Source: Arthrobacter sp. PM3 (GTDB lineage: Bacteria; Actinomycetota; Actinomycetes; Actinomycetales; Micrococcaceae). From it: DNA of 64,000 nucleotides. Within the stretch, counting starts at the first letter, position 1. Each line of letters starts with the position of its first letter. The DNA lies in contig NZ_CP022314.1 in the NCBI RefSeq assembly GCF_003352915.1, positions 924,360 through 988,359 on the forward strand, given 5' to 3'. The notes beneath the pieces are model-generated. The model was given only the letters and a program-made list of their open reading frames with translations. It was not told the DNA's origin and did not search any database. Shown here one piece after another: positions 1 through 64,000 of the stretch. The position numbers and the translations under genes were made by a program.

Positions 1-1
1 C

Positions 2-604
2 GCCCGGGCACTGTTCGGCATCGACCGGCGGGACAGCGGTGACATCCTCATCCGCGGGAAGAAAATCAACCTCAATTCCCCCCAGCAGGCAATTGACGCC
101 GGAGTCGCCCTGATCCCCGAGGACCGGCGGGCACAAGGCCTCGTTCTGGACCACTCGGTCCGGGACAATCTGCTACTGCCCCTGCTAGGCCAAATTATGC
201 GGGGACCGTTGCTTGATTCGACGAAGGGCAAGGATCTGTCTTCGTCTCTCATCCAGAAGTTCGCGGTCAAGGTCGCCCACCCCAACCGCCCGGTGCGGCT
301 GCTTTCGGGCGGAAACCAGCAGAAAGTGGTGATCGCCAAGTGGCTCGGCACCGACCCGGACATCCTGATTCTGGACGAACCCACAGCCGGCGTCGACATC
401 GGCACAAAGAGCGAGATCCTGGACATGATCCGCGAACTCGCCAGCGCCGGAAAAGCCGTCATCGTCATCTCCTCCGAATACCCGGAACTACTCGCGGTCA
501 GCGACCGCGTCCTCGTCCTCAAGGACGGCTCCGTCATCCGTGACATCCCCCGCAGCGATATCGCTGACGAGGAATATCTTCAACTTGCAGTCCAGGGAGT
601 CTGA
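2..604 (+). CDS. Sugar ABC transporter ATP-binding protein, C-terminal part (5'-truncated by window)
   Basis: The reading frame is already open at the window edge, so only about the last 200 residues are seen. These are the second nucleotide-binding half of a ribose-type (RbsA/MglA-like) ATPase: an 'LIPEDRRAQGLVLD' stretch typical of this family, the ABC signature LSGGNQQK and the Walker B run ILILDEPTAGVDIG. It energises uptake of a monosaccharide-like substrate with the permease that starts 3 bp downstream; the binding protein must lie upstream of the window. Position next to a levoglucosan-type pathway suggests that an anhydrosugar or related sugar is imported (inference). Confidence 0.93.
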   Translation, partial: ARALFGIDRRDSGDILIRGKKINLNSPQQAIDAGVALIPEDRRAQGLVLDHSVRDNLLLPLLGQIMRGPLLDSTKGKDLSSSLIQKFAVKVAHPNRPVRLLSGGNQQKVVIAKWLGTDPDILILDEPTAGVDIGTKSEILDMIRELASAGKAVIVISSEYPELLAVSDRVLVLKDGSVIRDIPRSDIADEEYLQLAVQGV

Positions 605-607
605 ACA

Positions 608-1594
608 GTGAGCAAGGCAAACACCATCTCCGCCCGGGAAACGGCGGAACACCGCAATTTTGGCACGGTCCTCAAAGAGCTCGACTGGCGGCGCTACGTC
701 ATCTACATCGGGTTCGTTGTTGTCTTCCTCTTCTTCGCAGTCCTGCTGCGCGACCAGGGATTCATGACCCCGCAAAACCTGCTGAACATTTTCCGGCAGA
801 CCGCCACCATCACCGTCATTGCAGTGGGCATGACCTATGTCATCTCCTGCGCTGAGATTGACCTCAGCGTCGGCTCAGTGGCCGGACTGGCCAGCGTCTG
901 CACGGCAATGGCGGTGTCGCAGTGGGGCCTGATCCCGGGCATCCTCGCCGGCCTCGCCGTCGGACTCATCGTCGGGTCCATCAATGGCGCGCTGGTCAGC
1001 CTCCTGGGTATCCCCTCCTTCCTGGTGACGCTCGGCATGCTGGGCATCGCCGCGGGCGTCGCCCAGTGGATCACCGCCTCGGCCCCCCAGCCGATCCTCA
1101 ACGACGCGTTCAACATGATTTTTGGATCCGGGGACTTCGGACCCGTTCCCGGCCTGGTCGTCTGGAGCGCCCTCTTCGTTGCCGTCGGCGCCGTCGTATT
1201 GAACCGCACCAAGTTCGGCCGCCAGGTGCTCGCTACCGGCGGCAACCGGAACGCTGCCGAGTTCACCGGCATCAACACCAAGCGCATTAAGTTCCAGGTG
1301 CTCCTCATCTCGGGCATGGTCGCGAGCGTCGCCGGCATGCTGTATGCAGGGCGCCTCCAGTCCGGCCGGTTCCAGTGGGGATCGGGTGATGAACTCTCCG
1401 CCATCGCCGCCGTCATCCTCGGCGGGACAAGCCTCTTCGGCGGATTCGGCTCCATCATCGGAACTCTCTTCGGCGCCCTCCTGATTGGCCTGATCAACAA
1501 CGGCCTGATTCTGGCCGGTCTGGACAGCAGCCAACAACAGGTGGTCCGTGGCGCCATCATCATCCTGGCCGTCGCGCTGGCCCGGAAGAAGTAG
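608..1594 (+). CDS. Sugar ABC transporter permease (RbsC/BPD_transp_2 family)
   Basis: A 328-residue membrane protein with about nine or ten hydrophobic segments and the family hallmarks VGMTYVISCAEIDLSVGS and AIAAVILGGTSLFGGFGSIIGTL. It forms the transmembrane channel of the ribose-type importer whose ATPase ends 3 bp before it. The start is GTG at 608, giving no overlap with the preceding TGA. The next gene begins 6 bp after the stop, so it sits in one operon with the dehydrogenase/isomerase genes. Substrate is not evident from the protein itself; an anhydrosugar is inferred from the neighbours. Confidence 0.92.
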   Translation: MSKANTISARETAEHRNFGTVLKELDWRRYVIYIGFVVVFLFFAVLLRDQGFMTPQNLLNIFRQTATITVIAVGMTYVISCAEIDLSVGSVAGLASVCTAMAVSQWGLIPGILAGLAVGLIVGSINGALVSLLGIPSFLVTLGMLGIAAGVAQWITASAPQPILNDAFNMIFGSGDFGPVPGLVVWSALFVAVGAVVLNRTKFGRQVLATGGNRNAAEFTGINTKRIKFQVLLISGMVASVAGMLYAGRLQSGRFQWGSGDELSAIAAVILGGTSLFGGFGSIIGTLFGALLIGLINNGLILAGLDSSQQQVVRGAIIILAVALARKK

Positions 1595-1600
1595 AACCAC

Positions 1601-2755
1601 ATGGCCCTCAAACTACGGTCCGGAATCATCGGCACAGGATTCATGGGCTCAGTCCATGCCCACGCGGTGCGCGCGGCAGGCGGCGAAGTCAGTGCAATCG
1701 CCGGAAGCAGCCACGCTTCCGGCGAAGCAGCAGCAGCCGCGCTCGGCGCCCGAACAGCAGCCGAGTCCCCCGAAGCACTGATCGTACGGGACGACGTGGA
1801 TGTAATCCACATCTGCACCCCGAACGCGACCCACGCCGACCTCGCACGTAAGGCCGTCGCAGCCGGGAAAGCAGTTATCTGCGAGAAGCCGCTCGCCACC
1901 AGCGTTGAGGACGCCAGGGAACTTACGGACCTCGCCGATCGGGCAGGCGTTGTCGCGGCCGTGCCCTTCGTCTACAGGTTCTATCCGGCCGTCCGTGAGG
2001 CCCGCGACCGTATCCTGCGCGGCGACGCCGGCCGCCTCTGGCTGTTGCACGGTTCCTATCTGCAGGATTGGCTGGCAGGCGCGGAAGCCACAAACTGGCG
2101 GGTCGATTCAAAGCTCGGAGGAGCCTCCAGGGCTTTCGGTGACATCGGCGTGCACTGGTGTGACCTCATGGAGTTCACCACCGGACACAGAATCTCCAGG
2201 CTGGTGGCAGCGACCAGCCGGGCCTACGATCAACGCGAATCCGGCGGCCAGTTGTCCTCCGTTGCTACCGAGGACGGCGCCACGCTCCTGTTCGAGACCG
2301 ACAAGGGGGCCACAGGCTCCCTCGTCGTCAGCCAGGTCAGCCCGGGCCGCAAGAACCGGCTGTGGTTCTCCTTCGACGGAACCGAAGCGTCATTCAGCTT
2401 CAACCAGGAACGACCGGACACCCTTCACATAGGACGCACGGATGCCAGTTCCGACATCCCCGTGGGCCCGGAGTCCCTTTCCACCCCGGGCGGCAGACGC
2501 TACGCCAAACTTCCGCCGGGACATCCCCAGGGCTACCAGGACAGCTTCAACTCCTTCGTCGCCGACGTCTACGCAGCCGTTCAGGGACAGGCACCCGAGG
2601 GCCTGCCCACTTTCCGGGACGGGCTGCGTGCAGCGCTCCTGACGGATGCGCTTGTCACCTCCGCTGCGCAACAGTCGTGGGTAGACGTTGCCGGCACGGA
2701 CACCCCCTTCGAATTACTCAAGTCTTCCTCCGCATCGGAAAGGCAGAAACAATGA
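1601..2755 (+). CDS. Gfo/Idh/MocA oxidoreductase, candidate 3-keto-glucose reductase of the levoglucosan pathway
   Basis: A 384-residue two-domain NAD(P)-dependent dehydrogenase: N-terminal Rossmann motif GIIGTGFMGSVHAHA, the 'HICTPNATHADLARKA' stretch and the conserved CEKPL lysine loop, then a C-terminal alpha/beta domain with FGDIGVHWCDLMEF, where the catalytic Asp/His pair of the family lies. It overlaps the next gene by ATGA. In the levoglucosan pathway described from Bacillus smithii (from memory) a second Gfo/Idh/MocA enzyme, LgdC, reduces 3-keto-glucose to glucose with NADH; this gene is the natural candidate because the other dehydrogenase here resembles LgdA. The precise substrate is an inference. 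Confidence 0.85.
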   Translation: MALKLRSGIIGTGFMGSVHAHAVRAAGGEVSAIAGSSHASGEAAAAALGARTAAESPEALIVRDDVDVIHICTPNATHADLARKAVAAGKAVICEKPLATSVEDARELTDLADRAGVVAAVPFVYRFYPAVREARDRILRGDAGRLWLLHGSYLQDWLAGAEATNWRVDSKLGGASRAFGDIGVHWCDLMEFTTGHRISRLVAATSRAYDQRESGGQLSSVATEDGATLLFETDKGATGSLVVSQVSPGRKNRLWFSFDGTEASFSFNQERPDTLHIGRTDASSDIPVGPESLSTPGGRRYAKLPPGHPQGYQDSFNSFVADVYAAVQGQAPEGLPTFRDGLRAALLTDALVTSAAQQSWVDVAGTDTPFELLKSSSASERQKQ

Positions 2756-3573
2756 AACTTGGTTACTGTTCCATCACTTGGGGCGGCGTCGTTGGCCACC
2801 CGCAGGGCGTAACGAGCGTCAAGGATCTCTTTTACATGACCCACGGCTCCATGAGGGACGCCGTCAAGGACATCGCATCCGTCGGCTATCAGGGTGTGGA
2901 GATGTTCGACGGGAATCTTGTGGAGTACGCAGAGAAGCCCGAGGAACTCAAAGAAATCCTGAGTAGTTCGGGAGTCGCACTGACAAGTGTGTATACCGGG
3001 GCAAACTTCATCTACGCCGACATCCTCCCGGACGAAATGCACCGCATTCACCGCGCCGCCGAATTGGCCGCGGGCTTCGGAGCGGAACGGCTCGTAGTTG
3101 GAGGCGGAGCACGGCGCGCGGCCGGAACCACCGACGAGGACTACCAACGCCTCGGTGGGGCGCTGGACAGCGTAGCGGACATCGCAGAAAGCTTTGGCCT
3201 GTCGGCAAGCTACCACCCGCACCTGAGCACCATCGTCGAGGGCCCGGAGGAGCTGGACCGGCTCATGCCGCTGACCCGAATCGGCTTCTGCCCGGACACC
3301 GCACACCTTGCAGCGGGCGGCGCAGACCCGGCCGCAGTCATCCGGAAGTACCCCGACAGGATCCAGCACGTCCACCTCAAGGACTTCCAGAAGGACCCCT
3401 TTAATTTCCTGCCACTCGGACAGGGTGAACTCGACTTCCCGGACATCATCGCCGCGATCCGCGAAAGCGGATACGACAGCTGGCTCATGGTCGAACTCGA
3501 CAACTACGACGGCGACCCGCGGGCCGCCGCGGAAATCAGCAAAAAATACCTGGAAAAGCTCCTCTCTAGCTAA
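2752..3573 (+). CDS. Sugar phosphate isomerase/epimerase-type TIM barrel protein, candidate LgdB
   Basis: A 273-residue AP-endonuclease-2-like TIM barrel beginning MKLGYCSITWGGVVG. The ATG at 2752 overlaps the stop of the preceding gene (ATGA), which decides the start although the frame is open further upstream. Metal-binding candidates are seen in HLSTIVEGPEEL, GFCPDTAHLAAGG, HVHLKDF and LMVELDNYDGDP, the usual Glu/Asp/His/Glu set of xylose-isomerase-like folds. In the levoglucosan route such proteins (LgdB1/LgdB2) act on 3-keto-levoglucosan by beta-elimination and on the resulting glucal by hydration; which step this one would take cannot be read from sequence. Confidence 0.85.
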   Translation: MKLGYCSITWGGVVGHPQGVTSVKDLFYMTHGSMRDAVKDIASVGYQGVEMFDGNLVEYAEKPEELKEILSSSGVALTSVYTGANFIYADILPDEMHRIHRAAELAAGFGAERLVVGGGARRAAGTTDEDYQRLGGALDSVADIAESFGLSASYHPHLSTIVEGPEELDRLMPLTRIGFCPDTAHLAAGGADPAAVIRKYPDRIQHVHLKDFQKDPFNFLPLGQGELDFPDIIAAIRESGYDSWLMVELDNYDGDPRAAAEISKKYLEKLLSS

Positions 3574-3639
3574 TTTTTCAACCGCAGGGGACTGCCTTGG
3601 ACGGCATCCGCCCCGCCTCCCGGAAGGAACAACATTCAC

Positions 3640-4812
3640 ATGAAAAACCTCAACGTCGGCCTCATCGGAGGCGGCTTCATGGGCAAGGCCCACTCCCTGG
3701 CATATGCCGCCATGCCCATGTTCTTTTGGCCGGCACCGGCACTCCCGGTCCGCAAGGTCATCGCTGAAGCCAACCCGGACCTCGCCGCCGAAGCGGCGCG
3801 CCGCTTCGGGTTCGAGAACTCCACCGCTGACTGGCGGAGCATCATTGACGATCCAGACATCCACGTCGTAGACATCGCCACACCCAACCATCTCCACGCC
3901 GAAATCGCCATCGCCGCCGCCGAAGCAGGCAAGCACATCATCTGCGAAAAGCCGCTGGCCCGCACCGGCGAAGAATCCAAGGCGATGTACGACGCTGTCA
4001 AAGACAAGAACATCGTCCACATGGTCGCCTTCAACTACCGGCGCACCCCCGCAGTCGCGCTGGCGAAGAAATACATCGAGGAAGGGGCAATCGGACAAAT
4101 CCTCAACTTCCGCGGCACCTATCTGCAGGACTGGAGCGCCGACCCGAACTCCCCCCTGTCCTGGCGGTTCCAGAAGTCCATCGCAGGTTCCGGTGCCCTT
4201 GGCGACATCGCAACGCATGTCATTGACATGGCCAGGTACCTCGTCGGCGAGTTCAGCGCCGTCAATGCCGTCCTGTCGACCTGGATCCCGGAACGACCGC
4301 TCCAGGCAGGCGGGGCGGACGCACTCGGCACCGTACGCGGCGGGGAAGGCCCGCGCGGCCAGGTTGATGTCGATGATGAAGTCATGACCATGATCCGCTT
4401 CGCCAACGGGGCCGTCGGATCCGTCGAAGCGACACGCAACGCTCATGGAAGGAACAACTACATCACCTTCGAAATCCACGGAACCGAGGGCAGCATCGTC
4501 TTCAACTACGAACGGCGCGACGAACTGCAGGTCTGCTTCGCGTCCGACCAGGGCGACCGCCGCGGATTCCGCACCATCTACACCGGTCCGGCACATCCCT
4601 ACGGAGAAGGACTCTGGCCCATTCCTGCCCTCGGCATTGGCTACGGCGAAACGAAGATCATCGAGGCCTATGACTTCTTCAAAGCCATCGCAGAAGGCGG
4701 CAGCGTAAGCCCCAACTTTGCCGACGGCTATCAGGTTGCCCTCATCGACGACGCGATCGTCGAATCAGCTGCAAAAGAATCCTGGGTTGAGGTCCCGCAG
4801 ATCGGCGCGTAA
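3640..4812 (+). CDS. lgdA: Levoglucosan dehydrogenase (Gfo/Idh/MocA family)
   Basis: 390 residues, the same length as I recall for the structurally characterised levoglucosan dehydrogenase of Pseudarthrobacter phenanthrenivorans, which it strongly resembles from memory across its whole length. NAD-binding motif GLIGGGFMGKAHSLAYA is at the N-terminus; the catalytic-type residues are Lys104 in CEKPL and Asp189/His193 in GALGDIATH. The enzyme oxidises the C3 hydroxyl of levoglucosan (1,6-anhydroglucose) with NAD+. A GGAAGGAA ribosome site lies 10 bp before the ATG. It lies 66 bp after the TIM-barrel gene and is followed by an unusual hairpin region. No database comparison was run, so the specific name rests on recall plus gene context. 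Confidence 0.8.
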   Translation: MKNLNVGLIGGGFMGKAHSLAYAAMPMFFWPAPALPVRKVIAEANPDLAAEAARRFGFENSTADWRSIIDDPDIHVVDIATPNHLHAEIAIAAAEAGKHIICEKPLARTGEESKAMYDAVKDKNIVHMVAFNYRRTPAVALAKKYIEEGAIGQILNFRGTYLQDWSADPNSPLSWRFQKSIAGSGALGDIATHVIDMARYLVGEFSAVNAVLSTWIPERPLQAGGADALGTVRGGEGPRGQVDVDDEVMTMIRFANGAVGSVEATRNAHGRNNYITFEIHGTEGSIVFNYERRDELQVCFASDQGDRRGFRTIYTGPAHPYGEGLWPIPALGIGYGETKIIEAYDFFKAIAEGGSVSPNFADGYQVALIDDAIVESAAKESWVEVPQIGA

Positions 4813-4816
4813 TAGC

Positions 4817-4868
4817 GGTTCAGGGGGACACCGGTTCAGGGGGACGGCGCCAGCTGTCCCCCTGAACC
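4817..4868. repeat. Duplicated hairpin arm after lgdA
   Basis: The 13-mer GGTTCAGGGGGAC occurs at 4817-4829 and again at 4833-4845, and its exact reverse complement lies at 4856-4868. Either copy can pair with the single opposite arm; the second gives a 13-bp stem with a 10-nt loop and the first a 14-bp stem with a 24-nt loop. There is no T-run after it, so it looks more like an intra-operon mRNA-processing, stabilising or attenuating element than a standard terminator. Confidence 0.8.
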
Positions 4869-4873
4869 CCAAA

Positions 4874-4889
4874 ATCGATACATCGATAC
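4874..4889. repeat. Tandem ATCGATAC pair before the ABM gene
   Basis: Two perfect adjacent copies of ATCGATAC end 12 bp before the start codon at 4902 and contain the palindrome ATCGAT twice. It could be a small operator or simply a local duplication; the ribosome site (AAGGATGG) follows directly. Confidence 0.6.
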
Positions 4890-4901
4890 AAGGATGGAAA
4901 C

Positions 4902-5225
4902 ATGGCCAGCACACTCCCGGCTCAACGCAGCGCAGCAGAAGTCTGGCTGATGCCCGTCTTCATAGCCAAAGAAGGGCGCGGCGGCGAAGTGCGGGAAGCA
5001 CTCGCCAAGCTGCAGTCAGCGAGCCGCAATGATCCGGGCTGTCTGGAATACACGGTCTTTGCCGACGACCAGCGCGCGGGGACCTTCGTGCTGTTTGAGG
5101 GATGGAACAGCCACAAAGACCTCATTGACCACAACGAGAAGAGTCACGTGAAGGATTTTGTGGAGATGGTGGCGCCGCTGCTGGCCGTGCCATTTTCGGT
5201 GACTCCCCTTACGCCGCTGGCCTGA
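4902..5225 (+). CDS. Putative ABM-domain quinol-monooxygenase-like protein
   Basis: A 107-residue protein of the antibiotic biosynthesis monooxygenase (ABM) fold, the YgiN-like dimeric alpha-beta barrel. Seen features are the N-terminal 'VWLMPVFIAKEGRGGEVREALAKL' strand-helix, the central 'DPGCLEYTVFADDQRAGTFVLFEGW' and the terminal helix 'HVKDFVEMVAPLL', which follow the family pattern in order and length. No metal or flavin site is expected in the family. It stands between levoglucosan dehydrogenase and the second TIM-barrel gene, so it is probably expressed with them, but ABM proteins have no established role in anhydrosugar breakdown. Disposal of a reactive enone intermediate or a lyase-like role is conceivable, not shown. 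Confidence 0.8.
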   Translation: MASTLPAQRSAAEVWLMPVFIAKEGRGGEVREALAKLQSASRNDPGCLEYTVFADDQRAGTFVLFEGWNSHKDLIDHNEKSHVKDFVEMVAPLLAVPFSVTPLTPLA

Positions 5226-5319
5226 CAAGAGCCAGGGGCCATCGCGGAAAGCAGCTCTGTGGCCAACCCTGAGCAACATCATCCGATTCCCCCGTCCCAA
5301 CACGCAGTAGGAGCCTGAC

Positions 5320-6315
5320 ATGCCCCGCCCGTACACCCTGTTCACCGGCCAGTGGGCCGACCTGCCCTTCGAGGAAGTCGCCCGCCTCGCCTCCGGCTGG
5401 GGCTACGACGGCCTGGAAATCGCCGTGTCCGGGGACCACCTGGACGCCTGGCGCTGGGACGAACCCGGCTACGTCGAATCCAAACTCGCCATCCTGGACA
5501 AATACAACCTCAAGGTCTGGGCCATCTCCAACCACCTCAAAGGCCAGGCCGTCTGCGATGACCCCATCGACTTCCGCCACGAGGCGATCGTCGGCCCCAG
5601 GGTCTGGGGCGACGGCGACCCCGAAGGCGTCCGGGCCCGCGCCGCCGAGGAAATGCAGCACACCGCCCGGCTCGCCAAGGCCCTGGGCGTGGACACCGTC
5701 GTCGGGTTCACCGGCTCCTCGATCTGGCAGTACGTCGCGATGTTCCCGCCCGTCCCGGACAAGGTCATCGACGCCGGCTACCAGGACTTCGCCGACCGCT
5801 GGAACCCCATCCTGGACGTCTTCGACGAGTGCGGGGTCCGCTTTGCCCACGAAGTCCACCCGTCCGAGATCGCCTACGACTACTGGACCACCGTCCGCAC
5901 CCTCGAGGCGATCGGCCACCGCGAGGCCTTCGGCCTGAACTGGGACCCTTCCCACATGATGTGGCAGGGCATCGACCCCGTCTCCTTCATCTGGGACTTC
6001 AAGGACCGGATCTACCACGTGGACTGCAAGGACACCAAGGTCCGCCAGACCGGCCGGAACACCGTCCTGGGCTCCCACCTGCCCTGGGGCGACCCCCGCC
6101 GCGGCTGGGACTTCGTCTCCGCCGGCCGCGGCGACGTCCCCTGGGAAGCGTCCTTCCGCGCCCTCACCGCGATCGGCTACACCGGGCCCATCTCGATCGA
6201 ATGGGAAGACGCCGGCATGGACCGGCTCCACGGCGCCCCCGAAGCCCTCGCCGCCCTGAAAAAGTTCGACTTCCCGGCCTCGAACACCTCCTTCGACGCC
6301 GCGTTCAAGCAGTAA
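5320..6315 (+). CDS. Sugar phosphate isomerase/epimerase-type TIM barrel protein, second candidate LgdB
   Basis: 331 residues, xylose-isomerase-like TIM barrel beginning MPRPYTLFTGQWADLPFEE. Likely metal ligands lie in VRFAHEVHPSEIAYDY, NWDPSHMMWQG, HVDCKDTKV and PISIEWEDAG. An AGGAG ribosome site precedes the ATG by 6 bp. It is longer than the 273-residue barrel at 2752-3573 and the two are not close copies, which fits two different chemical steps (elimination and hydration) in the levoglucosan route; assignment of each step is inference. Codon use is markedly more G/C-ending than in its neighbours, especially the regulator that follows after 11 bp. Confidence 0.85.
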   Translation: MPRPYTLFTGQWADLPFEEVARLASGWGYDGLEIAVSGDHLDAWRWDEPGYVESKLAILDKYNLKVWAISNHLKGQAVCDDPIDFRHEAIVGPRVWGDGDPEGVRARAAEEMQHTARLAKALGVDTVVGFTGSSIWQYVAMFPPVPDKVIDAGYQDFADRWNPILDVFDECGVRFAHEVHPSEIAYDYWTTVRTLEAIGHREAFGLNWDPSHMMWQGIDPVSFIWDFKDRIYHVDCKDTKVRQTGRNTVLGSHLPWGDPRRGWDFVSAGRGDVPWEASFRALTAIGYTGPISIEWEDAGMDRLHGAPEALAALKKFDFPASNTSFDAAFKQ

Positions 6316-6326
6316 GGACTGAGGCC

Positions 6327-7532
6327 ATGACCGTTCCCCCTCGCGTTTCGGCGGGAGAGGTCTTCCAGCATTTCCGTGGCTCGCCACCGTTGACCCGGGC
6401 CCGGCTCTCAGTTCTAACAGGCCTTTCGCGCGCCGCCACTACAGACAGGATAAGAACCTTGGCGTCGCGGGGACTCATCGGACCCACCAACGAAGCGCCC
6501 TCGACGGGTGGCCGGCCATCCGCTCAGTATCGCCTCATGCCGAACGGCGGATTGGTCATGAGCGTCCTGCTCGGTGCCCACGAGGCAAAGGTGCAAGCCT
6601 TCGACCTGTCCGGGCAGCCGTTGAATGCTGCGAAGCGCGTGGAAACCGGCCGTGGCGGGCCTGCCGCTATCTTGGATTCCTGCTTGGCTGCGGCGACTTC
6701 ACACCTGAATTCCATGGACCCCATTCCCCTCCAGCTCGTAGCAACGGGCGTTGCCCTGGATGAAGATGCGCCGGATCTGGAATGGCCTGAACATTTTGGT
6801 GGCCGCCCGGTCGTCATCGATTCCGCGCTGGGGGCCATGGCAACCGCCGAGGCCCTGTCGCGAACCCCTCGTGCGCAAAACATGCTCTTTCTGGACGTGG
6901 GCAAGACCATTGACTGCGCCGTTCTCCTTCACGGAAGGACGCTGGGGGCTCTCAGGACGTCCAAGGGGGCCTTCGGGCACACTCCCGTGAAGAGCAAGTC
7001 GGCAAAGGGCACGTCGGTGCTGGCCTGCGCCTGCGGCACTACTAATTGCCTGCAGTCCATCGCAGGAGAAGAGGCAATAATTGCGAGCCTGTCGTCGGAC
7101 TCTAGAGACGAACCGGACGCGATCAGCGACGCTGTCCGGCGGGCCGATGCGGCTGCAGCCAGTGCCCTGCGACAAGCAGGTCGGGATATAGGTGACACCC
7201 TGTTAGGGAGCATCCACCTCCTTCGACCTGAGGTCATCACTGTCAGAACCCGGTGGCCGGGTGGCACTGACTTGCTACTGGCCGGCTTGAAGGAAGCAGT
7301 GTACGTCGGGGGCGCACCCGCTGCGACAGAGAATCTGGTCTTGGCAAGTTCCAGGAACGGGTCGCCCGCTACCGGGATTGCACTTCGAGCCATGGACACC
7401 GGACTGGCGGTGGAACAAGTGGACCGCTTGCTGTCGGCTCCGCCTGGCCTGAGCGGACAACTGGTCTGTCGGCCAGCACAGCGCAAGTCTACCGACCATC
7501 AGCGGGCGCACCTGCTGACCGGCCGCGGGTAG
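6327..7532 (+). CDS. ROK-family transcriptional regulator
   Basis: A 401-residue repressor-type protein: an N-terminal winged helix (about residues 15-70, with LTRARLSVLTGLSRAATTDRIRTLASRGLI) followed by a ROK sugar-kinase-like domain. The zinc-site motif is CACGTTNCLQ with Cys234, Cys236 and Cys241. The kinase-type ATP/sugar signature is weak, as usual for NagC/XylR-like regulators. The ATG at 6327 is 11 bp after the previous stop; the frame is open further upstream but runs through the preceding gene. It probably senses a pathway sugar and controls the levoglucosan operon. Codon bias is much lower than in the catabolic genes. Confidence 0.88.
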   Translation: MTVPPRVSAGEVFQHFRGSPPLTRARLSVLTGLSRAATTDRIRTLASRGLIGPTNEAPSTGGRPSAQYRLMPNGGLVMSVLLGAHEAKVQAFDLSGQPLNAAKRVETGRGGPAAILDSCLAAATSHLNSMDPIPLQLVATGVALDEDAPDLEWPEHFGGRPVVIDSALGAMATAEALSRTPRAQNMLFLDVGKTIDCAVLLHGRTLGALRTSKGAFGHTPVKSKSAKGTSVLACACGTTNCLQSIAGEEAIIASLSSDSRDEPDAISDAVRRADAAAASALRQAGRDIGDTLLGSIHLLRPEVITVRTRWPGGTDLLLAGLKEAVYVGGAPAATENLVLASSRNGSPATGIALRAMDTGLAVEQVDRLLSAPPGLSGQLVCRPAQRKSTDHQRAHLLTGRG

Positions 7533-7630
7533 AATTTATTGGCGATCGACGAGCCGTACAGCACGATCACTCTCTCTGTTGCAGCGACGCGGAACAGTGA
7601 ATCTCCGATTAGCAAGAAGGTTCCCAGCCT

Positions 7631-8674
7631 ATGGAATACACATCTTCCGGCAACGTCTTTGCCGGTCCGGACGGAGCACCGCAGGACCAGATCAGACGCT
7701 ACAGGGTTCCGGCCGGGTTGAGCCCCGAAGAAAAATTCGAACATTGGCGCCACTGGTACGGCACCGCCATTGATGCTCCCGCCCGGTTGGAAAAAACCGA
7801 AAAGCCAGTGCCACCGGGCTTCAATCCAACCGCACTGAGCCTTGACGGTCCCGGGTTCAGCCTTGTTGATGTCACGAATGAACCCGCCAGTTGCTACTGG
7901 AACGCGGTTTCGGATCCTAGCGACTGGCTCGTGTATTTCAGGACTTCGTGTGACAAATTCAGCTTCTCAGGGCGCTCCGAGGCTGTCTCTGCCGGTACAG
8001 TCAGGTTCTTTGATCTTTCTTTGCCGGGCAACTTCTACGCGCCAGCTGGCTTTAGCGCGGTGCGGCTGCATTTCGACCGAGAGCTGCTGGGCTTGGACGA
8101 CAGATCAGTTAAACGGCTGCAGGGGTTGGCCGACATCAGAGAAAACCCGATTATGCGTGGGCTGATTCTTCCAGCCTTGTCCGGCTGGCAGAGGACAGGT
8201 CTAGCACAGGAGATGCAGCGTCTCCAACCGGTTGCCCGGTCGATGATGACGGCCCTGGTCAGTTCATTGCTCGAGACCCTGGCCGATCCCGGCGACCTTA
8301 AGCTGGCCCGCATCGCAGCGATCAAGAAGTTCGTGCGCAAGAACTTCAGAAACCCTGCCCTGACTGTTGACGAGGTCGTGGCATACTCATTTCTTTCACG
8401 CCGCGCCCTTTACTACCTCTTCGAAGTTGAAGGGCTCCAAGTGAGCGGACACATCCGCGCCCTGCGGACCTTGGAAGCCATCGAGCTCCTCGCCGAAGCA
8501 ACCGCCTGGAAACGCTCTCTGACGGACATAGCGGGCGCCAGCGGGTTCACGAGCCTGCAAGCCATGCGACGTGCCATTAGGGAATTTACCGGTCTCTCGC
8601 TTAGGGACGCGCAGGAGAAACCGGACCTTCTGCGGATTCGATCCGCCGAACTGAGAAAACTGACCGAGCTGTGA
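7631..8674 (+). CDS. AraC-family transcriptional regulator
   Basis: 347 residues. The C-terminal third carries the two helix-turn-helix units of the family (NPALTVDEVVAYSFLSRRALYYLFEV and SLTDIAGASGFTSLQAMRRAIREFTGLSLRDAQ). The N-terminal part resembles the AraC-binding-like 2 domain, seen in 'SDWLVYFRTSCDKFSFSGRSEAVSAGTVRFFDLS'. A GAAGG site lies about 10 bp before the ATG. It follows the ROK gene after 98 bp on the same strand and may be independently expressed; its target cannot be inferred beyond proximity to the levoglucosan genes. Confidence 0.88.
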   Translation: MEYTSSGNVFAGPDGAPQDQIRRYRVPAGLSPEEKFEHWRHWYGTAIDAPARLEKTEKPVPPGFNPTALSLDGPGFSLVDVTNEPASCYWNAVSDPSDWLVYFRTSCDKFSFSGRSEAVSAGTVRFFDLSLPGNFYAPAGFSAVRLHFDRELLGLDDRSVKRLQGLADIRENPIMRGLILPALSGWQRTGLAQEMQRLQPVARSMMTALVSSLLETLADPGDLKLARIAAIKKFVRKNFRNPALTVDEVVAYSFLSRRALYYLFEVEGLQVSGHIRALRTLEAIELLAEATAWKRSLTDIAGASGFTSLQAMRRAIREFTGLSLRDAQEKPDLLRIRSAELRKLTEL

Positions 8675-8862
8675 ACCCCGCCGTCAGAATCCCGCCTGGC
8701 AGGTAGTCGGTGCCACGCATTCGCCGGTCCTCCCTTCTGCCTCGATATCTGACACTTCCACCACGACCCGTTTGCTCCGGTTTGCCTGTGCCCGACGCCA
8801 TCCAGAATCTGAGGCGTTCATTTGACGGCCTGGCGGGTGTCTGGCGCTCCACACCCAAATGT

Positions 8863-9165
8863 CTAGCCTCCGCATTCCAAGCAGTAAGCGCGGCCGTTCG
8901 TTTTGCGGAAGATTTGGGAACGGTGCCGGACCAGAAAGCAGGAGTAGCAGGTGAACTCGTCCTCAGCCTGGGGGACAATCTGTACGATCAGTTCCTCGGC
9001 AACAAATTCCCAGCCAGAGGCGATGGTGTCGGCCATGGCGTCGACCTCATCCAGTTCCTGGGCGATGCGGCGTGCACCAAGGGTGCTTGCGGATTGGAAG
9101 GCATGGAGGGATCCGTTCTGTGCGTCCTCGAGGTCGGAGAGTACTTCGTCGTAATCAGGTGCCAC
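8863..9165 (-). CDS. DUF4193 family protein
   Basis: About 100 residues ending DEFTCYSCFLVRHRSQIF..YCLEC, the two-CxxC zinc ribbon that defines the small actinobacterial DUF4193 family. I chose the GTG at 9165 (product starting M/V-APDYDEV) because family members begin at that point and run to about 100 residues; an ATG 48 bp upstream would add 16 basic residues. Function is unknown; a regulatory or RNA-polymerase-associated role has been guessed for similar ribbons but is not shown. It appears to be expressed with or just after the minus-strand genes that precede it. Confidence 0.85.
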   Translation of the reverse strand: MAPDYDEVLSDLEDAQNGSLHAFQSASTLGARRIAQELDEVDAMADTIASGWEFVAEELIVQIVPQAEDEFTCYSCFLVRHRSQIFRKTNGRAYCLECGG

Positions 9166-9257
9166 GTGGGCGTTTCTCTTTCTGTGGTTCTTATCCGACG
9201 GGGATGCAGACACGGGGCCGCCCTGCGGCAGGTGCGGCCAGTTCGCCTCGCCCGCGC

Positions 9258-10076
9258 CTAATCGAAAGTGACACCTTCTGTCGTGGATTTCGGCGACCCC
9301 GGGGCCGAACTGTGCCCTGACAAAGAAGGGACGAACCGTGCCCGCTCCTTAATTTCTTCCCTGAAGCTCTTGACAATGCCGTGGCCTTCCCCGTGGCCAA
9401 GCCGTGAAATAACGACCGGACCTCGGGGCAGGACGACCCGGAGGGTCTCTCCGGTGATTCTCTTACCCAGCGAAAGTGCTTCGATGGATCCGTGCGGGGC
9501 ATCGAGGAGTGTCCCAGATCCGTGGCTGGACGCTTCGATGACGAGGAGGCGCCGGGTCGTAAGGACGATGTACCCTTCGGTCTCATCCAGGTGCCCCATC
9601 CCGATAGCTCGGATGGTTTCGTCTCGAGCCATCTCGCGAACGATGACACGTAGCGTGGTTGGTCCTCCCAGGGAGAGACCTGCCCTCAACGCGGAGTCCT
9701 CAAGACCGTGGTAGTACATGACACCCTCGGGCAGCTTTTCCTCGATACTGGCGAGATGGTAGTGGTTCAGCGGCCCGGAATCTCCTGTCCAGGCTATCTC
9801 TGCCCCTCGCGCGGAAGGCCGTACGGTAGCGGTAAGCCTCGCGGCTCGGCGTCGCTTGCGGAGGGAAAATGGTATCTCGATATTGATACGGTCCTCATCG
9901 GAGGACGTAGCCCTTAAACCTGATTCAACCGCAGCACCGCGGATGTGGTCCCGGGAGACGTCTGCACTTGTAAGCATCGTCCAAAGGACGGTTTCGGGAG
10001 CTGATGTCATCTGAATACTTTCCGTATATTCGTGGCGTTGGTTCTTCGGGGTGAGGCGTCGGTTCTTAACTGCCAT
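9258..10076 (-). CDS. Hypothetical protein with SRPBCC-like and PH-like parts
   Basis: About 272 residues, not recognised by name. The first ~100 residues (QMTSAPETVLWTMLTSADVS...ARLTATVRPSARGAEIAWTG) look like an SRPBCC/polyketide-cyclase-type fold. The C-terminal half (ETIRAIGMGHLDETEGYIVLTTRRLLVIEAS, with repeated beta-strand pattern) looks like a bacterial short PH domain. No signal peptide or membrane segment is seen. I prefer ATG 10076, with GGAAAAG about 10 bp upstream, over the in-frame GTG at 10094; either way it overlaps the end of the EAL gene and is probably translated with it. Confidence 0.65.
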   Translation of the reverse strand: MAVKNRRLTPKNQRHEYTESIQMTSAPETVLWTMLTSADVSRDHIRGAAVESGLRATSSDEDRINIEIPFSLRKRRRAARLTATVRPSARGAEIAWTGDSGPLNHYHLASIEEKLPEGVMYYHGLEDSALRAGLSLGGPTTLRVIVREMARDETIRAIGMGHLDETEGYIVLTTRRLLVIEASSHGSGTLLDAPHGSIEALSLGKRITGETLRVVLPRGPVVISRLGHGEGHGIVKSFREEIKERARFVPSLSGHSSAPGSPKSTTEGVTFD

Positions 10077-11508
10077 GACTTTCGTCTTTTCCACTTGTTG
10101 ACGACCGGTGCTGTCTCCATAGGGACCAGTCGGCTGGAAGAACGGACGGTCGTCCCACGAGGTAGCCTTGGGCGGCGTTCACTCCCAGCTCGGTAACCGT
10201 GGCTAGTTCAGACTGGCTTTCTATTCCCTCGGCGACAAGACTTGCACCGGTTTGTGATGCGAAGCTGACCATCGCCGCGCACAGGGCGCGCAGGTTGGCA
10301 TCATTGTCGATTCCTGCCACGATTGACCGGTCAAGTTTGATCAGTTCTGGGCTGAGCCTAAGTATGTGGCGCATCGACGAGAACCCGTCGCCGGCATCGT
10401 CGATAGCTATGCGTAGGCCGGCGCTTCTGAGTGGGGCCAGCGCCGCTGTGAGACGTGCATAGTCAGCAACGGCTGTGCGCTCGGTCAGCTCCACGACGAT
10501 GCGCCCGGGTTGCAGGCCCGAGCCCCTCACGATGTCACTTAGCCTCGGATCAAGGCATGCCGCCGGCGAGAGATTGACGGCAATGTAGAGATGCCCGGGG
10601 AGATCCACTGCAGCACGCAATGCTGTCTCCAGGGCAAGGAATTCGAGATCGGCGCCCCGGCCGGCTGAATCCGCCTCAACAAACCATTGATCCGGAGACC
10701 TGAGGGGAGAGCTGACGAAGCGAGTGAGCGCTTCGGCGCCGACAATATCGCCGGTTGCCAAATTCTGGATCGGCTGAAACGCCGTTATCAATGTCCGGGT
10801 GGCGAACAGGCGATCAAGGCGCGCTCTGATTTCCCGGCTCGCCGGTCTGTGCGCCGCAGAGTCAGCCAGCGGGCGGGCGATTCCCTCGAATCCTGATCTT
10901 TCGCTGTCCCCGTCGGACCGGGGCCTGCCGACGACTTGGAGGTTCAGGCGGTGCCCGCCCCGGTGACGCGCGGAAAGCACAAGACCTTCCCGACCAGCGC
11001 GTGCATCTGGCATTCGTGCGGCCCTCACGTCGGCGAGGTCGACTATGAGACTGCACGGGCGTCCCAGCAGCTCGGAGGGTTCATAGCCGACCAGTTCCCG
11101 GCTTGCTCGGCTGGAGAATGTAAACCGGCCGTCGGCTCCCACCGCCCAAAGCCACTCCCGGGTTGCGCCCATGACCATGTCCAGGAGGCTCGCGGTACGT
11201 GACGCCTCGAGCTGATCGCGGCGCTGTTGCCGAACGAGATACCAGACCCCATGTAGGACGATCGGACCGAGCAGGATCGAGGCGAGCGTGAAAACTATCG
11301 CGGGGAAGTTGCTGCCGCCCCATGGCTTAGAACCAAACAGGAGTGGAAAGAGTATTGACCAGGCCGATCCCAGCTCAAGGGACAGAAGGGCGAGCAGCCA
11401 TCGACCGGCCCGTGTTGTCCGAGGTTGGGCGTTGTCAGCCGGCGCTGGAGACGTGACCGTCGGGCGCCGACGACGTGATGTGCCCAAAAACAGGTTATGC
11501 CGCTGCAT
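10066..11508 (-). CDS. Membrane-anchored PAS-EAL cyclic-di-GMP phosphodiesterase
   Basis: 480 residues: two hydrophobic helices near the N-terminus (WLLALLSLELGSAWSILFPLLF and IVFTLASILLGPIVLHGVWYLV), a PAS domain (TREWLWAVGADGRFTFSSRASRELVGYEPSELLG) and a C-terminal EAL domain. Catalytic EAL residues are present: GAEALTRF, NLSPA, ELTERT, IDDAGDGFSS (the DDFG loop with Ala for Phe), IKLDRS and AEGIES. It should hydrolyse c-di-GMP to pGpG in response to a signal at the PAS domain. No GGDEF domain is fused. The ATG at 11508 is my choice; the frame is open for 109 more codons upstream but that part has no domain character. Confidence 0.87.
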   Translation of the reverse strand: MQRHNLFLGTSRRRRPTVTSPAPADNAQPRTTRAGRWLLALLSLELGSAWSILFPLLFGSKPWGGSNFPAIVFTLASILLGPIVLHGVWYLVRQQRRDQLEASRTASLLDMVMGATREWLWAVGADGRFTFSSRASRELVGYEPSELLGRPCSLIVDLADVRAARMPDARAGREGLVLSARHRGGHRLNLQVVGRPRSDGDSERSGFEGIARPLADSAAHRPASREIRARLDRLFATRTLITAFQPIQNLATGDIVGAEALTRFVSSPLRSPDQWFVEADSAGRGADLEFLALETALRAAVDLPGHLYIAVNLSPAACLDPRLSDIVRGSGLQPGRIVVELTERTAVADYARLTAALAPLRSAGLRIAIDDAGDGFSSMRHILRLSPELIKLDRSIVAGIDNDANLRALCAAMVSFASQTGASLVAEGIESQSELATVTELGVNAAQGYLVGRPSVLPADWSLWRQHRSSTSGKDESHGS

Positions 11509-12039
11509 CAGTCTTGATGGCACTGTGCTGATGTATCGCGTCTGGTGACATGCGGGTCTTCTTCTTCCGTGCTCTATTCGGTAGTAGGTCAGCATCGGCA
11601 GATGTCCGCCTACGCCAGCCGTGACGCGGCAGGGAATGTCCAGGATCGGGGCGGCCGGACCCCGTTCTTGACAGCACTGTCCCGGTCCTGGGTGAGATCC
11701 CGTTCCTTCCGGTTCGGGTGGCGCTCGTAGGCAGTTCGCTTTCGCGGCCGGTGTCCCGGGAAGGGAACCACATGTGCAGCGCGGAAGGGTCGTTATGAAT
11801 CGCGGCGCCGGGCCATGGCGCGACGAACGACCCACCCGTCCGGCCGTAGTTGCCAGGTCGAAAGCTGTTTGACCGATTTCAAAATCCTACGGTTGATGGT
11901 CGCGCCAAGCAGGGGACAAGTGGCCCAAAGTGTGCATTCTTTACTCCCGGACCGATCACTTCGTGCAGGAGTCCCGCCAACCGAACCCGGGTCGGTGTGC
12001 ACACCCGGGACTATCCCCGGTTTTGTTGACTCTCGACGG
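11509..12039. other. Intergenic stretch between EAL gene and ara operon end
   Basis: No gene with convincing codon use or homology is seen in these 531 bp. The region must hold the promoter of the EAL gene and the 3' end of the ara transcript. The one visible element is a stem CCCGGGT(C)GGTGTGCACACCCGGG-type inverted repeat at 11986-12009, 30 bp after the aldose epimerase stop. Confidence 0.55.
11986..12009 (-). terminator. Possible terminator of the ara operon
   Basis: CCCGGG arms flank an inner palindrome GGTGTGCACACC, 30 bp beyond the stop of the last ara-operon gene. There is no T-run, so this is a candidate stem-loop only. Confidence 0.35.
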
Positions 12040-12942
12040 TCAGGCGGCGAAGATGCTCCAGGACGCTTCATGGGACGCGCCAGGCGCGAGCCGCACGAGG
12101 TTCTGGCCGCTGTTGAATGCATCCGGCGGGCAGGTCATGGGTTCCACGGCCAGTCCCAGCCTGTTGGGACAGGGCGGCTGCTTATCGGCTGTGTGCACCT
12201 GCAGCCAGGGGCTGTTCCGGTCCCATTCCAAGCCGACGCCGGTCCCTCCCGGGTCGCGGGCAATCAGCCGTGCGCGGCCGTCCTCGCCAAAGACGATGTC
12301 CGTGAAGGCGTGGTCGATCTCCGTGGCGCCGATGACCCGGGGAGCCCGGAAATCGTACTCGTGGCCCTCAACCGGGCGAATAGCCCTTGGCAGCAGACGG
12401 TCGGGAGTCACTTCCAGGAGTTTCCCGGCGGGGAACTGAAGTATCCATTCATCCAGCGGGGCAGGGCCGGCGAGCAAGTACGGATGCGGGCAGACTCCGT
12501 AGGGAGCTGTCATGCGGCTTGAGTTGGTCGCCGTCACGCTGGCATGAAGTCCGTCCTCGTCCAGCCGGTAGCTGGCAGTGACGTTGAGCATGAACGGGTA
12601 CCCGGGGGCCGGGCCGACGCAGCAGCCGAGGACCACGGCGGAGTCGGAGTGCTCCTTCAGGGTCCAGTCGAGCGGGAAGACCAGACCGTGCAGGGCACAG
12701 TCCCGTCCGACCTCATTGACGGGCACCTGGTAGTCGACCCCGTCGAAAGTGTACTTCCCGTCTGCGATGCGGTTGGGCCACGGGGCCGCAATGATGCCCC
12801 GGTAGTCCGGGATGGGCGCCTCGGCGTCGAAAGGAACTATGAGGTCCCGGCCCCGGAACGTCAGCTGCCGCAGGGCCGCTCCGCGCTGGACTACTGAGGC
12901 AGAGTAGTCCCCTGAAACCAGCCGGAATTCCTCGCCGTTCAC
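12040..12942 (-). CDS. Aldose 1-epimerase family protein
   Basis: 300 residues of the galactose-mutarotase-like beta-sandwich family. Seen are the substrate-site stretch [18 protein letters not shown], the catalytic-type histidine in [13 protein letters not shown], and the C-terminal glutamate motif [16 protein letters not shown]. It interconverts alpha and beta anomers of an aldose; as last gene of the arabinose operon, with its ATG overlapping the araA stop by 4 bp, it probably supplies the L-arabinose anomer used by the isomerase. Confidence 0.9.
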
Positions 12943-14459
12943 AGCCCGCCGGCCAGCTTGTAGTAGGCGGCGTTCCAGGCAAGTTCCTTCTTGAACTGTT
13001 TGATGGTGGTGTCCTCATCAATGGTGAGCAGCTCCGTCTGGGCGATTTCCGCGAAGTCCTCGAACACGTCCATGCCCACCTGGGTGGACAGGACGGTGTG
13101 GTGCGCCGCCCCGGCAGTGAGCCAGGCGGCTGCGGAGGTGGCGAAGTCCGGCTCGGGCGACCAGAGTGCGCGGGCTACCGGCAGGTTGGGCAGGGGCTCG
13201 TCAAGGTCCACGACGTCGACGGCGTTTGCCACGAGGCGGAAGCGGTCACGCATATCGGACAGCGCCACCACGACGCCCGGTCCGGCATCGGTGTCGAAGA
13301 CCATGCGGACCGGGTCTTCCTTGCCGCCGATGCCCAGCGGGTGGATCGCGACCCGGGGTTTGGAAGCGGTCAGGGACGGGCAGACCTCAAGCATGTGCGC
13401 GCCGAGAATCTTCTCCTGGCCCGGGGCGAGGTGGTAGGTGTAATCCTCCATGAGCGAGGCGCCGCCGGGCAGGCCCGCGCCCATGACCTTGGCGGCGCGG
13501 ACCAGGATCGCGGTCTTCCAGTCCCCCTCGGCGCCGAAGCCGTAGCCGTCGGCCATGAGCCGCTGCACTGCCATGCCGGGGAGCTGGCGCAGTTCGCCGA
13601 GGTCCTCGAAGGACGTGGTGAACGCCGCGGAGCCGTTGGCCTCGAGGAAGGACCGCAGGCCCAGTTCGATCCGGGCGCTGTAGCGCAGGGACTCGTGGCG
13701 GGCGCCGCCGGCCTTCAGTTCCGGGGCCACGTCATATAGGCGCTCGTACTCCGCGACCAGGGTGTCGACGTCGGCCTCCGCCGCGCCGTGCACGGCGTCG
13801 GCAAGTTCATTGACCGACCAGGTGTTGACCGAGACGCCGAAGCGCAGCTCGGCCTCGGTCTTGTCCCCTTCGGTGACGGCCACGTTGCGCATGTTGTCGC
13901 CGAAGCGGGTCAGCTTCAGGGTCCGGACGGCCGCCCAGCCGGCCGAGGCGCGCTGCCAGGATCCCACCTGGCGGGACACCTCCGGGTTGGACACGTGTCC
14001 GACGACGGTTTTGCGCGGAACGCCCAGGCGTGACTGGATGTAGCCGAACTCACGGTCGCCGTGCGCGGCCTGGTTCAGGTTCATGAAGTCGAAGTCGATA
14101 TCCGCCCATGGCAACTCGACGTTGGCCTGCGTGTGCAGGTGCAGGAGCGGTTTGCGGAGCAGGTCCAGGCCCTGGATCCACATCTTGGCCGGGGAGAACG
14201 TGTGCATCCACGCGGTCACGCCGATCACGGAATCATCGGAATTGGCTTCCAGGGCGGTGCGGCGGATGGCGTCCGAATCCGTCAGCACCGGCTTCCAGAC
14301 GACTTTCACCGGGACGTCGGCAGACCCGTTCAGCGCGTCCGCGATCTCCTGGGACTGGGCGGCGACCTGCTTCAGGACATCTTCACCGTAGAGGTGCTGG
14401 CTGCCGGTGAGGAACCAGACCTCGTAGTGGTCAAGGGACGTGTTGTTGGCGTGGGACAT
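12939..14459 (-). CDS. araA: L-arabinose isomerase
   Basis: 506 residues, the family's usual ~500. Converts L-arabinose to L-ribulose in the cytoplasm using Mn2+. Recognisable stretches are [20 protein letters not shown] at the N-terminus, [40 protein letters not shown] and [37 protein letters not shown]. The ATG at 14459 has an AGGAG site 6 bp upstream; longer in-frame starts have no support. It lies 92 bp after araD and overlaps the epimerase gene, completing the order araB-araD-araA-epimerase. Confidence 0.97.
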
Positions 14460-14551
14460 GGTGGGCTCCTGGGATAGGAAAGGTCGTTGGACGGGGCGCC
14501 GGGCCCGCTTGGAAGTGCAGTGGCCGGGCGCCCCGGGCTTGTGGGGTTCGG

Positions 14552-15274
14552 CTACCGTCCGTAGACGTTCTGGTAACGGGCGTAGAGCGAGTCGATCTGG
14601 GCGGGATCGATCGGCAGGGGATCGCCCAGCTGGCGGGCGACGTGGACGGTGCGGGCCACTTCCTCGCACATCACGGCCGCCTTGACCGCGGAGCGGGCGT
14701 CCTTGCCGATGGTGAAGGGGCCGTGGTTTTGCATCAGGACCGCCGGGGAGTTGGAGGCCTGCAGGGTCTCCACGATGCCGCGGCCGATCGAGTCATCTCC
14801 GATCAGCGCGAACGGCCCCACCGGGATCGTCCCGCCGAACTCATCCCCCATCATGGTCAGCACGCAGGGGATCGCCTCTCCCCGGGCCGCCCAGGCAGTA
14901 GCGTAGGTCGAATGGGTGTGCACCACTCCCCCGACTTCCGGCATATGCCGGTACACGTAGGCGTGCGCCGCGGTGTCCGAGGACGGCGACAGCCCCGGGT
15001 TGCTCCATTCGGATGGTTCACCGCCTACGCCGGTACGATCGCCGACAGGAAGCGAAGTCACCGGCGTGCCGTACAGGTCCGTGACCACCATGAGCTCAGG
15101 GGTGAGCTCATCGTAGGAGACACCGGAGGGTTTGATGACCATGAGATCGTGGCCGGGAACCCGGGCGGAGACGTTCCCGGCGGTCCACACCACCAGCTGG
15201 TAGCGGGTCAGTTCCGCGTGGAGTCCGCACACTTCCTGCCGGATCCGGGCGATGGACTCCTGCAGCGCGCTCAT
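14552..15274 (-). CDS. araD: L-ribulose-5-phosphate 4-epimerase
   Basis: 240 residues of the class II aldolase/AraD family. It converts L-ribulose 5-phosphate to D-xylulose 5-phosphate, feeding the pentose phosphate pathway. Zinc ligands are the two histidines of [16 protein letters not shown] and the histidine in [19 protein letters not shown] near the N-terminus is the phosphate-binding region. The ATG overlaps the stop of araB (ATGA), so the two are translationally coupled. Confidence 0.96.
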
Positions 15275-16986
15275 GCGGAGGCTCCGGCACCGGCGAGGGC
15301 CCTGACGGAGTTGCGCTGGATGGCCTTGAGCCGGCGCATGACGTCGTTGGTTCCCCTGCCGAAGTAGTCGTGGAGCGTCCGGTATTCGCGGAACAGTTCC
15401 TCATAGGCGGTGACGTTTTCCGGGATGGGGGTGTAAACGGAGCCCGGCTCTGATCCCATGGCGGCCGCTGCGGTCCGGATGTCCGGATACTTCCCGGCCG
15501 CGACGGCCGCGTGGATGGCCGATCCCAGGGCCGGCCCCTGGGCGGAGCCGATGGTGGAGAGCTGCAGGCCCGTGACATCGGCGTAGATCTGCATCAGGAG
15601 CCTGTTCTTCAGCAGCCCTCCGGCGACGATGAACTCCTTCACCGGTACCCCCGAGTCCCGGAAAGCGTCCACGATGGTGCGGGTACCGAAGGCCGTGGCC
15701 TCCAGCAGCGCCCGGTAGGTGTCCTCGGGGCGGGTGGCCAGCGTCTGTCCGACAATCAGGCCGGAGAGTTCATGGTCCACCAGCACGGAGCGGTTTCCTG
15801 AGTGCCAGTCCAGCGCGATCAGGCCGTGTTGTCCGATCGCCTGGCTGGACGCGAGCTCGGTGAGATATTCGTGGATGTCCAGGCCGGCGGCAGCCGCGGC
15901 TTGGTGGTATGCCGGCGGGACGCCGTTCTTGGTAAACCAGCCGAAGATGTCCCCCACCCCCGACTGCCCGGCCTCATAGCCCCAGAGCCCGTCCACGATG
16001 CCGCCATCGACGACGCCGCACATGCCGGGCACTTCCCGCAGCTCGGTCCCGTTCATGACGTGGCAGGTGGAGGTGCCCATGATGGCCACGAGCTGTCCCG
16101 GGTCGACCGCCTTGGCTGCCGGAGCGGTGACGTGGGCGTCAACGTTGCCGACCGCGACGGCGATCCCCTCTGGCAACCCTGTCCAAGCGGCGGCTTCGGC
16201 AGTCAGGTAGCCGGCGGCATCGCCGAGCCGGCCGATGGTGTGTTCCAGCTTGGTGGACACGAAGTCCTTGAACTGCGGGTTCAGCGCGGCGAGGAAGTCT
16301 TCGGACGGATAGCGGCCGTCCTGGTAGATCCCCTTGTAGCCGGCCGTGCAGGCATTGCGGACGTAGTTGCCGCTCAGCTGCCAGACAATCCAGTCCGCGG
16401 CTTCCACCCAGCGGTCCATCGCGGCGTAGCTCTCGGGGTCCTCCTCGAGCAGCTGCAGCCCCTTGGCGAATTCCCATTCGGAGGAGATCAGGCCGCCGTA
16501 GCGGGGCAGCCAGCTTTCCCCCCGTTCGGCAGCCAGGGCGTTGATGCGGTCCGCCTGCGGCTGCGCGGCGTGGTGACGCCACAGCTTCACATAGGCGTGC
16601 GGCCTGTCCGCGAAGCCCGCCACTTCACTGAGCGGGGTGCCGTCGGCCTTGACCGGAACCATGGTGCAGGCCGTGAAGTCCGTCGCGATCCCGACGACGT
16701 CGGAAGGATCGATGCCGGCGGCGGCGACCGCCGCGGGCACAGCCTGGCGCAGGACCTCCCGGTAGTCATCGGGCACCTGGAGCGCCCACTCGCCCGGAAG
16801 CCGGATGCCGGCGGCGCCCGCGGTGTCCTCCGGAAGTTCGCCGGTGACCACAGCATGCGGGTAGTCGAAGACCCCGCTGCCCAGTTCCTTGCCGTCCCGG
16901 ACCCGGACGACGACGGCCCGCCCGGAAAGCGTGCCGTAGTCCACGCCAATGACAAATTTTTCGGTTCCGTCCACTGAGACGTCCAT
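15271..16986 (-). CDS. araB: Ribulokinase
   Basis: 571 residues, FGGY kinase family; phosphorylates L-ribulose with ATP. The N-terminal ATPase motif is VIGVDYGTLSGRAVVV, and the C-terminal half carries LVAIMGTSTCHVMNG and FIVAGGLLKNRLLMQIYADVTG. I chose ATG 16986 with GGAGG 4 bp upstream; a GTG 33 bp earlier is possible but has no ribosome site. It is first in the arabinose operon; a 14-bp palindrome matching the LacI-type operators in this window lies 47 bp upstream of the start. Confidence 0.95.
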   Translation of the reverse strand: MDVSVDGTEKFVIGVDYGTLSGRAVVVRVRDGKELGSGVFDYPHAVVTGELPEDTAGAAGIRLPGEWALQVPDDYREVLRQAVPAAVAAAGIDPSDVVGIATDFTACTMVPVKADGTPLSEVAGFADRPHAYVKLWRHHAAQPQADRINALAAERGESWLPRYGGLISSEWEFAKGLQLLEEDPESYAAMDRWVEAADWIVWQLSGNYVRNACTAGYKGIYQDGRYPSEDFLAALNPQFKDFVSTKLEHTIGRLGDAAGYLTAEAAAWTGLPEGIAVAVGNVDAHVTAPAAKAVDPGQLVAIMGTSTCHVMNGTELREVPGMCGVVDGGIVDGLWGYEAGQSGVGDIFGWFTKNGVPPAYHQAAAAAGLDIHEYLTELASSQAIGQHGLIALDWHSGNRSVLVDHELSGLIVGQTLATRPEDTYRALLEATAFGTRTIVDAFRDSGVPVKEFIVAGGLLKNRLLMQIYADVTGLQLSTIGSAQGPALGSAIHAAVAAGKYPDIRTAAAAMGSEPGSVYTPIPENVTAYEELFREYRTLHDYFGRGTNDVMRRLKAIQRNSVRALAGAGASA

Positions 16987-17032
16987 GAATCCTCCAAGCA
17001 AAACACCCGTCGACTCCACGGGCTGGAATGTG

Positions 17033-17046
17033 TGTTAGCGCTAACA
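17033..17046. promoter_or_regulatory. LacI-type operator before araB
   Basis: Perfect palindrome TGTTAGCGCTAACA, 47 bp before the araB start. It shares the 12-bp core GTTAGCGCTAAC with the site before the nitrilase gene. The CG-centred even palindrome is the classic LacI/GalR form. Confidence 0.85.
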
Positions 17047-17228
17047 ATATTTGCCGAAAAATGTCCCGGGCCCCGGTGGCGGTGCGAGGACTCCGGGACC
17101 CTCGCCCTGCCATGGGCACTGTCGGGGGCATCGGCCTCCGTGGGCACAAACTCGATGGCACGGCACCAAATCGGGGACGTGGTGTCGGCCGGGGTGCGCG
17201 ATACGCGCACCCCGGCCGGGCTCCCAAC

Positions 17229-18320
17229 CTAGGCTTTGTAGCCGGCCGGCGGCGTGAGCACGCCGCGCTCGATGAGTTTTTCGATGTTGGCGGCCCGTGT
17301 TGAGTCTTCCCGGGCGAGCCATCCCTCGCCCGGGGGGGCCTCGAGGTACTGGTTCTTCGGGTAGATCGGGTTGTCGTAGATGACCCGGTACTGCTCGGTG
17401 CGCAGGTCCTTGACCTGGTTGTACAGGCCGTTCGACACCCGGGCCCGGCGGAGGGCTTCGATGTCGATCGTGGTGCAGACGAACGAGTCGCCCGACGTCC
17501 AGCCCTGCTGCTTGGTCAGGATCTGGCCCCGGGGGCCGACAATCATGGACTGGCCGCCGAACAGGTCCTGCATGCTTCCGTCCTCGCGGACCTCGGGCCC
17601 CAGGTTCGGGGCGACGACGTACGCGGAGTTGAACATGGCGTGCGCACGGTTCTGCAGCTCCCACATGCCGTTCTGGACGGCCGGCTCGATCAGGGTGCCG
17701 CGGATAATGATCTCGGCGCCGTTCATGGCCAGGCCGCGCGGGACTTCGGGGTAGACACCTTCGTGGCAGATGGCGTACCCGATGTTGCCGATCTCCGTCT
17801 TCGCCACCGGGAAGATGGCGTCCATCGCGTTGCCGTTGCCCTTCTTTTCAATCCACTCGTCCCACACGTCGTGCGGGTTCATGTTGCCGAGCATGCCGCC
17901 CTCGTAGGCGTCACTGGTGGCCTTGCAGCGCTTGTAGATGATCTCGCCCTGCGGATCGATGATGAACGCGACATTGAAGTGGCGGTCCGGGAAGTCCTCG
18001 TCCTTGACCATGTACAGCTCGGCCGCGATATAGGTGTTCAGCTCCACGGCCTTCTTCGCCAGCTCGTCCGTCTCCGGACCCGGGATCGTCACGGCAAAGT
18101 GGCGCTCCTTCTCCCGGTTCCCCGGCGTGTTGGCAATCATGCCCTGGATCGCCATCTCCGGCAGGACAACCAGCCTGACCGGAGAGCCCTCCCAGGCCCC
18201 GACCATCACCGCCGTGTCGATGAACTCGTTGATGCGCTTGACGTTTGCAACACCGTCGCCGGGATTCTTCACATTGATAGTCCGCGGCGAAACCGCCACA
18301 ACGACAAATGGATCGACCAT
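17229..18320 (-). CDS. Nitrilase-family carbon-nitrogen hydrolase (formamidase/aliphatic-amidase-like)
   Basis: 363 residues. The Glu-Lys-Cys catalytic set of the nitrilase superfamily is visible: Glu55 in LVVLPEMAIQG, Lys130 or Lys133 in IIYKRCKAT, and Cys185 in GYAICHEGVYPE. It should hydrolyse an amide or nitrile to the acid and ammonia; length and the long insert around residues 140-170 are closer to formamidase/aliphatic amidase than to plain nitrilase. No signal peptide. It is a single gene with its own promoter region and a perfect 18-bp LacI-type operator 33 bp before the ATG, which ties it to the sugar genes around it; why an amidase should be sugar-controlled is unclear. Confidence 0.88.
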   Translation of the reverse strand: MVDPFVVVAVSPRTINVKNPGDGVANVKRINEFIDTAVMVGAWEGSPVRLVVLPEMAIQGMIANTPGNREKERHFAVTIPGPETDELAKKAVELNTYIAAELYMVKDEDFPDRHFNVAFIIDPQGEIIYKRCKATSDAYEGGMLGNMNPHDVWDEWIEKKGNGNAMDAIFPVAKTEIGNIGYAICHEGVYPEVPRGLAMNGAEIIIRGTLIEPAVQNGMWELQNRAHAMFNSAYVVAPNLGPEVREDGSMQDLFGGQSMIVGPRGQILTKQQGWTSGDSFVCTTIDIEALRRARVSNGLYNQVKDLRTEQYRVIYDNPIYPKNQYLEAPPGEGWLAREDSTRAANIEKLIERGVLTPPAGYKA

Positions 18321-18352
18321 TGTATTTCTCTCTTTTCTCTTCTTTGAGTATC

Positions 18353-18370
18353 TGAGTTAGCGCTAACTCA
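18353..18370. promoter_or_regulatory. LacI-type operator before the nitrilase gene
   Basis: Perfect 18-bp palindrome TGAGTTAGCGCTAACTCA, 33 bp before the minus-strand start. A minus-strand -35-like TTGAAA and -10-like TAGCCT lie just upstream of it, so bound repressor would block the promoter. Confidence 0.9.
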
Positions 18371-18445
18371 GGCTAGCCCGGTTTGGTAGAAATTTTCAAG
18401 ACCTTGGTCTTCGCTTTTTAGGAAATGCGTTATGCCCTTTTAGCG

Positions 18446-18480
18446 ACTCATGCCAAAGGGGCTGCCAAAACGGCATGAGT
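18446..18480 (-). terminator. Stem-loop after the lacI-type gene
   Basis: ACTCATGCC (18446-18454) and GGCATGAGT (18472-18480) form a perfect 9-bp stem with a 17-nt loop, 30 bp after the LacI stop. No strong T-run; likely ends the long transporter operon or acts as a second regulatory palindrome. Confidence 0.45.
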
Positions 18481-18509
18481 GTGGGAAGTCAGAGCCGCCG
18501 GTGTTGGCC

Positions 18510-19646
18510 CTAGCTTCGTGGCGGTGCCGTGGTATCGCGGAGAATCAGGCGCGGTTCCAGCAGAGGGATATCTCCCTCAGCCTCCTCTTTGATCATTGAC
18601 AGTACGCGGCCTACAGCGATGTGGCCGATGGCTTCAAAATCAAGCCTTACTGTCGTTAGTGCCGGCCGAAAGTAGGGTGCTTCCTTGACGTCGTCGAATC
18701 CCACGACACTGACATCTCCCGGCACGTCCCGGCCGGCCTCGTCCAGGGCCTTGATCACCCCGAGCGCAAAGGGGTCGTTGGCCGCAAAGATCGCCGTGAC
18801 GTCCTGCCTTGCGGCCAGTTCGCAGCCGACTCGGTATCCCTCGGCGGCGGACCAATCGGACGTTGCAAGCGGCGTGGGAATGACGCGTCCGGCCGCCCCC
18901 AGTTCCGCTGCCCATCCTTGGACCCGGGCGGATGTTGCCATCCACCCCGGGGGGCCCTGAACGTGCCACACTGTCTTGTGCCCGAGGTCCAGCAAGTGGC
19001 GGACCACCATCCGGGCTCCCTTTACCTCGTTGACGGAAACGCTATTCGGGCTCGGCTGCGATCCTTGCTGGAACGTCACCACGGGAACGCCGATGTCGAG
19101 GTCGTCGAGAACGGAAATTGCATCCAGCAGGGGCGCGAGCACGATCACGCCGTCAACGGTGTCCGAATTGATGGACTCGAATGCCGCCCTGATGTCTTTC
19201 CGTTCGAGGCTTGCCAGCGTGACTAAACGCGTCGCGTAGCCGTGCTGCCGCGCTTCCTCGGAAATACCGTACAGGGCCACCGTTGGTCCGAGGACCGACA
19301 GTTCGAAACTGACGACGCCGATGGTCATTGTGCGGTTGCTGGCCAGAGCGGCAGCCGCCGGATTTCGCCGGTACCGGAGCTGTTCGATTGCGTGCTGGAC
19401 GCGTCGACGGATGTCGGGATCCACATTGGTTGCCCCCCGGACAACCCGTGACACCGTCTGCTGGGAGACACCGGCGAGCCGGGCGACGTCGGACATCCGG
19501 GGGGCCTTCGACCTGGAAGCCAGCCGCTCCCCGCGCCCGTTGAGGTTTCGGGCGTCTGAGGGCGCGGAAGTCGGGGACACACCTCCATTATCCCCGGCTA
19601 TCCCCGACAGACCAGTGAGCGCGGCTCCTGTCGGCGCGCCCCTCAT
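18510..19646 (-). CDS. LacI-family transcriptional regulator
   Basis: Up to 378 residues. DNA-binding motif MSDVARLAGVSQQTVSRVVRGA, then a periplasmic-binding-like effector domain (TIGVVSFELSVLGPTVALYGI, AIFAANDPFALGVIKALDEAGRDVPGDVSVVGFDDVKEAPYF). The ATG at 19646 overlaps the previous stop as TGATG and gives a 50-residue N-terminal extension before the HTH; ATG 19496 would give the usual 328 residues. It is the last gene of the transporter/oxidoreductase operon and is the best candidate for binding the four GTTAGCGCTAAC-like sites in this region. The inducer is unknown; L-arabinose or a related sugar is plausible. Confidence 0.9.
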   Translation of the reverse strand: MRGAPTGAALTGLSGIAGDNGGVSPTSAPSDARNLNGRGERLASRSKAPRMSDVARLAGVSQQTVSRVVRGATNVDPDIRRRVQHAIEQLRYRRNPAAAALASNRTMTIGVVSFELSVLGPTVALYGISEEARQHGYATRLVTLASLERKDIRAAFESINSDTVDGVIVLAPLLDAISVLDDLDIGVPVVTFQQGSQPSPNSVSVNEVKGARMVVRHLLDLGHKTVWHVQGPPGWMATSARVQGWAAELGAAGRVIPTPLATSDWSAAEGYRVGCELAARQDVTAIFAANDPFALGVIKALDEAGRDVPGDVSVVGFDDVKEAPYFRPALTTVRLDFEAIGHIAVGRVLSMIKEEAEGDIPLLEPRLILRDTTAPPRS

Positions 19647-20359
19647 CAGGGACGCCGGTACCTCAGGACTTCGGGATGCTGATCGTACGGCCACTCTGCC
19701 CCCTCAACCATGTACTTGCGGGTCGTGTAGCTGCCGTCCATGGTGGACGCCAGCGACGGGGGCCCGTCGAACCCGATGACGCCCCAGCCGACCCTGTTCT
19801 CGTTGCCGCCGTACACCGGGTCACCGTAAAACCCCTGACGGGTGTTGAGCACCAGCAGCGGGAAGAACTCGAGAAAGTCCTCATTGACAGGTTGGTTGCC
19901 TGCCGGGGCGCCCCCGAGCCCGGCTTCGGAGTGCTCCAGTGAGAATGCGCTTGGCTTCGATGCCCCCGATAGGGTCTCGAGCACCGCGTCCTGGTCCGCC
20001 TCCGAAAGCCCGAGGAACTCGACGTCAGCGCGCTCCTTCGCCAGGCGGTCCAACTCCACGACGCCTTCGCGGTAAAACTCCCGGCGCTGCTTGATGCGCT
20101 CCTGCCACGCCGCCTCGTCGCGGCCCTCCATCTGGAGGAACCCGTTCCCGTCTGCGGCCGGGAAGATGAACTGCGTTCCGGCGAGCATCCGGTCAATGAA
20201 GCGCACCACTTTGGCTTCACGCGCGCCCGGGTGGTGGTCGGTCGGAATGATCCGCGCCGAGGCCGCCTCGATCGTATTCCACTCGTGCTCGGTGAAGAAG
20301 ACCGGGCCGTCGACGTCCCGCGTTGAGATGGGCACCGTAGCCCATTCCGCCTGTCCCAT
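19646..20359 (-). CDS. Gluconate 2-dehydrogenase subunit 3 family protein
   Basis: 237 residues, small-subunit partner of the GMC flavoprotein encoded 36 bp upstream. Typical stretches are VFFTEHEWNTIEAASARIIPTDHHPGA near the N-terminus and FFPLLVLNTRQGFYGDPVYGGN..GWGVIGFDGPP in the C-terminal third. Family members usually carry a Tat signal and act in the periplasm with a cytochrome c subunit; here no twin-arginine or hydrophobic leader is present and no cytochrome gene is nearby, so a cytoplasmic two-subunit dehydrogenase is likely. An AAAGGA site precedes the ATG. Confidence 0.88.
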   Translation of the reverse strand: MGQAEWATVPISTRDVDGPVFFTEHEWNTIEAASARIIPTDHHPGAREAKVVRFIDRMLAGTQFIFPAADGNGFLQMEGRDEAAWQERIKQRREFYREGVVELDRLAKERADVEFLGLSEADQDAVLETLSGASKPSAFSLEHSEAGLGGAPAGNQPVNEDFLEFFPLLVLNTRQGFYGDPVYGGNENRVGWGVIGFDGPPSLASTMDGSYTTRKYMVEGAEWPYDQHPEVLRYRRP

Positions 20360-20395
20360 GTGACAAACGTCCTTTCGTATCCTGTGAAGCCTGAA

Positions 20396-22048
20396 TTAGT
20401 TTTCGGACCAGCCGTGGCGGTCGACCTGGAGGATGCGGTCCGAGCACCGCCAGGCGTTGGCCATGATCGTCAGGGCCGGGTTGATGCCGGTGGCGGTCGG
20501 GAAGAAGCTCGCGTCGAAAACGTAGAGGTTTGGTACCTCGTGCGAGCGGCACCACCGGTCGACGACGGACGTTGCCGGGTCGTTGCCCATGCGCGCGGTG
20601 CCCAGTTCGTGGGAGGTGTTGCCCGTGATCCGCTCCATGTTGACCGGGATGACCTTCTTCGCGCCGGCGGCCTCGAGGATTTCCCCGTTTTTGGCGACCT
20701 GCCAGCGTTCCTGGGCGAAGTCGTTGGAGTGGGGCGTGTGGGTAATGCGGGCTACCGGCAGGCCCCAGGCGTCCTTGACGTTGGGGTCAAGATCGACGCG
20801 GTTGTCCTCGACCGGCAGATCGTGCAGCAGGACGCCGATCTTCATGCTGTGGTTGAAGAACTCGCGGTCTGCATCCTTCGCCGCCTGGCCCCAGGTGGGC
20901 CGGCCGGGGAAGCTCCAGTTCACCGGGTGGCCGATCATCGACGGGAAGATCAGCGACCCGAGAATGTGGCCGCGGCTCTCGTCCGTCTCGTAGAAGTCGA
21001 ACGAACACAGGCTCATGTAGTGGCCCGCCCACCCGTACAGCGGGTCGCTAACCTCACGGTCAAACAAGCCAACCGAGAATGAGTACTGATGGAAGGTCGC
21101 GTTCTTGCCGACCATGCCGTTGCCGTTGCCGAGTCCGTCCGGGAAGAGCCCGGACTTGGACATGAGCAGCAGGCGCGGGGTCTCGATGCCGCCGCCACAG
21201 ACAATCACGGCTTTCGCGTGCTGGACGAATTCGTCGCCGTCCCCGTCCTGGTAGCGGACACCGGTGGCGCGGCCGTCCTTGCCGACGAGTATCTCGCTGA
21301 CATAGGAGTCGGAGCGGAGGTCATAGCGCCCGGTCGCGACCGCGTCCGGAATGAAGCTGATCAGCGTCGATGACTTGCCGCTGCCCGGATCCGGGTACTG
21401 CTGCCAGAAGCCGTTCTCGCTGAAGGGCTGGCGGCCCCGGTAGGGTTCGGTGACCATGCCCTGCGGCATCGGGAAGGTGCCATGGCCGAGCTTGGACATC
21501 GCGGTGGCAAAAGTCCGCCCGATCTGGCTCAGCGGTGACGGCTTGGTCGGGTAGCCGCGGCTGCGCCACGCCTCCCACTTGTTCGCCCCCGCCAGGCCCG
21601 AGGTGCCGAACTCCCACTCAACGCGCGTGTAGTACGGCTCCAGCTCGTCATAGGAGATTGGCCAGTCGACCAGGCTCGCGCCCGGAACATCGCCGTGCAG
21701 GCTGCGCAGCTTGAAATCGCTCTCGGCCATGCGCGGCACCATGCCGCCCCAGTGGGTGGTGCCGCCGCCGACGACCTGCGGCGTGGCGGAGAAGTTGGTG
21801 ATTTCCGCCTCGACCTTGTCATTGGGGCGGTAGGTCCGCGGTTTGATCTTCGGATCCTGCCAGATGAAATTCCGGTTGAGGAACTTGAGCTCGTCTCCCG
21901 AGGCGTGCTCGGGCTTTAGCCAGGGCCCACGCTCGAGCCCCACCACCTTCAGGCCCGCTTCGGACAGCACCTTCGCTGCGGTTGCCCCGCCGGCGCCTGC
22001 GCCGACGATGACGACATCTACGGGCTCAGGCTGCTTCTTCCTGGTCAT
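20396..22048 (-). CDS. GMC-family FAD-dependent oxidoreductase
   Basis: 550 residues. FAD-binding motif VDVVIVGAGAGGATAAKVLSEAGLKVVGLERG at the N-terminus, the GGGTTHWGGMVPRM and GGGIETPRLLLMSKSGLFPDG stretches, and a C-terminal GMC_oxred_C domain with GNTSHELGTARMG and NLYVFDASFFPTATGINPALTIMANAWR. The His in TSHELGT and Asn in the GINPALT motif are the usual catalytic pair. It probably oxidises a sugar or polyol, passing electrons through its small subunit to an unidentified acceptor. No signal peptide. AAAGGAA site before the ATG. Confidence 0.92.
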   Translation of the reverse strand: MTRKKQPEPVDVVIVGAGAGGATAAKVLSEAGLKVVGLERGPWLKPEHASGDELKFLNRNFIWQDPKIKPRTYRPNDKVEAEITNFSATPQVVGGGTTHWGGMVPRMAESDFKLRSLHGDVPGASLVDWPISYDELEPYYTRVEWEFGTSGLAGANKWEAWRSRGYPTKPSPLSQIGRTFATAMSKLGHGTFPMPQGMVTEPYRGRQPFSENGFWQQYPDPGSGKSSTLISFIPDAVATGRYDLRSDSYVSEILVGKDGRATGVRYQDGDGDEFVQHAKAVIVCGGGIETPRLLLMSKSGLFPDGLGNGNGMVGKNATFHQYSFSVGLFDREVSDPLYGWAGHYMSLCSFDFYETDESRGHILGSLIFPSMIGHPVNWSFPGRPTWGQAAKDADREFFNHSMKIGVLLHDLPVEDNRVDLDPNVKDAWGLPVARITHTPHSNDFAQERWQVAKNGEILEAAGAKKVIPVNMERITGNTSHELGTARMGNDPATSVVDRWCRSHEVPNLYVFDASFFPTATGINPALTIMANAWRCSDRILQVDRHGWSEN

Positions 22049-22091
22049 TGCTTCGTTTCCTTTCGTAAATTCCTGCTGCTCGTCCCGGCAG

Positions 22092-23042
22092 TCAGACCGT
22101 CACGGCTTCGATGCCGTTCCGGCCCTCGCGGGCAAGGGGCAGGAGCTGGTCCCAGAGTTCCTGAGGGATGTCATGGTTGAGCAGGCCGAGGGTCTCCTCG
22201 ACCCGGCCCGGCTGGGACATTCCAACGATGGTGGACGCGACGCGCTCGTCCCGCACGGAGAACTGCAGGGCCGCAGCAGCGAGCGGCACACCGTGTTGGG
22301 CACACAGCGCTTCCATGCGCAGGACCCGGTCGATCGTCGCCTGGTCGACCGGTGCGTAGCAGTACCGCGGGACGGCGCGCGGTCCCTTCACCAGCATCCC
22401 GCCGCCGAACGGGGCTGCGTTCACGAAGGCCACTCCGCGCCGGCCTGCTTCTTCCAGGAGCGGCTCGGCCGTCTGCTCGACGAGCGTGTAGCGGTTGTGG
22501 CTGATGACGGCGTCGAACGCGTCCGTCCCAAGGTACTTCAGCTCGAGGTCGATGGGACCTCCGGCTACGCCCAGATACTGGATGACGCCCTGGTCGCGGA
22601 GGTCGATGAGGGCCTCCAGCGGACCTCCCTTGGCCACTCCCTCCTCGAACGAGATCTTCTCGGGGTCGTGGAGGTACACGAGCTGGAGCTTGTCCAGGCC
22701 GAGACGCTCGAGGCTCTCCTCGACGGACCGCCGCACGCGGTCGCCGGAGAAGTCTGTGGTGCCGGGAATCGGATCGACCTTGGTGGCGACCACGTATCCC
22801 TCGGGGATGCCGCCGCGCTCGGCGATCGCCCGGCCGATCCGCTCTTCACTGGCGCCGCCGCCGTACTCGTTGGACGTGTCGATGAAGGTGAACGGCCCGT
22901 CGAAGACGCGTTGGATCGTGGCGACGGCGGTGTCCTCATCGACCTCGTAACCGTACTGGGCGGGGAAGCTCCCGAGCGCACTCGTGCCGACACAGACCTC
23001 TGAGACGGTCAGATCGGTGCGACCGAAGGGACGAATGGACAT
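22092..23042 (-). CDS. Aldo/keto reductase
   Basis: 316 residues, TIM-barrel NAD(P)H enzyme. The catalytic tetrad is visible as Asp in FIDTSNEYGGGASEERIGRA, Tyr in the same stretch, Lys in VVATKVDPIPG and His in LQLVYLHDPE. The pattern is closest to the D-threo-aldose/L-fucose dehydrogenase and pyridoxal dehydrogenase branch, which oxidise sugars at C1. It lies between the GMC gene and the ABC permease in the same operon (gaps of 43 and 47 bp), so it likely handles the imported sugar. Confidence 0.9.
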   Translation of the reverse strand: MSIRPFGRTDLTVSEVCVGTSALGSFPAQYGYEVDEDTAVATIQRVFDGPFTFIDTSNEYGGGASEERIGRAIAERGGIPEGYVVATKVDPIPGTTDFSGDRVRRSVEESLERLGLDKLQLVYLHDPEKISFEEGVAKGGPLEALIDLRDQGVIQYLGVAGGPIDLELKYLGTDAFDAVISHNRYTLVEQTAEPLLEEAGRRGVAFVNAAPFGGGMLVKGPRAVPRYCYAPVDQATIDRVLRMEALCAQHGVPLAAAALQFSVRDERVASTIVGMSQPGRVEETLGLLNHDIPQELWDQLLPLAREGRNGIEAVTV

Positions 23043-23089
23043 GAAATTCCTGCTTTCTGAGGCTGGACGAGCTAAAGATGGTTGGCGGA

Positions 23090-24148
23090 CTAGGCCGGCT
23101 GGGTACGCCGGAAGTGTCTGGAGAAGAAACCGGAAATCCTCTGGACGCCGCCGGCGCTGGAAAGGAAGACGGCCAGGACGATCACGGCTCCCTTGATCAC
23201 CAGCTGCGGCTCCGAGGAGATCCCTACGAGGTTCATGATGTTGATGATCGTGGTCAGGATGAACACGCCGATCACCGCGTTCAGGGGGTCGCCCTTGCCT
23301 CCCATGAGGGACGCTCCACCCACGACGACGGCCGCGATGGCGTCAAGTTCGTAGCCGACGCCGATGAGCGAGCTTCCTTGCCTCAGTTGTGCGGCTGCGA
23401 TAAGCCCTGCGAGGCCGGCCAGCACCCCGGAGATGGTGTACGTGAGGATCAGGTTCCGTGCGACCGGTAGCCCCGAAAGCCTGGAGGCCTCAGGGTTGCC
23501 GCCGATTGCGTACAGCGAGCGGCCAAACGTCGTGTATTTCGCCACGAGCGCCGCGACCACGGCGACGATGATGAAAATCAGGACCGGGTTGCGGACGCCA
23601 AGGAAGCTGCCGCGGGAGAAGGCCTGAATGAACGGCTGGTCGCGGATCTCGATCAGGCTCGTGGACTGGATGATGTAACTGAAACCCTTGACCGCGCTCA
23701 TCATGGCCAGAGTCGCGATAAAGGGCGGGATGTTCAGCCACACGACGAGGATGCCGTTGATCACCCCGGCAATGGCGCAGCAGCCCAGCACGAACACGAC
23801 GGAGACCCCAGCGGGCATTCCGGCCTGCAGGGTCAGTGCCGTGAGGACCGTGGACATGGCCAGGATCGAGCCCACGGAGAGGTCGATGCCGCCCGTCAGG
23901 ACGACGAAGTACTGGCCGATGGCGAGTATGACGATGATCGATGCGGCGGTGATGACGTTTTCGGCGTTACGGAACGTCAGGAAGTCGTCCGAGACGTAGT
24001 AGCCCACCACGATAATCGCGAGGAGCACCAGGATGAGGTAGCTCTTCGGCAGGGCGCGCAGGGCGCCCGCCCGCAGACGCGAGCCGATGCTCGCTGAGGG
24101 GGAGGAAGTGTCACTGCGTTGGGGCAATGGTGACAGGGTCCGGGACAT
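23090..24148 (-). CDS. Sugar ABC transporter permease (RbsC-like)
   Basis: 352 residues, about nine hydrophobic segments, with the family motifs QYFVVLTGGIDLSVGS and LDAIAAVVVGGASLMGGKGDPLNAVIGVFIL. Channel subunit of the importer encoded with the ATPase and binding protein upstream. AGGAG site before the ATG at 24148. Spacing of 39 and 47 bp to neighbours fits one transcript. Confidence 0.93.
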   Translation of the reverse strand: MSRTLSPLPQRSDTSSPSASIGSRLRAGALRALPKSYLILVLLAIIVVGYYVSDDFLTFRNAENVITAASIIVILAIGQYFVVLTGGIDLSVGSILAMSTVLTALTLQAGMPAGVSVVFVLGCCAIAGVINGILVVWLNIPPFIATLAMMSAVKGFSYIIQSTSLIEIRDQPFIQAFSRGSFLGVRNPVLIFIIVAVVAALVAKYTTFGRSLYAIGGNPEASRLSGLPVARNLILTYTISGVLAGLAGLIAAAQLRQGSSLIGVGYELDAIAAVVVGGASLMGGKGDPLNAVIGVFILTTIINIMNLVGISSEPQLVIKGAVIVLAVFLSSAGGVQRISGFFSRHFRRTQPA

Positions 24149-24187
24149 AGTTGTTCTCCTGGATAGAAAGTCTGGTGGATGGCGCCG

Positions 24188-25765
24188 TCAGGCGAAGCGT
24201 TCGAGAATGGCGTTGCCGGCGGGATCGATCTCGTCATGGTCAAGCTCTGCGACGACACGCCCGCGCGCCATCACGAGGACGCGGTCACACATCATCGCCT
24301 CCGTGATCTCCGAGCTCGCCACCACGACGGTGCCTCCGGCCTGCGCGAACTCGCGGATGAGCTCGTACATGTCTTCCTTGGCCCCGACGTCCACGCCGCG
24401 GGTGGGCTCGTCGCACACGAGGATGCGCGACTGGCGCACGAGCCACCGCGCCAGGATTGCCTTCTGTTGCGTCCCGCCGCTTAGCGTCTTCAGGGGTTGG
24501 GTTACCCCGGAGACCTTCATGCCGAGGCGGTCGACCATGTCGGCGGCGACGCTGCGCTCCCGCCGAGACTGGATTACACTCAGCCGGCTGAACTGGGGAA
24601 GGCTGGCCAGGGTGATGTTGCCGGCGACCCCCATATCCGGGATGAATCCCGCAGCCTTCCGGTCCTGCGGCAGCAGGCCGATGCCGTGGCGGATCGCGTC
24701 CCGCGGCGCACGGAAGTCCACCGCCTGCCCGTCGACGCTCATCTCTCCGGAAGTGCGCTTCCGTGCACCGGCTATGAGGCCTGCCAGCTCGGACTGGCCG
24801 CTCCCAATGAGTCCGGAGAGACCGAGGACCTCGCCTTCGCGCAGCTCGAACGAGACCTCGTCCACGGACCCGCGCTCGGAGATGTTGCGGGTGGAGAGGA
24901 TGACACGTTCGCGGGCGCCGGGGCCAAGGCGTGGCGAGCGTTCTCCGCGGAGCGCGGCGTCGGCAATGGACCCTTCCAGGCTCTTTCCCACCATCGCCGT
25001 GACGACGTCGGCCGGCTTGGAATCTGCCGTCTTCAGGTCCGCGGCATTCACACCGTCGCGCAGCACAGTCACGGCGTCGCAGAGCGAGAAGAGCTCGTCC
25101 ATGCGGTGCGAAATGTAGAGCAGCGTTACGCCCTGCTCCGAGAGGGACTTCAGGACGGTGAAGAGCCGCTCAACGTCGGGCATCGGCAACGTCGACGTGG
25201 GCTCGTCCAGCAGGAGGACCCGCGCGTCCTTGTGGAGCGCCTTCGCGAGTTCCACCGCTTGCTGCTCTGCAGTGGAGTAGCTGCCCACGGGGCGCCGCAC
25301 GTCGAGGTCGAAGCCCACCCGGTCGAGGGCCGCTCGCGCTTTGGACTGCATCCGCTGCCAGTCCACGGCCGCACCGCGGCGCAGCGGCAACTGGCCGAGG
25401 AAGATGTTCTCGGCCACCGACAGTGAGGGCACGAGCGAGAGTTCCTGGTAAATGGTGTGGATGCCAGCCTGCTGGGCATCCATCGGATCCCGGAAGCGCT
25501 GGAGCTCGCCACCCAGGCGGATGCTCCCCGTGTCCGGGGACTCGGCCCCGGAGAGGATCTTGACCAAGGTGGACTTGCCGGCCCCGTTCTGCCCGGCAAG
25601 GGCGTGGACCGAGCCGCGGCGGACGCTGAAGCTGACACCCTTCAGCGCGTTCACGCCGGGGTATGACTTCGTGATGCCGTGGAGTTCGAGTTCTGGGGCA
25701 CCTGACTGCGATTCCCCTGCCGTCCCGGTGGCAGGTGCCACCGGGACCGGGTTGTTGGCGGGCAT
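24188..25765 (-). CDS. Sugar ABC transporter ATP-binding protein (two NBDs)
   Basis: 525 residues with two ABC domains, as in RbsA/XylG/AraG. First half: Walker A GQNGAGKSTLVK, signature region YSTAEQQAVELAKAL and Walker B VLLLDEPTSTLP. Second half: degenerate Walker A (LSGLIGSGQSEL), signature LSGGTQQKAILARWL and Walker B ILVCDEPTRGVDVG. Energises pentose- or hexose-type uptake with the adjoining permease and binding protein. Confidence 0.94.
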   Translation of the reverse strand: MPANNPVPVAPATGTAGESQSGAPELELHGITKSYPGVNALKGVSFSVRRGSVHALAGQNGAGKSTLVKILSGAESPDTGSIRLGGELQRFRDPMDAQQAGIHTIYQELSLVPSLSVAENIFLGQLPLRRGAAVDWQRMQSKARAALDRVGFDLDVRRPVGSYSTAEQQAVELAKALHKDARVLLLDEPTSTLPMPDVERLFTVLKSLSEQGVTLLYISHRMDELFSLCDAVTVLRDGVNAADLKTADSKPADVVTAMVGKSLEGSIADAALRGERSPRLGPGARERVILSTRNISERGSVDEVSFELREGEVLGLSGLIGSGQSELAGLIAGARKRTSGEMSVDGQAVDFRAPRDAIRHGIGLLPQDRKAAGFIPDMGVAGNITLASLPQFSRLSVIQSRRERSVAADMVDRLGMKVSGVTQPLKTLSGGTQQKAILARWLVRQSRILVCDEPTRGVDVGAKEDMYELIREFAQAGGTVVVASSEITEAMMCDRVLVMARGRVVAELDHDEIDPAGNAILERFA

Positions 25766-25835
25766 AATTGTTCCTTATCTAGGACTTCGGGGCAGAGCGG
25801 GGCCGGCTGCAGATCGCTTGTCGAGCCGGCGGACG

Positions 25836-26930
25836 TTAGTCCTTGGCCCGGACGTAAGTGTCCGTGGGGACGTAGTACTTGGCCGCGTCGGCGGGCGTGA
25901 CTACCGTCGTGTCGATGTAGTTCGTCTTGCTTGGGCACTGCGACTGGTCGCCCTTTGCCGCGGCGATCGCCATGCGCACGGCTGCGGCTCCCTGATCCCA
26001 CGGCTGGTTGGACGCGTCAGCCTGGAGCGGGCCCTTCGGGTTGTCCACCATTTCCTTGATGGCTCCCATGCCGCCGTCATAGCTGGCCATGATAATCCCG
26101 TCGCCCCAGAGACCAGCCTGCTGCAGGCCTTGGACTATGCCACCGTGCATGACATCGCTCATGCTGTAGACGACCTTGAGGTCTGGATTGGCTGTGGCGA
26201 CGTCGCGGATAGGGGCCAGCGCCTTGTCCGGCTTCCACTCTCCGTACTTCGTGTCAAGCTTCACAGTGGTCACACCGGGGTGCTTTTCCATTACACGGTT
26301 CCAGCCGGCCATGAAGCCGTTGAAGCGAAGGTCGCTCAGCACGTCTCCCGGGAAGCCGCCGATGCCCACTATCTTGATTTGCCCGCTGTCGCCGTACTTC
26401 TCGAGCGCCTTCTTTGCGGCTACATCGCCGGCAAGCGCGCCGGTTTTCTCCTGGTCCTCCGCGACGTAGCAGAACATGTCCGGAACCAGAGACTTATCAA
26501 CGCTCGAGTTGACAGTCACAACCGGGATGCCCGCGTCCTTCAGCGCCTGAATCGAGGGGCCAACGCCCAACGGGTCATTCGGGTTCATGACGACGACGTC
26601 CACGCCCTTTGTGATTAGGGTCTGTACGTCCGCGTTTTGCCGCACAGTGTCACCGTTGGCGTCCAGCAGCTCGAGCCGCGCCCCGACCTTGCTGGCCTCG
26701 GCCTGGCCGCCCTCGACCAGGGTCTTCCACCAGTCACTGCCACTGATGCCGCGCTGGCTCCAGCCGATGACCAATCCCTTGCCTGTTGCTTTCTCCCCGC
26801 CGTCAGCAGCCGTTGCAGCACCGCTCTTGCACCCGGACAGCCCGAGTGCGGAGACCGTCAGGATCGAAGCGCACAGCGCGACAGTGGCGAGCCTTCGCCT
26901 CCGACGGACCACAGTTGTACTCCTCCGCAT
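25836..26930 (-). CDS. Sugar ABC transporter substrate-binding lipoprotein (RbsB-like)
   Basis: 364 residues: basic N-terminus, hydrophobic leader and lipobox LSGC (about residues 31-34), then a periplasmic-binding-protein-type domain with LVIGWSQRGISGSDWWKTLVEGGQAEA, VDVVVMNPNDPLGVGPSIQALKDAGIPVVTVNS and a distal hinge region. ATG 26930 is preferred because AAGGGAG lies 8 bp upstream; a GTG three codons earlier is possible. First gene of the seven-gene operon; promoter and operator lie 64-80 bp upstream. Confidence 0.92.
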   Translation of the reverse strand: MRRSTTVVRRRRRLATVALCASILTVSALGLSGCKSGAATAADGGEKATGKGLVIGWSQRGISGSDWWKTLVEGGQAEASKVGARLELLDANGDTVRQNADVQTLITKGVDVVVMNPNDPLGVGPSIQALKDAGIPVVTVNSSVDKSLVPDMFCYVAEDQEKTGALAGDVAAKKALEKYGDSGQIKIVGIGGFPGDVLSDLRFNGFMAGWNRVMEKHPGVTTVKLDTKYGEWKPDKALAPIRDVATANPDLKVVYSMSDVMHGGIVQGLQQAGLWGDGIIMASYDGGMGAIKEMVDNPKGPLQADASNQPWDQGAAAVRMAIAAAKGDQSQCPSKTNYIDTTVVTPADAAKYYVPTDTYVRAKD

Positions 26931-26993
26931 AAACAACACTCCCTTGTGTATTTGACCGCCCCGCCGTCGGGGCTATGTGAGTCAAGTTACACG

Positions 26994-27011
26994 TGAGTTA
27001 GCGCACTATCA
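26994..27011. promoter_or_regulatory. Promoter and imperfect LacI-type operator before the transporter operon
   Basis: TGAGTTAGCGCACTATCA has a left half identical to the nitrilase-site half and a degenerate right half. On the minus strand it overlaps a promoter-like pair TTGGAC-17 bp-TTGATA, the -10 being inside the operator. It lies 64 bp before the binding-protein start. Confidence 0.65.
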
Positions 27012-27127
27012 ATGGCTTGCTGGAAATATGTCCAAGATTAGCTTCGCTCGGGTTTTCAGCCGCCAAGTAGGCTTATATTTAGGGGATGATCCCACCAGCT
27101 CCAACGCTGAGCGACAATGAAGTCCAG

Positions 27128-27145
27128 CGGGTTATCGCTAACTCA
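27128..27145. promoter_or_regulatory. Second, distal LacI-type operator
   Basis: CGGGTTATCGCTAACTCA matches the 18-bp palindrome of the nitrilase site at 15 of 18 positions. Its centre is about 134 bp from the proximal site, a distance suited to repressor looping (inference). Confidence 0.6.
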
Positions 27146-27540
27146 TCGGTCCTTCTAAGCCCGGGTGCCGTTGAAACGGCGGGACGAGTGAGAACCGGGT
27201 CTGTCCGGTGCGGCGGATCCCCTGCGGGGCCGGCGCGTAGGGAGCAGCAGCCAGGTCGCCTTGGAGCGGGTGCCGGCACAGGCCCGCTCCTGCCCGGGGA
27301 AGCATTCGAGCCTGGCCTGCACAACGACTAACCGTCCACCCCGGTGGGCGAAAAGAATCAGCAGGTGCCGGGCCGGCCTCAAATCAAAATTCTACGGCTG
27401 GCCACATTGGGAGACGACTGCGTTTCGTGCAGACTTCGAGGACATATTGGCCATTCTGTGCACAGAGGACCGGGCGGCTGATCCACCCCGGCGCCATCCT
27501 GGAGTCCTCAAGGTCTCGCGCCGCCGGGATCTCGGGAACG

Positions 27541-28866
27541 TCAGCAGCCGGGCGGCCTGTATTCGTAGGTTCCCGCATCGGCCGCGCCCTGGCCCTGGCA
27601 GTCGGCGCCCTGGGTGGCGGTCCTGCCGTCCAGGTCCGCGGGGAAAGGACTCGCCCCGGCCCGATCGATGGCAGGGCTCCCCGCGGCGAGGTGGAGGTCC
27701 GCGGGCGCGTTCACGAAGCCGGCAGGTTCGGTGGTGGACGTGGCGCTGGGAACGATATTGGTGGGGCCGTTGAGGACATTGCTTTCCTCGGTCCAGCCGG
27801 AGCCGTCCATCCACAGCGAGTTGCGGACCGCCACAAGGATGTTGGCCCTGATGACCGTGGACTTCGGGCAAGAGGCGTGGCAGACGACCGCCTGGGAGTC
27901 CTGGCCGTCCAGCCACACGGTGTTGTGCTCGAACGTGGTGCCGTTGGTCGGGCCGAAGGAGGAAGTATCGCCGCGGGCGATCAGCCCCATGGCCTGGGCA
28001 CAATCAGGCACGCAGGTGGCCCTGATGAGGTTGTAGCTGTACGTATTGCCGTCGGCGGTGCCACTCCGGCCGCGGCCGATTTCGGAGAAGACGTTGTTGT
28101 CCACCGCCACGTTGTGGTGGATTTTGTTCCGGTTGCCGTTATAGATCTCGAATGCGCTGCCGTCATGGCCGAAGTCATAGGACAACGCGGTGGAACCTGC
28201 GACGGTGTTGCCGGAGAATTCGTTGTCGCTGCCGTTGATGAGGAAGCCGAAGGCACCGGAGTCGTCGCTGCAGTCCACGGCGGCTTTAGTGTCGCAACCC
28301 GTCCCCGGGGTATTGACGTTCATGATGTTGTTATCGGTGACCGTGTTGTTGACGTAGCTGCCGAAGTCGGAGCCCTCGCTGACCTTGATGCCCGCGGCGT
28401 TGTTCCGCGCGGCAGAGTTCCGCACGAGGTTGTGGTTCCCGTAGATGCTGATGCCCGCATAACCGCACGAGTCCGCCTGCAGGCCGTCCACAGCAATGAA
28501 GCTCCCGTCCAACCTGACGCAGGTGCCCTGCAGCCCTCCCGTGATGACTGGCAGCTCCCCGGTTCCGTAGGCATTGAATGTGATTCTGAGCCGGGTGGTG
28601 CCGCTCCTGCTGACTGTGAGGCCGCCGGAGAACACGTCACCGCGGCGGAAGCTGACGGAGTCGCCGGGATGCAGCACCGCGGCGTTGACCTTATCGAGGC
28701 TCGCCCACGCGGACTCGGGCGACGCCCCGTCGTTGCTGTCGCGGCCGTCCGCGCTCACGTAATACGTGGCCCCGGCCGCCGACGCCGGCGCAGAGGCGCC
28801 GCCCAGCAGGCCGCCCAGGAACAGCAAAATGACCAGTGTGGCGGCGGCTGTGGGCCTGATCTTCAT
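27541..28866 (-). CDS. Secreted right-handed parallel beta-helix protein
   Basis: 441 residues: signal peptide (MKIRPTAAATLVILLFLGGLLGGASAPASA), then YYVSADGRDSNDGASPESAWASLDKVNAAVLHPGDSVSFRRGDVFSG, the usual entry to pectate-lyase-like beta-helices, and many short Asn/Gly-rich strands (VRNSAARNNAAGIKV, YVNNTVTDNNIMNVN, FSGNTVAGSTAL). Such proteins bind or cleave polysaccharides outside the cell; no catalytic residues can be assigned and lyase or glycosidase activity is open. Its place next to arabinose and transporter genes suggests plant-wall polymers. AGGTG site before the ATG. Confidence 0.85.
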   Translation of the reverse strand: MKIRPTAAATLVILLFLGGLLGGASAPASAAGATYYVSADGRDSNDGASPESAWASLDKVNAAVLHPGDSVSFRRGDVFSGGLTVSRSGTTRLRITFNAYGTGELPVITGGLQGTCVRLDGSFIAVDGLQADSCGYAGISIYGNHNLVRNSAARNNAAGIKVSEGSDFGSYVNNTVTDNNIMNVNTPGTGCDTKAAVDCSDDSGAFGFLINGSDNEFSGNTVAGSTALSYDFGHDGSAFEIYNGNRNKIHHNVAVDNNVFSEIGRGRSGTADGNTYSYNLIRATCVPDCAQAMGLIARGDTSSFGPTNGTTFEHNTVWLDGQDSQAVVCHASCPKSTVIRANILVAVRNSLWMDGSGWTEESNVLNGPTNIVPSATSTTEPAGFVNAPADLHLAAGSPAIDRAGASPFPADLDGRTATQGADCQGQGAADAGTYEYRPPGC

Positions 28867-28890
28867 GGATGCACCTGGGTTCTCGCCATG

Positions 28891-28902
28891 TATCCGCGGA
28901 TA
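28891..28902. promoter_or_regulatory. Palindrome TATCCGCGGATA before the beta-helix gene
   Basis: Perfect 12-bp palindrome 24 bp before the beta-helix start, overlapping GGATATCC. A possible operator or part of the 5' leader; no matching site was noticed elsewhere. Confidence 0.4.
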
Positions 28903-28905
28903 TCC

Positions 28906-28948
28906 GGGTGCCGCTGCGCTCCGCGTCCGGCGGAGCGCAGCGGCACCC
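28906..28948 (-). terminator. Perfect 19-bp hairpin between mmuM-like and beta-helix genes
   Basis: Arms GGGTGCCGCTGCGCTCCGC (28906-28924) and its exact reverse complement (28930-28948) with a 5-nt loop. It lies 97 bp after the methyltransferase stop and 40 bp before the beta-helix start; no T-run. Probably a GC-type terminator for the upstream gene. Confidence 0.65.
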
Positions 28949-29044
28949 TGAGTGGCTTAACGCTATGAGGGCGCCAGATCCAAGTCAATGAATCCGGCTC
29001 GGGCAGCGCCCAGCCCGGCAAGCACCTTCCGGCCAGGGCCGTCC

Positions 29045-30013
29045 CTAGGGTCCCGCCACGGCGGCAATGTCCAGCGGGGTAGTCCGGCAGCATCCCCCGA
29101 CGAGCCGGGCACCGAGGGAACGCCAGATCGGCGCCCCCTCGGCGAGGCTTGCCGGCGCTGGAGTGTCGCGGCCAGCCAGGCTGCCCGCGTCCCTGCCACC
29201 CGTCACGGCCGGCCCCCACGTTTTGGTGACTGCGTCATAGCTTTCGCCGGAATTTGGGTACGCGATCAGGGGTGTGTCGGTGGCTTTGCCCAGAGCCCGC
29301 AGGGACGGGGAGACCAGCCCCAGCGGCACACAGTTCACGCCTATCGCCACCACGAGCGGTTGCCCGCTGAAGAAGTTTGCCACCTCAGCCAGAGGCGTAC
29401 CGTCGCTGATGTGCCCGCCGTCCCGCAGCGTGAAGGAGAACCAGGATTCGACGTCGAACTCTTTCACGAGTGCCAGCAGCGCGTCGGCCTCCGGCAACGA
29501 CGGCAGGGTTTCACAAGCGAGGAAGTCCGCTCCGGCCTCCACCAGCGCCGCAATCCGGGGGCGGTGGAATTCCATGAAGTCGTCGCGGCTGAGAACGTAG
29601 TCGCCCCGGTATTCGGATCCGTCCGCGAGGTACGCCCCGTAGGGCCCGACCGATCCTCCAATGAGCAGGGGGCCGGCATCCGCATTTTCGGCCAGGTACT
29701 CGCGGCGTGCTTCGTCGGCCAGGCGCACGCTCAAGGCCACCAGCCCCAGGGCTTCTTCCTCGTCGATGCCGCGCCGGGCAAATCCCAGGGGTGTGGCCTG
29801 GTAGCTCGCCGTGATGGCGGCCGTAGCTCCGGCGCGGAAGTAATCGTGATGGACGCGCTTGATCAACTGCGGCTGTTCCAGCAGTACTTTTGCCGACCAC
29901 AGAGGGTCTTCCAGGTTGCAGCCGTGCGCCTCCAGCTCGGTGGCGAGGGCACCGTCCACTGTGAGGTTCGCTCCGGAATTGAGGAGGAGGGAGAGCTTTG
30001 CGTTAGTAGGCAT
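29045..30013 (-). CDS. mmuM: Homocysteine S-methyltransferase
   Basis: 322 residues of the MmuM/HMT family: transfers a methyl group from S-methylmethionine (or S-adenosylmethionine) to homocysteine, giving methionine. Motifs are VDGALATELEAHGCNL at the N-terminus, the zinc cysteine in IGVNCVP and the paired cysteines in VGGCCRTTP at the C-terminus. Start ATG 30013 is chosen for the GGAG 9 bp upstream; an ATG 42 bp earlier has no site. It stands alone, divergent from the next operon; it may be part of amino-acid use in this region. Confidence 0.92.
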   Translation of the reverse strand: MPTNAKLSLLLNSGANLTVDGALATELEAHGCNLEDPLWSAKVLLEQPQLIKRVHHDYFRAGATAAITASYQATPLGFARRGIDEEEALGLVALSVRLADEARREYLAENADAGPLLIGGSVGPYGAYLADGSEYRGDYVLSRDDFMEFHRPRIAALVEAGADFLACETLPSLPEADALLALVKEFDVESWFSFTLRDGGHISDGTPLAEVANFFSGQPLVVAIGVNCVPLGLVSPSLRALGKATDTPLIAYPNSGESYDAVTKTWGPAVTGGRDAGSLAGRDTPAPASLAEGAPIWRSLGARLVGGCCRTTPLDIAAVAGP

Positions 30014-30136
30014 CGTTTGGGGCTCCAAGCGGTTCGGTTCGTTGTTGACTGCCATGCGGACGCGACGCCTCGTGGTCCGGCAATGCAAGCTAGCACACCG
30101 TCGGGCGACACGGTCATCACCCCAAGTGTGCGTAAT

Positions 30137-30186
30137 AAGCATTTTTCAATGCTTGTAATGAACATCACTCTATGCCACCATGGCAT
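30137..30186. promoter_or_regulatory. Inverted repeats in the divergent promoter region
   Basis: Two small operator-like repeats stand before the 30226 gene: AAGCATT-N4-AATGCTT at 30137-30154 and ATGCCA-N3-TGGCAT at 30172-30186. They lie in the divergent space between the methyltransferase gene and the cyclase operon and could bind the IclR regulator encoded at 31457. Confidence 0.45.
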
Positions 30187-30225
30187 CCAGAACACCTTTT
30201 GTGACCCCGCAGGAAGAGGCATCCC

Positions 30226-30675
30226 TTGAAAATTGAAATGAAAGCAGTACGCAAACTGCGCGTGCATTGGCCCATAGCCTCGGAAACGCTCGCCCGGCTC
30301 AGCAAAGGAGACGCAGACGCACTAAAGGACGAGGCAGGCATCGCGGCGCTGCTCCAGGCCCTGTCGGAATCCCCGGATCTAGGAGATTTTGGCAACTACC
30401 GGCATGTCTTCGAATCCGGAGTCGGTTTCGAAGGGTTTACCTGCGCGGAGGGCGCAAACCCTACGCTGGGTCAGGTGGGCCAGCGGACCATTTCGCCAAC
30501 CTTCGTCTTCACGACGTATTTCGACGCGCTGCTCGATGAAGCCACAGTGGAACGCTTCCTCCAGCGCATCATCGACATCCACCCCTGGGAGGTGCCTGTC
30601 ATTGAACTGACCGGGCCAATCACCGTCTCCAGCACCGCACTTCCGGCATTCAGTGAGAGCGGGGCCGCGCGATGA
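30226..30675 (+). CDS. Hypothetical protein with HPWE motif, coupled to cyclase
   Basis: 149 residues, not recognised. No signal peptide or membrane segment. Visible features are an N-terminal basic strand (IEMKAVRKLRVHWPI), a middle glycine-rich part, and a C-terminal IIDIHPWEVPVIELTGP stretch. HPWE-xP recalls the HPYEEP loop of CutA/NIF3-type ferredoxin-like domains, which may mean a similar fold, but I cannot assign a function. Its stop overlaps the start of the cyclase gene (ATGA), so the two are surely one operon and likely act together. Confidence 0.75.
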   Translation: MKIEMKAVRKLRVHWPIASETLARLSKGDADALKDEAGIAALLQALSESPDLGDFGNYRHVFESGVGFEGFTCAEGANPTLGQVGQRTISPTFVFTTYFDALLDEATVERFLQRIIDIHPWEVPVIELTGPITVSSTALPAFSESGAAR

Positions 30676-31424
30676 TTGAAGCCGCCACGGCCGGACTTTG
30701 GAACGATCTGCAGCCGCTGCTGGCAGGCAGATCGTTCACCGATCTGACGCACGCCTTCCACCCCGGCCAGCCACATTTTCCGGCATTCCCCGACGAACAA
30801 AGAGAGGCCCTCTTCGACCTGGAGAACGGCGATGGATTCACCGCCCATCGCTATTCGATCGTGGGCCAGTGGGGAACGCACGTGGATCCGCCCTCGCACT
30901 TCATCCGCGGAGGACGCACGTTGGACCAGATTCCCGTGGAGGACATGGTCCTCCCGCTGGTCATCCTCGACATCACCTCGCGGGTCGCGGAAGACGCCGA
31001 TGCCACGCCCACCGTCGAGGACATCCATGCATGGGAGCGCCGCAATGGTGCCATCATGCCCGGGGCCTTTGTGGCATTGCGGACCGGCTGGAGCCGCCGC
31101 TGGCCCGACACCGGTGCCATGGCAAACCGGGATGAGGAGGGGATCAGCCATACGCCGGGATGGTCGCAGGAGGTCCTCTCCTTCCTGATTGAGGAGCGCT
31201 CGGTTACCGCCGTCGGCCATGAGCAGACGGATACGGATCCGGGGAGCGCCACATCCCGCCAGGACTTCACCTTGGAGACCTACGTCCTGGCGCAGAACCG
31301 GTGGCAGATCGAGCTGATGGCCAACCTGGACGGGCTTCCGGAAGCAGGCGCGATCCTCATTGCGAGCTGGCCGAAGCCGCTGCAAGGCAGCGGGTTTCCG
31401 GCCCGGGTCTTCGCCATCCACTAG
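30672..31424 (+). CDS. Cyclase-family metal-dependent hydrolase
   Basis: 250 residues of the PF04199 'cyclase' family (kynurenine formamidase and relatives). Signature HRYSIVGQWGTHVDPPSHFIRGGRTLDQIPVEDMVLP gives the HxGTHxDxPxHF-type metal motif (here QWGTHVDPPSHF), and SVTAVGHEQTDTDPGSA the distal ligand stretch. It could hydrolyse an N-formyl/N-acyl amide or a cyclic compound; the substrate is not evident. Coupled to the unknown 149-residue protein and followed after 32 bp by an IclR regulator. Confidence 0.87.
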   Translation: MIEAATAGLWNDLQPLLAGRSFTDLTHAFHPGQPHFPAFPDEQREALFDLENGDGFTAHRYSIVGQWGTHVDPPSHFIRGGRTLDQIPVEDMVLPLVILDITSRVAEDADATPTVEDIHAWERRNGAIMPGAFVALRTGWSRRWPDTGAMANRDEEGISHTPGWSQEVLSFLIEERSVTAVGHEQTDTDPGSATSRQDFTLETYVLAQNRWQIELMANLDGLPEAGAILIASWPKPLQGSGFPARVFAIH

Positions 31425-31456
31425 GACGCCCCGGTCCAGTGGCTAGAATCGGTTTC

Positions 31457-32245
31457 ATGTCTAAGACGTCCAGCATGGGCCGGGGAATCATGGCGGTCCT
31501 GGCAGTCGGCGCCCGCAGTACCGGAGGGCTGCCTGGCGGAACAGTTGCTGACATAGCTGCTGATCTTGGCCGGGACCGCAGCCAGGTGTCGCGCAGCCTC
31601 CGGACCGCCGAGCAAGAGGGATTCCTGGCACGCGGCGGGCAGAGGTCGTACACCCTGGACTGGTCGCTCCTGACCGATGCCCAGCTGTTGACAGAACAGC
31701 GTCTCCAGACGGACGGCGCGACTGCCCTGGAACGCCTGGCCGGAGAGACCGACGAAGGATGCTTCCTTGGCGTTCTGCGGGGTGACAGTACGGTCACCAT
31801 CGGCGAGCGCGTTCCGGCAAGCAGCAACATGGTCGGCTCCTGGCTGGGCCGGCCCTACCCGGCTTTCTGCAGTGACGCCGGCCAGGCGTTGCTGTGGGAG
31901 GCGTCCGACGCTGAGGTCCGGAACATCTTCTCCGGCGTCCCGTTCGTCCGGCACGGCCCTAATACACCGCTTGACGTCGAGGACTTCCTGTCACGACTGC
32001 ACGGGGCGCGGGCCCGGGGATACTCCGTTGTCGATGAGGAAGCCGAACCGGGGCTGTATTCCCTGGCCGTTCCGATTCGGGACTTCAAGGGCGACGTGGT
32101 GGCAGCCTTGCAGGTGGTGGGCACCAAGACACGCCTGGAGCCGCGGCACGAACTCTGCGCCACGGCCTTGGTTTCCTGGGGGGAGTGGCTTGAGTCCAGG
32201 CTCGGGCATGCCGTGCAGAAGAACCCGACGGCGGGTCAGGTGTGA
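31457..32245 (+). CDS. IclR-family transcriptional regulator
   Basis: 262 residues. N-terminal winged helix (TVADIAADLGRDRSQVSRSLRTAEQEGFLARGG) and C-terminal IclR effector domain (GSWLGRPYPAFCSDAGQALLWEASD..ARARGYSVVDEEAEPGLYSLAVPIRD). ATG 31457 fits family length. Same strand as the cyclase operon and probably its regulator. It is clearly related to, and points tail-to-tail at, the next IclR gene (16 bp apart). Confidence 0.88.
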   Translation: MSKTSSMGRGIMAVLAVGARSTGGLPGGTVADIAADLGRDRSQVSRSLRTAEQEGFLARGGQRSYTLDWSLLTDAQLLTEQRLQTDGATALERLAGETDEGCFLGVLRGDSTVTIGERVPASSNMVGSWLGRPYPAFCSDAGQALLWEASDAEVRNIFSGVPFVRHGPNTPLDVEDFLSRLHGARARGYSVVDEEAEPGLYSLAVPIRDFKGDVVAALQVVGTKTRLEPRHELCATALVSWGEWLESRLGHAVQKNPTAGQV

Positions 32246-32261
32246 CACCCGGAACGATGCA

Positions 32262-33062
32262 TTAGCTGGCAAGGTCCTTCCGGCCGGCGTCGGTCCGCGT
32301 GCGGCCGTCCACCGATCCCAGCCGCGCCGCTGCTGACGTAAGAGCCGCCGCAATGTCATCGGCCCTGGAGATGATCTCGGCCCGGCCGCCCAGGACGCTG
32401 AGCGAGGCAAGGATGGAGCCGGCGGCGCCGCGTACCGGAACTGCCAGTTCGTAGACTCCGTGCTCGAATTCCTCTTCCGCGACAATGTAGCCCCGCACCC
32501 TGTCGCGCTCCATCAGGTCGGCAACCTCCTGGGTCGAATGGGCCGCCCCCGGACCGCCGACGCCGATGAAGTTCACGTCGCCGAGGAGGGTTTGGAGGGC
32601 CGGCTCCGGTTCGTCCCACAGCAGGGCCCGGCCGGCCCCGGTGCACCACACGGGCGTCACCATGCCGGGTTTGACGAAGCTTCCGGGGACCGCGTCGTTG
32701 CTGGAGGCGCGCAGGAGAATGACGCGGAAGCCCTCGCGGGCACAAACCCTGGCTCTCAGTCCGAAAGAAGCCACCAGAGCCTCAAGTTCAGTTCTCGATT
32801 CACGGACCCATCCGGCATTCAGCGCCGCGGCCAGGCCGAAAAAACGCGGGCCGGTTCGGAACGGGCCACGTTCGACCCGTTCCAGCAGTCCCAGCTCGCA
32901 CAACTCCTGCGTCAGCCGGGAGACACGGCTCTGTTCCATGTCCAGCTCGGATGCCAGCTGGGAAACCCCGAGAAGCCGCCTGCCCCTCTTCTCCCGGTCC
33001 GCGACCAGCCGAACTATGCGAAGCCCCTGGGCCACGGATGACGCTTCCGCGGATGCATCCAC
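32262..33062 (-). CDS. IclR-family transcriptional regulator (second)
   Basis: 266 residues from a GTG with GGAAGGAG 8 bp upstream; the longer open frame overlaps the racemase gene and has no support. HTH stretch LLGVSQLASELDMEQSRVSRLTQELCELGLLERV; effector domain with TPVWCTGAGRALLWDEPEPALQTLLGDVNFIGV and RGYIVAEEEFEHGVYELAVPVRG. Third gene of the permease-racemase operon, so it likely controls that operon and perhaps the divergent homoserine-type genes. Confidence 0.88.
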   Translation of the reverse strand: MDASAEASSVAQGLRIVRLVADREKRGRRLLGVSQLASELDMEQSRVSRLTQELCELGLLERVERGPFRTGPRFFGLAAALNAGWVRESRTELEALVASFGLRARVCAREGFRVILLRASSNDAVPGSFVKPGMVTPVWCTGAGRALLWDEPEPALQTLLGDVNFIGVGGPGAAHSTQEVADLMERDRVRGYIVAEEEFEHGVYELAVPVRGAAGSILASLSVLGGRAEIISRADDIAAALTSAAARLGSVDGRTRTDAGRKDLAS

Positions 33063-33099
33063 GCTGCACGCTCCTTCCACCCGATACCTACGCCCATTC

Positions 33100-34263
33100 T
33101 CACATGTGCTCGTCGTTGACCCGGATGCGGTTTCCTTGCGCCCACACAGTGTAGAGGTCCGCGAGTATCGCTGAATTAGCTGCCTCCAGCTCCGCGGGAG
33201 CGATTTCGGCGTCCCCTTGCCGCCCGAACAGCACGACTTCGTCTCCCGGCGCAACGTCCGGCAGGTCGGTGACGTCGACAACCATCGAATTCATGGACAC
33301 GACGTCGACTATGGGCGCGCGTTGTCCGCGGACAAGCACGCTTCCCTGCTTGGCCAGTGCCCGCCGGTAGCCGTCGCCGTAGCCTGCTGTCACGGACGCC
33401 AGTCGGGATTCGCGGCCGAGAGTGTGGGTCAGCCCGTAGCCGACCTTCGTCCCGGCGGCATAGCGATTGATGGAAGCGATCCGGGCCTTGAAAGCCAGGC
33501 ACCGCTGGAACTGCGGCGTGGTCAGCCCCGAATCGCCGTAAAGCGCTGCCCCGGCCCGGACCATGTCCAGCCACGAGTGGCCCACATGCAGCGCGGCATA
33601 GGAATTGGCGCAGTGCAGCAGCACCTCCTGCCGGGGAGTTCCGGTCAGCTGAAGCAACCTCAGCGCCTGGCTCTGAAAACGTGAAAGAGCCGCTTCGATA
33701 TGGCTGGTGTCGTCCGTGGGAAAGTGCGTCATGATGCCGGCCAGCTGAAGCCCCGGGTGGTTCACAATCGCCGCCGCCGTTGCCCGCCCCGGCGCGGAGG
33801 AGACGTCGAGGCTGTGCCTGCTGATGCCGGAGGAGTTGATGTCGAGGTGGATGCGCACCGTCTTCCCCGCGCCGGCAGCGATCCTGTGCATCTGCCATGC
33901 GCTCTGCGGGTCGGCTACAAGTTCTTCGATGTCATAGCACATGCCGGCCGCGACTTCCTGCGGCGCGGCCGCCCGCACACGCAGGATCCGGCCCGTATGA
34001 CCGCAGCGGCGTGCGATAGCCGCCTCCTCGTTACTGCCTACCCCGATGAACGGAACGCCCAGGCGAACGAGGGACGGCAGCAGAAGATCCGCCCCATGGC
34101 CGTAGGCATGGGATTTGATCACTGCACACAGCAGCGCCCGGTGATCGAGCATGGACAGGAAATTCCGGACGTTTGACTCGAAAGCGGCAGCGTCAATCTC
34201 CAGCCAGTTCCCGGCGTTCCGGCCCGCACTGCGCAGTTGTTGCATCAAGTCTGGTGAGTTCAT
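33100..34263 (-). CDS. Alanine-racemase-type PLP enzyme
   Basis: 387 residues, fold III PLP racemase. PLP lysine Lys50 in AVIKSHAYGHG and catalytic tyrosine Tyr276 in GTKVGYGLTHT are both present, as are HLDINSSGISRH and VSMNSMVVDV. Alanine racemase is essential for cell wall, but this copy lies in a catabolic operon behind a permease and before an IclR regulator, so a broad or dedicated amino-acid racemase used to bring D-amino acids into a degradation route is as likely as a housekeeping enzyme. I leave the symbol open. Confidence 0.85.
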   Translation of the reverse strand: MNSPDLMQQLRSAGRNAGNWLEIDAAAFESNVRNFLSMLDHRALLCAVIKSHAYGHGADLLLPSLVRLGVPFIGVGSNEEAAIARRCGHTGRILRVRAAAPQEVAAGMCYDIEELVADPQSAWQMHRIAAGAGKTVRIHLDINSSGISRHSLDVSSAPGRATAAAIVNHPGLQLAGIMTHFPTDDTSHIEAALSRFQSQALRLLQLTGTPRQEVLLHCANSYAALHVGHSWLDMVRAGAALYGDSGLTTPQFQRCLAFKARIASINRYAAGTKVGYGLTHTLGRESRLASVTAGYGDGYRRALAKQGSVLVRGQRAPIVDVVSMNSMVVDVTDLPDVAPGDEVVLFGRQGDAEIAPAELEAANSAILADLYTVWAQGNRIRVNDEHM

Positions 34264-34341
34264 GGCCTCTCCATAGGACAGCTTCGCGGCGGGGAAGGAT
34301 GCCCCGCCGCGAAGCTGAGTAGACGATGGCTGATGACGGCG

Positions 34342-35781
34342 TCAGGACGCCTGGTTCGCCCGCGCCGGGCGACCGTACTTGAAATGGAAGAAGGCGTAGC
34401 AGGCGCCAACAAAAGCGACGCCGAAATAGAGGGCCGCCACCTGGTTCGGGTCAAAGGCAATACCGATGAGCGAAATGAGACACAGCGAGAAGGCCAGGAT
34501 CGGCACCAGCGGGAACAGCGGCGCCTTGTAGGGAAGGGCAGAGACATCGCCGCCGTTCCTGACGAAGGACCGCCGGTGGAAGAAGTGCGAGGCAGTGATG
34601 GACATCCAGACCCCGACGACGGCAAACCCCGCCACCGACACGAGAGCCAGGTAGACGGTTTCGGGTGCAACGACACTGCTGATGAGCGACGCCAGGCCGC
34701 CGAGCATGCTGACGGAGAGGGCGATCATGGGGATCCCGCGGCGGGTCAGCTTCTTCAGCACCAGGGGGGCGTGCCCTTCGTCAGCAAGGGAGTAGAGCAT
34801 CCGGGCGCAGGAGAAGAGTCCGCTGTTTCCGGCGGAGAGCAGCGCGGTGATGATGACGAAGTTCATGATGTCGGCGGCAAACGGAATGCCGATGGACGAG
34901 AAGACCGTCACGAACGGACTTTCATCCAGCCCGACCTGCTCGAACGGGATGGTGGCAGCGATGACGGCGATGGCGCCGACGAAGAAGATCAGCAGGCGGA
35001 TGACTGTGCTGCGCATGGCCTTGGGGATGCTGGTGGCGGGGTCGGCAGTCTCGCCTGCTGCCACGCCAATGAGTTCGGAGCCGGAGAAGGCGTAGAACAC
35101 CGCAAGTGCTGTGATGAGGACGCCGGTGAGGCCGTTGGGGAAAAGGCCGCCGGAGGTGTTGAAGTTCTCAAACAGGCTGGGGTGGTTGGCACCGGCACTG
35201 AGTGGGTGGAAGCCGAACAGCGCAGCGCCGCCGAAAACGATGAGGACCACGATTGCGCCGACCTTGACGATGGCAAACCAGAACTCGGATTCACCGAAGA
35301 ACTTCGAGGAAACTGCGTTGAAGCCGAAGAGCACCGAGGCGAAGATGACGCACCAGACCCAGACGTCGACACCGGGGAACCAGCGCTGCATCAGCAGACC
35401 CGAGGCCGTGAACTCCGATCCGATGGCCACGGCCCAGCAGAGCCAGTAGAGCCAGGCCGTGACAAAGCCGGTGGCCGGGCCGATCGACCTCGCAGCGTAG
35501 ATATGGAACGCGCCGGAGACCGGATAGGCGATGGCAAGTTCGCCGAGGCAGGCCATCACCAGGTACACAACAAAGGCACCGATGAGATAGGCGATGACCG
35601 CCCCGAGCGGGCCGGCCTGGGAAATGGTGTAACCGGAGCTAAGGAACAGCCCGGACCCGATCACCCCGCCCATGGCGATCATGATCAGGTGTCGCGCCCC
35701 CATGGACCGCCGGAGTCCGGAATCGGTCGACGGCGGCATCGTGGGCTGTGGTTCAAGCTGAACAGGTGCTGAGGGTTCCAT
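34342..35781 (-). CDS. Amino acid permease (APC superfamily, AAT type)
   Basis: 479 residues with about twelve hydrophobic segments. The N-terminal MGARHLIMIAMGGVIGSGLFLSSGYTISQAGPLGAV is the AAT-family hallmark; also SGAFHIYAARSIGPATGFVTAWLYWLCW and FYAFSGSELIGVAAGETADPATSIPKA. ATG 35781 has GGGAGA 4 bp upstream; earlier starts lack support. Imports an amino acid by proton symport. Context with homoserine dehydrogenase and aspartase suggests homoserine, aspartate-family or a D-amino acid. Confidence 0.92.
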   Translation of the reverse strand: MEPSAPVQLEPQPTMPPSTDSGLRRSMGARHLIMIAMGGVIGSGLFLSSGYTISQAGPLGAVIAYLIGAFVVYLVMACLGELAIAYPVSGAFHIYAARSIGPATGFVTAWLYWLCWAVAIGSEFTASGLLMQRWFPGVDVWVWCVIFASVLFGFNAVSSKFFGESEFWFAIVKVGAIVVLIVFGGAALFGFHPLSAGANHPSLFENFNTSGGLFPNGLTGVLITALAVFYAFSGSELIGVAAGETADPATSIPKAMRSTVIRLLIFFVGAIAVIAATIPFEQVGLDESPFVTVFSSIGIPFAADIMNFVIITALLSAGNSGLFSCARMLYSLADEGHAPLVLKKLTRRGIPMIALSVSMLGGLASLISSVVAPETVYLALVSVAGFAVVGVWMSITASHFFHRRSFVRNGGDVSALPYKAPLFPLVPILAFSLCLISLIGIAFDPNQVAALYFGVAFVGACYAFFHFKYGRPARANQAS

Positions 35782-36081
35782 GGTTTCTCCCAGGTGAGTG
35801 GACAGGTCTGATGCGAAAGGCGCGCACATCGCCCCGCGTCCGGGACGGGCCGCCACCAGCGGTGCGGTGGCGATAGTGATGAAAGTAACACAAAACAGAG
35901 ATTTTGGTCATTAAAAACATTTCATCATGCCTATGTTGCACGTAAGTTACTTCGAAGTGCCGATGGCGAATCGGCAGTCAGATGGTCACTTCGCCCTGTT
36001 TTAAGGTCACAATCACATGCACCGACGGACATGGAATGCGGCGAGCATTGGAGGACAGACGTAACCCACTGAAGGAGCACC
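35782..36081. promoter_or_regulatory. Divergent promoter region with operator-like palindromes
   Basis: 300 bp, locally A+T-rich around 35880-35950, separating the permease operon from the homoserine dehydrogenase operon; no gene is seen in it. It contains overlapping GTAAGTTAC (35942-35950) and ACTTCGAAGT (35949-35958), followed directly by TGCCGAT-N5-ATCGGCA (35958-35976). These are good candidates for binding the IclR or Lrp regulators of the locus. A GAAGGAG site serves the plus-strand start. Confidence 0.6.
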
Positions 36082-37134
36082 ATGACCACCTACGACATTG
36101 CGCTGATCGGCTTCGGCGGCGTCAACCGGACACTGGCCGAACTCATTGCAGCCCGCGGCGAGACGCTTCGTTCCGAGCTGGGCTTCGGCCTGCGGGTCGT
36201 GGCCATCACCGACCTCCGACTCGGCTCACTGGTCCAGCCCGAAGGCATCGACCTCTCCGTCGCCCTCAAACTCGGCGGCGGCAGCGAAACGTTCGCCGCG
36301 CACGGCGGCTCCGCGGACACCAACAATGAGTCAGTCATCCGCAACTGCACCGCCGACATCATCTGCGAGGCCACTTTCACGAATCCCGACGACGGCGAGC
36401 CGGCGGTTTCGCACGTGCGGTGGGCCCTCGAATCCGGCAAGAGCGTCTGCACGACGAACAAGGGCCCGGTTGCCCTTCGCGGTACGGAGCTGACCGCCCT
36501 GGCCGAACGGAACGGCGTGTATTTCGAATTCGAGGGTGCCGTCATGAGCGGCACTCCCGTCATCCGCCTGGCCAAGAAGATGTTCGCAGGGCTGAAGCTG
36601 AATGGTTTCGAAGGCATCCTCAACGGCACCAGCAACTATGTGCTCGGGCGGATGGAAGCCGGACTGGACTTCGCAGCAGCAGTCAGTGAGGCACAGGAAC
36701 TCGGTTACGCCGAGGCCAACCCCGCAGCAGATATCGAGGGGTACGACGTTCAGCTCAAGGTTCTCATCCTCGCCAACGAACTGCTCAACGCAGGCATGGA
36801 ACTCAAGGATGTTCAGCGCCAAGGGATTTCGAGCGTGACGCCGGAAAATATCCGGAAGGCAGCCCTCGAGGGACGCCGCTGGAAGCTCGTCGGCGCGGCA
36901 CGGCGGAACCCGGACGGCTCCGTGACGGCAGGTGTCTCCCCCATGGCGCTTCCCCTCGACCACGGGCTGGCCGGGGTTTCCGGCGCGGCCAACGCCGTGT
37001 CCTTCGAGACCGACCTCCTGGGGGCAGTGACGGTTTCGGGACCGGGAGCAGGCCGCGTGGAGACCGCCTACGCGCTGCTCTCTGACATCATCGCCATGCA
37101 CGCAGCCAGGACGGGAGCAGCTGCAAATGTCTGA
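36082..37134 (+). CDS. Homoserine dehydrogenase, probably catabolic
   Basis: 350 residues. NAD(P)-binding N-terminus [16 protein letters not shown], the substrate domain signature [20 protein letters not shown] and [29 protein letters not shown] with the catalytic Asp/Lys pair. No C-terminal ACT domain, unlike biosynthetic actinobacterial enzymes, so no threonine feedback is expected. It oxidises homoserine to aspartate 4-semialdehyde or the reverse; being first in an operon with aldehyde dehydrogenase and aspartase, the oxidative, catabolic direction is favoured (inference). Overlaps the next gene by 8 bp. Confidence 0.88.
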
Positions 37135-38539
37135 AACCACGCTGTGTTCGACAGAAACCGGGCTGCCGCAGTTCCGCGACGTGACGAGCCCGTTCGACGG
37201 CAGAGTGGTCGGCGCGGTTGCGCTGACCGATGCCGCGGGCGGCGCGGCCGTGATCGAAACGGCCCGCATCGGTGCCCGCAAGGCACGGGCGCTGTCCCGC
37301 AACGCCCGCGGAAAGATCCTGGATGGTGCCGCCGCGGCGATCGAGCAGCGCAACGAGGAATTCGCGCAGACCATCGTGTCCGAATCAGGGAAAACGATCC
37401 GCCAGGCACGTAAGGAGGTCCTGCGCGCGGTCAACACGCTGCGCCTCTCCGCCGCCGAAGCCCGCCGGAACGCCGGCGACGTCATTGCCTTTGACTCGTA
37501 CGAGGGCTCGGAGGACCGCACCGGCTGGTACTCGCGCGAGCCCTTGGGCATCATTGCCGCGATCACTCCTTTCAACGACCCCCTCAACCTGGTGGCGCAC
37601 AAGATCGGGCCGGCAATCGCCGGAGGAAACGCCGTGATCCTCAAACCCTCCGCGTTGACTCCCTTGTCAGCCCAGCTGCTCACGGACGCCCTCCTGGGCG
37701 CCGGGCTCCCGCCGGAAGCCCTCACGATTGTCCATGGTGACCGGGAAGTGGCCGAAACGATCATCAGATCCCGGGACGTGCGCATGGTGTCCTTTACCGG
37801 GGGGTTCTCCACGGGTGAGAGTATCGCCCGCACCGCAGGCCTGAAAAAACTGTCCATGGATCTTGGCGGAAACGCGCCCGTCATTGTCCTGGAGGACGCC
37901 GACATCGGCAACGCAGTGGATTCCTGCGTCTCCGGAGCGTTTTGGGCCGCCGGCCAGAATTGTGTGGGCGTACAGCGGGTCCTCGTGGCCGCGCCGGTGT
38001 ACAGCGAGTTCCGCCGTCGCTTTCTTGCGGCAACGGCACGGCTGGTCGCAGGAGATCCGTCCGATGAGCGGACAGACGTCGGGCCCATGATCAGCCCCGC
38101 TGCGTTGCAGGAGCTCCAGTCCAAGCTGGACACGGCCGTGGATGCCGGCGCCCTGGTCCTCGCAGGCAATGTCACGGACGGCAATGTGCTCCGCCCCACC
38201 GTCCTTGAAGCGGTCCCGGCGGACAGCCGGCTGTGGAAGGAGGAGGTTTTCGGACCAGTCGTCATGCTCCGTAAGTTCGACACCTTTGACGAGGCCGTCG
38301 AGGTCGCCAACGAGATCGAGTTCAGTCTTCATGCCGGCATCTTCACCGATTCCCTGGCCAAGGCCATGGACGCAGCGCACCGGCTCGAAGCAGGGGGCGT
38401 CATGATCAACGATTCCTCTGACTACCGGTTCGACGGCATGCCGTTCGGCGGAGCCAAATACGGAAGCATGGGCCGGGAGGGCGTCCACTTCGCCTATGAG
38501 GAAATGACCCAGCCCAAGGTCGTCTGCATTAGGAACTGA
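37127..38539 (+). CDS. Aldehyde dehydrogenase, candidate aspartate-semialdehyde oxidising
   Basis: 470 residues of the NAD(P)-dependent ALDH superfamily, closest in pattern to lactaldehyde/glycolaldehyde/semialdehyde dehydrogenases. Catalytic Cys279 lies in [15 protein letters not shown]-binding [22 protein letters not shown] and FTGGFSTGE. The general base, normally Glu 34 residues before the Cys, is Asp245 (SMDLGGNAP). Operon position between homoserine dehydrogenase and aspartase suggests that it oxidises aspartate 4-semialdehyde to aspartate without phosphate. The 8-bp overlap with the preceding gene indicates coupling. Confidence 0.88.
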
Positions 38540-38651
38540 CCGGTCCGGAGGGGCGCGGGCCTCGCGCCTCTCCGGATCCGGGCCGGCACCGAACAGGGCC
38601 CCCACCGCGCCGATGTGCACCCACCCAACCAGACAAAGGATGAAAAAGACC

Positions 38652-40061
38652 ATGACCACCCGCATCGAGACGGATTCGCTCGGCTGCATTCCCGTGCCGG
38701 CCGCAGCCTATTGGGGTGCACACACCGCCCGGGCCCTGGAAAACTTCACCATCAGCGGCATTCCGGTCTCCCGCCACCCGCACCTGGTGCGCGCCCTGGC
38801 GATGATCAAGGATGCCGCTGCGCGGGCCAACTGCGAACTGGGCATCCTGGACCCCCGGGACGCGACGGCGATCCGCGAAGCGTGCCGGGACATCCAGAAT
38901 GGACAGCACCATGACCAGTTCTGCGTCGACGTCATCCAGGGCGGCGCCGGCACGAGCACGAACATGAACGCCAACGAAGTGATCGCGAACCTGGCACTGG
39001 AAAAACTGGGCCACCGCCGCGGGGAATACCAGCACCTGCACCCCATCGATCACGTCAACCGGTGCCAGTCCACCAATGACACCTATCCGACAGCGATCAA
39101 GCTGGCCCTGATTTTCGCAACCGAAGAACTCCACCGTGAACTGGGCAACCTCGCCGCATCAGCCCGCACCAAGGGCGCCGAATTCGCCGGGATTGTGAAA
39201 ATGGGACGGACACAGCTCCAGGATGCAGTCCCGATGACACTTGGGCAGGAGTTCAATGCCTTCGCCGCGACTCTGGAAGAAGACCGTGCCCGGCTCATGG
39301 AATCCACCATGCTGATGCGCGAGTGCAGCCTGGGCGCTACCGCCATCGGGACCGGTATCACCGCCGAAGCCGGCTATCAGCAACTCGTGATTCGAGCGCT
39401 TTCGGAGATTTCCGGCGTCGCGCTCCTGCCCGCCCCGGATCTCATCGAAGCAACGTCCGACGTGGGCGTTTTCATGCACATCTCGGCCATGCTGAAGCGC
39501 ACGGCCATAAAGCTCTCCAAATTCAGCAGCGACCTCCGGCTGCTCTCGAGCGGTCCGCAGAACGGATTCGGGGAGATTGTCCTGCCCCCGCGCCAGGCAG
39601 GCTCGTCAATCATGCCGGGAAAGGTCAACCCTGTGATCCCGGAGGCGGTGAATCAGATTGCCTTCGCTGTCGCCGGAGCTGACACCACGGTGACGATGGC
39701 CGCGGACAACGGCCAGCTCCAGCTCAATGCTTTCGAACCTGTCATCGCCCATGTCCTTCTCCAGAGCATTTCGTGGCTCGAACACGGGGCCCGCATCCTT
39801 CGCCAGTACTGCCTGGAAGGCATTGAAGCGAACACCGGCCATCTCGCCCGCCAAACGGCAGCCTCGGTGGGCCTTGCCACGGCGCTGATACCCGCTATCG
39901 GGTATGGCGCCGCGTCAGCGGTGGCACGGGAAGCCCTTCAGGACGGATCGACCATTCTCGACGTCGTTACCGGCAGGAAGCTTTTGGACCGGGACGAGGC
40001 CCGGTCACTGCTCGAATCCGCCGTTGCACCCGCCGGCACGGCAGGGGTGTCCGGAGCCTGA
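38652..40061 (+). CDS. aspA: Aspartate ammonia-lyase
   Basis: 469 residues, fumarase/aspartase superfamily. The catalytic loop is GSSIMPGKVNPVIPEAVNQIAF; other family stretches are DVIQGGAGTSTNMNANEVIANLAL and HVNRCQSTNDTYPTAIKL. It splits L-aspartate to fumarate and ammonia. ATG 38652 is favoured over the in-frame ATG 38640, whose ribosome site would overlap it. 112 bp after the aldehyde dehydrogenase; the product fumarate enters the TCA cycle, closing the proposed homoserine route. Ends 5 bp from the convergent Lrp gene. Confidence 0.94.
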   Translation: MTTRIETDSLGCIPVPAAAYWGAHTARALENFTISGIPVSRHPHLVRALAMIKDAAARANCELGILDPRDATAIREACRDIQNGQHHDQFCVDVIQGGAGTSTNMNANEVIANLALEKLGHRRGEYQHLHPIDHVNRCQSTNDTYPTAIKLALIFATEELHRELGNLAASARTKGAEFAGIVKMGRTQLQDAVPMTLGQEFNAFAATLEEDRARLMESTMLMRECSLGATAIGTGITAEAGYQQLVIRALSEISGVALLPAPDLIEATSDVGVFMHISAMLKRTAIKLSKFSSDLRLLSSGPQNGFGEIVLPPRQAGSSIMPGKVNPVIPEAVNQIAFAVAGADTTVTMAADNGQLQLNAFEPVIAHVLLQSISWLEHGARILRQYCLEGIEANTGHLARQTAASVGLATALIPAIGYGAASAVAREALQDGSTILDVVTGRKLLDRDEARSLLESAVAPAGTAGVSGA

Positions 40062-40066
40062 CCCAC

Positions 40067-40525
40067 TCACTCACTGACCCGGGCGCCTCCGGCGCCCCGC
40101 TTGATGAAACTGGAAAGCGTCATGGCCGTCACGGTGTCCGCTACGCCGGGAATGGCGGCGATCTGTTCCCAAATCTCCTGCACCCGTTCCAGCGACCGGG
40201 CCTCCACCCTCACCAGCAGGTCGAAATCACCGCTGACAACATCACATAGAACCACTTCCGGGATCGACTGCAGGACGGCGATGACATCCGATCCCCGCAC
40301 CCGGTCCTTCCGGTAGACCATCAGGAATGCCGATACCAGGCCCTGGCCCGGCGGTCCGGAAACAATCGTGTACCCCTGGATATAACCCTGCCGTTCCATC
40401 CGTTCTATCCGCTGGCGCACGGCATTTCTTGAAAGGAGGACCTTCGTCGCCAGCTCCGCATGGCTCATGCGGGCGTTTTTCGTGAGCTCCGCAAGAATCC
40501 TCTGGTCTATCTGATCAAGATTCAC
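40067..40525 (-). CDS. Lrp/AsnC-family transcriptional regulator
   Basis: 152 residues. N-terminal HTH LDQIDQRILAELTKNARMSHAELATKVLLSRNAVRQRIERMERQGYIQGY and C-terminal RAM ligand domain (VVLCDVVSGDFDLLVRVEA). Start is GTG at 40525. It faces aspA tail-to-tail and is divergent from the HAD gene; such proteins commonly sense the amino acid whose degradation they control, so it is a candidate regulator of the adjoining operon. Confidence 0.92.
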   Translation of the reverse strand: MNLDQIDQRILAELTKNARMSHAELATKVLLSRNAVRQRIERMERQGYIQGYTIVSGPPGQGLVSAFLMVYRKDRVRGSDVIAVLQSIPEVVLCDVVSGDFDLLVRVEARSLERVQEIWEQIAAIPGVADTVTAMTLSSFIKRGAGGARVSE

Positions 40526-40608
40526 CCGATCGACGCCTACCCTTCACCGCAATATCCCCGGGGACAACCGGAACCGAACGAACTCAAGACCGAAAGCCCT
40601 CCAAAAAG

Positions 40609-41310
40609 ATGACACTTCCGCACCAGACCTGGCCCCCTGCCACCGGTATCACCTGCGTCCTGTTCGACATGGACGGAACGCTGCTGGATTCAGCACCCGG
40701 CGTTACGGCAAGTGCAGCCCATGCCCTGGAAACCGTAGGAGCGCCGGTTCCCGCGATGGACAAACTGCGCCGTTTCGTGGGGCCGCCGATGATCCAGTCT
40801 TTCAGAACAGTGTCACAGCTGGACGAAAAGACCGCCCAAAGGGCCCTCCAACATTACCGCAAAGCCTACGCGGATCATGGCGCTGAGCTGTCCATCCCAT
40901 ATGACGGCATCCTGCACCTCTTGCAACACCTCCGTTCGGCCGGCATCCCTCTGGGGGTAGCCACGTCCAAGGTGGAAGACCAGGCAATCAGGCTCGCACG
41001 ACGGTTTGGAATTGAAGGCCACTTCGTCAACGTGTGCGGGGCATCGGACAGTGAGGGAAGAGCGAGCAAGTCAGATGTCATCGCCGAACTGCTGCTGCGC
41101 CTCCAGTCCCGCGGCGTGGACATCACCAGTCCCGCGATGGTCGGAGACAGAAGCTTCGATGTGGAGGGAGCAGCCGAACACGGCATCCCCACCATATTCG
41201 CGCTCTGGGGGTACGGCGATGCCGGGGAAGCATCTCAGGCCGCCGCAGTCGCCGCTTCCCCGACCGCCCTGCTGCCGCTGATCCTGAACAACAGCCGCCG
41301 CTCAGCGTAG
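40609..41310 (+). CDS. HAD-family phosphatase (phosphoglycolate-phosphatase-like)
   Basis: 233 residues. HAD motif I is LFDMDGTLLDSAPG with Asp20 and Asp22, motif II GVATSKVED, motif IV MVGDRSFDVEGAAEHG. The helical cap (C1 type) fits Gph/beta-phosphoglucomutase-like enzymes. Substrate unknown; with no operon partner on its strand except the distant transporter, it may be an independent small-phosphate phosphatase. Only a weak ribosome site is seen. Confidence 0.88.
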   Translation: MTLPHQTWPPATGITCVLFDMDGTLLDSAPGVTASAAHALETVGAPVPAMDKLRRFVGPPMIQSFRTVSQLDEKTAQRALQHYRKAYADHGAELSIPYDGILHLLQHLRSAGIPLGVATSKVEDQAIRLARRFGIEGHFVNVCGASDSEGRASKSDVIAELLLRLQSRGVDITSPAMVGDRSFDVEGAAEHGIPTIFALWGYGDAGEASQAAAVAASPTALLPLILNNSRRSA

Positions 41311-41412
41311 CTATCCCCCCACAGTCCGTCCCGGCGCGCACGGTCCGCAGCCGTGTGCGTGCCCGCGTCCCGTGCGCGCCGCCGCATGACCCAAAATGTT
41401 CTCTTTTGCCAC

Positions 41413-41440
41413 TTGACGTTCTTTATTGTGCGATTATGAT
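41413..41440 (+). promoter_or_regulatory. Promoter of the galactoside operon
   Basis: TTGACG (41413-41418), 16 bp, TATGAT (41435-41440): a strong sigma-A-type promoter about 54 bp before the binding-protein start. Confidence 0.75.
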
Positions 41441-41451
41441 TGCTTGTTATG
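41434..41451. promoter_or_regulatory. Direct TTATG repeats, possible DeoR operator
   Basis: TTATG occurs at 41434 and 41447, 13 bp apart, across the -10 box and start region of the galactoside promoter. DeoR/GlpR-type repressors often bind short direct repeats; a DeoR regulator is encoded in this operon. Confidence 0.4.
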
Positions 41452-41493
41452 TGAGCTGCTTCACGTCGTCCGCGTTATTTCAAAGGAGAAATT

Positions 41494-42810
41494 ATGACCA
41501 TGCACGAAGACGCACCGCTGCCGGGTTCGCGCCAAGGCGGGTGGGACCGACGGACTCTGCTGAAGACCTTCGGCGCCGGAGCGGTCGCCATGGCTGGAAT
41601 ACCCTGGCTCACGGCGTGCACGGGCGGCAGCGCACCCGCCAGCAGCGGCGCCAACACGGCCACCTTCGGCTCCGGTTCCTCGGACGAGGTCCCCAAGGCC
41701 GCCTATAAGGCCGTAACGGACGCTTTTGAGAAGAAGTCCGGCATCAAGGTCACCACCAATGTGGTGGCGCACAACGACTTCCAGAATAAGATCAACACCT
41801 ACCTCCAGGGCAGCCCGGACGATTCGTTCACCTGGTTCGCTGGCTACCGCATGCAGTACTACGCCGGCAAGGGACTGCTCGCCCCGATCGATGACGTCTG
41901 GGAAAAGATCGGCGGAAACTTCTCGGACGCCCTGAAGAAGGCCTCGACGGGCGCCGACGGCAAAATGTACCTGGTCCCGAACTACAACTACCCCTGGGGC
42001 TTCTTCTACCGGAAGAGCCTGTGGGCGGAAAAGGGCTACCAGGTCCCCACCACCTTCGATGAGCTGAAGACCCTCGCCACCAAGATGAAGGCCGACGGCC
42101 TGATCCCGATTGAGTTCGCGGACAAGGACGGCTGGCCCGCCATGGGCACCTTCGACTACCTGAACATGCGCCTGAACGGCTACCAGTTCCACATGGACCT
42201 CACCGCCCACAAGGAAAGCTGGGACCAGAAGAAGGTCAGCGATGTCTTTGACACCTGGAAGGCGCTGCTGCCGTTCCAGAACCCGAACGCCCTCGGCATG
42301 ACCTGGCAGGACGCGGCAAAGAACCTGGCCGACAAGAAGTCCGGCATGTACCTGCTCGGATCCTTCCTCACCCAGCAGTACACGGACAAGGCCATCGCCG
42401 ACGACATCGATTTCTTCCCGTTCCCCGAAATCGCGGTGGAGGGCCGGGACTCCATCGAGGCGCCCATCGACGGCCTCCTGCTGTCCAAGAAGGGCGGCCA
42501 GAACCAGGCCGCCAGGGACTTCGTGGCCTACGTCGGCACCCCGGAGGGCCAGGATGTGTACGCCTCGGTGGACTCCTCCAACATCGCCACGGCCAAGGGC
42601 GCCGACACCTCGAAGTTCACCCCGCTCAACAAGAAACTCGCTGAAGCCATCGGCAGCGCCAAGAACATCAGCCAGTTCTTTGACCGCGATGCCCTGCCCG
42701 CCATGGCGAACAATGTCATGATCCCCGCCCTGCAGACTTTCATCAAAGACGGCACGGTCGATGTGAAAAACCTGGAAGCCCAGGCCAAGTCCCTGTACGC
42801 CGCCCAGTAG
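41494..42810 (+). CDS. Extracellular sugar-binding lipoprotein (family 1), galactoside transporter
   Basis: 438 residues. N-terminal twin-arginine-like signal WDRRTLLKTFGAGAVAMAGIPWLTAC with the lipobox cysteine, so it is probably Tat-exported and lipid-anchored. Mature part is the maltose-binding-protein type (NVVAHNDFQNKINTYLQGSPDDSFTWFAGYRMQYYAGKGLL). Captures oligosaccharides for the two permeases that follow; no ATPase is encoded here, so a shared MsiK-type ATPase elsewhere is likely. GGAG before the ATG. Confidence 0.92.
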   Translation: MTMHEDAPLPGSRQGGWDRRTLLKTFGAGAVAMAGIPWLTACTGGSAPASSGANTATFGSGSSDEVPKAAYKAVTDAFEKKSGIKVTTNVVAHNDFQNKINTYLQGSPDDSFTWFAGYRMQYYAGKGLLAPIDDVWEKIGGNFSDALKKASTGADGKMYLVPNYNYPWGFFYRKSLWAEKGYQVPTTFDELKTLATKMKADGLIPIEFADKDGWPAMGTFDYLNMRLNGYQFHMDLTAHKESWDQKKVSDVFDTWKALLPFQNPNALGMTWQDAAKNLADKKSGMYLLGSFLTQQYTDKAIADDIDFFPFPEIAVEGRDSIEAPIDGLLLSKKGGQNQAARDFVAYVGTPEGQDVYASVDSSNIATAKGADTSKFTPLNKKLAEAIGSAKNISQFFDRDALPAMANNVMIPALQTFIKDGTVDVKNLEAQAKSLYAAQ

Positions 42811-42865
42811 CGGCCCGCCCATCCCGCAGCAATACCCGCAGCATTTCCCACAGCAAGGAATCTCC

Positions 42866-43816
42866 ATGAGTGTCTCTACCAATCCGTCGGCGCGGGGGCG
42901 CCAAACAGCTGCCGCCCCCGCGCGGCGGGTTCGGCGGCTGTCCCGCAGCGACAAACTGGTGCTCGGCCTGATGGTGGGCATCCCCACGCTGATCCAGCTC
43001 GTCCTGGTCTGGATCCCCACCCTCATGTCGGTCGGACTGTCCTTCACCCGCTGGAACGGGCTGGAGCTGACCGACATCAAACCCGCCGGCGTCGAGAACT
43101 ATCAGTTCATCGCCCAGGACTACCCGCCGTTCTGGCCCGCCATGCAGCACAACGTGCTGTGGCTGGCGTTCCTGGCGCTGGTCGCTACTCCGCTGGGGCT
43201 GCTGCTGGCAGTGCTCCTGGACAAGAACATCCGCGGCACCAGGATCTACCAGAGCATCTTCTTTGCCCCGGTGATGCTGTCGCTGGCCTTGATCGGCATC
43301 ATCTGGCAGCTGTTCTACAACCGGGACAGCGGCCTCCTGAACTTCCTCCTCGGCACCGCCGGCACGCCGCAGGCCGTCGACTGGTTCGGAGATTCCAGCG
43401 TCAACATCTGGGCGGCCCTGTTCGCCGCAACCTGGCGGCACGCCGGCTACGTCATGATCCTGTACTTGGCCGGGCTCAAGGGCGTGGACCCCACCCTGCG
43501 CGAGGCGGCCCAGATTGACGGCGCCAACGAGGTCCAGACCTTCTTCCGGGTCATCCTCCCGGCCATGCGGCCGGTCAACGTCATCGTCATCGTCATCACC
43601 GTCATCGAATCGCTCCGCGCATTCGACATCGTCTACGTCATCAACCGCGGCACCAACGGCCTGGAACTCATCAGCGCCCTGGTCATCCAGAACCTGGTGG
43701 GCGAGGGACAGGTGATCGGCATCGGCTCGGCACTGGCCGTCATCCTGCTGGTCATCTCGCTGATCCCCATCACCTTCTACCTGTCCCGCGCGTTCGGAAA
43801 GGACAAAGAGGCATGA
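42866..43816 (+). CDS. Sugar ABC transporter permease (MalF-type)
   Basis: 316 residues, six predicted helices after a basic N-terminus. The inner-membrane ATPase-contact motif EAAQIDGANEVQTFFRVILPAMRPV is clear. Works with the downstream MalG-type permease, whose start overlaps its stop (ATGA). AAGGA site before the ATG. Confidence 0.94.
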   Translation: MSVSTNPSARGRQTAAAPARRVRRLSRSDKLVLGLMVGIPTLIQLVLVWIPTLMSVGLSFTRWNGLELTDIKPAGVENYQFIAQDYPPFWPAMQHNVLWLAFLALVATPLGLLLAVLLDKNIRGTRIYQSIFFAPVMLSLALIGIIWQLFYNRDSGLLNFLLGTAGTPQAVDWFGDSSVNIWAALFAATWRHAGYVMILYLAGLKGVDPTLREAAQIDGANEVQTFFRVILPAMRPVNVIVIVITVIESLRAFDIVYVINRGTNGLELISALVIQNLVGEGQVIGIGSALAVILLVISLIPITFYLSRAFGKDKEA

Positions 43817-44781
43817 GCATCGCCCATCCCACCGATGCCGCCGCGGCAGGCACCCCGGCCGACGCCGGACAGCCCAGTTCCGGGGCCGGCAGCACCGGCC
43901 CCCGGCCCGTCCGGCCGGCCAGCAACAAGCAGGGCAAGCGGCACTACGGCACCCACGCCTTCCTGATCGTCATGGCCGCGATCTGGCTGGTGCCCCTGGG
44001 CTGGGCCATTTTCACGGCCCTGCGGCCCAAGGCGGACACAGACAAATACGGCTACTTCAGCACCGGCGGCGCCTTCAACTTCGACAACTTCACCCAGGCC
44101 TGGACCCAGGGCGGCTTCGCCCAGCTGTTCTGGAACTCCGTGCTCATCACGGTCCCGTCCGTGCTCCTGATCCTGTTCTTCGCCTCCATGATGGCGTTCG
44201 CCGTCAGCCGGGTGAACTGGAAGTTCAACATCACGCTGCTGATCATGTTCACCGCCGGCAACCTGCTGCCCCCGCAGGTGCTCGCAGCCCCGCTCTTTGA
44301 AATGTTCAAGCACTTCGAACTGCCGTACGCGCTCAGCGACTCCGGGAACCTGCTCAACACCTACATCAGCGTGATCGCCGTGGACACCGCCTTCCAGATC
44401 GGCTTCGTGACGTTCGTGCTCTCCAACTACATGAAGGCCCTCTCCCCCGAGCTGACCGAGGCGGCCCTCGTGGACGGCGCCGGCGTCTGGCGCCAGTACT
44501 GGGACATCATCCTCCCCCTGTGCCGCCCGGCCCTGGCCGCCATGGCCACCCTCGAAGTCATCTTCATTTACAACGACTTCTTCTGGCCCCTGCTGTTCAT
44601 CCAGAGCGGCGACCGCCTCCCGGTGACCACCGCCATCAACAACCTCCAGGGCCAGTTCCTCGCCAACTACAACCTGATCGCCGCCGGCGCCATGATCACG
44701 GCAATTCCGGCCCTGGTCATCTACCTGCTCCTGCAGCGCCATTTCGTGGCGGGCCTGACCCTCGGCTCCAGCAAAGGATAA
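43813..44781 (+). CDS. Sugar ABC transporter permease (MalG-type)
   Basis: 322 residues, six hydrophobic segments, with a low-complexity Ala/Gly/Pro N-terminal tail of about 50 residues and the EAALVDGAGVWRQYWDIILPLCRPAL EAA loop. Coupled by ATGA overlap to the preceding permease; the GH42 gene starts 2 bp after its stop. Confidence 0.94.
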   Translation: MSIAHPTDAAAAGTPADAGQPSSGAGSTGPRPVRPASNKQGKRHYGTHAFLIVMAAIWLVPLGWAIFTALRPKADTDKYGYFSTGGAFNFDNFTQAWTQGGFAQLFWNSVLITVPSVLLILFFASMMAFAVSRVNWKFNITLLIMFTAGNLLPPQVLAAPLFEMFKHFELPYALSDSGNLLNTYISVIAVDTAFQIGFVTFVLSNYMKALSPELTEAALVDGAGVWRQYWDIILPLCRPALAAMATLEVIFIYNDFFWPLLFIQSGDRLPVTTAINNLQGQFLANYNLIAAGAMITAIPALVIYLLLQRHFVAGLTLGSSKG

Positions 44782-44783
44782 AC

Positions 44784-46907
44784 GTGGACAACAACAACCA
44801 GAGCACCCCCTCAGCCATGGACTACATCACCGCCCGCCTGGGCGCCGAGGGTTCCCCGATGCTTGCCTTCGGCGGCGACTACAACCCGGAGCAGTGGCCC
44901 GAGGAGACCTGGGACGAGGACGTCCGGCTGATGCGCGAGGCCGGCGTCAACCTGGTCAGCGTGGGCATCTTCAGCTGGTCGCTGCTGGAACCGTCCGAGG
45001 GCGTCTACGAATTCGGCTGGCTGGACCGTGTCCTGGACCTGCTGCATGCCAACGGCATCCGGGTGGACCTGGCCAACGCAACAGCCTCCCCGCCGCCGTG
45101 GTTCAGCCACAAGTATCCCCAGTCACTGCCGGTAACGGCCGACGGCGTGCGGCACAGTTACGGTTCGCGGCAGGCTTTCGCCGCGTCCAGCCCAGAATAC
45201 CGCCGGGCTGCCGCGGCGCTGACGGAACAGATCGCCGTCCGGTACAAGGACCACCCCGCCGTCGTGATGTGGCACGTCCACAACGAGTACGGCTGCCACA
45301 ACCAGCCGGACTTCTCCGACGGCGCCGCCGCCGGCTTCCGCGTCTGGCTCGAACGCCGGTACGGCAGCCTCGACGCGCTCAATGCCGCGTGGGGCACCGC
45401 CTTCTGGTCCCAGCGCTACACGGACTGGGCCGAGATCCTGCCGCCGCGGACCTCCGGGACCTGGGTCAACCCGACCCAGCAGCTGGACTTCGCCCGCTAT
45501 TCCTCCGACGAGCTGCTCGAATGCTACAAGGCCGAGGCCGCGATCATCCGTTCCCACTCCGACCATCCCGTGACCACCAACTTCATGGGCTTCAACATGG
45601 GCCTGCACCAGCCGGTGGACTACTGGCGCTGGTCCCAGGAGATGGACGTGGTCTCCAACGACCACTACCTCATTGCCGAGGACGCACGGAACTTCCAGGA
45701 GCTGGCGGCCACCGCCGACCTCACCCGCGGCTGGGCCAACGGCAAGCCCTGGCTGCTGATGGAGCATTCGACGTCGGCCGTCAACTGGCAGCCGCGCAAC
45801 ATCGCCAAGGCGCCGGGCGAGATGCTGCGCAATTCCCTGCAGCACGTGGCCCGCGGCGCCGACGGCGCCCTGTTCTTCCAGTGGCGGGCCTCGCGGGCCG
45901 GTGCCGAGAAGTTCCACTCCGGGCTGCTGCCGCATGCCGGCACTGACACCAAGGTGTGGCGCGAGGTGGTCCAGCTGGGCCAGGCGCTGCGCAGCCTGGC
46001 GGAAATCAGCGGCTCGGTGGTCACGGGGGCCTCCGGCCGGGTGGACGTCGCCATCCTCCACGACACCGATGCCCGCTGGGCCTCGGAACTGGACTCGCAC
46101 CCGAGCGTGGATGCCTCGAACATCGCGGAAACCCGGCGCTGGCATGACGCCTTCTACCGGGCCGGGATTCCCACGGACTTCCGCCAGAGCACGGACGACC
46201 TCTCCGGCTACCGGCTCGTCGTCGCGCCGATGCAGTACCTCGTCGGCGATGCCGGGGCGGCGAACCTGGACGCCTACGTCCGCGCTGGCGGCCACCTCGT
46301 CGTGACGTATTTCTCCGGTATCGTGGACGAAAATGACCACATCAGGCTTGGCGGCTACCCCGGCGCATTCAGCGGACTGCTGGGCGTGCGGATGGAGGAG
46401 TTCTTCCCCTTGCGTGCCGGCGAGAGCGTCCCGCTCAGCGGCTTCGGCGCAGGCACGTGCTGGAACGAACTGGGACAGGCCACCACTGCCGAGGTCCTCG
46501 CGGAGGTGGCCGGCGGCCCGGCCGCCGGTTCTCCGGCCGTGACCCGCAACCGCGCCGGAAGCGGCCGGTCCTACTATGTCGCCACCACGCTCGCTCCGGA
46601 GGGCATGGCCGAGCTTCTCAGCGTCGTCTGCGCCGATGCCGGGGTGCAGCCGCTCCTTCCGGACCTGCCGGCCGGGGTGGAAGTTGCCCGGCGCAGCAAG
46701 GACGGGACCGACTGGACGTTTTGCATCAACCACGGGGCGGACGACGTCAGGCTGCCGCTGGACGGCGTCGACGTCCTCACCGGCGCCGAGCTCGACGGCG
46801 GCCTGGGCCTCGCTGCCGGAGGCGTCGCCGTCATCCGGACCCGGGCCGCCGAACTGGTCGGCTCGTCCGCCAGCCAATCAGACCAGTCAACCCACCCACG
46901 CCTGTAA
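44784..46907 (+). CDS. Beta-galactosidase, GH42
   Basis: 707 residues from GTG 44784 (AAGGA 5 bp upstream); the ATG at 44817 lacks a ribosome site. GH42 catalytic barrel with MLAFGGDYNPEQWPEETWDEDVRLM, acid/base Glu168 in HVHNEYGCHN and nucleophile Glu327 in LLMEHSTSAVNWQ, followed by the trimerisation and C-terminal domains. No signal peptide, so it cleaves imported beta-galactosides such as lactose or galacto-oligosaccharides in the cytoplasm. Confidence 0.95.
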   Translation: MDNNNQSTPSAMDYITARLGAEGSPMLAFGGDYNPEQWPEETWDEDVRLMREAGVNLVSVGIFSWSLLEPSEGVYEFGWLDRVLDLLHANGIRVDLANATASPPPWFSHKYPQSLPVTADGVRHSYGSRQAFAASSPEYRRAAAALTEQIAVRYKDHPAVVMWHVHNEYGCHNQPDFSDGAAAGFRVWLERRYGSLDALNAAWGTAFWSQRYTDWAEILPPRTSGTWVNPTQQLDFARYSSDELLECYKAEAAIIRSHSDHPVTTNFMGFNMGLHQPVDYWRWSQEMDVVSNDHYLIAEDARNFQELAATADLTRGWANGKPWLLMEHSTSAVNWQPRNIAKAPGEMLRNSLQHVARGADGALFFQWRASRAGAEKFHSGLLPHAGTDTKVWREVVQLGQALRSLAEISGSVVTGASGRVDVAILHDTDARWASELDSHPSVDASNIAETRRWHDAFYRAGIPTDFRQSTDDLSGYRLVVAPMQYLVGDAGAANLDAYVRAGGHLVVTYFSGIVDENDHIRLGGYPGAFSGLLGVRMEEFFPLRAGESVPLSGFGAGTCWNELGQATTAEVLAEVAGGPAAGSPAVTRNRAGSGRSYYVATTLAPEGMAELLSVVCADAGVQPLLPDLPAGVEVARRSKDGTDWTFCINHGADDVRLPLDGVDVLTGAELDGGLGLAAGGVAVIRTRAAELVGSSASQSDQSTHPRL

Positions 46908-46916
46908 GGACTCCAG

Positions 46917-47714
46917 ATGCTAGCCGCTGCCCGCCATTCCGCCATCCTCGCCGAGGTCCAGCGTGAACGGATCGTCCGCGTCGCGGACCTCGCCAAGATG
47001 CTCGGGGTCTCGCTCATGACCGTGCGGCGGGACATCGATGCCCTGGACGCGGCCGGCAGCGTGGAGAAGATCCATGGCGGGGCCAAGCTGCCCGGCGGCG
47101 CCAGCACCCACGAGCCGGGCTTCGAGCTGAAGGTGACCCAGCTCAAGGACGAGAAGATGGCGATCGCGCAGGAGGCCGCCGCCCAGGTCCGCGAGGGCAT
47201 GGCGGTGGGGCTCAGCGCCGGCACCACCACGTGGGCGCTGGCGCAGCTGCTGTCCGCCGGGCCGCGGATCACGGTGGTCACCAACTCCGTGCGGATCGCG
47301 GACGTCTTCCACCAGAGCTCCTCGCCATCCACCGTGATCCTGACCGGCGGCGAACGCACCCCCTCCGATGCCCTCGTCGGCCCGCTTGCCACGTCCGCCC
47401 TCCGGCAACTGCACCTGGACGTGCTGTTCCTCGGCGTCCACGGCGCGGACGCCGACGCCGGGTTCACCACGCCCAACGTCCTGGAAGCGGAAACCGACCG
47501 GGCCTTCGTGGCCGCGGCCCGCCGGGTGGTGGTCCTGGCCGACCACACCAAGTGGGGCACCCTGGGCATCAGCACCATCGCCGACCTCGAGGACGCTGAC
47601 GAACTCATCAGCGACGACCTCCTGGGCGGGGAAGCCCGGCGCATCCTCGGCGAGCGCGTCGGGCGGCTCCGCCTGGCGCGCACGGCTTCTGACGCCGGCG
47701 CCGCCACGGGCTGA
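46917..47714 (+). CDS. DeoR/GlpR-family transcriptional regulator
   Basis: 265 residues. HTH ILAEVQRERIVRVADLAKMLGVSLMTVRRDIDALDAAGSVEKIHGGAKL, then the DeoR sensor domain (AIAQEAAAQVREGMAVGLSAGTTTWALAQLL, VVVLADHTKWG) that binds a phosphorylated sugar. Embedded in the galactoside operon, it likely represses it and is relieved by a galactose-derived phosphate. Confidence 0.93.
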   Translation: MLAAARHSAILAEVQRERIVRVADLAKMLGVSLMTVRRDIDALDAAGSVEKIHGGAKLPGGASTHEPGFELKVTQLKDEKMAIAQEAAAQVREGMAVGLSAGTTTWALAQLLSAGPRITVVTNSVRIADVFHQSSSPSTVILTGGERTPSDALVGPLATSALRQLHLDVLFLGVHGADADAGFTTPNVLEAETDRAFVAAARRVVVLADHTKWGTLGISTIADLEDADELISDDLLGGEARRILGERVGRLRLARTASDAGAATG

Positions 47715-47759
47715 CCTCAACGGCCCCGCCCACCACTCATCACTACGCCTGGAGCTACC

Positions 47760-50030
47760 GTGAACAACCCGGACCTCACCCTTGTCCCCGAGACCCGTCC
47801 CCCGGGTGTCAGATCCGTGGGCGTCCCGCCTGCCGAGCCGCTGCACCTGCGCCGCTCCGGCACATCCTTGCTCATCGACTTCAGCACGGGCGAGCCCGCG
47901 ATGCTGCACTTCGGCGCCGACCTCGGCCCCGCCCTGCCGGACCTGTCGCTGCTGGGCGACGCGGTGCCGCACTCGGCCCTCGACATCCCGGTCACCCTGG
48001 GACTGATCCCGCAGGCCTCCTCCGGGTGGCGGGGGCGGCCCGGCCTCCGCGGGCACCGGAACGGCCAGGCGTTCTCGGCCCGCCTGCGCGTTGTCGGGGT
48101 GGAACAGGCGGAGGCGGGCTCGGCCGTCATCACCCAGGCCGACGCGGAGGCGGGCGTCACCGTCCGTACCGAGGTCAGGATCAACGACGGCGGCCTCCTC
48201 CAGCTCCGGCACCGGCTCCACAACGACGGTGCGGATCCCTACAGCCTCGACGAACTGGCCGCGGTGCTGCCCGTGGGCCGCGCGGCCACCGAAGTCCTGG
48301 ACCTGACCGGCCGCTGGTGCCGGGAGTCCCACCCGCAGCGACTGCCGCTGCACCAGGGCACCTGGGTCCGGTCCGGCCGGCACGGCCGCACCGGCCACGA
48401 CGCCCCGCTCCTTCTGGCCGCCGGGACCGCCGGGTTCGGCAACCGCCACGGCCAGGTCTGGGCCGTGCATCTGGGCTGGAGCGGCAACCACGAGAGCTTC
48501 GTTGACGCCGTGGCGGACGGCCGGACTGTCATCGGCGCCTCGGAACTGCTCGGTGCCGGCGAGATCGTCCTCGCCCCGGACACCGGGTACGAGACTCCGT
48601 GGCTGTTCGCCGCGTACTCCGCCGCCGGGCTGGACGGCATCAGCGACGCCTTCTACGCCTGGTTCCGCGGCCGGCCCCACCACCCCGGCAGCCGGTCCGG
48701 CAAAGCCCGGCCCGTGACGCTCAACGTCTGGGAAGCGGTGTATTTCGACCACCGCCTGCCCGTGCTGCTGGAACTGGCCGAGTCCGCCGCCGGCCTGGGC
48801 GTGGAACGCTACGTGCTCGACGACGGCTGGTTCCGCGGCCGGCGCAACGACACCGCGGGACTGGGCGACTGGTACGTCGACGAGGAGCGCTGGCCCGGCG
48901 GCCTGGCCCCGCTGGTCGACGCGGTCACCGGCCACGGCATGGAATTCGGGCTCTGGGTTGAGCCGGAGATGATCAGCGAAGACTCGGACCTGGCCCGCGC
49001 CCACCCGGACTGGATCGCCGGTCCGGCCACGCACGCCACGCCCGGCCTTCCCGGCAGCAACGGCCGGCTGCCCGAACGCTGGCGGCACCAGCAGGTCCTC
49101 GACCTCGTCAACCCCGACGCCTGGCAGTACGTCTTCGGCCGGCTGGACGCCCTGCTGCGTGAGTACCGGATCAGCTACCTCAAGTGGGACCAGAACCGGG
49201 ACCTGACCGAGATGGGCCACGCCGGCCGACCCTCGGTACACGACCAGACCCTGGCCGTGTACCGGCTGCTCGACGAACTCCGCAAAGCCCATCCCGGCGT
49301 CGAGATCGAAAGCTGCTCCTCCGGCGGCGGCCGCGTGGACCTCGGCATCCTGGAACGCACCGACCGGATCTGGGCCTCGGACTGCAACGACGCCCTGGAA
49401 CGGCAGACCATCCAGCGGTGGACCGGCCTGGTGGTGCCGCCGGAACTCGTCGGATCGCATGTCGGGCCCACCACAAGCCACACCACGGCGCGCACGCACG
49501 ATCTTTCCTTCCGGGCCGTCACCGCGATGTTCGGCCACTTCGGCCTCGAATGGGATGTCCGGCACCTCGCCGGTTCCGAGCGCACCGAACTTGCCGCGGT
49601 GATCGCGCTGTTCAAGGAGTACCGCCCGCTCCTGCACAGTGGACGCATGGTGCGCGCCGACGAGCCCGATCCGTCGCTCCGGCTGCACGGTGTCGTATCC
49701 CACGACGGCGCCGAAGCCCTCTTCGCGCTGGTGTCCGTGGCGACGTCGTACGCCGAATTCCCCGGCCGGATCTGCCTGCCGGGCCTGCTGCCGGACGCCG
49801 CATACCGGGTGGAGGCGCTGTACCCGGCGGCCGAAGACCGCCGGGCCTTCCTGCAGACGGAACACCCGGCATGGCTCGCCGGCGGCGTCGACGCGACCGG
49901 CCGCTTCCTGGCGGAGTCCGGCCTCCCGATGCCCGTCCTCAACCCGGAACACGGCCTGCTCCTGGCCGTCCGCCGCGCCACCGCTGACACTCCAGCCGCA
50001 ACCGGCGGCCACGCCGTAAGGAACTCCTAG
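47760..50030 (+). CDS. Alpha-galactosidase, GH36
   Basis: 756 residues starting at GTG with GGAG 5 bp upstream. N-terminal beta-sandwich, then the GH36 barrel: VLDDGWFRGRRNDTAGLGDW, nucleophile Asp477 in YLKWDQNRD and acid/base Asp541 in WASDCND. It releases galactose from melibiose, raffinose or stachyose in the cytoplasm. Two base pairs separate it from galT. Confidence 0.95.
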   Translation: MNNPDLTLVPETRPPGVRSVGVPPAEPLHLRRSGTSLLIDFSTGEPAMLHFGADLGPALPDLSLLGDAVPHSALDIPVTLGLIPQASSGWRGRPGLRGHRNGQAFSARLRVVGVEQAEAGSAVITQADAEAGVTVRTEVRINDGGLLQLRHRLHNDGADPYSLDELAAVLPVGRAATEVLDLTGRWCRESHPQRLPLHQGTWVRSGRHGRTGHDAPLLLAAGTAGFGNRHGQVWAVHLGWSGNHESFVDAVADGRTVIGASELLGAGEIVLAPDTGYETPWLFAAYSAAGLDGISDAFYAWFRGRPHHPGSRSGKARPVTLNVWEAVYFDHRLPVLLELAESAAGLGVERYVLDDGWFRGRRNDTAGLGDWYVDEERWPGGLAPLVDAVTGHGMEFGLWVEPEMISEDSDLARAHPDWIAGPATHATPGLPGSNGRLPERWRHQQVLDLVNPDAWQYVFGRLDALLREYRISYLKWDQNRDLTEMGHAGRPSVHDQTLAVYRLLDELRKAHPGVEIESCSSGGGRVDLGILERTDRIWASDCNDALERQTIQRWTGLVVPPELVGSHVGPTTSHTTARTHDLSFRAVTAMFGHFGLEWDVRHLAGSERTELAAVIALFKEYRPLLHSGRMVRADEPDPSLRLHGVVSHDGAEALFALVSVATSYAEFPGRICLPGLLPDAAYRVEALYPAAEDRRAFLQTEHPAWLAGGVDATGRFLAESGLPMPVLNPEHGLLLAVRRATADTPAATGGHAVRNS

Positions 50031-50031
50031 C

Positions 50032-51144
50032 ATGGGCACCATCACGAAACGCTCCTACAAGCTCTCCGACGGCCGGGACATCATCTACTTCGATGACTCC
50101 GACACCGTGCTGCCGCCGGAGCGCGGCAACGACCTCCGCGAGCCGACGGTCCGGCCGCCGACGGCCACCATGCGCCAGGACATCCTGACCGGCGAGTGGA
50201 TTTCGATCGCGGCCGCACGGCAGAACCGCGTGGTGCTGCCGCCCTCGCACTTGGACCCGTTGGCCCCGGCCTCCCCCGGGAACCCCTCGGAGATCCCGAG
50301 CCTGTATGACGTCGCCGTCTTCGAAAACAAGTCCCCGTCCTTCGGCCCCGACCTCGGGGGCGCCGCCGCCCCGGAGGGCCTGGCGGACCTCGCCCGGGTG
50401 GGGCTGGGCCGCAGCCGGCAGTCCGTGGGCCGGTGCGAAGTGGTGTGCTTCTCCCCCGAACACACCGGTTCCCTCGCGGACCTGCCGCTGTCCCGGATGC
50501 GCACCGTGGTGGAGGCCTGGGCGGACCGGACGGCCGCGCTGTCGGCGCTGCCCGGCGTCGAACAGGTCTTTCCGTTCGAGAACCGCGGCGAGGCGATCGG
50601 GGTGACCCTGCACCATCCGCACGGGCAGATCTACGCCTACCCCTACATCACGCCCCGCACGGCCCAGCTGGTCCGCACGATCGAGACCTACGGCGGGCCG
50701 CTGTTCGAGGACGTCCTGGCCTTCGAGCAGAAGTCCGAGCGGGTGCTGCTCCAGGGCGACCACTGGACCGCGTTCGTCCCGTTTGCCGCGCGCTGGCCGG
50801 TGGAGGTGCACATGCTCCCGCACCGGCACGTCCCGGACCTCGCCGCCACCACGGACGAGGAACGCGATGAGTTCTCCGCGTTGTACGGCCGCCTCCTGCG
50901 CGGCGTCGACGCCCTCTACGACACGCCGACCCCGTACATTTCGGCCTGGCACCAGGCCCCGGTCCACGCCCACCGGGACGACATCCGGCTCATGCTGCAG
51001 CTGACCTCGCCCCGCCGGGAGGAGGACAAGCTCAAGTACCTCGCGGGGTCGGAGGCCGCGATGGGGGCGTTCATCGCGGACATCCCGCCGGAAACTGCCG
51101 CCGCCCGGCTACGCGAAGCCATCGAAAAGGACACCCGGCCATGA
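50032..51144 (+). CDS. galT: Galactose-1-phosphate uridylyltransferase
   Basis: 370 residues, HIT superfamily. The nucleophilic histidine is His197 in LHHPHGQIYAYPY; the C-terminal half has HMLPHRHVPDL and SAWHQAPVHAHR. Converts galactose 1-phosphate and UDP-glucose to glucose 1-phosphate and UDP-galactose. Overlaps galK by ATGA; galE is not seen in the window. Confidence 0.95.
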   Translation: MGTITKRSYKLSDGRDIIYFDDSDTVLPPERGNDLREPTVRPPTATMRQDILTGEWISIAAARQNRVVLPPSHLDPLAPASPGNPSEIPSLYDVAVFENKSPSFGPDLGGAAAPEGLADLARVGLGRSRQSVGRCEVVCFSPEHTGSLADLPLSRMRTVVEAWADRTAALSALPGVEQVFPFENRGEAIGVTLHHPHGQIYAYPYITPRTAQLVRTIETYGGPLFEDVLAFEQKSERVLLQGDHWTAFVPFAARWPVEVHMLPHRHVPDLAATTDEERDEFSALYGRLLRGVDALYDTPTPYISAWHQAPVHAHRDDIRLMLQLTSPRREEDKLKYLAGSEAAMGAFIADIPPETAAARLREAIEKDTRP

Positions 51145-52319
51145 ATCAAGCTCTTCAGCGGGGAAGTGAGTACTTCTCCAGCCAGTTCGGCGGCGCCCCG
51201 GACGGCCTGTGGTCTGCGCCGGGCCGGGTCAACCTGATCGGCGAGCACACGGACTACAACGAAGGTTTCGCGTTCCCGCTCGCAATCGACAAGCGCACCA
51301 CCGTGGCCGCCCGTGCCCGGGAAGACCGGCTCCTGCGGGTCGCCAGCAGCGCCTTTCCCGGCGTCGTGGAGGCGAACCTCGATGCCCTCACCCCGGACGC
51401 CCTTACGGGCTGGGCCGCGTACCCCCTCGGCGTGGCCTGGGCGATGTCCCGCGCGGCAGCCGGCGACGGCGGCGCCTCCTCCGGCGCCCGGCTCACCGGC
51501 ATGGACCTGGCGCTGACCTCGAACGTCCCGGCCGGCGCGGGGCTGTCCTCCTCGGCCGCCGTCGAGTGCGCGGTGGCCGTGGCGCTGAATGACCTCTGGG
51601 GGCTTGGCCTGGACCGGCAGGAACTCGCCCGGATCGGCCAGCTGGCCGAGAATAAGGTGGTCGGCGCGCCCACCGGCATCATGGACCAGTCGGCCTCGCT
51701 CCTGGGCGAGCCGGATCACGGCATCCTGCTGGACTGCCAGAACCTGTTGACGGAGAGCGTCGCCCTCGGCTTCGCCGCGGCAGGGGCGGGGCTGCTCGTG
51801 ATCGACACCCGCACCAGCCACTCGCACGCTGACGGCGGCTATGCCAGCCGCCGCCGCTCCTGCGAGGACGGCGCCCGGGCCATGGGCGTCGGGAGCCTGC
51901 GGGCACTGGGGCCGGAGGACCTTCCCCGTGCGGCGGACCTGCTGGACGAGAAGACCTACCGACGGGTCCGGCACATCATCACCGAAAACCAGCGGGTACT
52001 GGACACTGTCGCCGCACTGCGCGGTTCAGGCGCCGCCGCGATCGGACCGTTCCTCAACGCATCCCACGTCTCCATGCGGGACGACTTCGAGATCTCCACC
52101 CCCGAGCTCGACCTCGCCGTGGCCAGCGCACAGGAGCTGGGCGCCATCGGCGCGCGCATGACCGGCGGCGGCTTTGGCGGCGCGGCCATCGCACTGGTCC
52201 GCAACGACGACGCCGGCAGGGTCGCCGGGGGCATTGCCCGCAGCTTCGCCCGGGCCGGGTACACGGCCCCGGCGATCTTCCCGGTCACCGCGTCCGGAGG
52301 CGCCCGCCGCGACCTTTAG
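51141..52319 (+). CDS. galK: Galactokinase
   Basis: 392 residues, GHMP kinase. Galactose signature GRVNLIGEHTDYNEGFAFPLAI, ATP loop VPAGAGLSSSAAVECAVAVAL and C-terminal MTGGGFGGAAIALV are all present. Phosphorylates galactose released by the two glycosidases. Last gene of the galactoside operon; translationally coupled to galT. Confidence 0.96.
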   Translation: MNQALQRGSEYFSSQFGGAPDGLWSAPGRVNLIGEHTDYNEGFAFPLAIDKRTTVAARAREDRLLRVASSAFPGVVEANLDALTPDALTGWAAYPLGVAWAMSRAAAGDGGASSGARLTGMDLALTSNVPAGAGLSSSAAVECAVAVALNDLWGLGLDRQELARIGQLAENKVVGAPTGIMDQSASLLGEPDHGILLDCQNLLTESVALGFAAAGAGLLVIDTRTSHSHADGGYASRRRSCEDGARAMGVGSLRALGPEDLPRAADLLDEKTYRRVRHIITENQRVLDTVAALRGSGAAAIGPFLNASHVSMRDDFEISTPELDLAVASAQELGAIGARMTGGGFGGAAIALVRNDDAGRVAGGIARSFARAGYTAPAIFPVTASGGARRDL

Positions 52320-52363
52320 CCAGCCGCTGATCGTAAACCCGGCGCTGTCCCAGGCGCGTCCCG

Positions 52364-53353
52364 TCAGGCGGGTAGGAGCCGGGCGGCGTCGGCGAGCAGT
52401 TCCACCGAACGCAGCCGGGCTTCGGTGCCGGTGCTCTGATGCGCCACGATCAGCTCGTCGGCGTCGGCGTGCTGCGTGAACTCCTCCAGGTACGCCAGGA
52501 CGGCGTCCGGGGTGCCGACCGCGGAGTACTTCATCATCTGCGCCATGTGCTGGCCCTGCGGCGAGTCCAGGATCATGTCCGCCTCGTCGTCGCTGAACAC
52601 GCGCCCGTTGCCGAAGAACAGCGAGACCCTGGCCCGCTTGGTGGCCTGGAACATCGCCTGGGCCTCGGCGGCCGAGTTCGCGGCGATGACGTTGACGCCG
52701 GCGATCACGTGCGGGGCGTCAAGCTGCGCGGAGGGCCGGAACTCGCGGCGGTACACGGCAACCGCGTCCTGCAGGGCGTTGGGCGCGAAGTGCGAGGCGA
52801 AGGCGTAGGGCAGGCCCAGCTGGGCGGCCAGCCGGGCGCCGAACAGGGAGGACCCCAGGATGTAGAGCGGCACGTCGGTGCCTTTGCCCGGGGTCGCCTC
52901 GACGCCGTGCACGCGGGTGGGGCCGGTCAGGTACCCCTGCAGTTCCAGGACGTCCTGCGGGAAGCTGTCGGCGGACATCGGATCGCGGCGCAGCGCGCGC
53001 ATGGTGTTCTGGTCGCTGCCGGGCGCCCGGCCCAGCCCGAGGTCGATCCTTCCCGGGTGCAGGGTTTCGAGCGTGCCGAACTGTTCGGCGATGGTCAATG
53101 GGGAGTGGTTGGGCAGCATCACGCCGCCGGCGCCGAGCCGGATGCTGGACGTGTGGGCCGCGACGTGCGCGATCAGCACGCTCGTGGCGGAGGACGCGAT
53201 CGAGGACATGTTGTGGTGCTCGGCGTACCAGATCCGCCGGTAGCCCCGGTCCTCGGCGAGCTGGGCCATGGCCACGCTCCCGGCGAAGCTCTCGGCCGCC
53301 GTCTGGCCCGGGCCGATGGTTGCGAGGTCGAGGATGGAGAGCGGAACAGTCAC
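52364..53353 (-). CDS. LLM-class flavin-dependent oxidoreductase
   Basis: 329 residues, luciferase-like TIM barrel. Characteristic stretches are [82 protein letters not shown]-dependent; substrate unknown. I chose GTG 53353 because the family begins just there (xPLSILDLA); the longer frame lacks homology-like sequence. Convergent with galK. Confidence 0.92.
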
Positions 53354-53550
53354 GGAACAGGCCGGCCTTTCGTTGCGGGGCAGTGGACGGACCGCTCGTA
53401 GGGAACCGCGGTCCGGGGCGGCGCCGGTTGTCCGGCGCGGGCACACTGGGGTCAACGACGGCGGCGCCCGGGATATTTCTGCCCCCCGGTTCTGCCCACA
53501 CGGATCAGCGCAAGCGGGTCAGCGCCACAGCGGTTGGGCGCGTCGGCGCG

Positions 53551-54351
53551 TCAGCCGCACGAGTAGTTGTAGTCGAGGCCGCGGGAGATGTACTGCGTCA
53601 TCGAGACCCGGCTGCGCGGGGTGAGCCCGGGAAGGGAGCAGTTCGCCTTGGCCGCGGATGCCGACCCCGCGCCGGCGAGCCAGCTCGGCAGTCCTGCCAG
53701 CGGGCTGGTGGACTTCACGGTCCCGGCAATCCTGGCCCACTGGTAACCGGTCGAGTAGAGGCCAACGCGGGCGCCGATACGCTTGAAGTACGCGGTCATG
53801 CCCTCCAGGACGGCGACGTTGGCCGCCTTGTCTGCCTGCCAGGTGTTTTCCAGTTCCACGTCCAGCCACCAGAGGTAGGACTGCGGATTGCTGATGCCGC
53901 GACGCCGGGCGTCGTCGGACGCTTTCGCCCAGCCGTACATGTAGGAGCAGGCCTTGAAGGTGCCCGCGGCGCAGCTGCCGTAGGGGTTGGAGACCTTCAC
54001 TCCGCTGTAGGTGTTCGACTTGGGCCACCAGGACCCCTGCCGGCCGGGGTTGGCCGTGTTGACGTACAGCGCCACCCGCGGCTGCGCCGTCGCTGCCGGG
54101 GACTTTGCCGTCTTCGCCCACGCCAACTGGCTCGCCAGGCACGGGTTCGTGTTGTTGGCCAGGCCGTTGTTAACGCCGACGATGGCGAAGGCCGGCTGCT
54201 TCGGCAGGGTTTTGCCGCACTGCGGCCACGAGACGTCGATGCCCGGTCCCGGAGACTTTGCCGTCGCGGCGGAGGCCGGGACGCAGCCCAGGAGGACCAG
54301 GCCGAAGGTCACCAGGATGGACAGGATGATGCGCGGGAGCGAGTTGGGCAT
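53551..54351 (-). CDS. Secreted DUF1906/GH25-like domain protein
   Basis: 266 residues: signal peptide (LPRIILSILVTFGLVLLGCVPASAATA) and a single domain beginning GIDVSWPQCGK, with WWLDVELENTW and GARVGLYSTGYQWARI, the layout of DUF1906/GH25-like TIM-barrel proteins. Asp and Glu near strand ends (GIDVSWP, DVELEN) sit where lysozyme-like catalytic acids lie, so peptidoglycan hydrolysis is possible but unproven. Mature protein has six cysteines, fitting disulphides outside the cell. Confidence 0.82.
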   Translation of the reverse strand: MPNSLPRIILSILVTFGLVLLGCVPASAATAKSPGPGIDVSWPQCGKTLPKQPAFAIVGVNNGLANNTNPCLASQLAWAKTAKSPAATAQPRVALYVNTANPGRQGSWWPKSNTYSGVKVSNPYGSCAAGTFKACSYMYGWAKASDDARRRGISNPQSYLWWLDVELENTWQADKAANVAVLEGMTAYFKRIGARVGLYSTGYQWARIAGTVKSTSPLAGLPSWLAGAGSASAAKANCSLPGLTPRSRVSMTQYISRGLDYNYSCG

Positions 54352-54555
54352 GCCACAGTCTAAGGCAGAAATTCAAATCGGTAGTGTAATCCGGCATTCC
54401 TCCCCGCGCGGGCCCGTCCGGCGCCCTTTTTCGGGCCCCGGCGCCCGCCGGACTAAACCCATGGAATAGTCAGCATGCTGAGGATGTTCTCCTTCCTATG
54501 AGCAGTGACAACCCGCCGAACCCGCCGGCCCCGCCGGCAGAACAGGAACTACACC

Positions 54556-55257
54556 ATGGCTAACATCCTGATGGTCGTCTCCGCCGCAGACTCCCTCACC
54601 ATGCGCGACGGCAGCGAACACCCCACCGGCTACTGGGCCGAGGAACTCGTCGTCTCGCACCAGACCCTCCGCCACGCCGGGCACACCGTGCACATCGCCA
54701 CCCCCGGCGGCCGCAAGCCCACCGTGGACGAGGTCAGCCTCGCCGCGGAGTCCGCCGGCGGCCAGGACCGCGCGGACAGCTTCCGCTCGTACCTGGAATC
54801 GATCGATGCCGAGCTCTCCACCCCGCGGGCGCTGGCCGACGTCGACGCCGCCGGGTACGACGCCGTCGTCATGCCGGGGGGTCACGGCCCCATGGCCGAC
54901 CTCTACCGGGACGCGGACCTCGGCCGGATCCTCGCCGGCGCCAATACGGCGGCCAAGATCATTGCGCCCTTCTGCCACGGCCCGGCCGGGCTCCTGAGCG
55001 CCACCAACGAGGACGGCACATTCACGTTCGCGGGCCGCCGCCTCACCGTCTTCACCAACGAAGAGGAGCTGGGCGGCGGCACCGGACCCAACACGCCGTG
55101 GTTCGTCGAGGACGTCCTCAAGGAGAGAGGGGCAATCGTGGAAAACGGTGCGGCCTGGACGTCCCACGTGGTCCGGGACGGGAACCTCATCACCGGACAG
55201 AACCCGCAGTCCAGCGAGGACGTGGCCAAGGAAGTCCTCAAGGCCCTGGCCGAATAG
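54556..55257 (+). CDS. DJ-1/PfpI family protein (type 1 glutamine-amidotransferase-like)
   Basis: 233 residues. The nucleophile-elbow cysteine is Cys140 in IIAPFCHGPAGLL, with the conserved Glu in YWAEELVVSH. The cap-containing length fits Hsp31/chaperone-glyoxalase type members, which protect against methylglyoxal or oxidative damage. Start ATG 54556 (AGGA 8 bp upstream) follows the start of homology. Confidence 0.9.
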   Translation: MANILMVVSAADSLTMRDGSEHPTGYWAEELVVSHQTLRHAGHTVHIATPGGRKPTVDEVSLAAESAGGQDRADSFRSYLESIDAELSTPRALADVDAAGYDAVVMPGGHGPMADLYRDADLGRILAGANTAAKIIAPFCHGPAGLLSATNEDGTFTFAGRRLTVFTNEEELGGGTGPNTPWFVEDVLKERGAIVENGAAWTSHVVRDGNLITGQNPQSSEDVAKEVLKALAE

Positions 55258-55306
55258 GCCCGCCTTAGCCGGGTCCGGCGACCCCGGACCCGGCTAAGCT
55301 AACCGC

Positions 55307-57046
55307 ATGGCCATCAAATCCACTGCAGATAAAGTCGCCACGATCCAAAAGGGCTACCTCTTGGAGGGCCCGACCATCGAGCTGGGGGCCGCGATTGTGG
55401 ACGGCGAACTCCACAAGGATGCCCCCGTCCGGCTGCCGCTCGCCATGATGAACCGGCACGGGCTCGTGGCCGGGGCGACAGGCACCGGCAAGACTGTCAC
55501 GCTGCACATGATGGCCGAGCAGCTCTCCACCGCAGGGGTCCCGGTATTCCTGGCCGACATCAAGGGGGATCTGTCCGGGCTGGCCACCGCGGCCACGGGC
55601 AGCGACAAACTCCTGGCGCGCACCGAGAGCATCGGCCAGCCGTGGTCCGGCAAGGCCTTCCCGGTGGAATTCCTGGCCCTTGGCGGCGACGGCCAGGGCA
55701 TACCGGTCCGCGCCACCATCACGTCCTTTGGGCCGATCCTGCTTTCCCGGGTCATGGACCTGAACGAGACCCAGGAATCCAGCCTGCAGCTGGTCTTCCA
55801 CTTTGCGGACAAAAACAATCTCGAGCTGATCGATCTCAAGGACCTCCGCGCCGTCATCGCGTTCCTCACCTCCGCCGAGGGCAAGGACGAGCTCGAGGAA
55901 CTCGGTGGCCTCTCCAAGTCAACGGCCGGGGTGATCCTTCGTGAACTGGTCACCCTTGAGGCCCAGGGCATGGAAAAATTCTTCGGCGAACCGGAGTTCG
56001 ACACCGCGGAACTGCTGCGGACCGCGCCCGACGGCCGCGGTGTGGTGAGCTGCCTGGAACTTCCCACACTGCAGACCAAGCCCATGCTGTTCTCGACGTT
56101 CCTGATGTGGCTCCTGGCCGACCTCTTCGAGGACCTGCCCGAGGCCGGGGACCTCGACAAACCCAAGCTCGTGTTCTTCCTGGATGAGGCGCACCTGCTG
56201 TTCAACGGTGCCTCGAAGGCGTTCCTTGACGCCATCACCACCACCGTCCGGCTGATCAGGTCCAAAGGCGTCGGCATTTTCTTCGTGACGCAGACCCCCA
56301 AGGATGTTCCTGCCGATGTCCTCGGCCAGCTGGCAAACCGGGTCCAGCACGCCCTGCGCGCCTACACCCCGGAGGACGCCAAGGCCCTCAAAGCCACGGT
56401 CTCCACCTTCCCGACCAGCGACTACGACCTCGCGGAGACCCTCACTACCGCCGGCATCGGCGAGGCCGTCATCACCGTCCTGAACGAGAAGGGCGCGCCC
56501 ACCCCGGTGGCGCTGACCCGGCTCCGGGCCCCGGAATCCGTGATGGGCCCCAGCACCGATGCCCTGATCTCCGGCACCGTGGCCGGCTCCGCCCTCCTGC
56601 CCAAGTATGGAACCGCCGTCGACAACGTCTCCGCCTACGAGAAAATCGCCGCGCAGAGTGCCGCCTCCACCACCGGACCGGCCGCCGGCCCGGAGCACGG
56701 GGGCAGCGCACGCGGCGGAGTCCAGGGCAGCCAGGGCGGCGCGCTGGATCCCGGCGCCATCGACGCCGAGGCCCGTTGGATCGAGGAGGAGATCCTGGGC
56801 CGGCCCAGCAGCCGTCCGGCGGCCACGCCCCCGTCCGGCGACACCGACGCACACAGCCTCCCCGCCGAACCGCGGGCTTCGCGCCGGGCCCAAGCGCCCC
56901 GCGGTGCCGGCGCAGACACGGCCGACGCGCTGGGCGGAGCGCTCGGCGGCGCCCTCACCAGCATGGCCCGTTCAATCGGGACCCAGCTGGGCAGGGAACT
57001 GCTCCGCGGAGTCTTCGGCACATCCTCGAAACGCCGCCGCCGCTAG
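55307..57046 (+). CDS. HerA-like DUF853 ATPase
   Basis: 579 residues, FtsK/HerA-type P-loop ATPase. Walker A GATGTGKT (56-63), Walker B LVFFLDEAHLLF, and the sensor stretch IFFVTQTPKDVPADVLGQLANRVQHALRAYTPEDAKAL are typical of DUF853. The C-terminal ~110 residues are low-complexity Gly/Ala/Pro with a terminal GTQLGRELLRGVFGTS helix and an RRRR end. Role in the cell is unknown; DNA- or protein-translocating activity is inferred from the family. Confidence 0.9.
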   Translation: MAIKSTADKVATIQKGYLLEGPTIELGAAIVDGELHKDAPVRLPLAMMNRHGLVAGATGTGKTVTLHMMAEQLSTAGVPVFLADIKGDLSGLATAATGSDKLLARTESIGQPWSGKAFPVEFLALGGDGQGIPVRATITSFGPILLSRVMDLNETQESSLQLVFHFADKNNLELIDLKDLRAVIAFLTSAEGKDELEELGGLSKSTAGVILRELVTLEAQGMEKFFGEPEFDTAELLRTAPDGRGVVSCLELPTLQTKPMLFSTFLMWLLADLFEDLPEAGDLDKPKLVFFLDEAHLLFNGASKAFLDAITTTVRLIRSKGVGIFFVTQTPKDVPADVLGQLANRVQHALRAYTPEDAKALKATVSTFPTSDYDLAETLTTAGIGEAVITVLNEKGAPTPVALTRLRAPESVMGPSTDALISGTVAGSALLPKYGTAVDNVSAYEKIAAQSAASTTGPAAGPEHGGSARGGVQGSQGGALDPGAIDAEARWIEEEILGRPSSRPAATPPSGDTDAHSLPAEPRASRRAQAPRGAGADTADALGGALGGALTSMARSIGTQLGRELLRGVFGTSSKRRRR

Positions 57047-57120
57047 GACCCGGCTGCGTGCCGCATGTCACAGAAACCGGCCGAGACACGGGGATTCGCG
57101 GACGTGCAGGTAACGTAAGA

Positions 57121-58122
57121 ATGGTGCAAATGAGTCAGGCGTTGGTCAAAATCGCAGCAATGTGGCTGCTGGGGCTGATGCTGGCTCTCGCCGGGGCCGT
57201 CGTGGCGATCAATCTGGTCAACAACTCCATTGCCGGCCCGCAGCAGCCCGTCCGCGAATATCTCAGCGCCCTGCAGAAGGGCGACGGCGAAAAAGCACTG
57301 GGCCTGCTGCGCGCCTCCGTGCCGCAAAGCAACTCGGCCATGCTCGATGGATCCGCGCTCCAGACCGCAGCCGCGGGCATCTCCGACGTCAAGATCGGGA
57401 ACGCCGAAGAGCGCGGCGCCAACCGGGTCATGGTTCCCATGGACTACACGATCGACGGGAGCCGGCAGCGGACCGAGTTCCTGCTGGAGCGTTCCGGCAC
57501 CGAGTGGCTGTTCTTCCACAAGTGGTCCTTCGTCCCGGCGGCGCTGCCCGTCATGGACGTCACCGTGGTCAACTCCAGCGAAGCCACCATCAACGGCGTT
57601 CCCGTGAACATGCCCAACGGCCGCAACTCGTTTGCTGTGTTCTATCCCGGCCAGTACGAGGCCGCCCTGAACGGCCAGTACTTCTCCGCCGCGCCCACCC
57701 GGACCGCCGTAACGGGCGGGGACGCGCACCCGGCCCCGCTGAACCTGCTGACCGAGGCCACCAAGACGCTGAAGGACGCCGTGGCCGGCAAGGTCCGGGA
57801 GTTCCTGGATTCCTGCGCCGACGAGGCCGACAAACAGCAGAAACTCCAGCCGGACTGCCCGTTTTACCACGCCACCAACAACCGGGTGATTGACGGGACC
57901 ATCGACTGGAGCATCACGGACTACCCGGCCGTCAGCATCGAGCCGTTCGGCGGCCGCTGGGTGGTGGCGCCCCTGGACGGCAAGGCACGGATCAAGGCCC
58001 GGCAGGTGGACCTGTTCACCGGCGCCGTGACCGACATCAACACCGTCCACGACTTCAGTTTCACGACCCGCCTGGACATCGACGGCGACACCGTCAAACT
58101 CACGCCGCAGCTCAACTACTAA
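57121..58122 (+). CDS. Hypothetical protein with one N-terminal membrane segment
   Basis: 333 residues, not recognised. One transmembrane helix (VKIAAMWLLGLMLALAGAVVAINLV), then an extracytoplasmic part with two DUF4878/NTF2-like or Ig-like looking sections: EYLSALQKGDGEKALGLLRAS recalls lumazine/NTF2-like 'accumulating' repeats, and WLFFHKWSFVPAALPVMDVTVVNSSEATINGVPVNM a beta-sandwich. Two cysteines (in FLDSCADE and QPDCPFYH) could form a disulphide. Likely a lone membrane-anchored sensor or adaptor next to the HerA-like gene; no function can be given. Confidence 0.8.
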   Translation: MVQMSQALVKIAAMWLLGLMLALAGAVVAINLVNNSIAGPQQPVREYLSALQKGDGEKALGLLRASVPQSNSAMLDGSALQTAAAGISDVKIGNAEERGANRVMVPMDYTIDGSRQRTEFLLERSGTEWLFFHKWSFVPAALPVMDVTVVNSSEATINGVPVNMPNGRNSFAVFYPGQYEAALNGQYFSAAPTRTAVTGGDAHPAPLNLLTEATKTLKDAVAGKVREFLDSCADEADKQQKLQPDCPFYHATNNRVIDGTIDWSITDYPAVSIEPFGGRWVVAPLDGKARIKARQVDLFTGAVTDINTVHDFSFTTRLDIDGDTVKLTPQLNY

Positions 58123-58157
58123 GCCGGGGCAGCCGGCCGCCGGCCGGGCACCTGCCG

Positions 58158-58656
58158 TCACGCAGGACAGGCTTTGGGCTGTGCCAGAACCCGGCTCACC
58201 CGGAATGCCGCGGGTACACCCCCTATGGCGCCGGAAAGCCTGCCTGCCGTGACACTGCCCGGTTGGCCGTCACGCCTGCCGGGGTATCCGACGCCGTCAA
58301 TGTACACCTGGGTGTCCACCCGGATCCCGGCCTGGCGGAAGCATGTCCTCGCGAGGGTTTCGAGCATGGAATCGGCGCCGCGGTCCACCCAGTCCAGGAC
58401 CTCCCGGGCTCTGCCGTTGCGCGGACCAGGCAACCCCTGCCGCAGGAAATCCAGCGTCATGTCGCCCCTGCCGACGGCGCAGCAGCGTGACATGGTCGGG
58501 CGCCGCCGTCGGGAGTGCGTACAGTCCGCGGCAGGGCTGCAGGGCGACTCCGGAGCGCACGGCGCGGCGGAGCGCGGCGTCGTCCACCCCCAGCCCGGCG
58601 AGGGACGGCCGCCGGGCGGCTCCCCCACAGATGCTCAACGCCTTCACGATGTCCAT
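58158..58656 (-). pseudogene. Decayed DUF559/AbiEi-like gene
   Basis: The start matches the N-terminus of the actinobacterial DUF559/AbiEi-like proteins (MDIVKALSICGGAARRPSLAGL..GVALQPCRGLYALPTA, a winged helix) and then jumps, in another frame from about 58480, to a later part of the same protein (CAVGRGDMTLDFLRQGLPGPRNGRAREVLD..RTCFRQAGIRVDTQVYIDGVGY). The middle third is deleted, the frame is shifted and the C-terminal nuclease-like part after VYIDGVGY is lost. Recognised from memory of intact relatives (~280 residues); not computed. Confidence 0.65.
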
Positions 58657-58812
58657 GGGCCATGGTTGTCATCGGAAAGCCGACGGCGGCAGCCGCCAAC
58701 TGCCATATGTGGACAGTGCGGCTGGACTGTGCCGCCGGATAGTGCCGCGGAGCGCTGCGCGTCACTCAGGGCAGTCTTTCGGGGCCGCCCCCGGCCATGT
58801 TGGGCCGGCGGC

Positions 58813-60771
58813 TCAGTCCATTCCGCGCAGGTCCAGGACCAGCTCGGTGTCGCCGTCGGGCTGCAGGAGCACCGGGATGCCCCAGTCCTGCTGGTACAGG
58901 TGGCAGGCCGCGTGGTCCGGGATCTCGCCGTCGGCGTCTTCGGGGCCGTCGCACGCCGCCGCGCGGGCGGTGATGTGCAGGACGCCTTCAGGGACGTCGG
59001 AGGACAGCTCCAATGTGCGGAGCAGGCCCACGGAGGTCCCGCCCCCGGACACCAGCAGTTCCGGCGGGGTGGATGAGATCTTCAGCTGGGTGGGATCGCC
59101 CCAGCGGTCGTCCAGCTTCTGCCCTGTGGGCGCCGTGAAGCGGACGGTCAGTTCCAGTGGGCCGGGCGCCACCGGGCTCTTGGGCCGGTGGGTCTGCGCC
59201 GCGCCCTCGTCCACCTGCTGCGCTTCCTTCGGGATCGGCACATACACGAGCTGGTGCTTGTTGGCCTCGACCACCACCAGCAGCGGCTCGGCGCCGGCGA
59301 CCTGCGTGTGGTCCACAATCACATCGGAGGGCTCGGACAGGCCGCGGGCCAGCGTGGAGACGGTGCCGGTCGCGGGGTCGTAGCGGCGGACCGCGCCATT
59401 GTAGGTGTCGGCGATCGCCACCGAACCGTCAGGAAGCACCGTCACGCCGAGGGGGTGCTGCAGCCGCGCCTCGGCGGCGGGGCCGTCGCGGAACCCGAAG
59501 TCGAACAGGCCCTTGCCCACGGCAGACTCGACCGTGATGCTGCCGGCGTCGTCAATGACCAGCTTGCGCAGGGCGGAGGTCTCGGAGTCGGCCACCCAGA
59601 TGTTGCCGTCGGCGTCCTCGGCGAGGCCGGAGGACTGAGCGAACCAGGATTCGGCGGCCGGTCCGTCCAGGAGTCCTTCGAGGCCGTTGCCCGCGATGAT
59701 CTTCACGGCGCCGGAGGCCGGCTCGAAACTGAAGATCTGGTGCACGCCGGCCATCGCCACCACCACGGCGTTGAGCTTGCCGGACCAGGTGACATCCCAC
59801 GGCGAGCTCAGTGACACCGCCAGCGGATCCGCTTCCAGCCGGGCACCGTAGGCGGCGCCTTCCTCGTTCACGCGGGCCGGCCCCATTTCCAGCAGGCGCT
59901 GCACGCCGTTGCCGGCGAGGGTCCGGACGGTTCCGTGGGCGAGGGACAGCCCGCGGAGCCGGTGGTTCACGGAGTCGGCGATGACGACGTCGTAGCCGGT
60001 CTCCGCGGCGATGGCCTCGGGCAGCAGCACCAGGCCCTGGGGTTCGTTGAAGCGCGCGGACGATGCGTCGCCGTCGGCGTGGCCCTTTTCACCCGAGCCG
60101 TAGGTGGCCAGCACCGTCGCAAAGTCAGTGGAGAGTTCCACGAGGCGGTGGTGGCCGGTGTCCGTGACGAGCCAGGAACCCGCCTCAGCGGTTGCGTCGC
60201 CGCGGCCGGCGGGGAGGAACAGGGCCTTGCCCGGGAAGCGCAGCGTGCCCGACGTCGGCTCCGGCGCCACATAGGGGCCGTCGCCGCGGTGCAGGGTGCC
60301 CTTGGCCTCGTGCTCGGCGATCAGCTCCGGGATGAGCACCGCGAGGCCGTCCGCGTGGCCTTCGCCGGAGAGGTGCGCCACGATGTAGCCCTCCGGGTCG
60401 ATGACCACCAGCGTGGGCCATGCCCGGGCCGTGTAGGCCTTCCAGGTGTCCAGCTCCGGATCGTCCAGGACGGGGTGGCGGATTTCGTAGCGTTCGACCG
60501 CGGCCGCCAGCGCAACGGGGTCGGCCTCGTGCTCGAACTTGGGCGAGTGCACGCCGACCGTGACCAGGACGTCGGAGTACTGCTGTTCGAGCGGACGGAG
60601 TTCGTCCAGCACGTGCAGGCAGTTGATGCAGCAGAACGTCCAGAAGTCCAGCAGGACAATCTTGCCGCGCAGGGATTCCAGGTCCAGGGATTTGCCGCCG
60701 GTGTTCAGCCAGTTACGGCCCACCAGCTCGGAGGCCCGGACCCGGAGGTGGGTGCGTACGGTTTCGGTCAT
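58813..60771 (-). CDS. Thioredoxin-like and NHL-repeat protein (NHLRC2-like)
   Basis: 652 residues. N-terminal thioredoxin-like domain (LRGKIVLLDFWTFCCINCLHVLDELRPLEQQY) with the CINC redox pair, then NHL beta-propeller repeats (RFNEPQGLVLLPEAIA..YDVVIADSVNHRLRG, LQHPLGVTVLPDGSVAIADTYNGAVRRYDP) and a C-terminal ~120-residue domain. No signal peptide, so it acts in the cytoplasm. It starts at the last base of the CopD/CtaG stop (TGATG), suggesting joint translation. Precise role is unknown in bacteria. Confidence 0.9.
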   Translation of the reverse strand: MTETVRTHLRVRASELVGRNWLNTGGKSLDLESLRGKIVLLDFWTFCCINCLHVLDELRPLEQQYSDVLVTVGVHSPKFEHEADPVALAAAVERYEIRHPVLDDPELDTWKAYTARAWPTLVVIDPEGYIVAHLSGEGHADGLAVLIPELIAEHEAKGTLHRGDGPYVAPEPTSGTLRFPGKALFLPAGRGDATAEAGSWLVTDTGHHRLVELSTDFATVLATYGSGEKGHADGDASSARFNEPQGLVLLPEAIAAETGYDVVIADSVNHRLRGLSLAHGTVRTLAGNGVQRLLEMGPARVNEEGAAYGARLEADPLAVSLSSPWDVTWSGKLNAVVVAMAGVHQIFSFEPASGAVKIIAGNGLEGLLDGPAAESWFAQSSGLAEDADGNIWVADSETSALRKLVIDDAGSITVESAVGKGLFDFGFRDGPAAEARLQHPLGVTVLPDGSVAIADTYNGAVRRYDPATGTVSTLARGLSEPSDVIVDHTQVAGAEPLLVVVEANKHQLVYVPIPKEAQQVDEGAAQTHRPKSPVAPGPLELTVRFTAPTGQKLDDRWGDPTQLKISSTPPELLVSGGGTSVGLLRTLELSSDVPEGVLHITARAAACDGPEDADGEIPDHAACHLYQQDWGIPVLLQPDGDTELVLDLRGMD

Positions 60772-62933
60772 CAGCGTCCTTCCAGCTTGGAATTGCGTTC
60801 GGCAAGCTTGGCATCGCGCTCGGCCAGCCTGGCAAACATATCGTTGTAAGCAGTGAGATCGGCGTCGTTATTCCTGTCCGCCGCGCGGTCGGTGCGTTTG
60901 GACTCGCGCGCGTCGGACCGGGACCACATGATGGCGACGCCGATCGCCACCAGCAGGGTGGGCACCTCGCCGATGCCCCAGGCCACGGCTCCTCCCATTT
61001 GCTGGTCCAGCAGGGCCGGGTTGCCCCAGGTCCGGCCAAGGTTGCCGAAGTAGTCGGCGGCGAGCAGACCAGTGCCGCCCATGATGGCGACGCCGAAGAA
61101 CGCGTGGAAGCCCATGGTGGCCAGCAGGAGCAGCAGCCGCATGGGGTAAGGGGCGCGGCGCGGCAGCGGGTCGGTGCCGATCATGGTGAGCACAAAGATG
61201 TAGCCGGTGAGGGCGAAGTGCAGGTTCATGAGTTCGTGGCCCACGTGGTCCCGCATCGCGTAGCCGAACGCGTCCGAATAGTAGAAGAGCACGATTGAGC
61301 CGGCGAAGTTGGCCGCCGCGAACAGCGGGTGGGTCACCAGTTGAGAGAACTTGGAATGGATGATGATCAGCAGCCATTCACGCGGACCGCGGGAGCTGTC
61401 GCGCCGCGGCGTCAGCGCCCGGAGCGCAAGCGTCATGGGTGCGCCGAGGACCAGGAAGATGGGGGCCACCATGGTCAGGGCCATGTGATCCATCATGTGC
61501 GCCGAGAACAGGATGCGGCCGTAGACCGACGGCGGGCCCGAGGTCACGTATGTGAGGACCAGCAGGCCGATCACCCAGTTGACCGTCCGGAACCACGGCC
61601 AGGCGTCGCCGCGGCGCAGTACCTTCCGGACCCCCAGGAGATAGGAGACAAGGCCAAAGACAACGACGGCGATCCAGAGCCAGTCGAGCCGCCACTCCGT
61701 GAGCCAGCGCCCGGGGGTCAGCTCTGGCGGCAGTTCGTAGCCGGAGAGAATGAACGCCGGTGACGCTTCGGGGGCGAAAGTGGCCGGTTGCGGCGGGGCA
61801 GACCGCCCCAGCGCCACGGCGATCCCCGATGTCGCGCCCATGATGATCAGTTCGACGATCACCAGCTGCCAGAGCACGCGCCGGGCGGACAGGCCCATGC
61901 TGCGGCTGCCCAGCTGCGGGATGACCCAGCGGCGGTGCATGAGCCCGATCCCGCCGAGCACGAGGACGGCGGCCGTCTTGGCGAGGATCAGCTGCCCGTA
62001 GGACGAGCCAAAGAGCTCACCCCACGTGGTGAGGCGGATGCTGGCATTGATCACGCCGGAGGCGAAGACCAGGGCGAAGGCAAAGCCGGCCAGTGACGAG
62101 AAGCGGCGGACCGTCGGCTCGGTGATGTCCGCGGTGCCGGCGGCGCCTGCCTTCCGGCCCGCGGGACTGCCCATGACGCCGGAGAGGAGCGCCAGCATGA
62201 TGATGCCGCCCACCCAGGCCGATACGCCCACCAGATGCAGGCCGAGCGAATTGATCGCGCCCTCGTGGTCGCTGGAGCTCGATGAGTGTCCAATGAGGGC
62301 GGCCGGCACCAACCCGATCAGCGACAGGACCAGCGTCACTGCCAGGCCGCCACGCGAGCGGACCCCGAAGAGCGCCGTAGTGACGACGGCCGCGATGATC
62401 ACGACCGTCAGCCAGGCGCGTCCCGTTTCGATGTCCGTCATGAAGTACACGAGGGAGCGGGTAAATTGCGCATCGCCGGAAATGCCCTGGCCCGCTATGT
62501 CCGCGTAGCCCAGGACCAGGACCGAAATCGCGGAAAGAGTCCAGACGGCGCCTGCGGCCGCGGCGACGGAGAGCGCCCGGGTGAACGCCGGATGTTCCGG
62601 GGCGTCCCGTTCCTTGGACCGGGAGCCGTTCCTGGCCCGGGGGAGGATGCCGACGGCGAAGATCAGTCCGCCGATCACGGTGGCCACGGCGATGTTGTGG
62701 ACCGCCTTGCTCACCGGAAGCCCCCACCGCACCAGCGCGCCGGGGTCCGCGACTTCACGTGCGGCTGCGGCGCCGGAGAAGGCCAGCGCTGCGGCGAGGC
62801 CCACGAACAATGCTGCGAGGCCGGCAAACAGCCACCCGCGGCCTATCCCGCCGGATGCCCGGCCGGACCCTCGGGGGTCTCCGGGGGGCACTGGCGTTGC
62901 GGTTGTGGGCGTGGGATTTGCTGCTGGAGGCAC
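60771..62933 (-). CDS. Fused CopD copper-resistance and CtaG cytochrome oxidase assembly protein
   Basis: 720 residues with about 15 hydrophobic segments. N-terminal half is CopD-like (WGLPVSKAVHNIAVATVIGGLIFAVGILPRARN, LVGVSAWVGGIIMLALLSG); C-terminal half is caa3_CtaG (ILFSAHMMDHMALTMVAPIFLVLGAPMTLALRALTP, LMNLHFALTGYIFVLTMIGTDPLPRRAPYPMRLLLLLATMGFHAFFGVAIM). Histidines and methionines in the latter probably bind copper for insertion into cytochrome oxidase. Start GTG 62933 has a GGAG very close upstream; an internal start is possible. Confidence 0.93.
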   Translation of the reverse strand: MPPAANPTPTTATPVPPGDPRGSGRASGGIGRGWLFAGLAALFVGLAAALAFSGAAAAREVADPGALVRWGLPVSKAVHNIAVATVIGGLIFAVGILPRARNGSRSKERDAPEHPAFTRALSVAAAAGAVWTLSAISVLVLGYADIAGQGISGDAQFTRSLVYFMTDIETGRAWLTVVIIAAVVTTALFGVRSRGGLAVTLVLSLIGLVPAALIGHSSSSSDHEGAINSLGLHLVGVSAWVGGIIMLALLSGVMGSPAGRKAGAAGTADITEPTVRRFSSLAGFAFALVFASGVINASIRLTTWGELFGSSYGQLILAKTAAVLVLGGIGLMHRRWVIPQLGSRSMGLSARRVLWQLVIVELIIMGATSGIAVALGRSAPPQPATFAPEASPAFILSGYELPPELTPGRWLTEWRLDWLWIAVVVFGLVSYLLGVRKVLRRGDAWPWFRTVNWVIGLLVLTYVTSGPPSVYGRILFSAHMMDHMALTMVAPIFLVLGAPMTLALRALTPRRDSSRGPREWLLIIIHSKFSQLVTHPLFAAANFAGSIVLFYYSDAFGYAMRDHVGHELMNLHFALTGYIFVLTMIGTDPLPRRAPYPMRLLLLLATMGFHAFFGVAIMGGTGLLAADYFGNLGRTWGNPALLDQQMGGAVAWGIGEVPTLLVAIGVAIMWSRSDARESKRTDRAADRNNDADLTAYNDMFARLAERDAKLAERNSKLEGR

Positions 62934-62996
62934 ATCTCCATTGTCCGCTACGGTGCCTCACGCGCCGAATCGGGCCTGCAGATCCCGCGGGACGCA

Positions 62997-63033
62997 AAAG
63001 GAGCGGCAACCCCCTCGGGGTTGCCGCTCCTTT
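62997..63033 (-). terminator. Rho-independent terminator of the HU gene
   Basis: AAAGGAGCGGCAACCCC (62997-63013) and its exact reverse complement (63017-63033) form a 17-bp stem with a 3-nt loop, 17 bp after the HU stop; on the minus strand it ends in TTTT. Confidence 0.9.
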
Positions 63034-63050
63034 CAAGCGTCGGAAGAAGA

Positions 63051-63335
63051 CTACTTCTTGGCGACTGCAGCCTTCAGCTTGGAGCCGGCGGTCAGCTTGA
63101 CGCTGTGGCCAGCGGCGATCTGGATGGTCTCGCCGGTCTGCGGGTTGCGGCCGGTGCGAGCTGCACGGTCGGTGCGCTCGACTGCGAGCCAGCCCGGGAT
63201 GGTGATCTTCTCGCCCGCGGCGACAGAGGTCTCGAAGACCTCGAACAGTGCGTCGAGCACGGAGTTGACTGCTGCCTGGCTGGTGCCGGCCTTGCCCGCT
63301 ACCTCTGCAACAAGTTCACTACGGTTCTTAGCCAT
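63051..63335 (-). CDS. HU family DNA-binding protein
   Basis: 94 residues. Starts MAKNRSELVAEVAGKAGTSQAAVNSVLDALFEVFE and carries the arm motif RTGRNPQTGETIQIAAGHSVKLTAGSKLK. Coats and bends chromosomal DNA as a dimer. AGGAGG site 6 bp before the ATG; monocistronic, with its own terminator. It is of the short actinobacterial type without the long Lys/Ala-rich tail. Confidence 0.96.
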   Translation of the reverse strand: MAKNRSELVAEVAGKAGTSQAAVNSVLDALFEVFETSVAAGEKITIPGWLAVERTDRAARTGRNPQTGETIQIAAGHSVKLTAGSKLKAAVAKK

Positions 63336-63712
63336 TTATGTCCTCCTGGACGGTCATGAATTCTGGAGCCTGCACACGGCATGCGTACAAACCACTGTTC
63401 GAAAACTTACCAGCTTGGCGCCGCCGAGGCCGCAAATTCCGCGTGTTTTCGGCGTTTTTTGGGGAAAATCACTGGAATCCACGCCGATCACCGTCCGATT
63501 GCGCCCAGAGCGGACGCCCCTGGCCCGATGACTTTGCAGCACCCACAACCCCACGCTCCCTCACCTTTCGCGGTGGTGTCTGTGATCCTCCCTCAGCTTC
63601 CGCAGTCCTGGGGTGATGCTCCCTCAGATGTCGGGCTTGAAGATGCGGGTGGTGAGGGAGGGTGCGGGTGGTGAGGGAGGGTGTGAATGGGTGGTGGGGG
63701 TGTTAAATGCGG
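63336..63712. other. Non-coding stretch between HU and 5S rRNA
   Basis: About 380 bp with no believable gene. It holds the HU promoter and, from 63556, a cluster of short repeats described separately. Confidence 0.6.
63556..63681. repeat. CTCCCTCA / TGAGGGAG repeat cluster
   Basis: CTCCCTCA occurs at 63556, 63588 and 63619 (spacings of 32 and 31 bp); its reverse complement occurs at 63653 and 63672 within two perfect tandem copies of TGCGGGTGGTGAGGGAGGG (63644-63681). The opposed copies could pair in RNA or DNA. Confidence 0.8.
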
Positions 63713-63742
63713 GAGGACCCCAACCTGGTGGTTGGGGTCCTC
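63713..63742 (-). terminator. Terminator of the rRNA operon
   Basis: GAGGACCCCAACC (63713-63725) and its exact reverse complement (63730-63742) with a 4-nt loop, about 12 bp after the 5S 3' end on the minus strand. Confidence 0.85.
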
Positions 63743-63754
63743 GACCTGAATGAT

Positions 63755-63874
63755 GTTCCGGCGGTGACCTACTCTCCCACACCCTCCCGGGTGCAGTACC
63801 ATCGGCGCTGTGGGTCTTAGCTTCCGGGTTCGGAATGGGACCGGGCGTTTCCCCCACGCTATGACCGCCGTAAC
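63755..63874 (-). rRNA. rrf: 5S ribosomal RNA
   Basis: About 120 nt, minus strand, with the conserved stretches CGAACCCGGAAGCTAAGA, CGCCGATGGTACTGC and GGGAGAGTAGGTCACCGCC and a closing stem GTTACGGCGGT/ACCGCCGGAAC. Ends are set by that stem and may be off by a few bases. It is the last gene of an rRNA operon whose 23S gene lies beyond the window. Confidence 0.96.
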
Positions 63875-64000
63875 CCTGTGTCCGCCACCGGCCCGGCCCT
63901 TTGTGGGGGCGGGGGTGGGGAAAACTTTGTGGTTACAACACGCTGCACCTGTAGTTATAGCTGGTGGTGCAGTTGTGGTGTTATTCAGTTGTTGGTTCTC
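63875..64000 (-). other. 23S-5S spacer of the rRNA operon
   Basis: The 126 bases upstream of 5S (on the minus strand) look like the internal transcribed spacer; the 3' end of 23S is not reached. No tRNA is seen in this part. Confidence 0.7.

Follow-up and report, generated by a model that had tools for sequence, protein, structure and literature searches.

S-methylmethionine (SMM) is a common plant compound and homoserine is a plant amino acid. In E. coli, the permease MmuP and the homocysteine S-methyltransferase MmuM, which uses SMM, are encoded by neighbouring genes (mmuPM). Isatin hydrolases, members of family PF04199, open a five-membered cyclic amide. Homoserine catabolism is known from rhizobia. 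Homoserine genes of Rhizobium leguminosarum have been described (Vanderlinde 2014, as cited), and pRL80071, a homoserine dehydrogenase (HSD), is reported to be specifically induced in the pea rhizosphere (PMC3333776). An HSD of Arthrobacter nicotinovorans is reportedly strongly one-way towards aspartate semialdehyde (Liang 2022, cited in PMC10228743), in a passage that covers the enzyme rather than a gene cluster. Both this HSD type and the rhizobial genes are already in print, which was not known to an earlier reading of the present DNA made from its letters alone (the sequence-only reading).

We analysed a locus in a 64,000-nucleotide stretch of Arthrobacter sp. PM3 DNA (the window; Table 1). 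The locus shares with rhizobial plasmids an HSD gene next to an aldehyde dehydrogenase (ALDH) gene, with an Lrp gene nearby. Rhizobial loci carry ABC transporters and an APH-fold phosphotransferase, whereas the window has a MmuP-like permease, IclR regulators, a hydrolase and a CutA-like protein; in place of the amino acid ABC transporter of the rhizobial-type cluster there is an APC permease. Aspartase (AspA) is present in two of the rhizobial loci (L072, L081), is only partially matched in L080 and is missing from L067. The permease and MmuM of the window are 55% and 56% identical to their E. coli counterparts but, unlike in mmuPM, the IclR, hydrolase, small protein (sORF) and racemase genes lie between the pair and a homoserine drain is added. 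The hydrolase belongs to the Pfam family of isatin hydrolase and can be aligned with it across the metal-site region, but has Gln at one conserved His position. The reaction proposed for the ALDH is that of DoeC, the aspartate-semialdehyde dehydrogenase of ectoine breakdown (PMC10228743); no ectoine genes were noticed in the locus. A literature search of titles, abstract openings and a few passages, with subscription journals mostly outside it, recognised neither the combined locus nor a bacterial SMM-to-homoserine route, which is a weak sign of absence.

Table 1. Features of the locus, with their occurrence in 35 named Arthrobacter-type loci (counts for outer genes are lower bounds where loci lie at contig edges, e.g. 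L038, L051, L142)
Feature	Position	Strand	Evidence	Loci (of 35)
MmuM-type homocysteine S-methyltransferase	29045..30013	-	NF007020 / PRK09485, 382 bits (cut-off 215)	22
Small protein (sORF), CutA1/NIF3-like fold	30226..30675	+	structure model	32
Cyclase-family metal hydrolase, isatin-hydrolase-like	30672..31424	+	PF04199, 137.8 bits	32
IclR regulator 1	31457..32245	+	PF01614	32
IclR regulator 2	32262..33062	-	PF01614, PF09339	35
Racemase, broad-specificity kind	33100..34263	-	PDB 4dyj 357 bits, 7agz 310 bits	14
MmuP-like amino acid permease	34342..35781	-	55% identity with E. coli MmuP across 459 aa	35
Divergent control region common to permease and HSD	35782..36081	.	alignment of 24 regions	
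HSD without ACT domain, catabolic type	36082..37134	+	NF004912, 450 (cut-off 373)	35
ALDH	37127..38539	+	PF00171; start overlaps HSD end by 8 bases	35
Aspartate ammonia-lyase (AspA)	38613..40061	+	NF008909 / PRK12273, 671 bits (cut-off 510)	16
Lrp/AsnC regulator	40067..40525	-	PF13412, PF01037	34
HAD-type phosphatase-like protein	40609..41310	+	PF13419	29

The homoserine dehydrogenase arm

Within 33100-40061, the racemase and permease genes on the minus strand precede the HSD, ALDH and AspA genes on the plus strand, confirming the gene content given by the sequence-only reading. The IclR gene it placed on the left is also there, although just outside that span (about 32262-33062, minus strand). 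Left of this gene lie a second IclR gene, the hydrolase gene and that of the small conserved protein. The HSD had been described as lacking an ACT domain, and indeed the 350 aa protein ends directly after its Homoserine_dh domain; its NAD-binding domain matched marginally below the Pfam cut-off (23.9 vs 24).

In a phylogenetic tree from which L003 was excluded, the HSD group was separate from biosynthetic HSDs with support of 100/100. The Asp ending the second strand suggests that NAD+ is the cofactor. The same genome encodes another HSD at 40% identity and a weak third at 27%. P. nicotinovorans SSBW5 has only one HSD of the window's type, 80% identical to it, and a second (39%) that looks biosynthetic. 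We infer that the published A. nicotinovorans HSD is the product of the 80% locus of SSBW5, a link by which the window's protein would be the orthologue of a non-biosynthetic, oxidation-type enzyme. In a phylum-wide search of 396 genomes (E 1e-100), this HSD turned up in two, that of the window and another from its genus, so the type is rare in the phylum sample.

The ALDH gene adjoins the HSD gene in the new-type loci read, the exceptions being L069, with none, and L082, with a piece. Cys279 of the ALDH is invariant in 30 sequences. The position that we take to hold the general base, usually Glu, is Asp in 23 of the 28 sequences with a readable motif and Glu in five, all of type B. Of 45 NCBIfam matches to the ALDH, none of the top 25 attained an ALDH cut-off. 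From its operon partners, we propose that the ALDH converts aspartate semialdehyde to aspartate. AspA scored below the narrower TIGR00839 aspA equivalog cut-off (573 vs 681); it contains the aspartase signature GSSxMPxKxN, and residues S331, S332, M334, P335, K337 and N339 are invariant in 21 sequences. A second aspartase-like gene (58%) lies elsewhere in the genome. Remnants of AspA in L066, L167 and L080 were detected by similarity only.

Among 46 loci, 35 were counted as Arthrobacter-type and 11 handled apart (three Streptomyces, two rhizobia, one Propionibacteriaceae MAG and five distant HSDs at 35-37%). The HSD and ALDH genes, often with AspA and Lrp, were kept together in two Arthrobacter types, Streptomyces and rhizobial plasmids. 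The sequence-only reading had suggested looking for the HSD-ALDH-AspA order elsewhere; HSD and ALDH occurred in every named Arthrobacter-type locus, AspA in 16 of the 35. Laboratory strains with the joined locus include Paenarthrobacter aurescens TC1 (L063) and Arthrobacter globiformis NBRC 12137 (L042). The Lrp gene goes with the homoserine module: of the 35 type A loci 34 have it, as do nine of the 12 type B loci, and it was also found in Streptomyces and rhizobia. Among 12 Streptomyces loci, seven had nearly the same genes in a different order and five only HSD-ALDH-(AspA)-Lrp; the HAD-type gene was present in all seven extended loci.

Permease and HSD genes were divergent, with ALDH following HSD, in all 30 short genus loci, including the window's own, that made up the best 30 of 59 matches. 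This recurrence is far beyond chance. The 300 bp between the two genes had been read as a shared promoter region. This region is conserved: when that of the window was aligned with those of 23 other loci, GTGAYGAARRTAACA was present in 23 of the 24 and GTCATYAAA likewise in 23.

The HSD-ALDH-AspA block very likely drains homoserine into ordinary metabolism. In this first module, which would include the Lrp regulator, HSD would oxidise homoserine to aspartate semialdehyde, ALDH would convert this to aspartate, and aspartase, or another aspartate-using enzyme where AspA is missing, would yield fumarate and ammonia. The sequence-only reading had proposed this same route, which is well supported by gene order, co-conservation, extra genome copies and the literature.

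The permease and its MmuM neighbour

The permease scored below the curated NCBIfam PRK11387 (MmuP) cut-off (616 vs 716 bits). The gene for MmuM lies outside the span covered by the sequence-only reading and is near the permease gene in 22 of the 35 named loci. Although its ORF could start as far out as 30142, the E. coli protein aligns only from residue 44 onwards.

In all 17 genus genomes with the permease (at >=82%) but neither HSD nor hydrolase, MmuM was found 0.1-7.6 kb away. Fifteen of these loci were read (all except those of G107 and G119): 14 had the order permease-IclR2-IclR1-MmuM, and one (L181) had permease and MmuM directly adjacent, where the missing IclR genes are not the result of a contig edge. 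The association has exceptions. MmuM was absent from the Streptomyces and Paenarthrobacter loci read and from all nine hydrolase loci of fused type B genomes, 12 of 83 permease genomes had no MmuM match, and 16 genomes had MmuM without a window-type permease. Around paralogous permeases at 76-79% (five loci, L185-L189), the other locus genes were not found nearby.

Because the permease is MmuP-like and lies beside MmuM in relatives without HSD or hydrolase, its sequence and context make an SMM importer more likely than a homoserine importer. A homoserine permease as a settled function was set aside, since the protein accompanies MmuM in genomes without HSD. The sequence-only reading is therefore partly supported: its right arm stands, whilst its left arm, with the permease as part of the homoserine route, was probably misread.

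The model of the sequence-only reading, in which the whole gene set is devoted to free homoserine, imported by the permease and with its D-isomer made usable by the racemase, is unlikely. The conserved control region common to permease and HSD fits such a role, as do the tie of this HSD type to homoserine use in rhizobia and the Lrp gene that adjoins the permease in three of nine loci where HSD sits elsewhere, at 80-81% to that of the window. The likeness to MmuP and the 17 permease-MmuM genomes without HSD or hydrolase, however, argue against it; the racemase, moreover, is in only 14 of 35 loci, and the hydrolase and sORF would be left unexplained.

Nested gene sets and a possible source of homoserine

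Presence was called at E-values of 1e-60 for HSD and MmuM, 1e-50 for the hydrolase and 1e-150 for the permease. Among 150 genus genomes the genes were nested: those with HSD (55) fell within those with the hydrolase (67), and these within those with the MmuP-like permease (83). The only exception was G131, a poor genome (contamination 7) that has broken pieces. The hydrolase was present in 55 of 55 HSD genomes against 12 of 95 without HSD (Fisher p = 1e-29, which overstates independence because the genomes are related), and the permease was found at >=82% in 66 of the 67 hydrolase genomes. Of the 12 hydrolase-only genomes 11 were read; the other, G092, was counted with a partial permease.

The hydrolase and the CutA-like small protein are encoded between MmuM and the permease. 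The best PDB matches of the hydrolase were a cyclase family protein (134 bits) and isatin hydrolases (96-121 bits). It departs from the HxxxHxD metal motif of isatin hydrolase, with Gln66 replacing the first His in all 17 sequences compared. It is a candidate homoserine-yielding or lactone-opening enzyme. The sORF product had no Pfam match; its structure model was moderately confident (pLDDT 67) and best matched a NIF3-related protein (E 1e-4) and CutA1 (E 1e-3).

We give an even chance to a reading in which two modules are joined: an SMM-uptake unit with an added homoserine-yielding step, and the homoserine drain. The second module would comprise the permease, both IclR regulators, MmuM, the hydrolase and the CutA-like protein. 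Imported SMM would in part be converted with homocysteine to methionine by MmuM. The other share would give homoserine and dimethyl sulfide, possibly via homoserine lactone opened by the hydrolase, and the first module would consume the homoserine. We infer the substrates of ALDH and permease and, above all, the SMM-to-homoserine step; a supply of homoserine from SMM or homoserine lactone is a testable proposal. None of the enzymes encoded here is known to cleave SMM. In animal organs, SMM is described as being split enzymatically into dimethyl sulfide and homoserine (PMC13209565).

A feed of homoserine lactone or N-acylhomoserine from quorum signals, with the hydrolase opening the lactone or removing the acyl group ahead of homoserine degradation by the first module, seems improbable. 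The hydrolase is in every HSD genome and its kin act on a five-membered ring, but it has Gln in place of their conserved His, and MmuP and MmuM would go unexplained. Use of homoserine lactone and of an acyl-homoserine is reported for soil strains of Arthrobacter (Flagan 2003, Yang 2006, as cited in PMC5474475), although these strains lie outside the present genome comparison; for such use the locus offers candidate genes. Highly improbable is a supply from canavanine by a gamma-lyase, as in Pseudomonas canavaninivorans, where the enzyme is reported to yield homoserine and hydroxyguanidine (PMC10018355). Canavanine was rejected because a Pfam scan of 12 proteins from the window showed nothing like a gamma-lyase.

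Under the two-module reading, homoserine catabolism as known in rhizobia would gain a conserved counterpart in actinobacteria, tied to SMM, with candidate genes for dimethyl sulfide that soils may release and two uncharacterised families placed in a narrow, testable context. It is doubtful, though conceivable, that the locus encodes complete SMM breakdown, from import through release of dimethyl sulfide and homoserine (or its lactone) with the hydrolase and CutA-like protein to conversion of the skeleton to fumarate. If true, dimethyl sulfide would have a source in soil whose genetics had not been described, and the hydrolase subfamily and the CutA-like family would acquire a function.

The racemase is an optional part of the locus. 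It scored below the NCBIfam PRK13340 cut-off (375 vs 434) and passed the general alr model (188 vs 168). Its top six PDB chains (305-358 bits, the next group at 135) include 4dyj and 7agz, named as broad specificity, the lysine racemase 4dza and three named alanine racemase. A second, Alr-type alanine racemase in the same genome is 31% identical to it.

The homoserine dehydrogenase module

The racemase, permease, ACT-less homoserine dehydrogenase (HSD), aldehyde dehydrogenase (ALDH) and aspartase (AspA) genes of the sequence-only reading were all found with intact frames, HSD and ALDH overlapping by 8 bases. The IclR gene it named is also present, although just beyond the 33100-40061 span of the proposed locus. 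The genome carrying the window is a single contig of 4.35 Mb, and its hits place it in Arthrobacter in the broad sense. Within the 300 bp between permease and HSD, the GTGAYGAARRTAACA and GTCATYAAA blocks each occurred in 23 of 24 aligned regions.

The catabolic route proposed for these enzymes, from homoserine through aspartate semialdehyde and aspartate to fumarate and ammonia, is well supported by HSD-ALDH conservation, HSD paralogues, the HSD tree group and a related HSD whose type is already in print. The module would serve as a homoserine drain, with HSD and ALDH very probably acting in sequence. HSD-ALDH recurs, often with AspA and an Lrp gene, in Arthrobacter-type loci (type A), a second kind in the genus (type B), Streptomyces and rhizobia. 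Among 35 named type A loci, all contained HSD and ALDH, 34 Lrp and 16 AspA. The 12 type B loci (from 10 genomes; HSD 64-69% identical to that of the window) all carried HSD and ALDH, nine AspA and nine Lrp, and left-arm genes were absent from them at >50% identity. Rhizobial loci L067, L072, L080 and L081 keep HSD-ALDH with Lrp; at locus L082 the ALDH beside HSD is a piece only. The aspartase matches that adjoin HSD-ALDH at L080, L066 and L167 are all short or disrupted, which may reflect repeated loss of aspartase from the cluster. L080 and L081 also encode a protein of APH fold whose annotation is homoserine kinase or phosphotransferase, a component that was not observed in Arthrobacter-type loci.

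A tree of 36 proteins separated 32 HSDs of the window kind from four others with support of 100/100. The window genome has two further HSD matches (40% and a weak one at 27%), a second aspartase-like gene (58%), a third, fumarase-like one (43%) and a second alanine racemase (31%). Such a gene set, with its extra copies, is as expected for one dedicated to catabolism. A second HSD was also present in five of six other genomes tested. The sixth, a Propionibacteriaceae MAG of 1.9 Mb (locus L069), has a single HSD, which belongs to the window's group and lacks the usual neighbours, and so may serve biosynthesis there.

The residue ending the second strand is Asp in 32/32 HSDs of the window kind and in the distant HSD L073, and is not Asp in two Arthrobacter biosynthetic-type copies. 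Asp at this position of Rossmann folds points to NAD+, suggesting that HSDs of the window kind use NAD+ and work in the oxidising direction. Across 30 ALDH sequences Cys279 and the NDSSDYR loop are invariant. The position we take to be the general base is Asp in 23 of 28 readable sequences (MDLGGNAP in the window) and Glu in five, all type B (MELGGNAP).

Among named HSDs, the closest comes from Arthrobacter sp. ES3-54 (93%). PMC10228743 assigns an Arthrobacter nicotinovorans HSD to a novel family that works strongly in one direction, towards aspartate semialdehyde, places R. leguminosarum RLV_0467 in that family and mentions a known homoserine gene cluster in R. leguminosarum. Specific up-regulation of pRL80071 in the pea rhizosphere is reported in PMC3333776. 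The window type of HSD occurs once in P. nicotinovorans SSBW5, so the published enzyme is probably orthologous to the HSD in the window.

Coordinates of features in the window and in related loci
Sequence	Feature	Coordinates	Strand
Window	Sugar-type ABC transporter genes, one flank	24188-26939	
Window	MmuM gene	29045-30013	
Window	HSD	36082-37134	+
Window	ALDH	37127-38539	+
Window	AspA	38613-40061	+
Window	Sugar-type ABC transporter genes, other flank	41494-43816	
L069	HSD	9001-10008	
L080	Aspartase match	18691-19491	
L066	Aspartase match	11712-11891	
L167	Aspartase match	6861-7557	
L080	APH-fold protein	19559-20365	
L081	APH-fold protein	19535-20251	
L079	Group II intron reverse transcriptase and IS110 transposase region	14725-17838	

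The permease and methyltransferase unit

The left arm had been read as part of the homoserine locus, probably a misassignment. Its permease shares 55% identity with E. coli MmuP and scores under the MmuP model cut-off; a nearby methyltransferase gene is 56% identical to E. coli MmuM. The MmuM frame is readable to 30142, 43 codons upstream of the start matching E. coli; several relatives' matches reaching upstream of that start hold a stop codon somewhere in the match, making 30013 the likelier start.

Among 150 genus genomes, which are related and so not independent events, 55 had HSD, 67 the hydrolase, 87 MmuM and 94 the permease (83 at ≥82%). The hydrolase occurred in 55/55 HSD genomes and 12/95 of the rest. 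The permease (≥82%) accompanied it in 66/67; the remaining genome is contaminated and has the genes in broken pieces. All 17 permease genomes without hydrolase had MmuM 0.1-7.6 kb away; gene order, read in 15, was permease-IclR2-IclR1-MmuM in 14 and permease directly before MmuM in one. Against this association, an MmuM match was absent from 12 of the 83 permease genomes. In hydrolase-only genomes, the small sORF and hydrolase adjoin MmuM on the IclR1 side (10/11 examined). In nine genomes with type B HSD (about 65%) the hydrolase unit lies apart from HSD (~35 kb on the same contig in G041), with MmuM in 0/9, again against the association, the racemase in 5/9 and an Lrp gene (80-81%) beside the permease in 3/9. 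This nesting, with the separate hydrolase units, indicates that the left arm forms a unit of its own, which is at its richest in the fused locus.

The hydrolase belongs to PF04199, its nearest solved structures being a cyclase family protein and isatin hydrolases; these have His first in the metal motif, whereas the window type has Gln (17/17 compared). The sORF, whose structural model is similar to CutA1 and to a NIF3-related protein, matched no Pfam family. The racemase, present in 14/35 type A loci, is of the broad-specificity kind and also exceeds the general alanine racemase model threshold. The locus lies between two sets of sugar-type ABC transporter genes.

Possible homoserine sources and joining of the modules

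The new, testable part is the left arm's proposed link to S-methylmethionine (SMM). Conversion of SMM to dimethyl sulfide and homoserine, a reaction that PMC13209565 describes for animal organs, would feed the module. Because of MmuP and MmuM, SMM was weighed highest as the source. Homoserine lactone and acyl-homoserines come second; soil Arthrobacter strains use both, according to PMC5474475. The two could also be one, with homoserine lactone formed from SMM and then opened.

Seven of 12 Streptomyces loci combine IclR2, HSD, ALDH, AspA, Lrp, hydrolase, a phosphatase-like HAD gene and permease in an order other than the window's, AspA in L066 and L167 being remnants only. Of these seven, six carry the sORF and five IclR1, counts that include the incomplete locus L079; in L162 IclR1 was not seen despite room. 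The other five have the HSD module alone, one (L164) adding a HAD match. HSDs of both Streptomyces kinds form one tree group distinct from Arthrobacter. With the differing gene order, this means that the joining is either old and since rearranged or was made twice, and both options speak for joint use of the products. In the Streptomyces sample this HSD type is rare, occurring in 8/246 genomes. At L079, on a plasmid, a group II intron reverse transcriptase and an IS110 transposase split the unit between AspA and Lrp.
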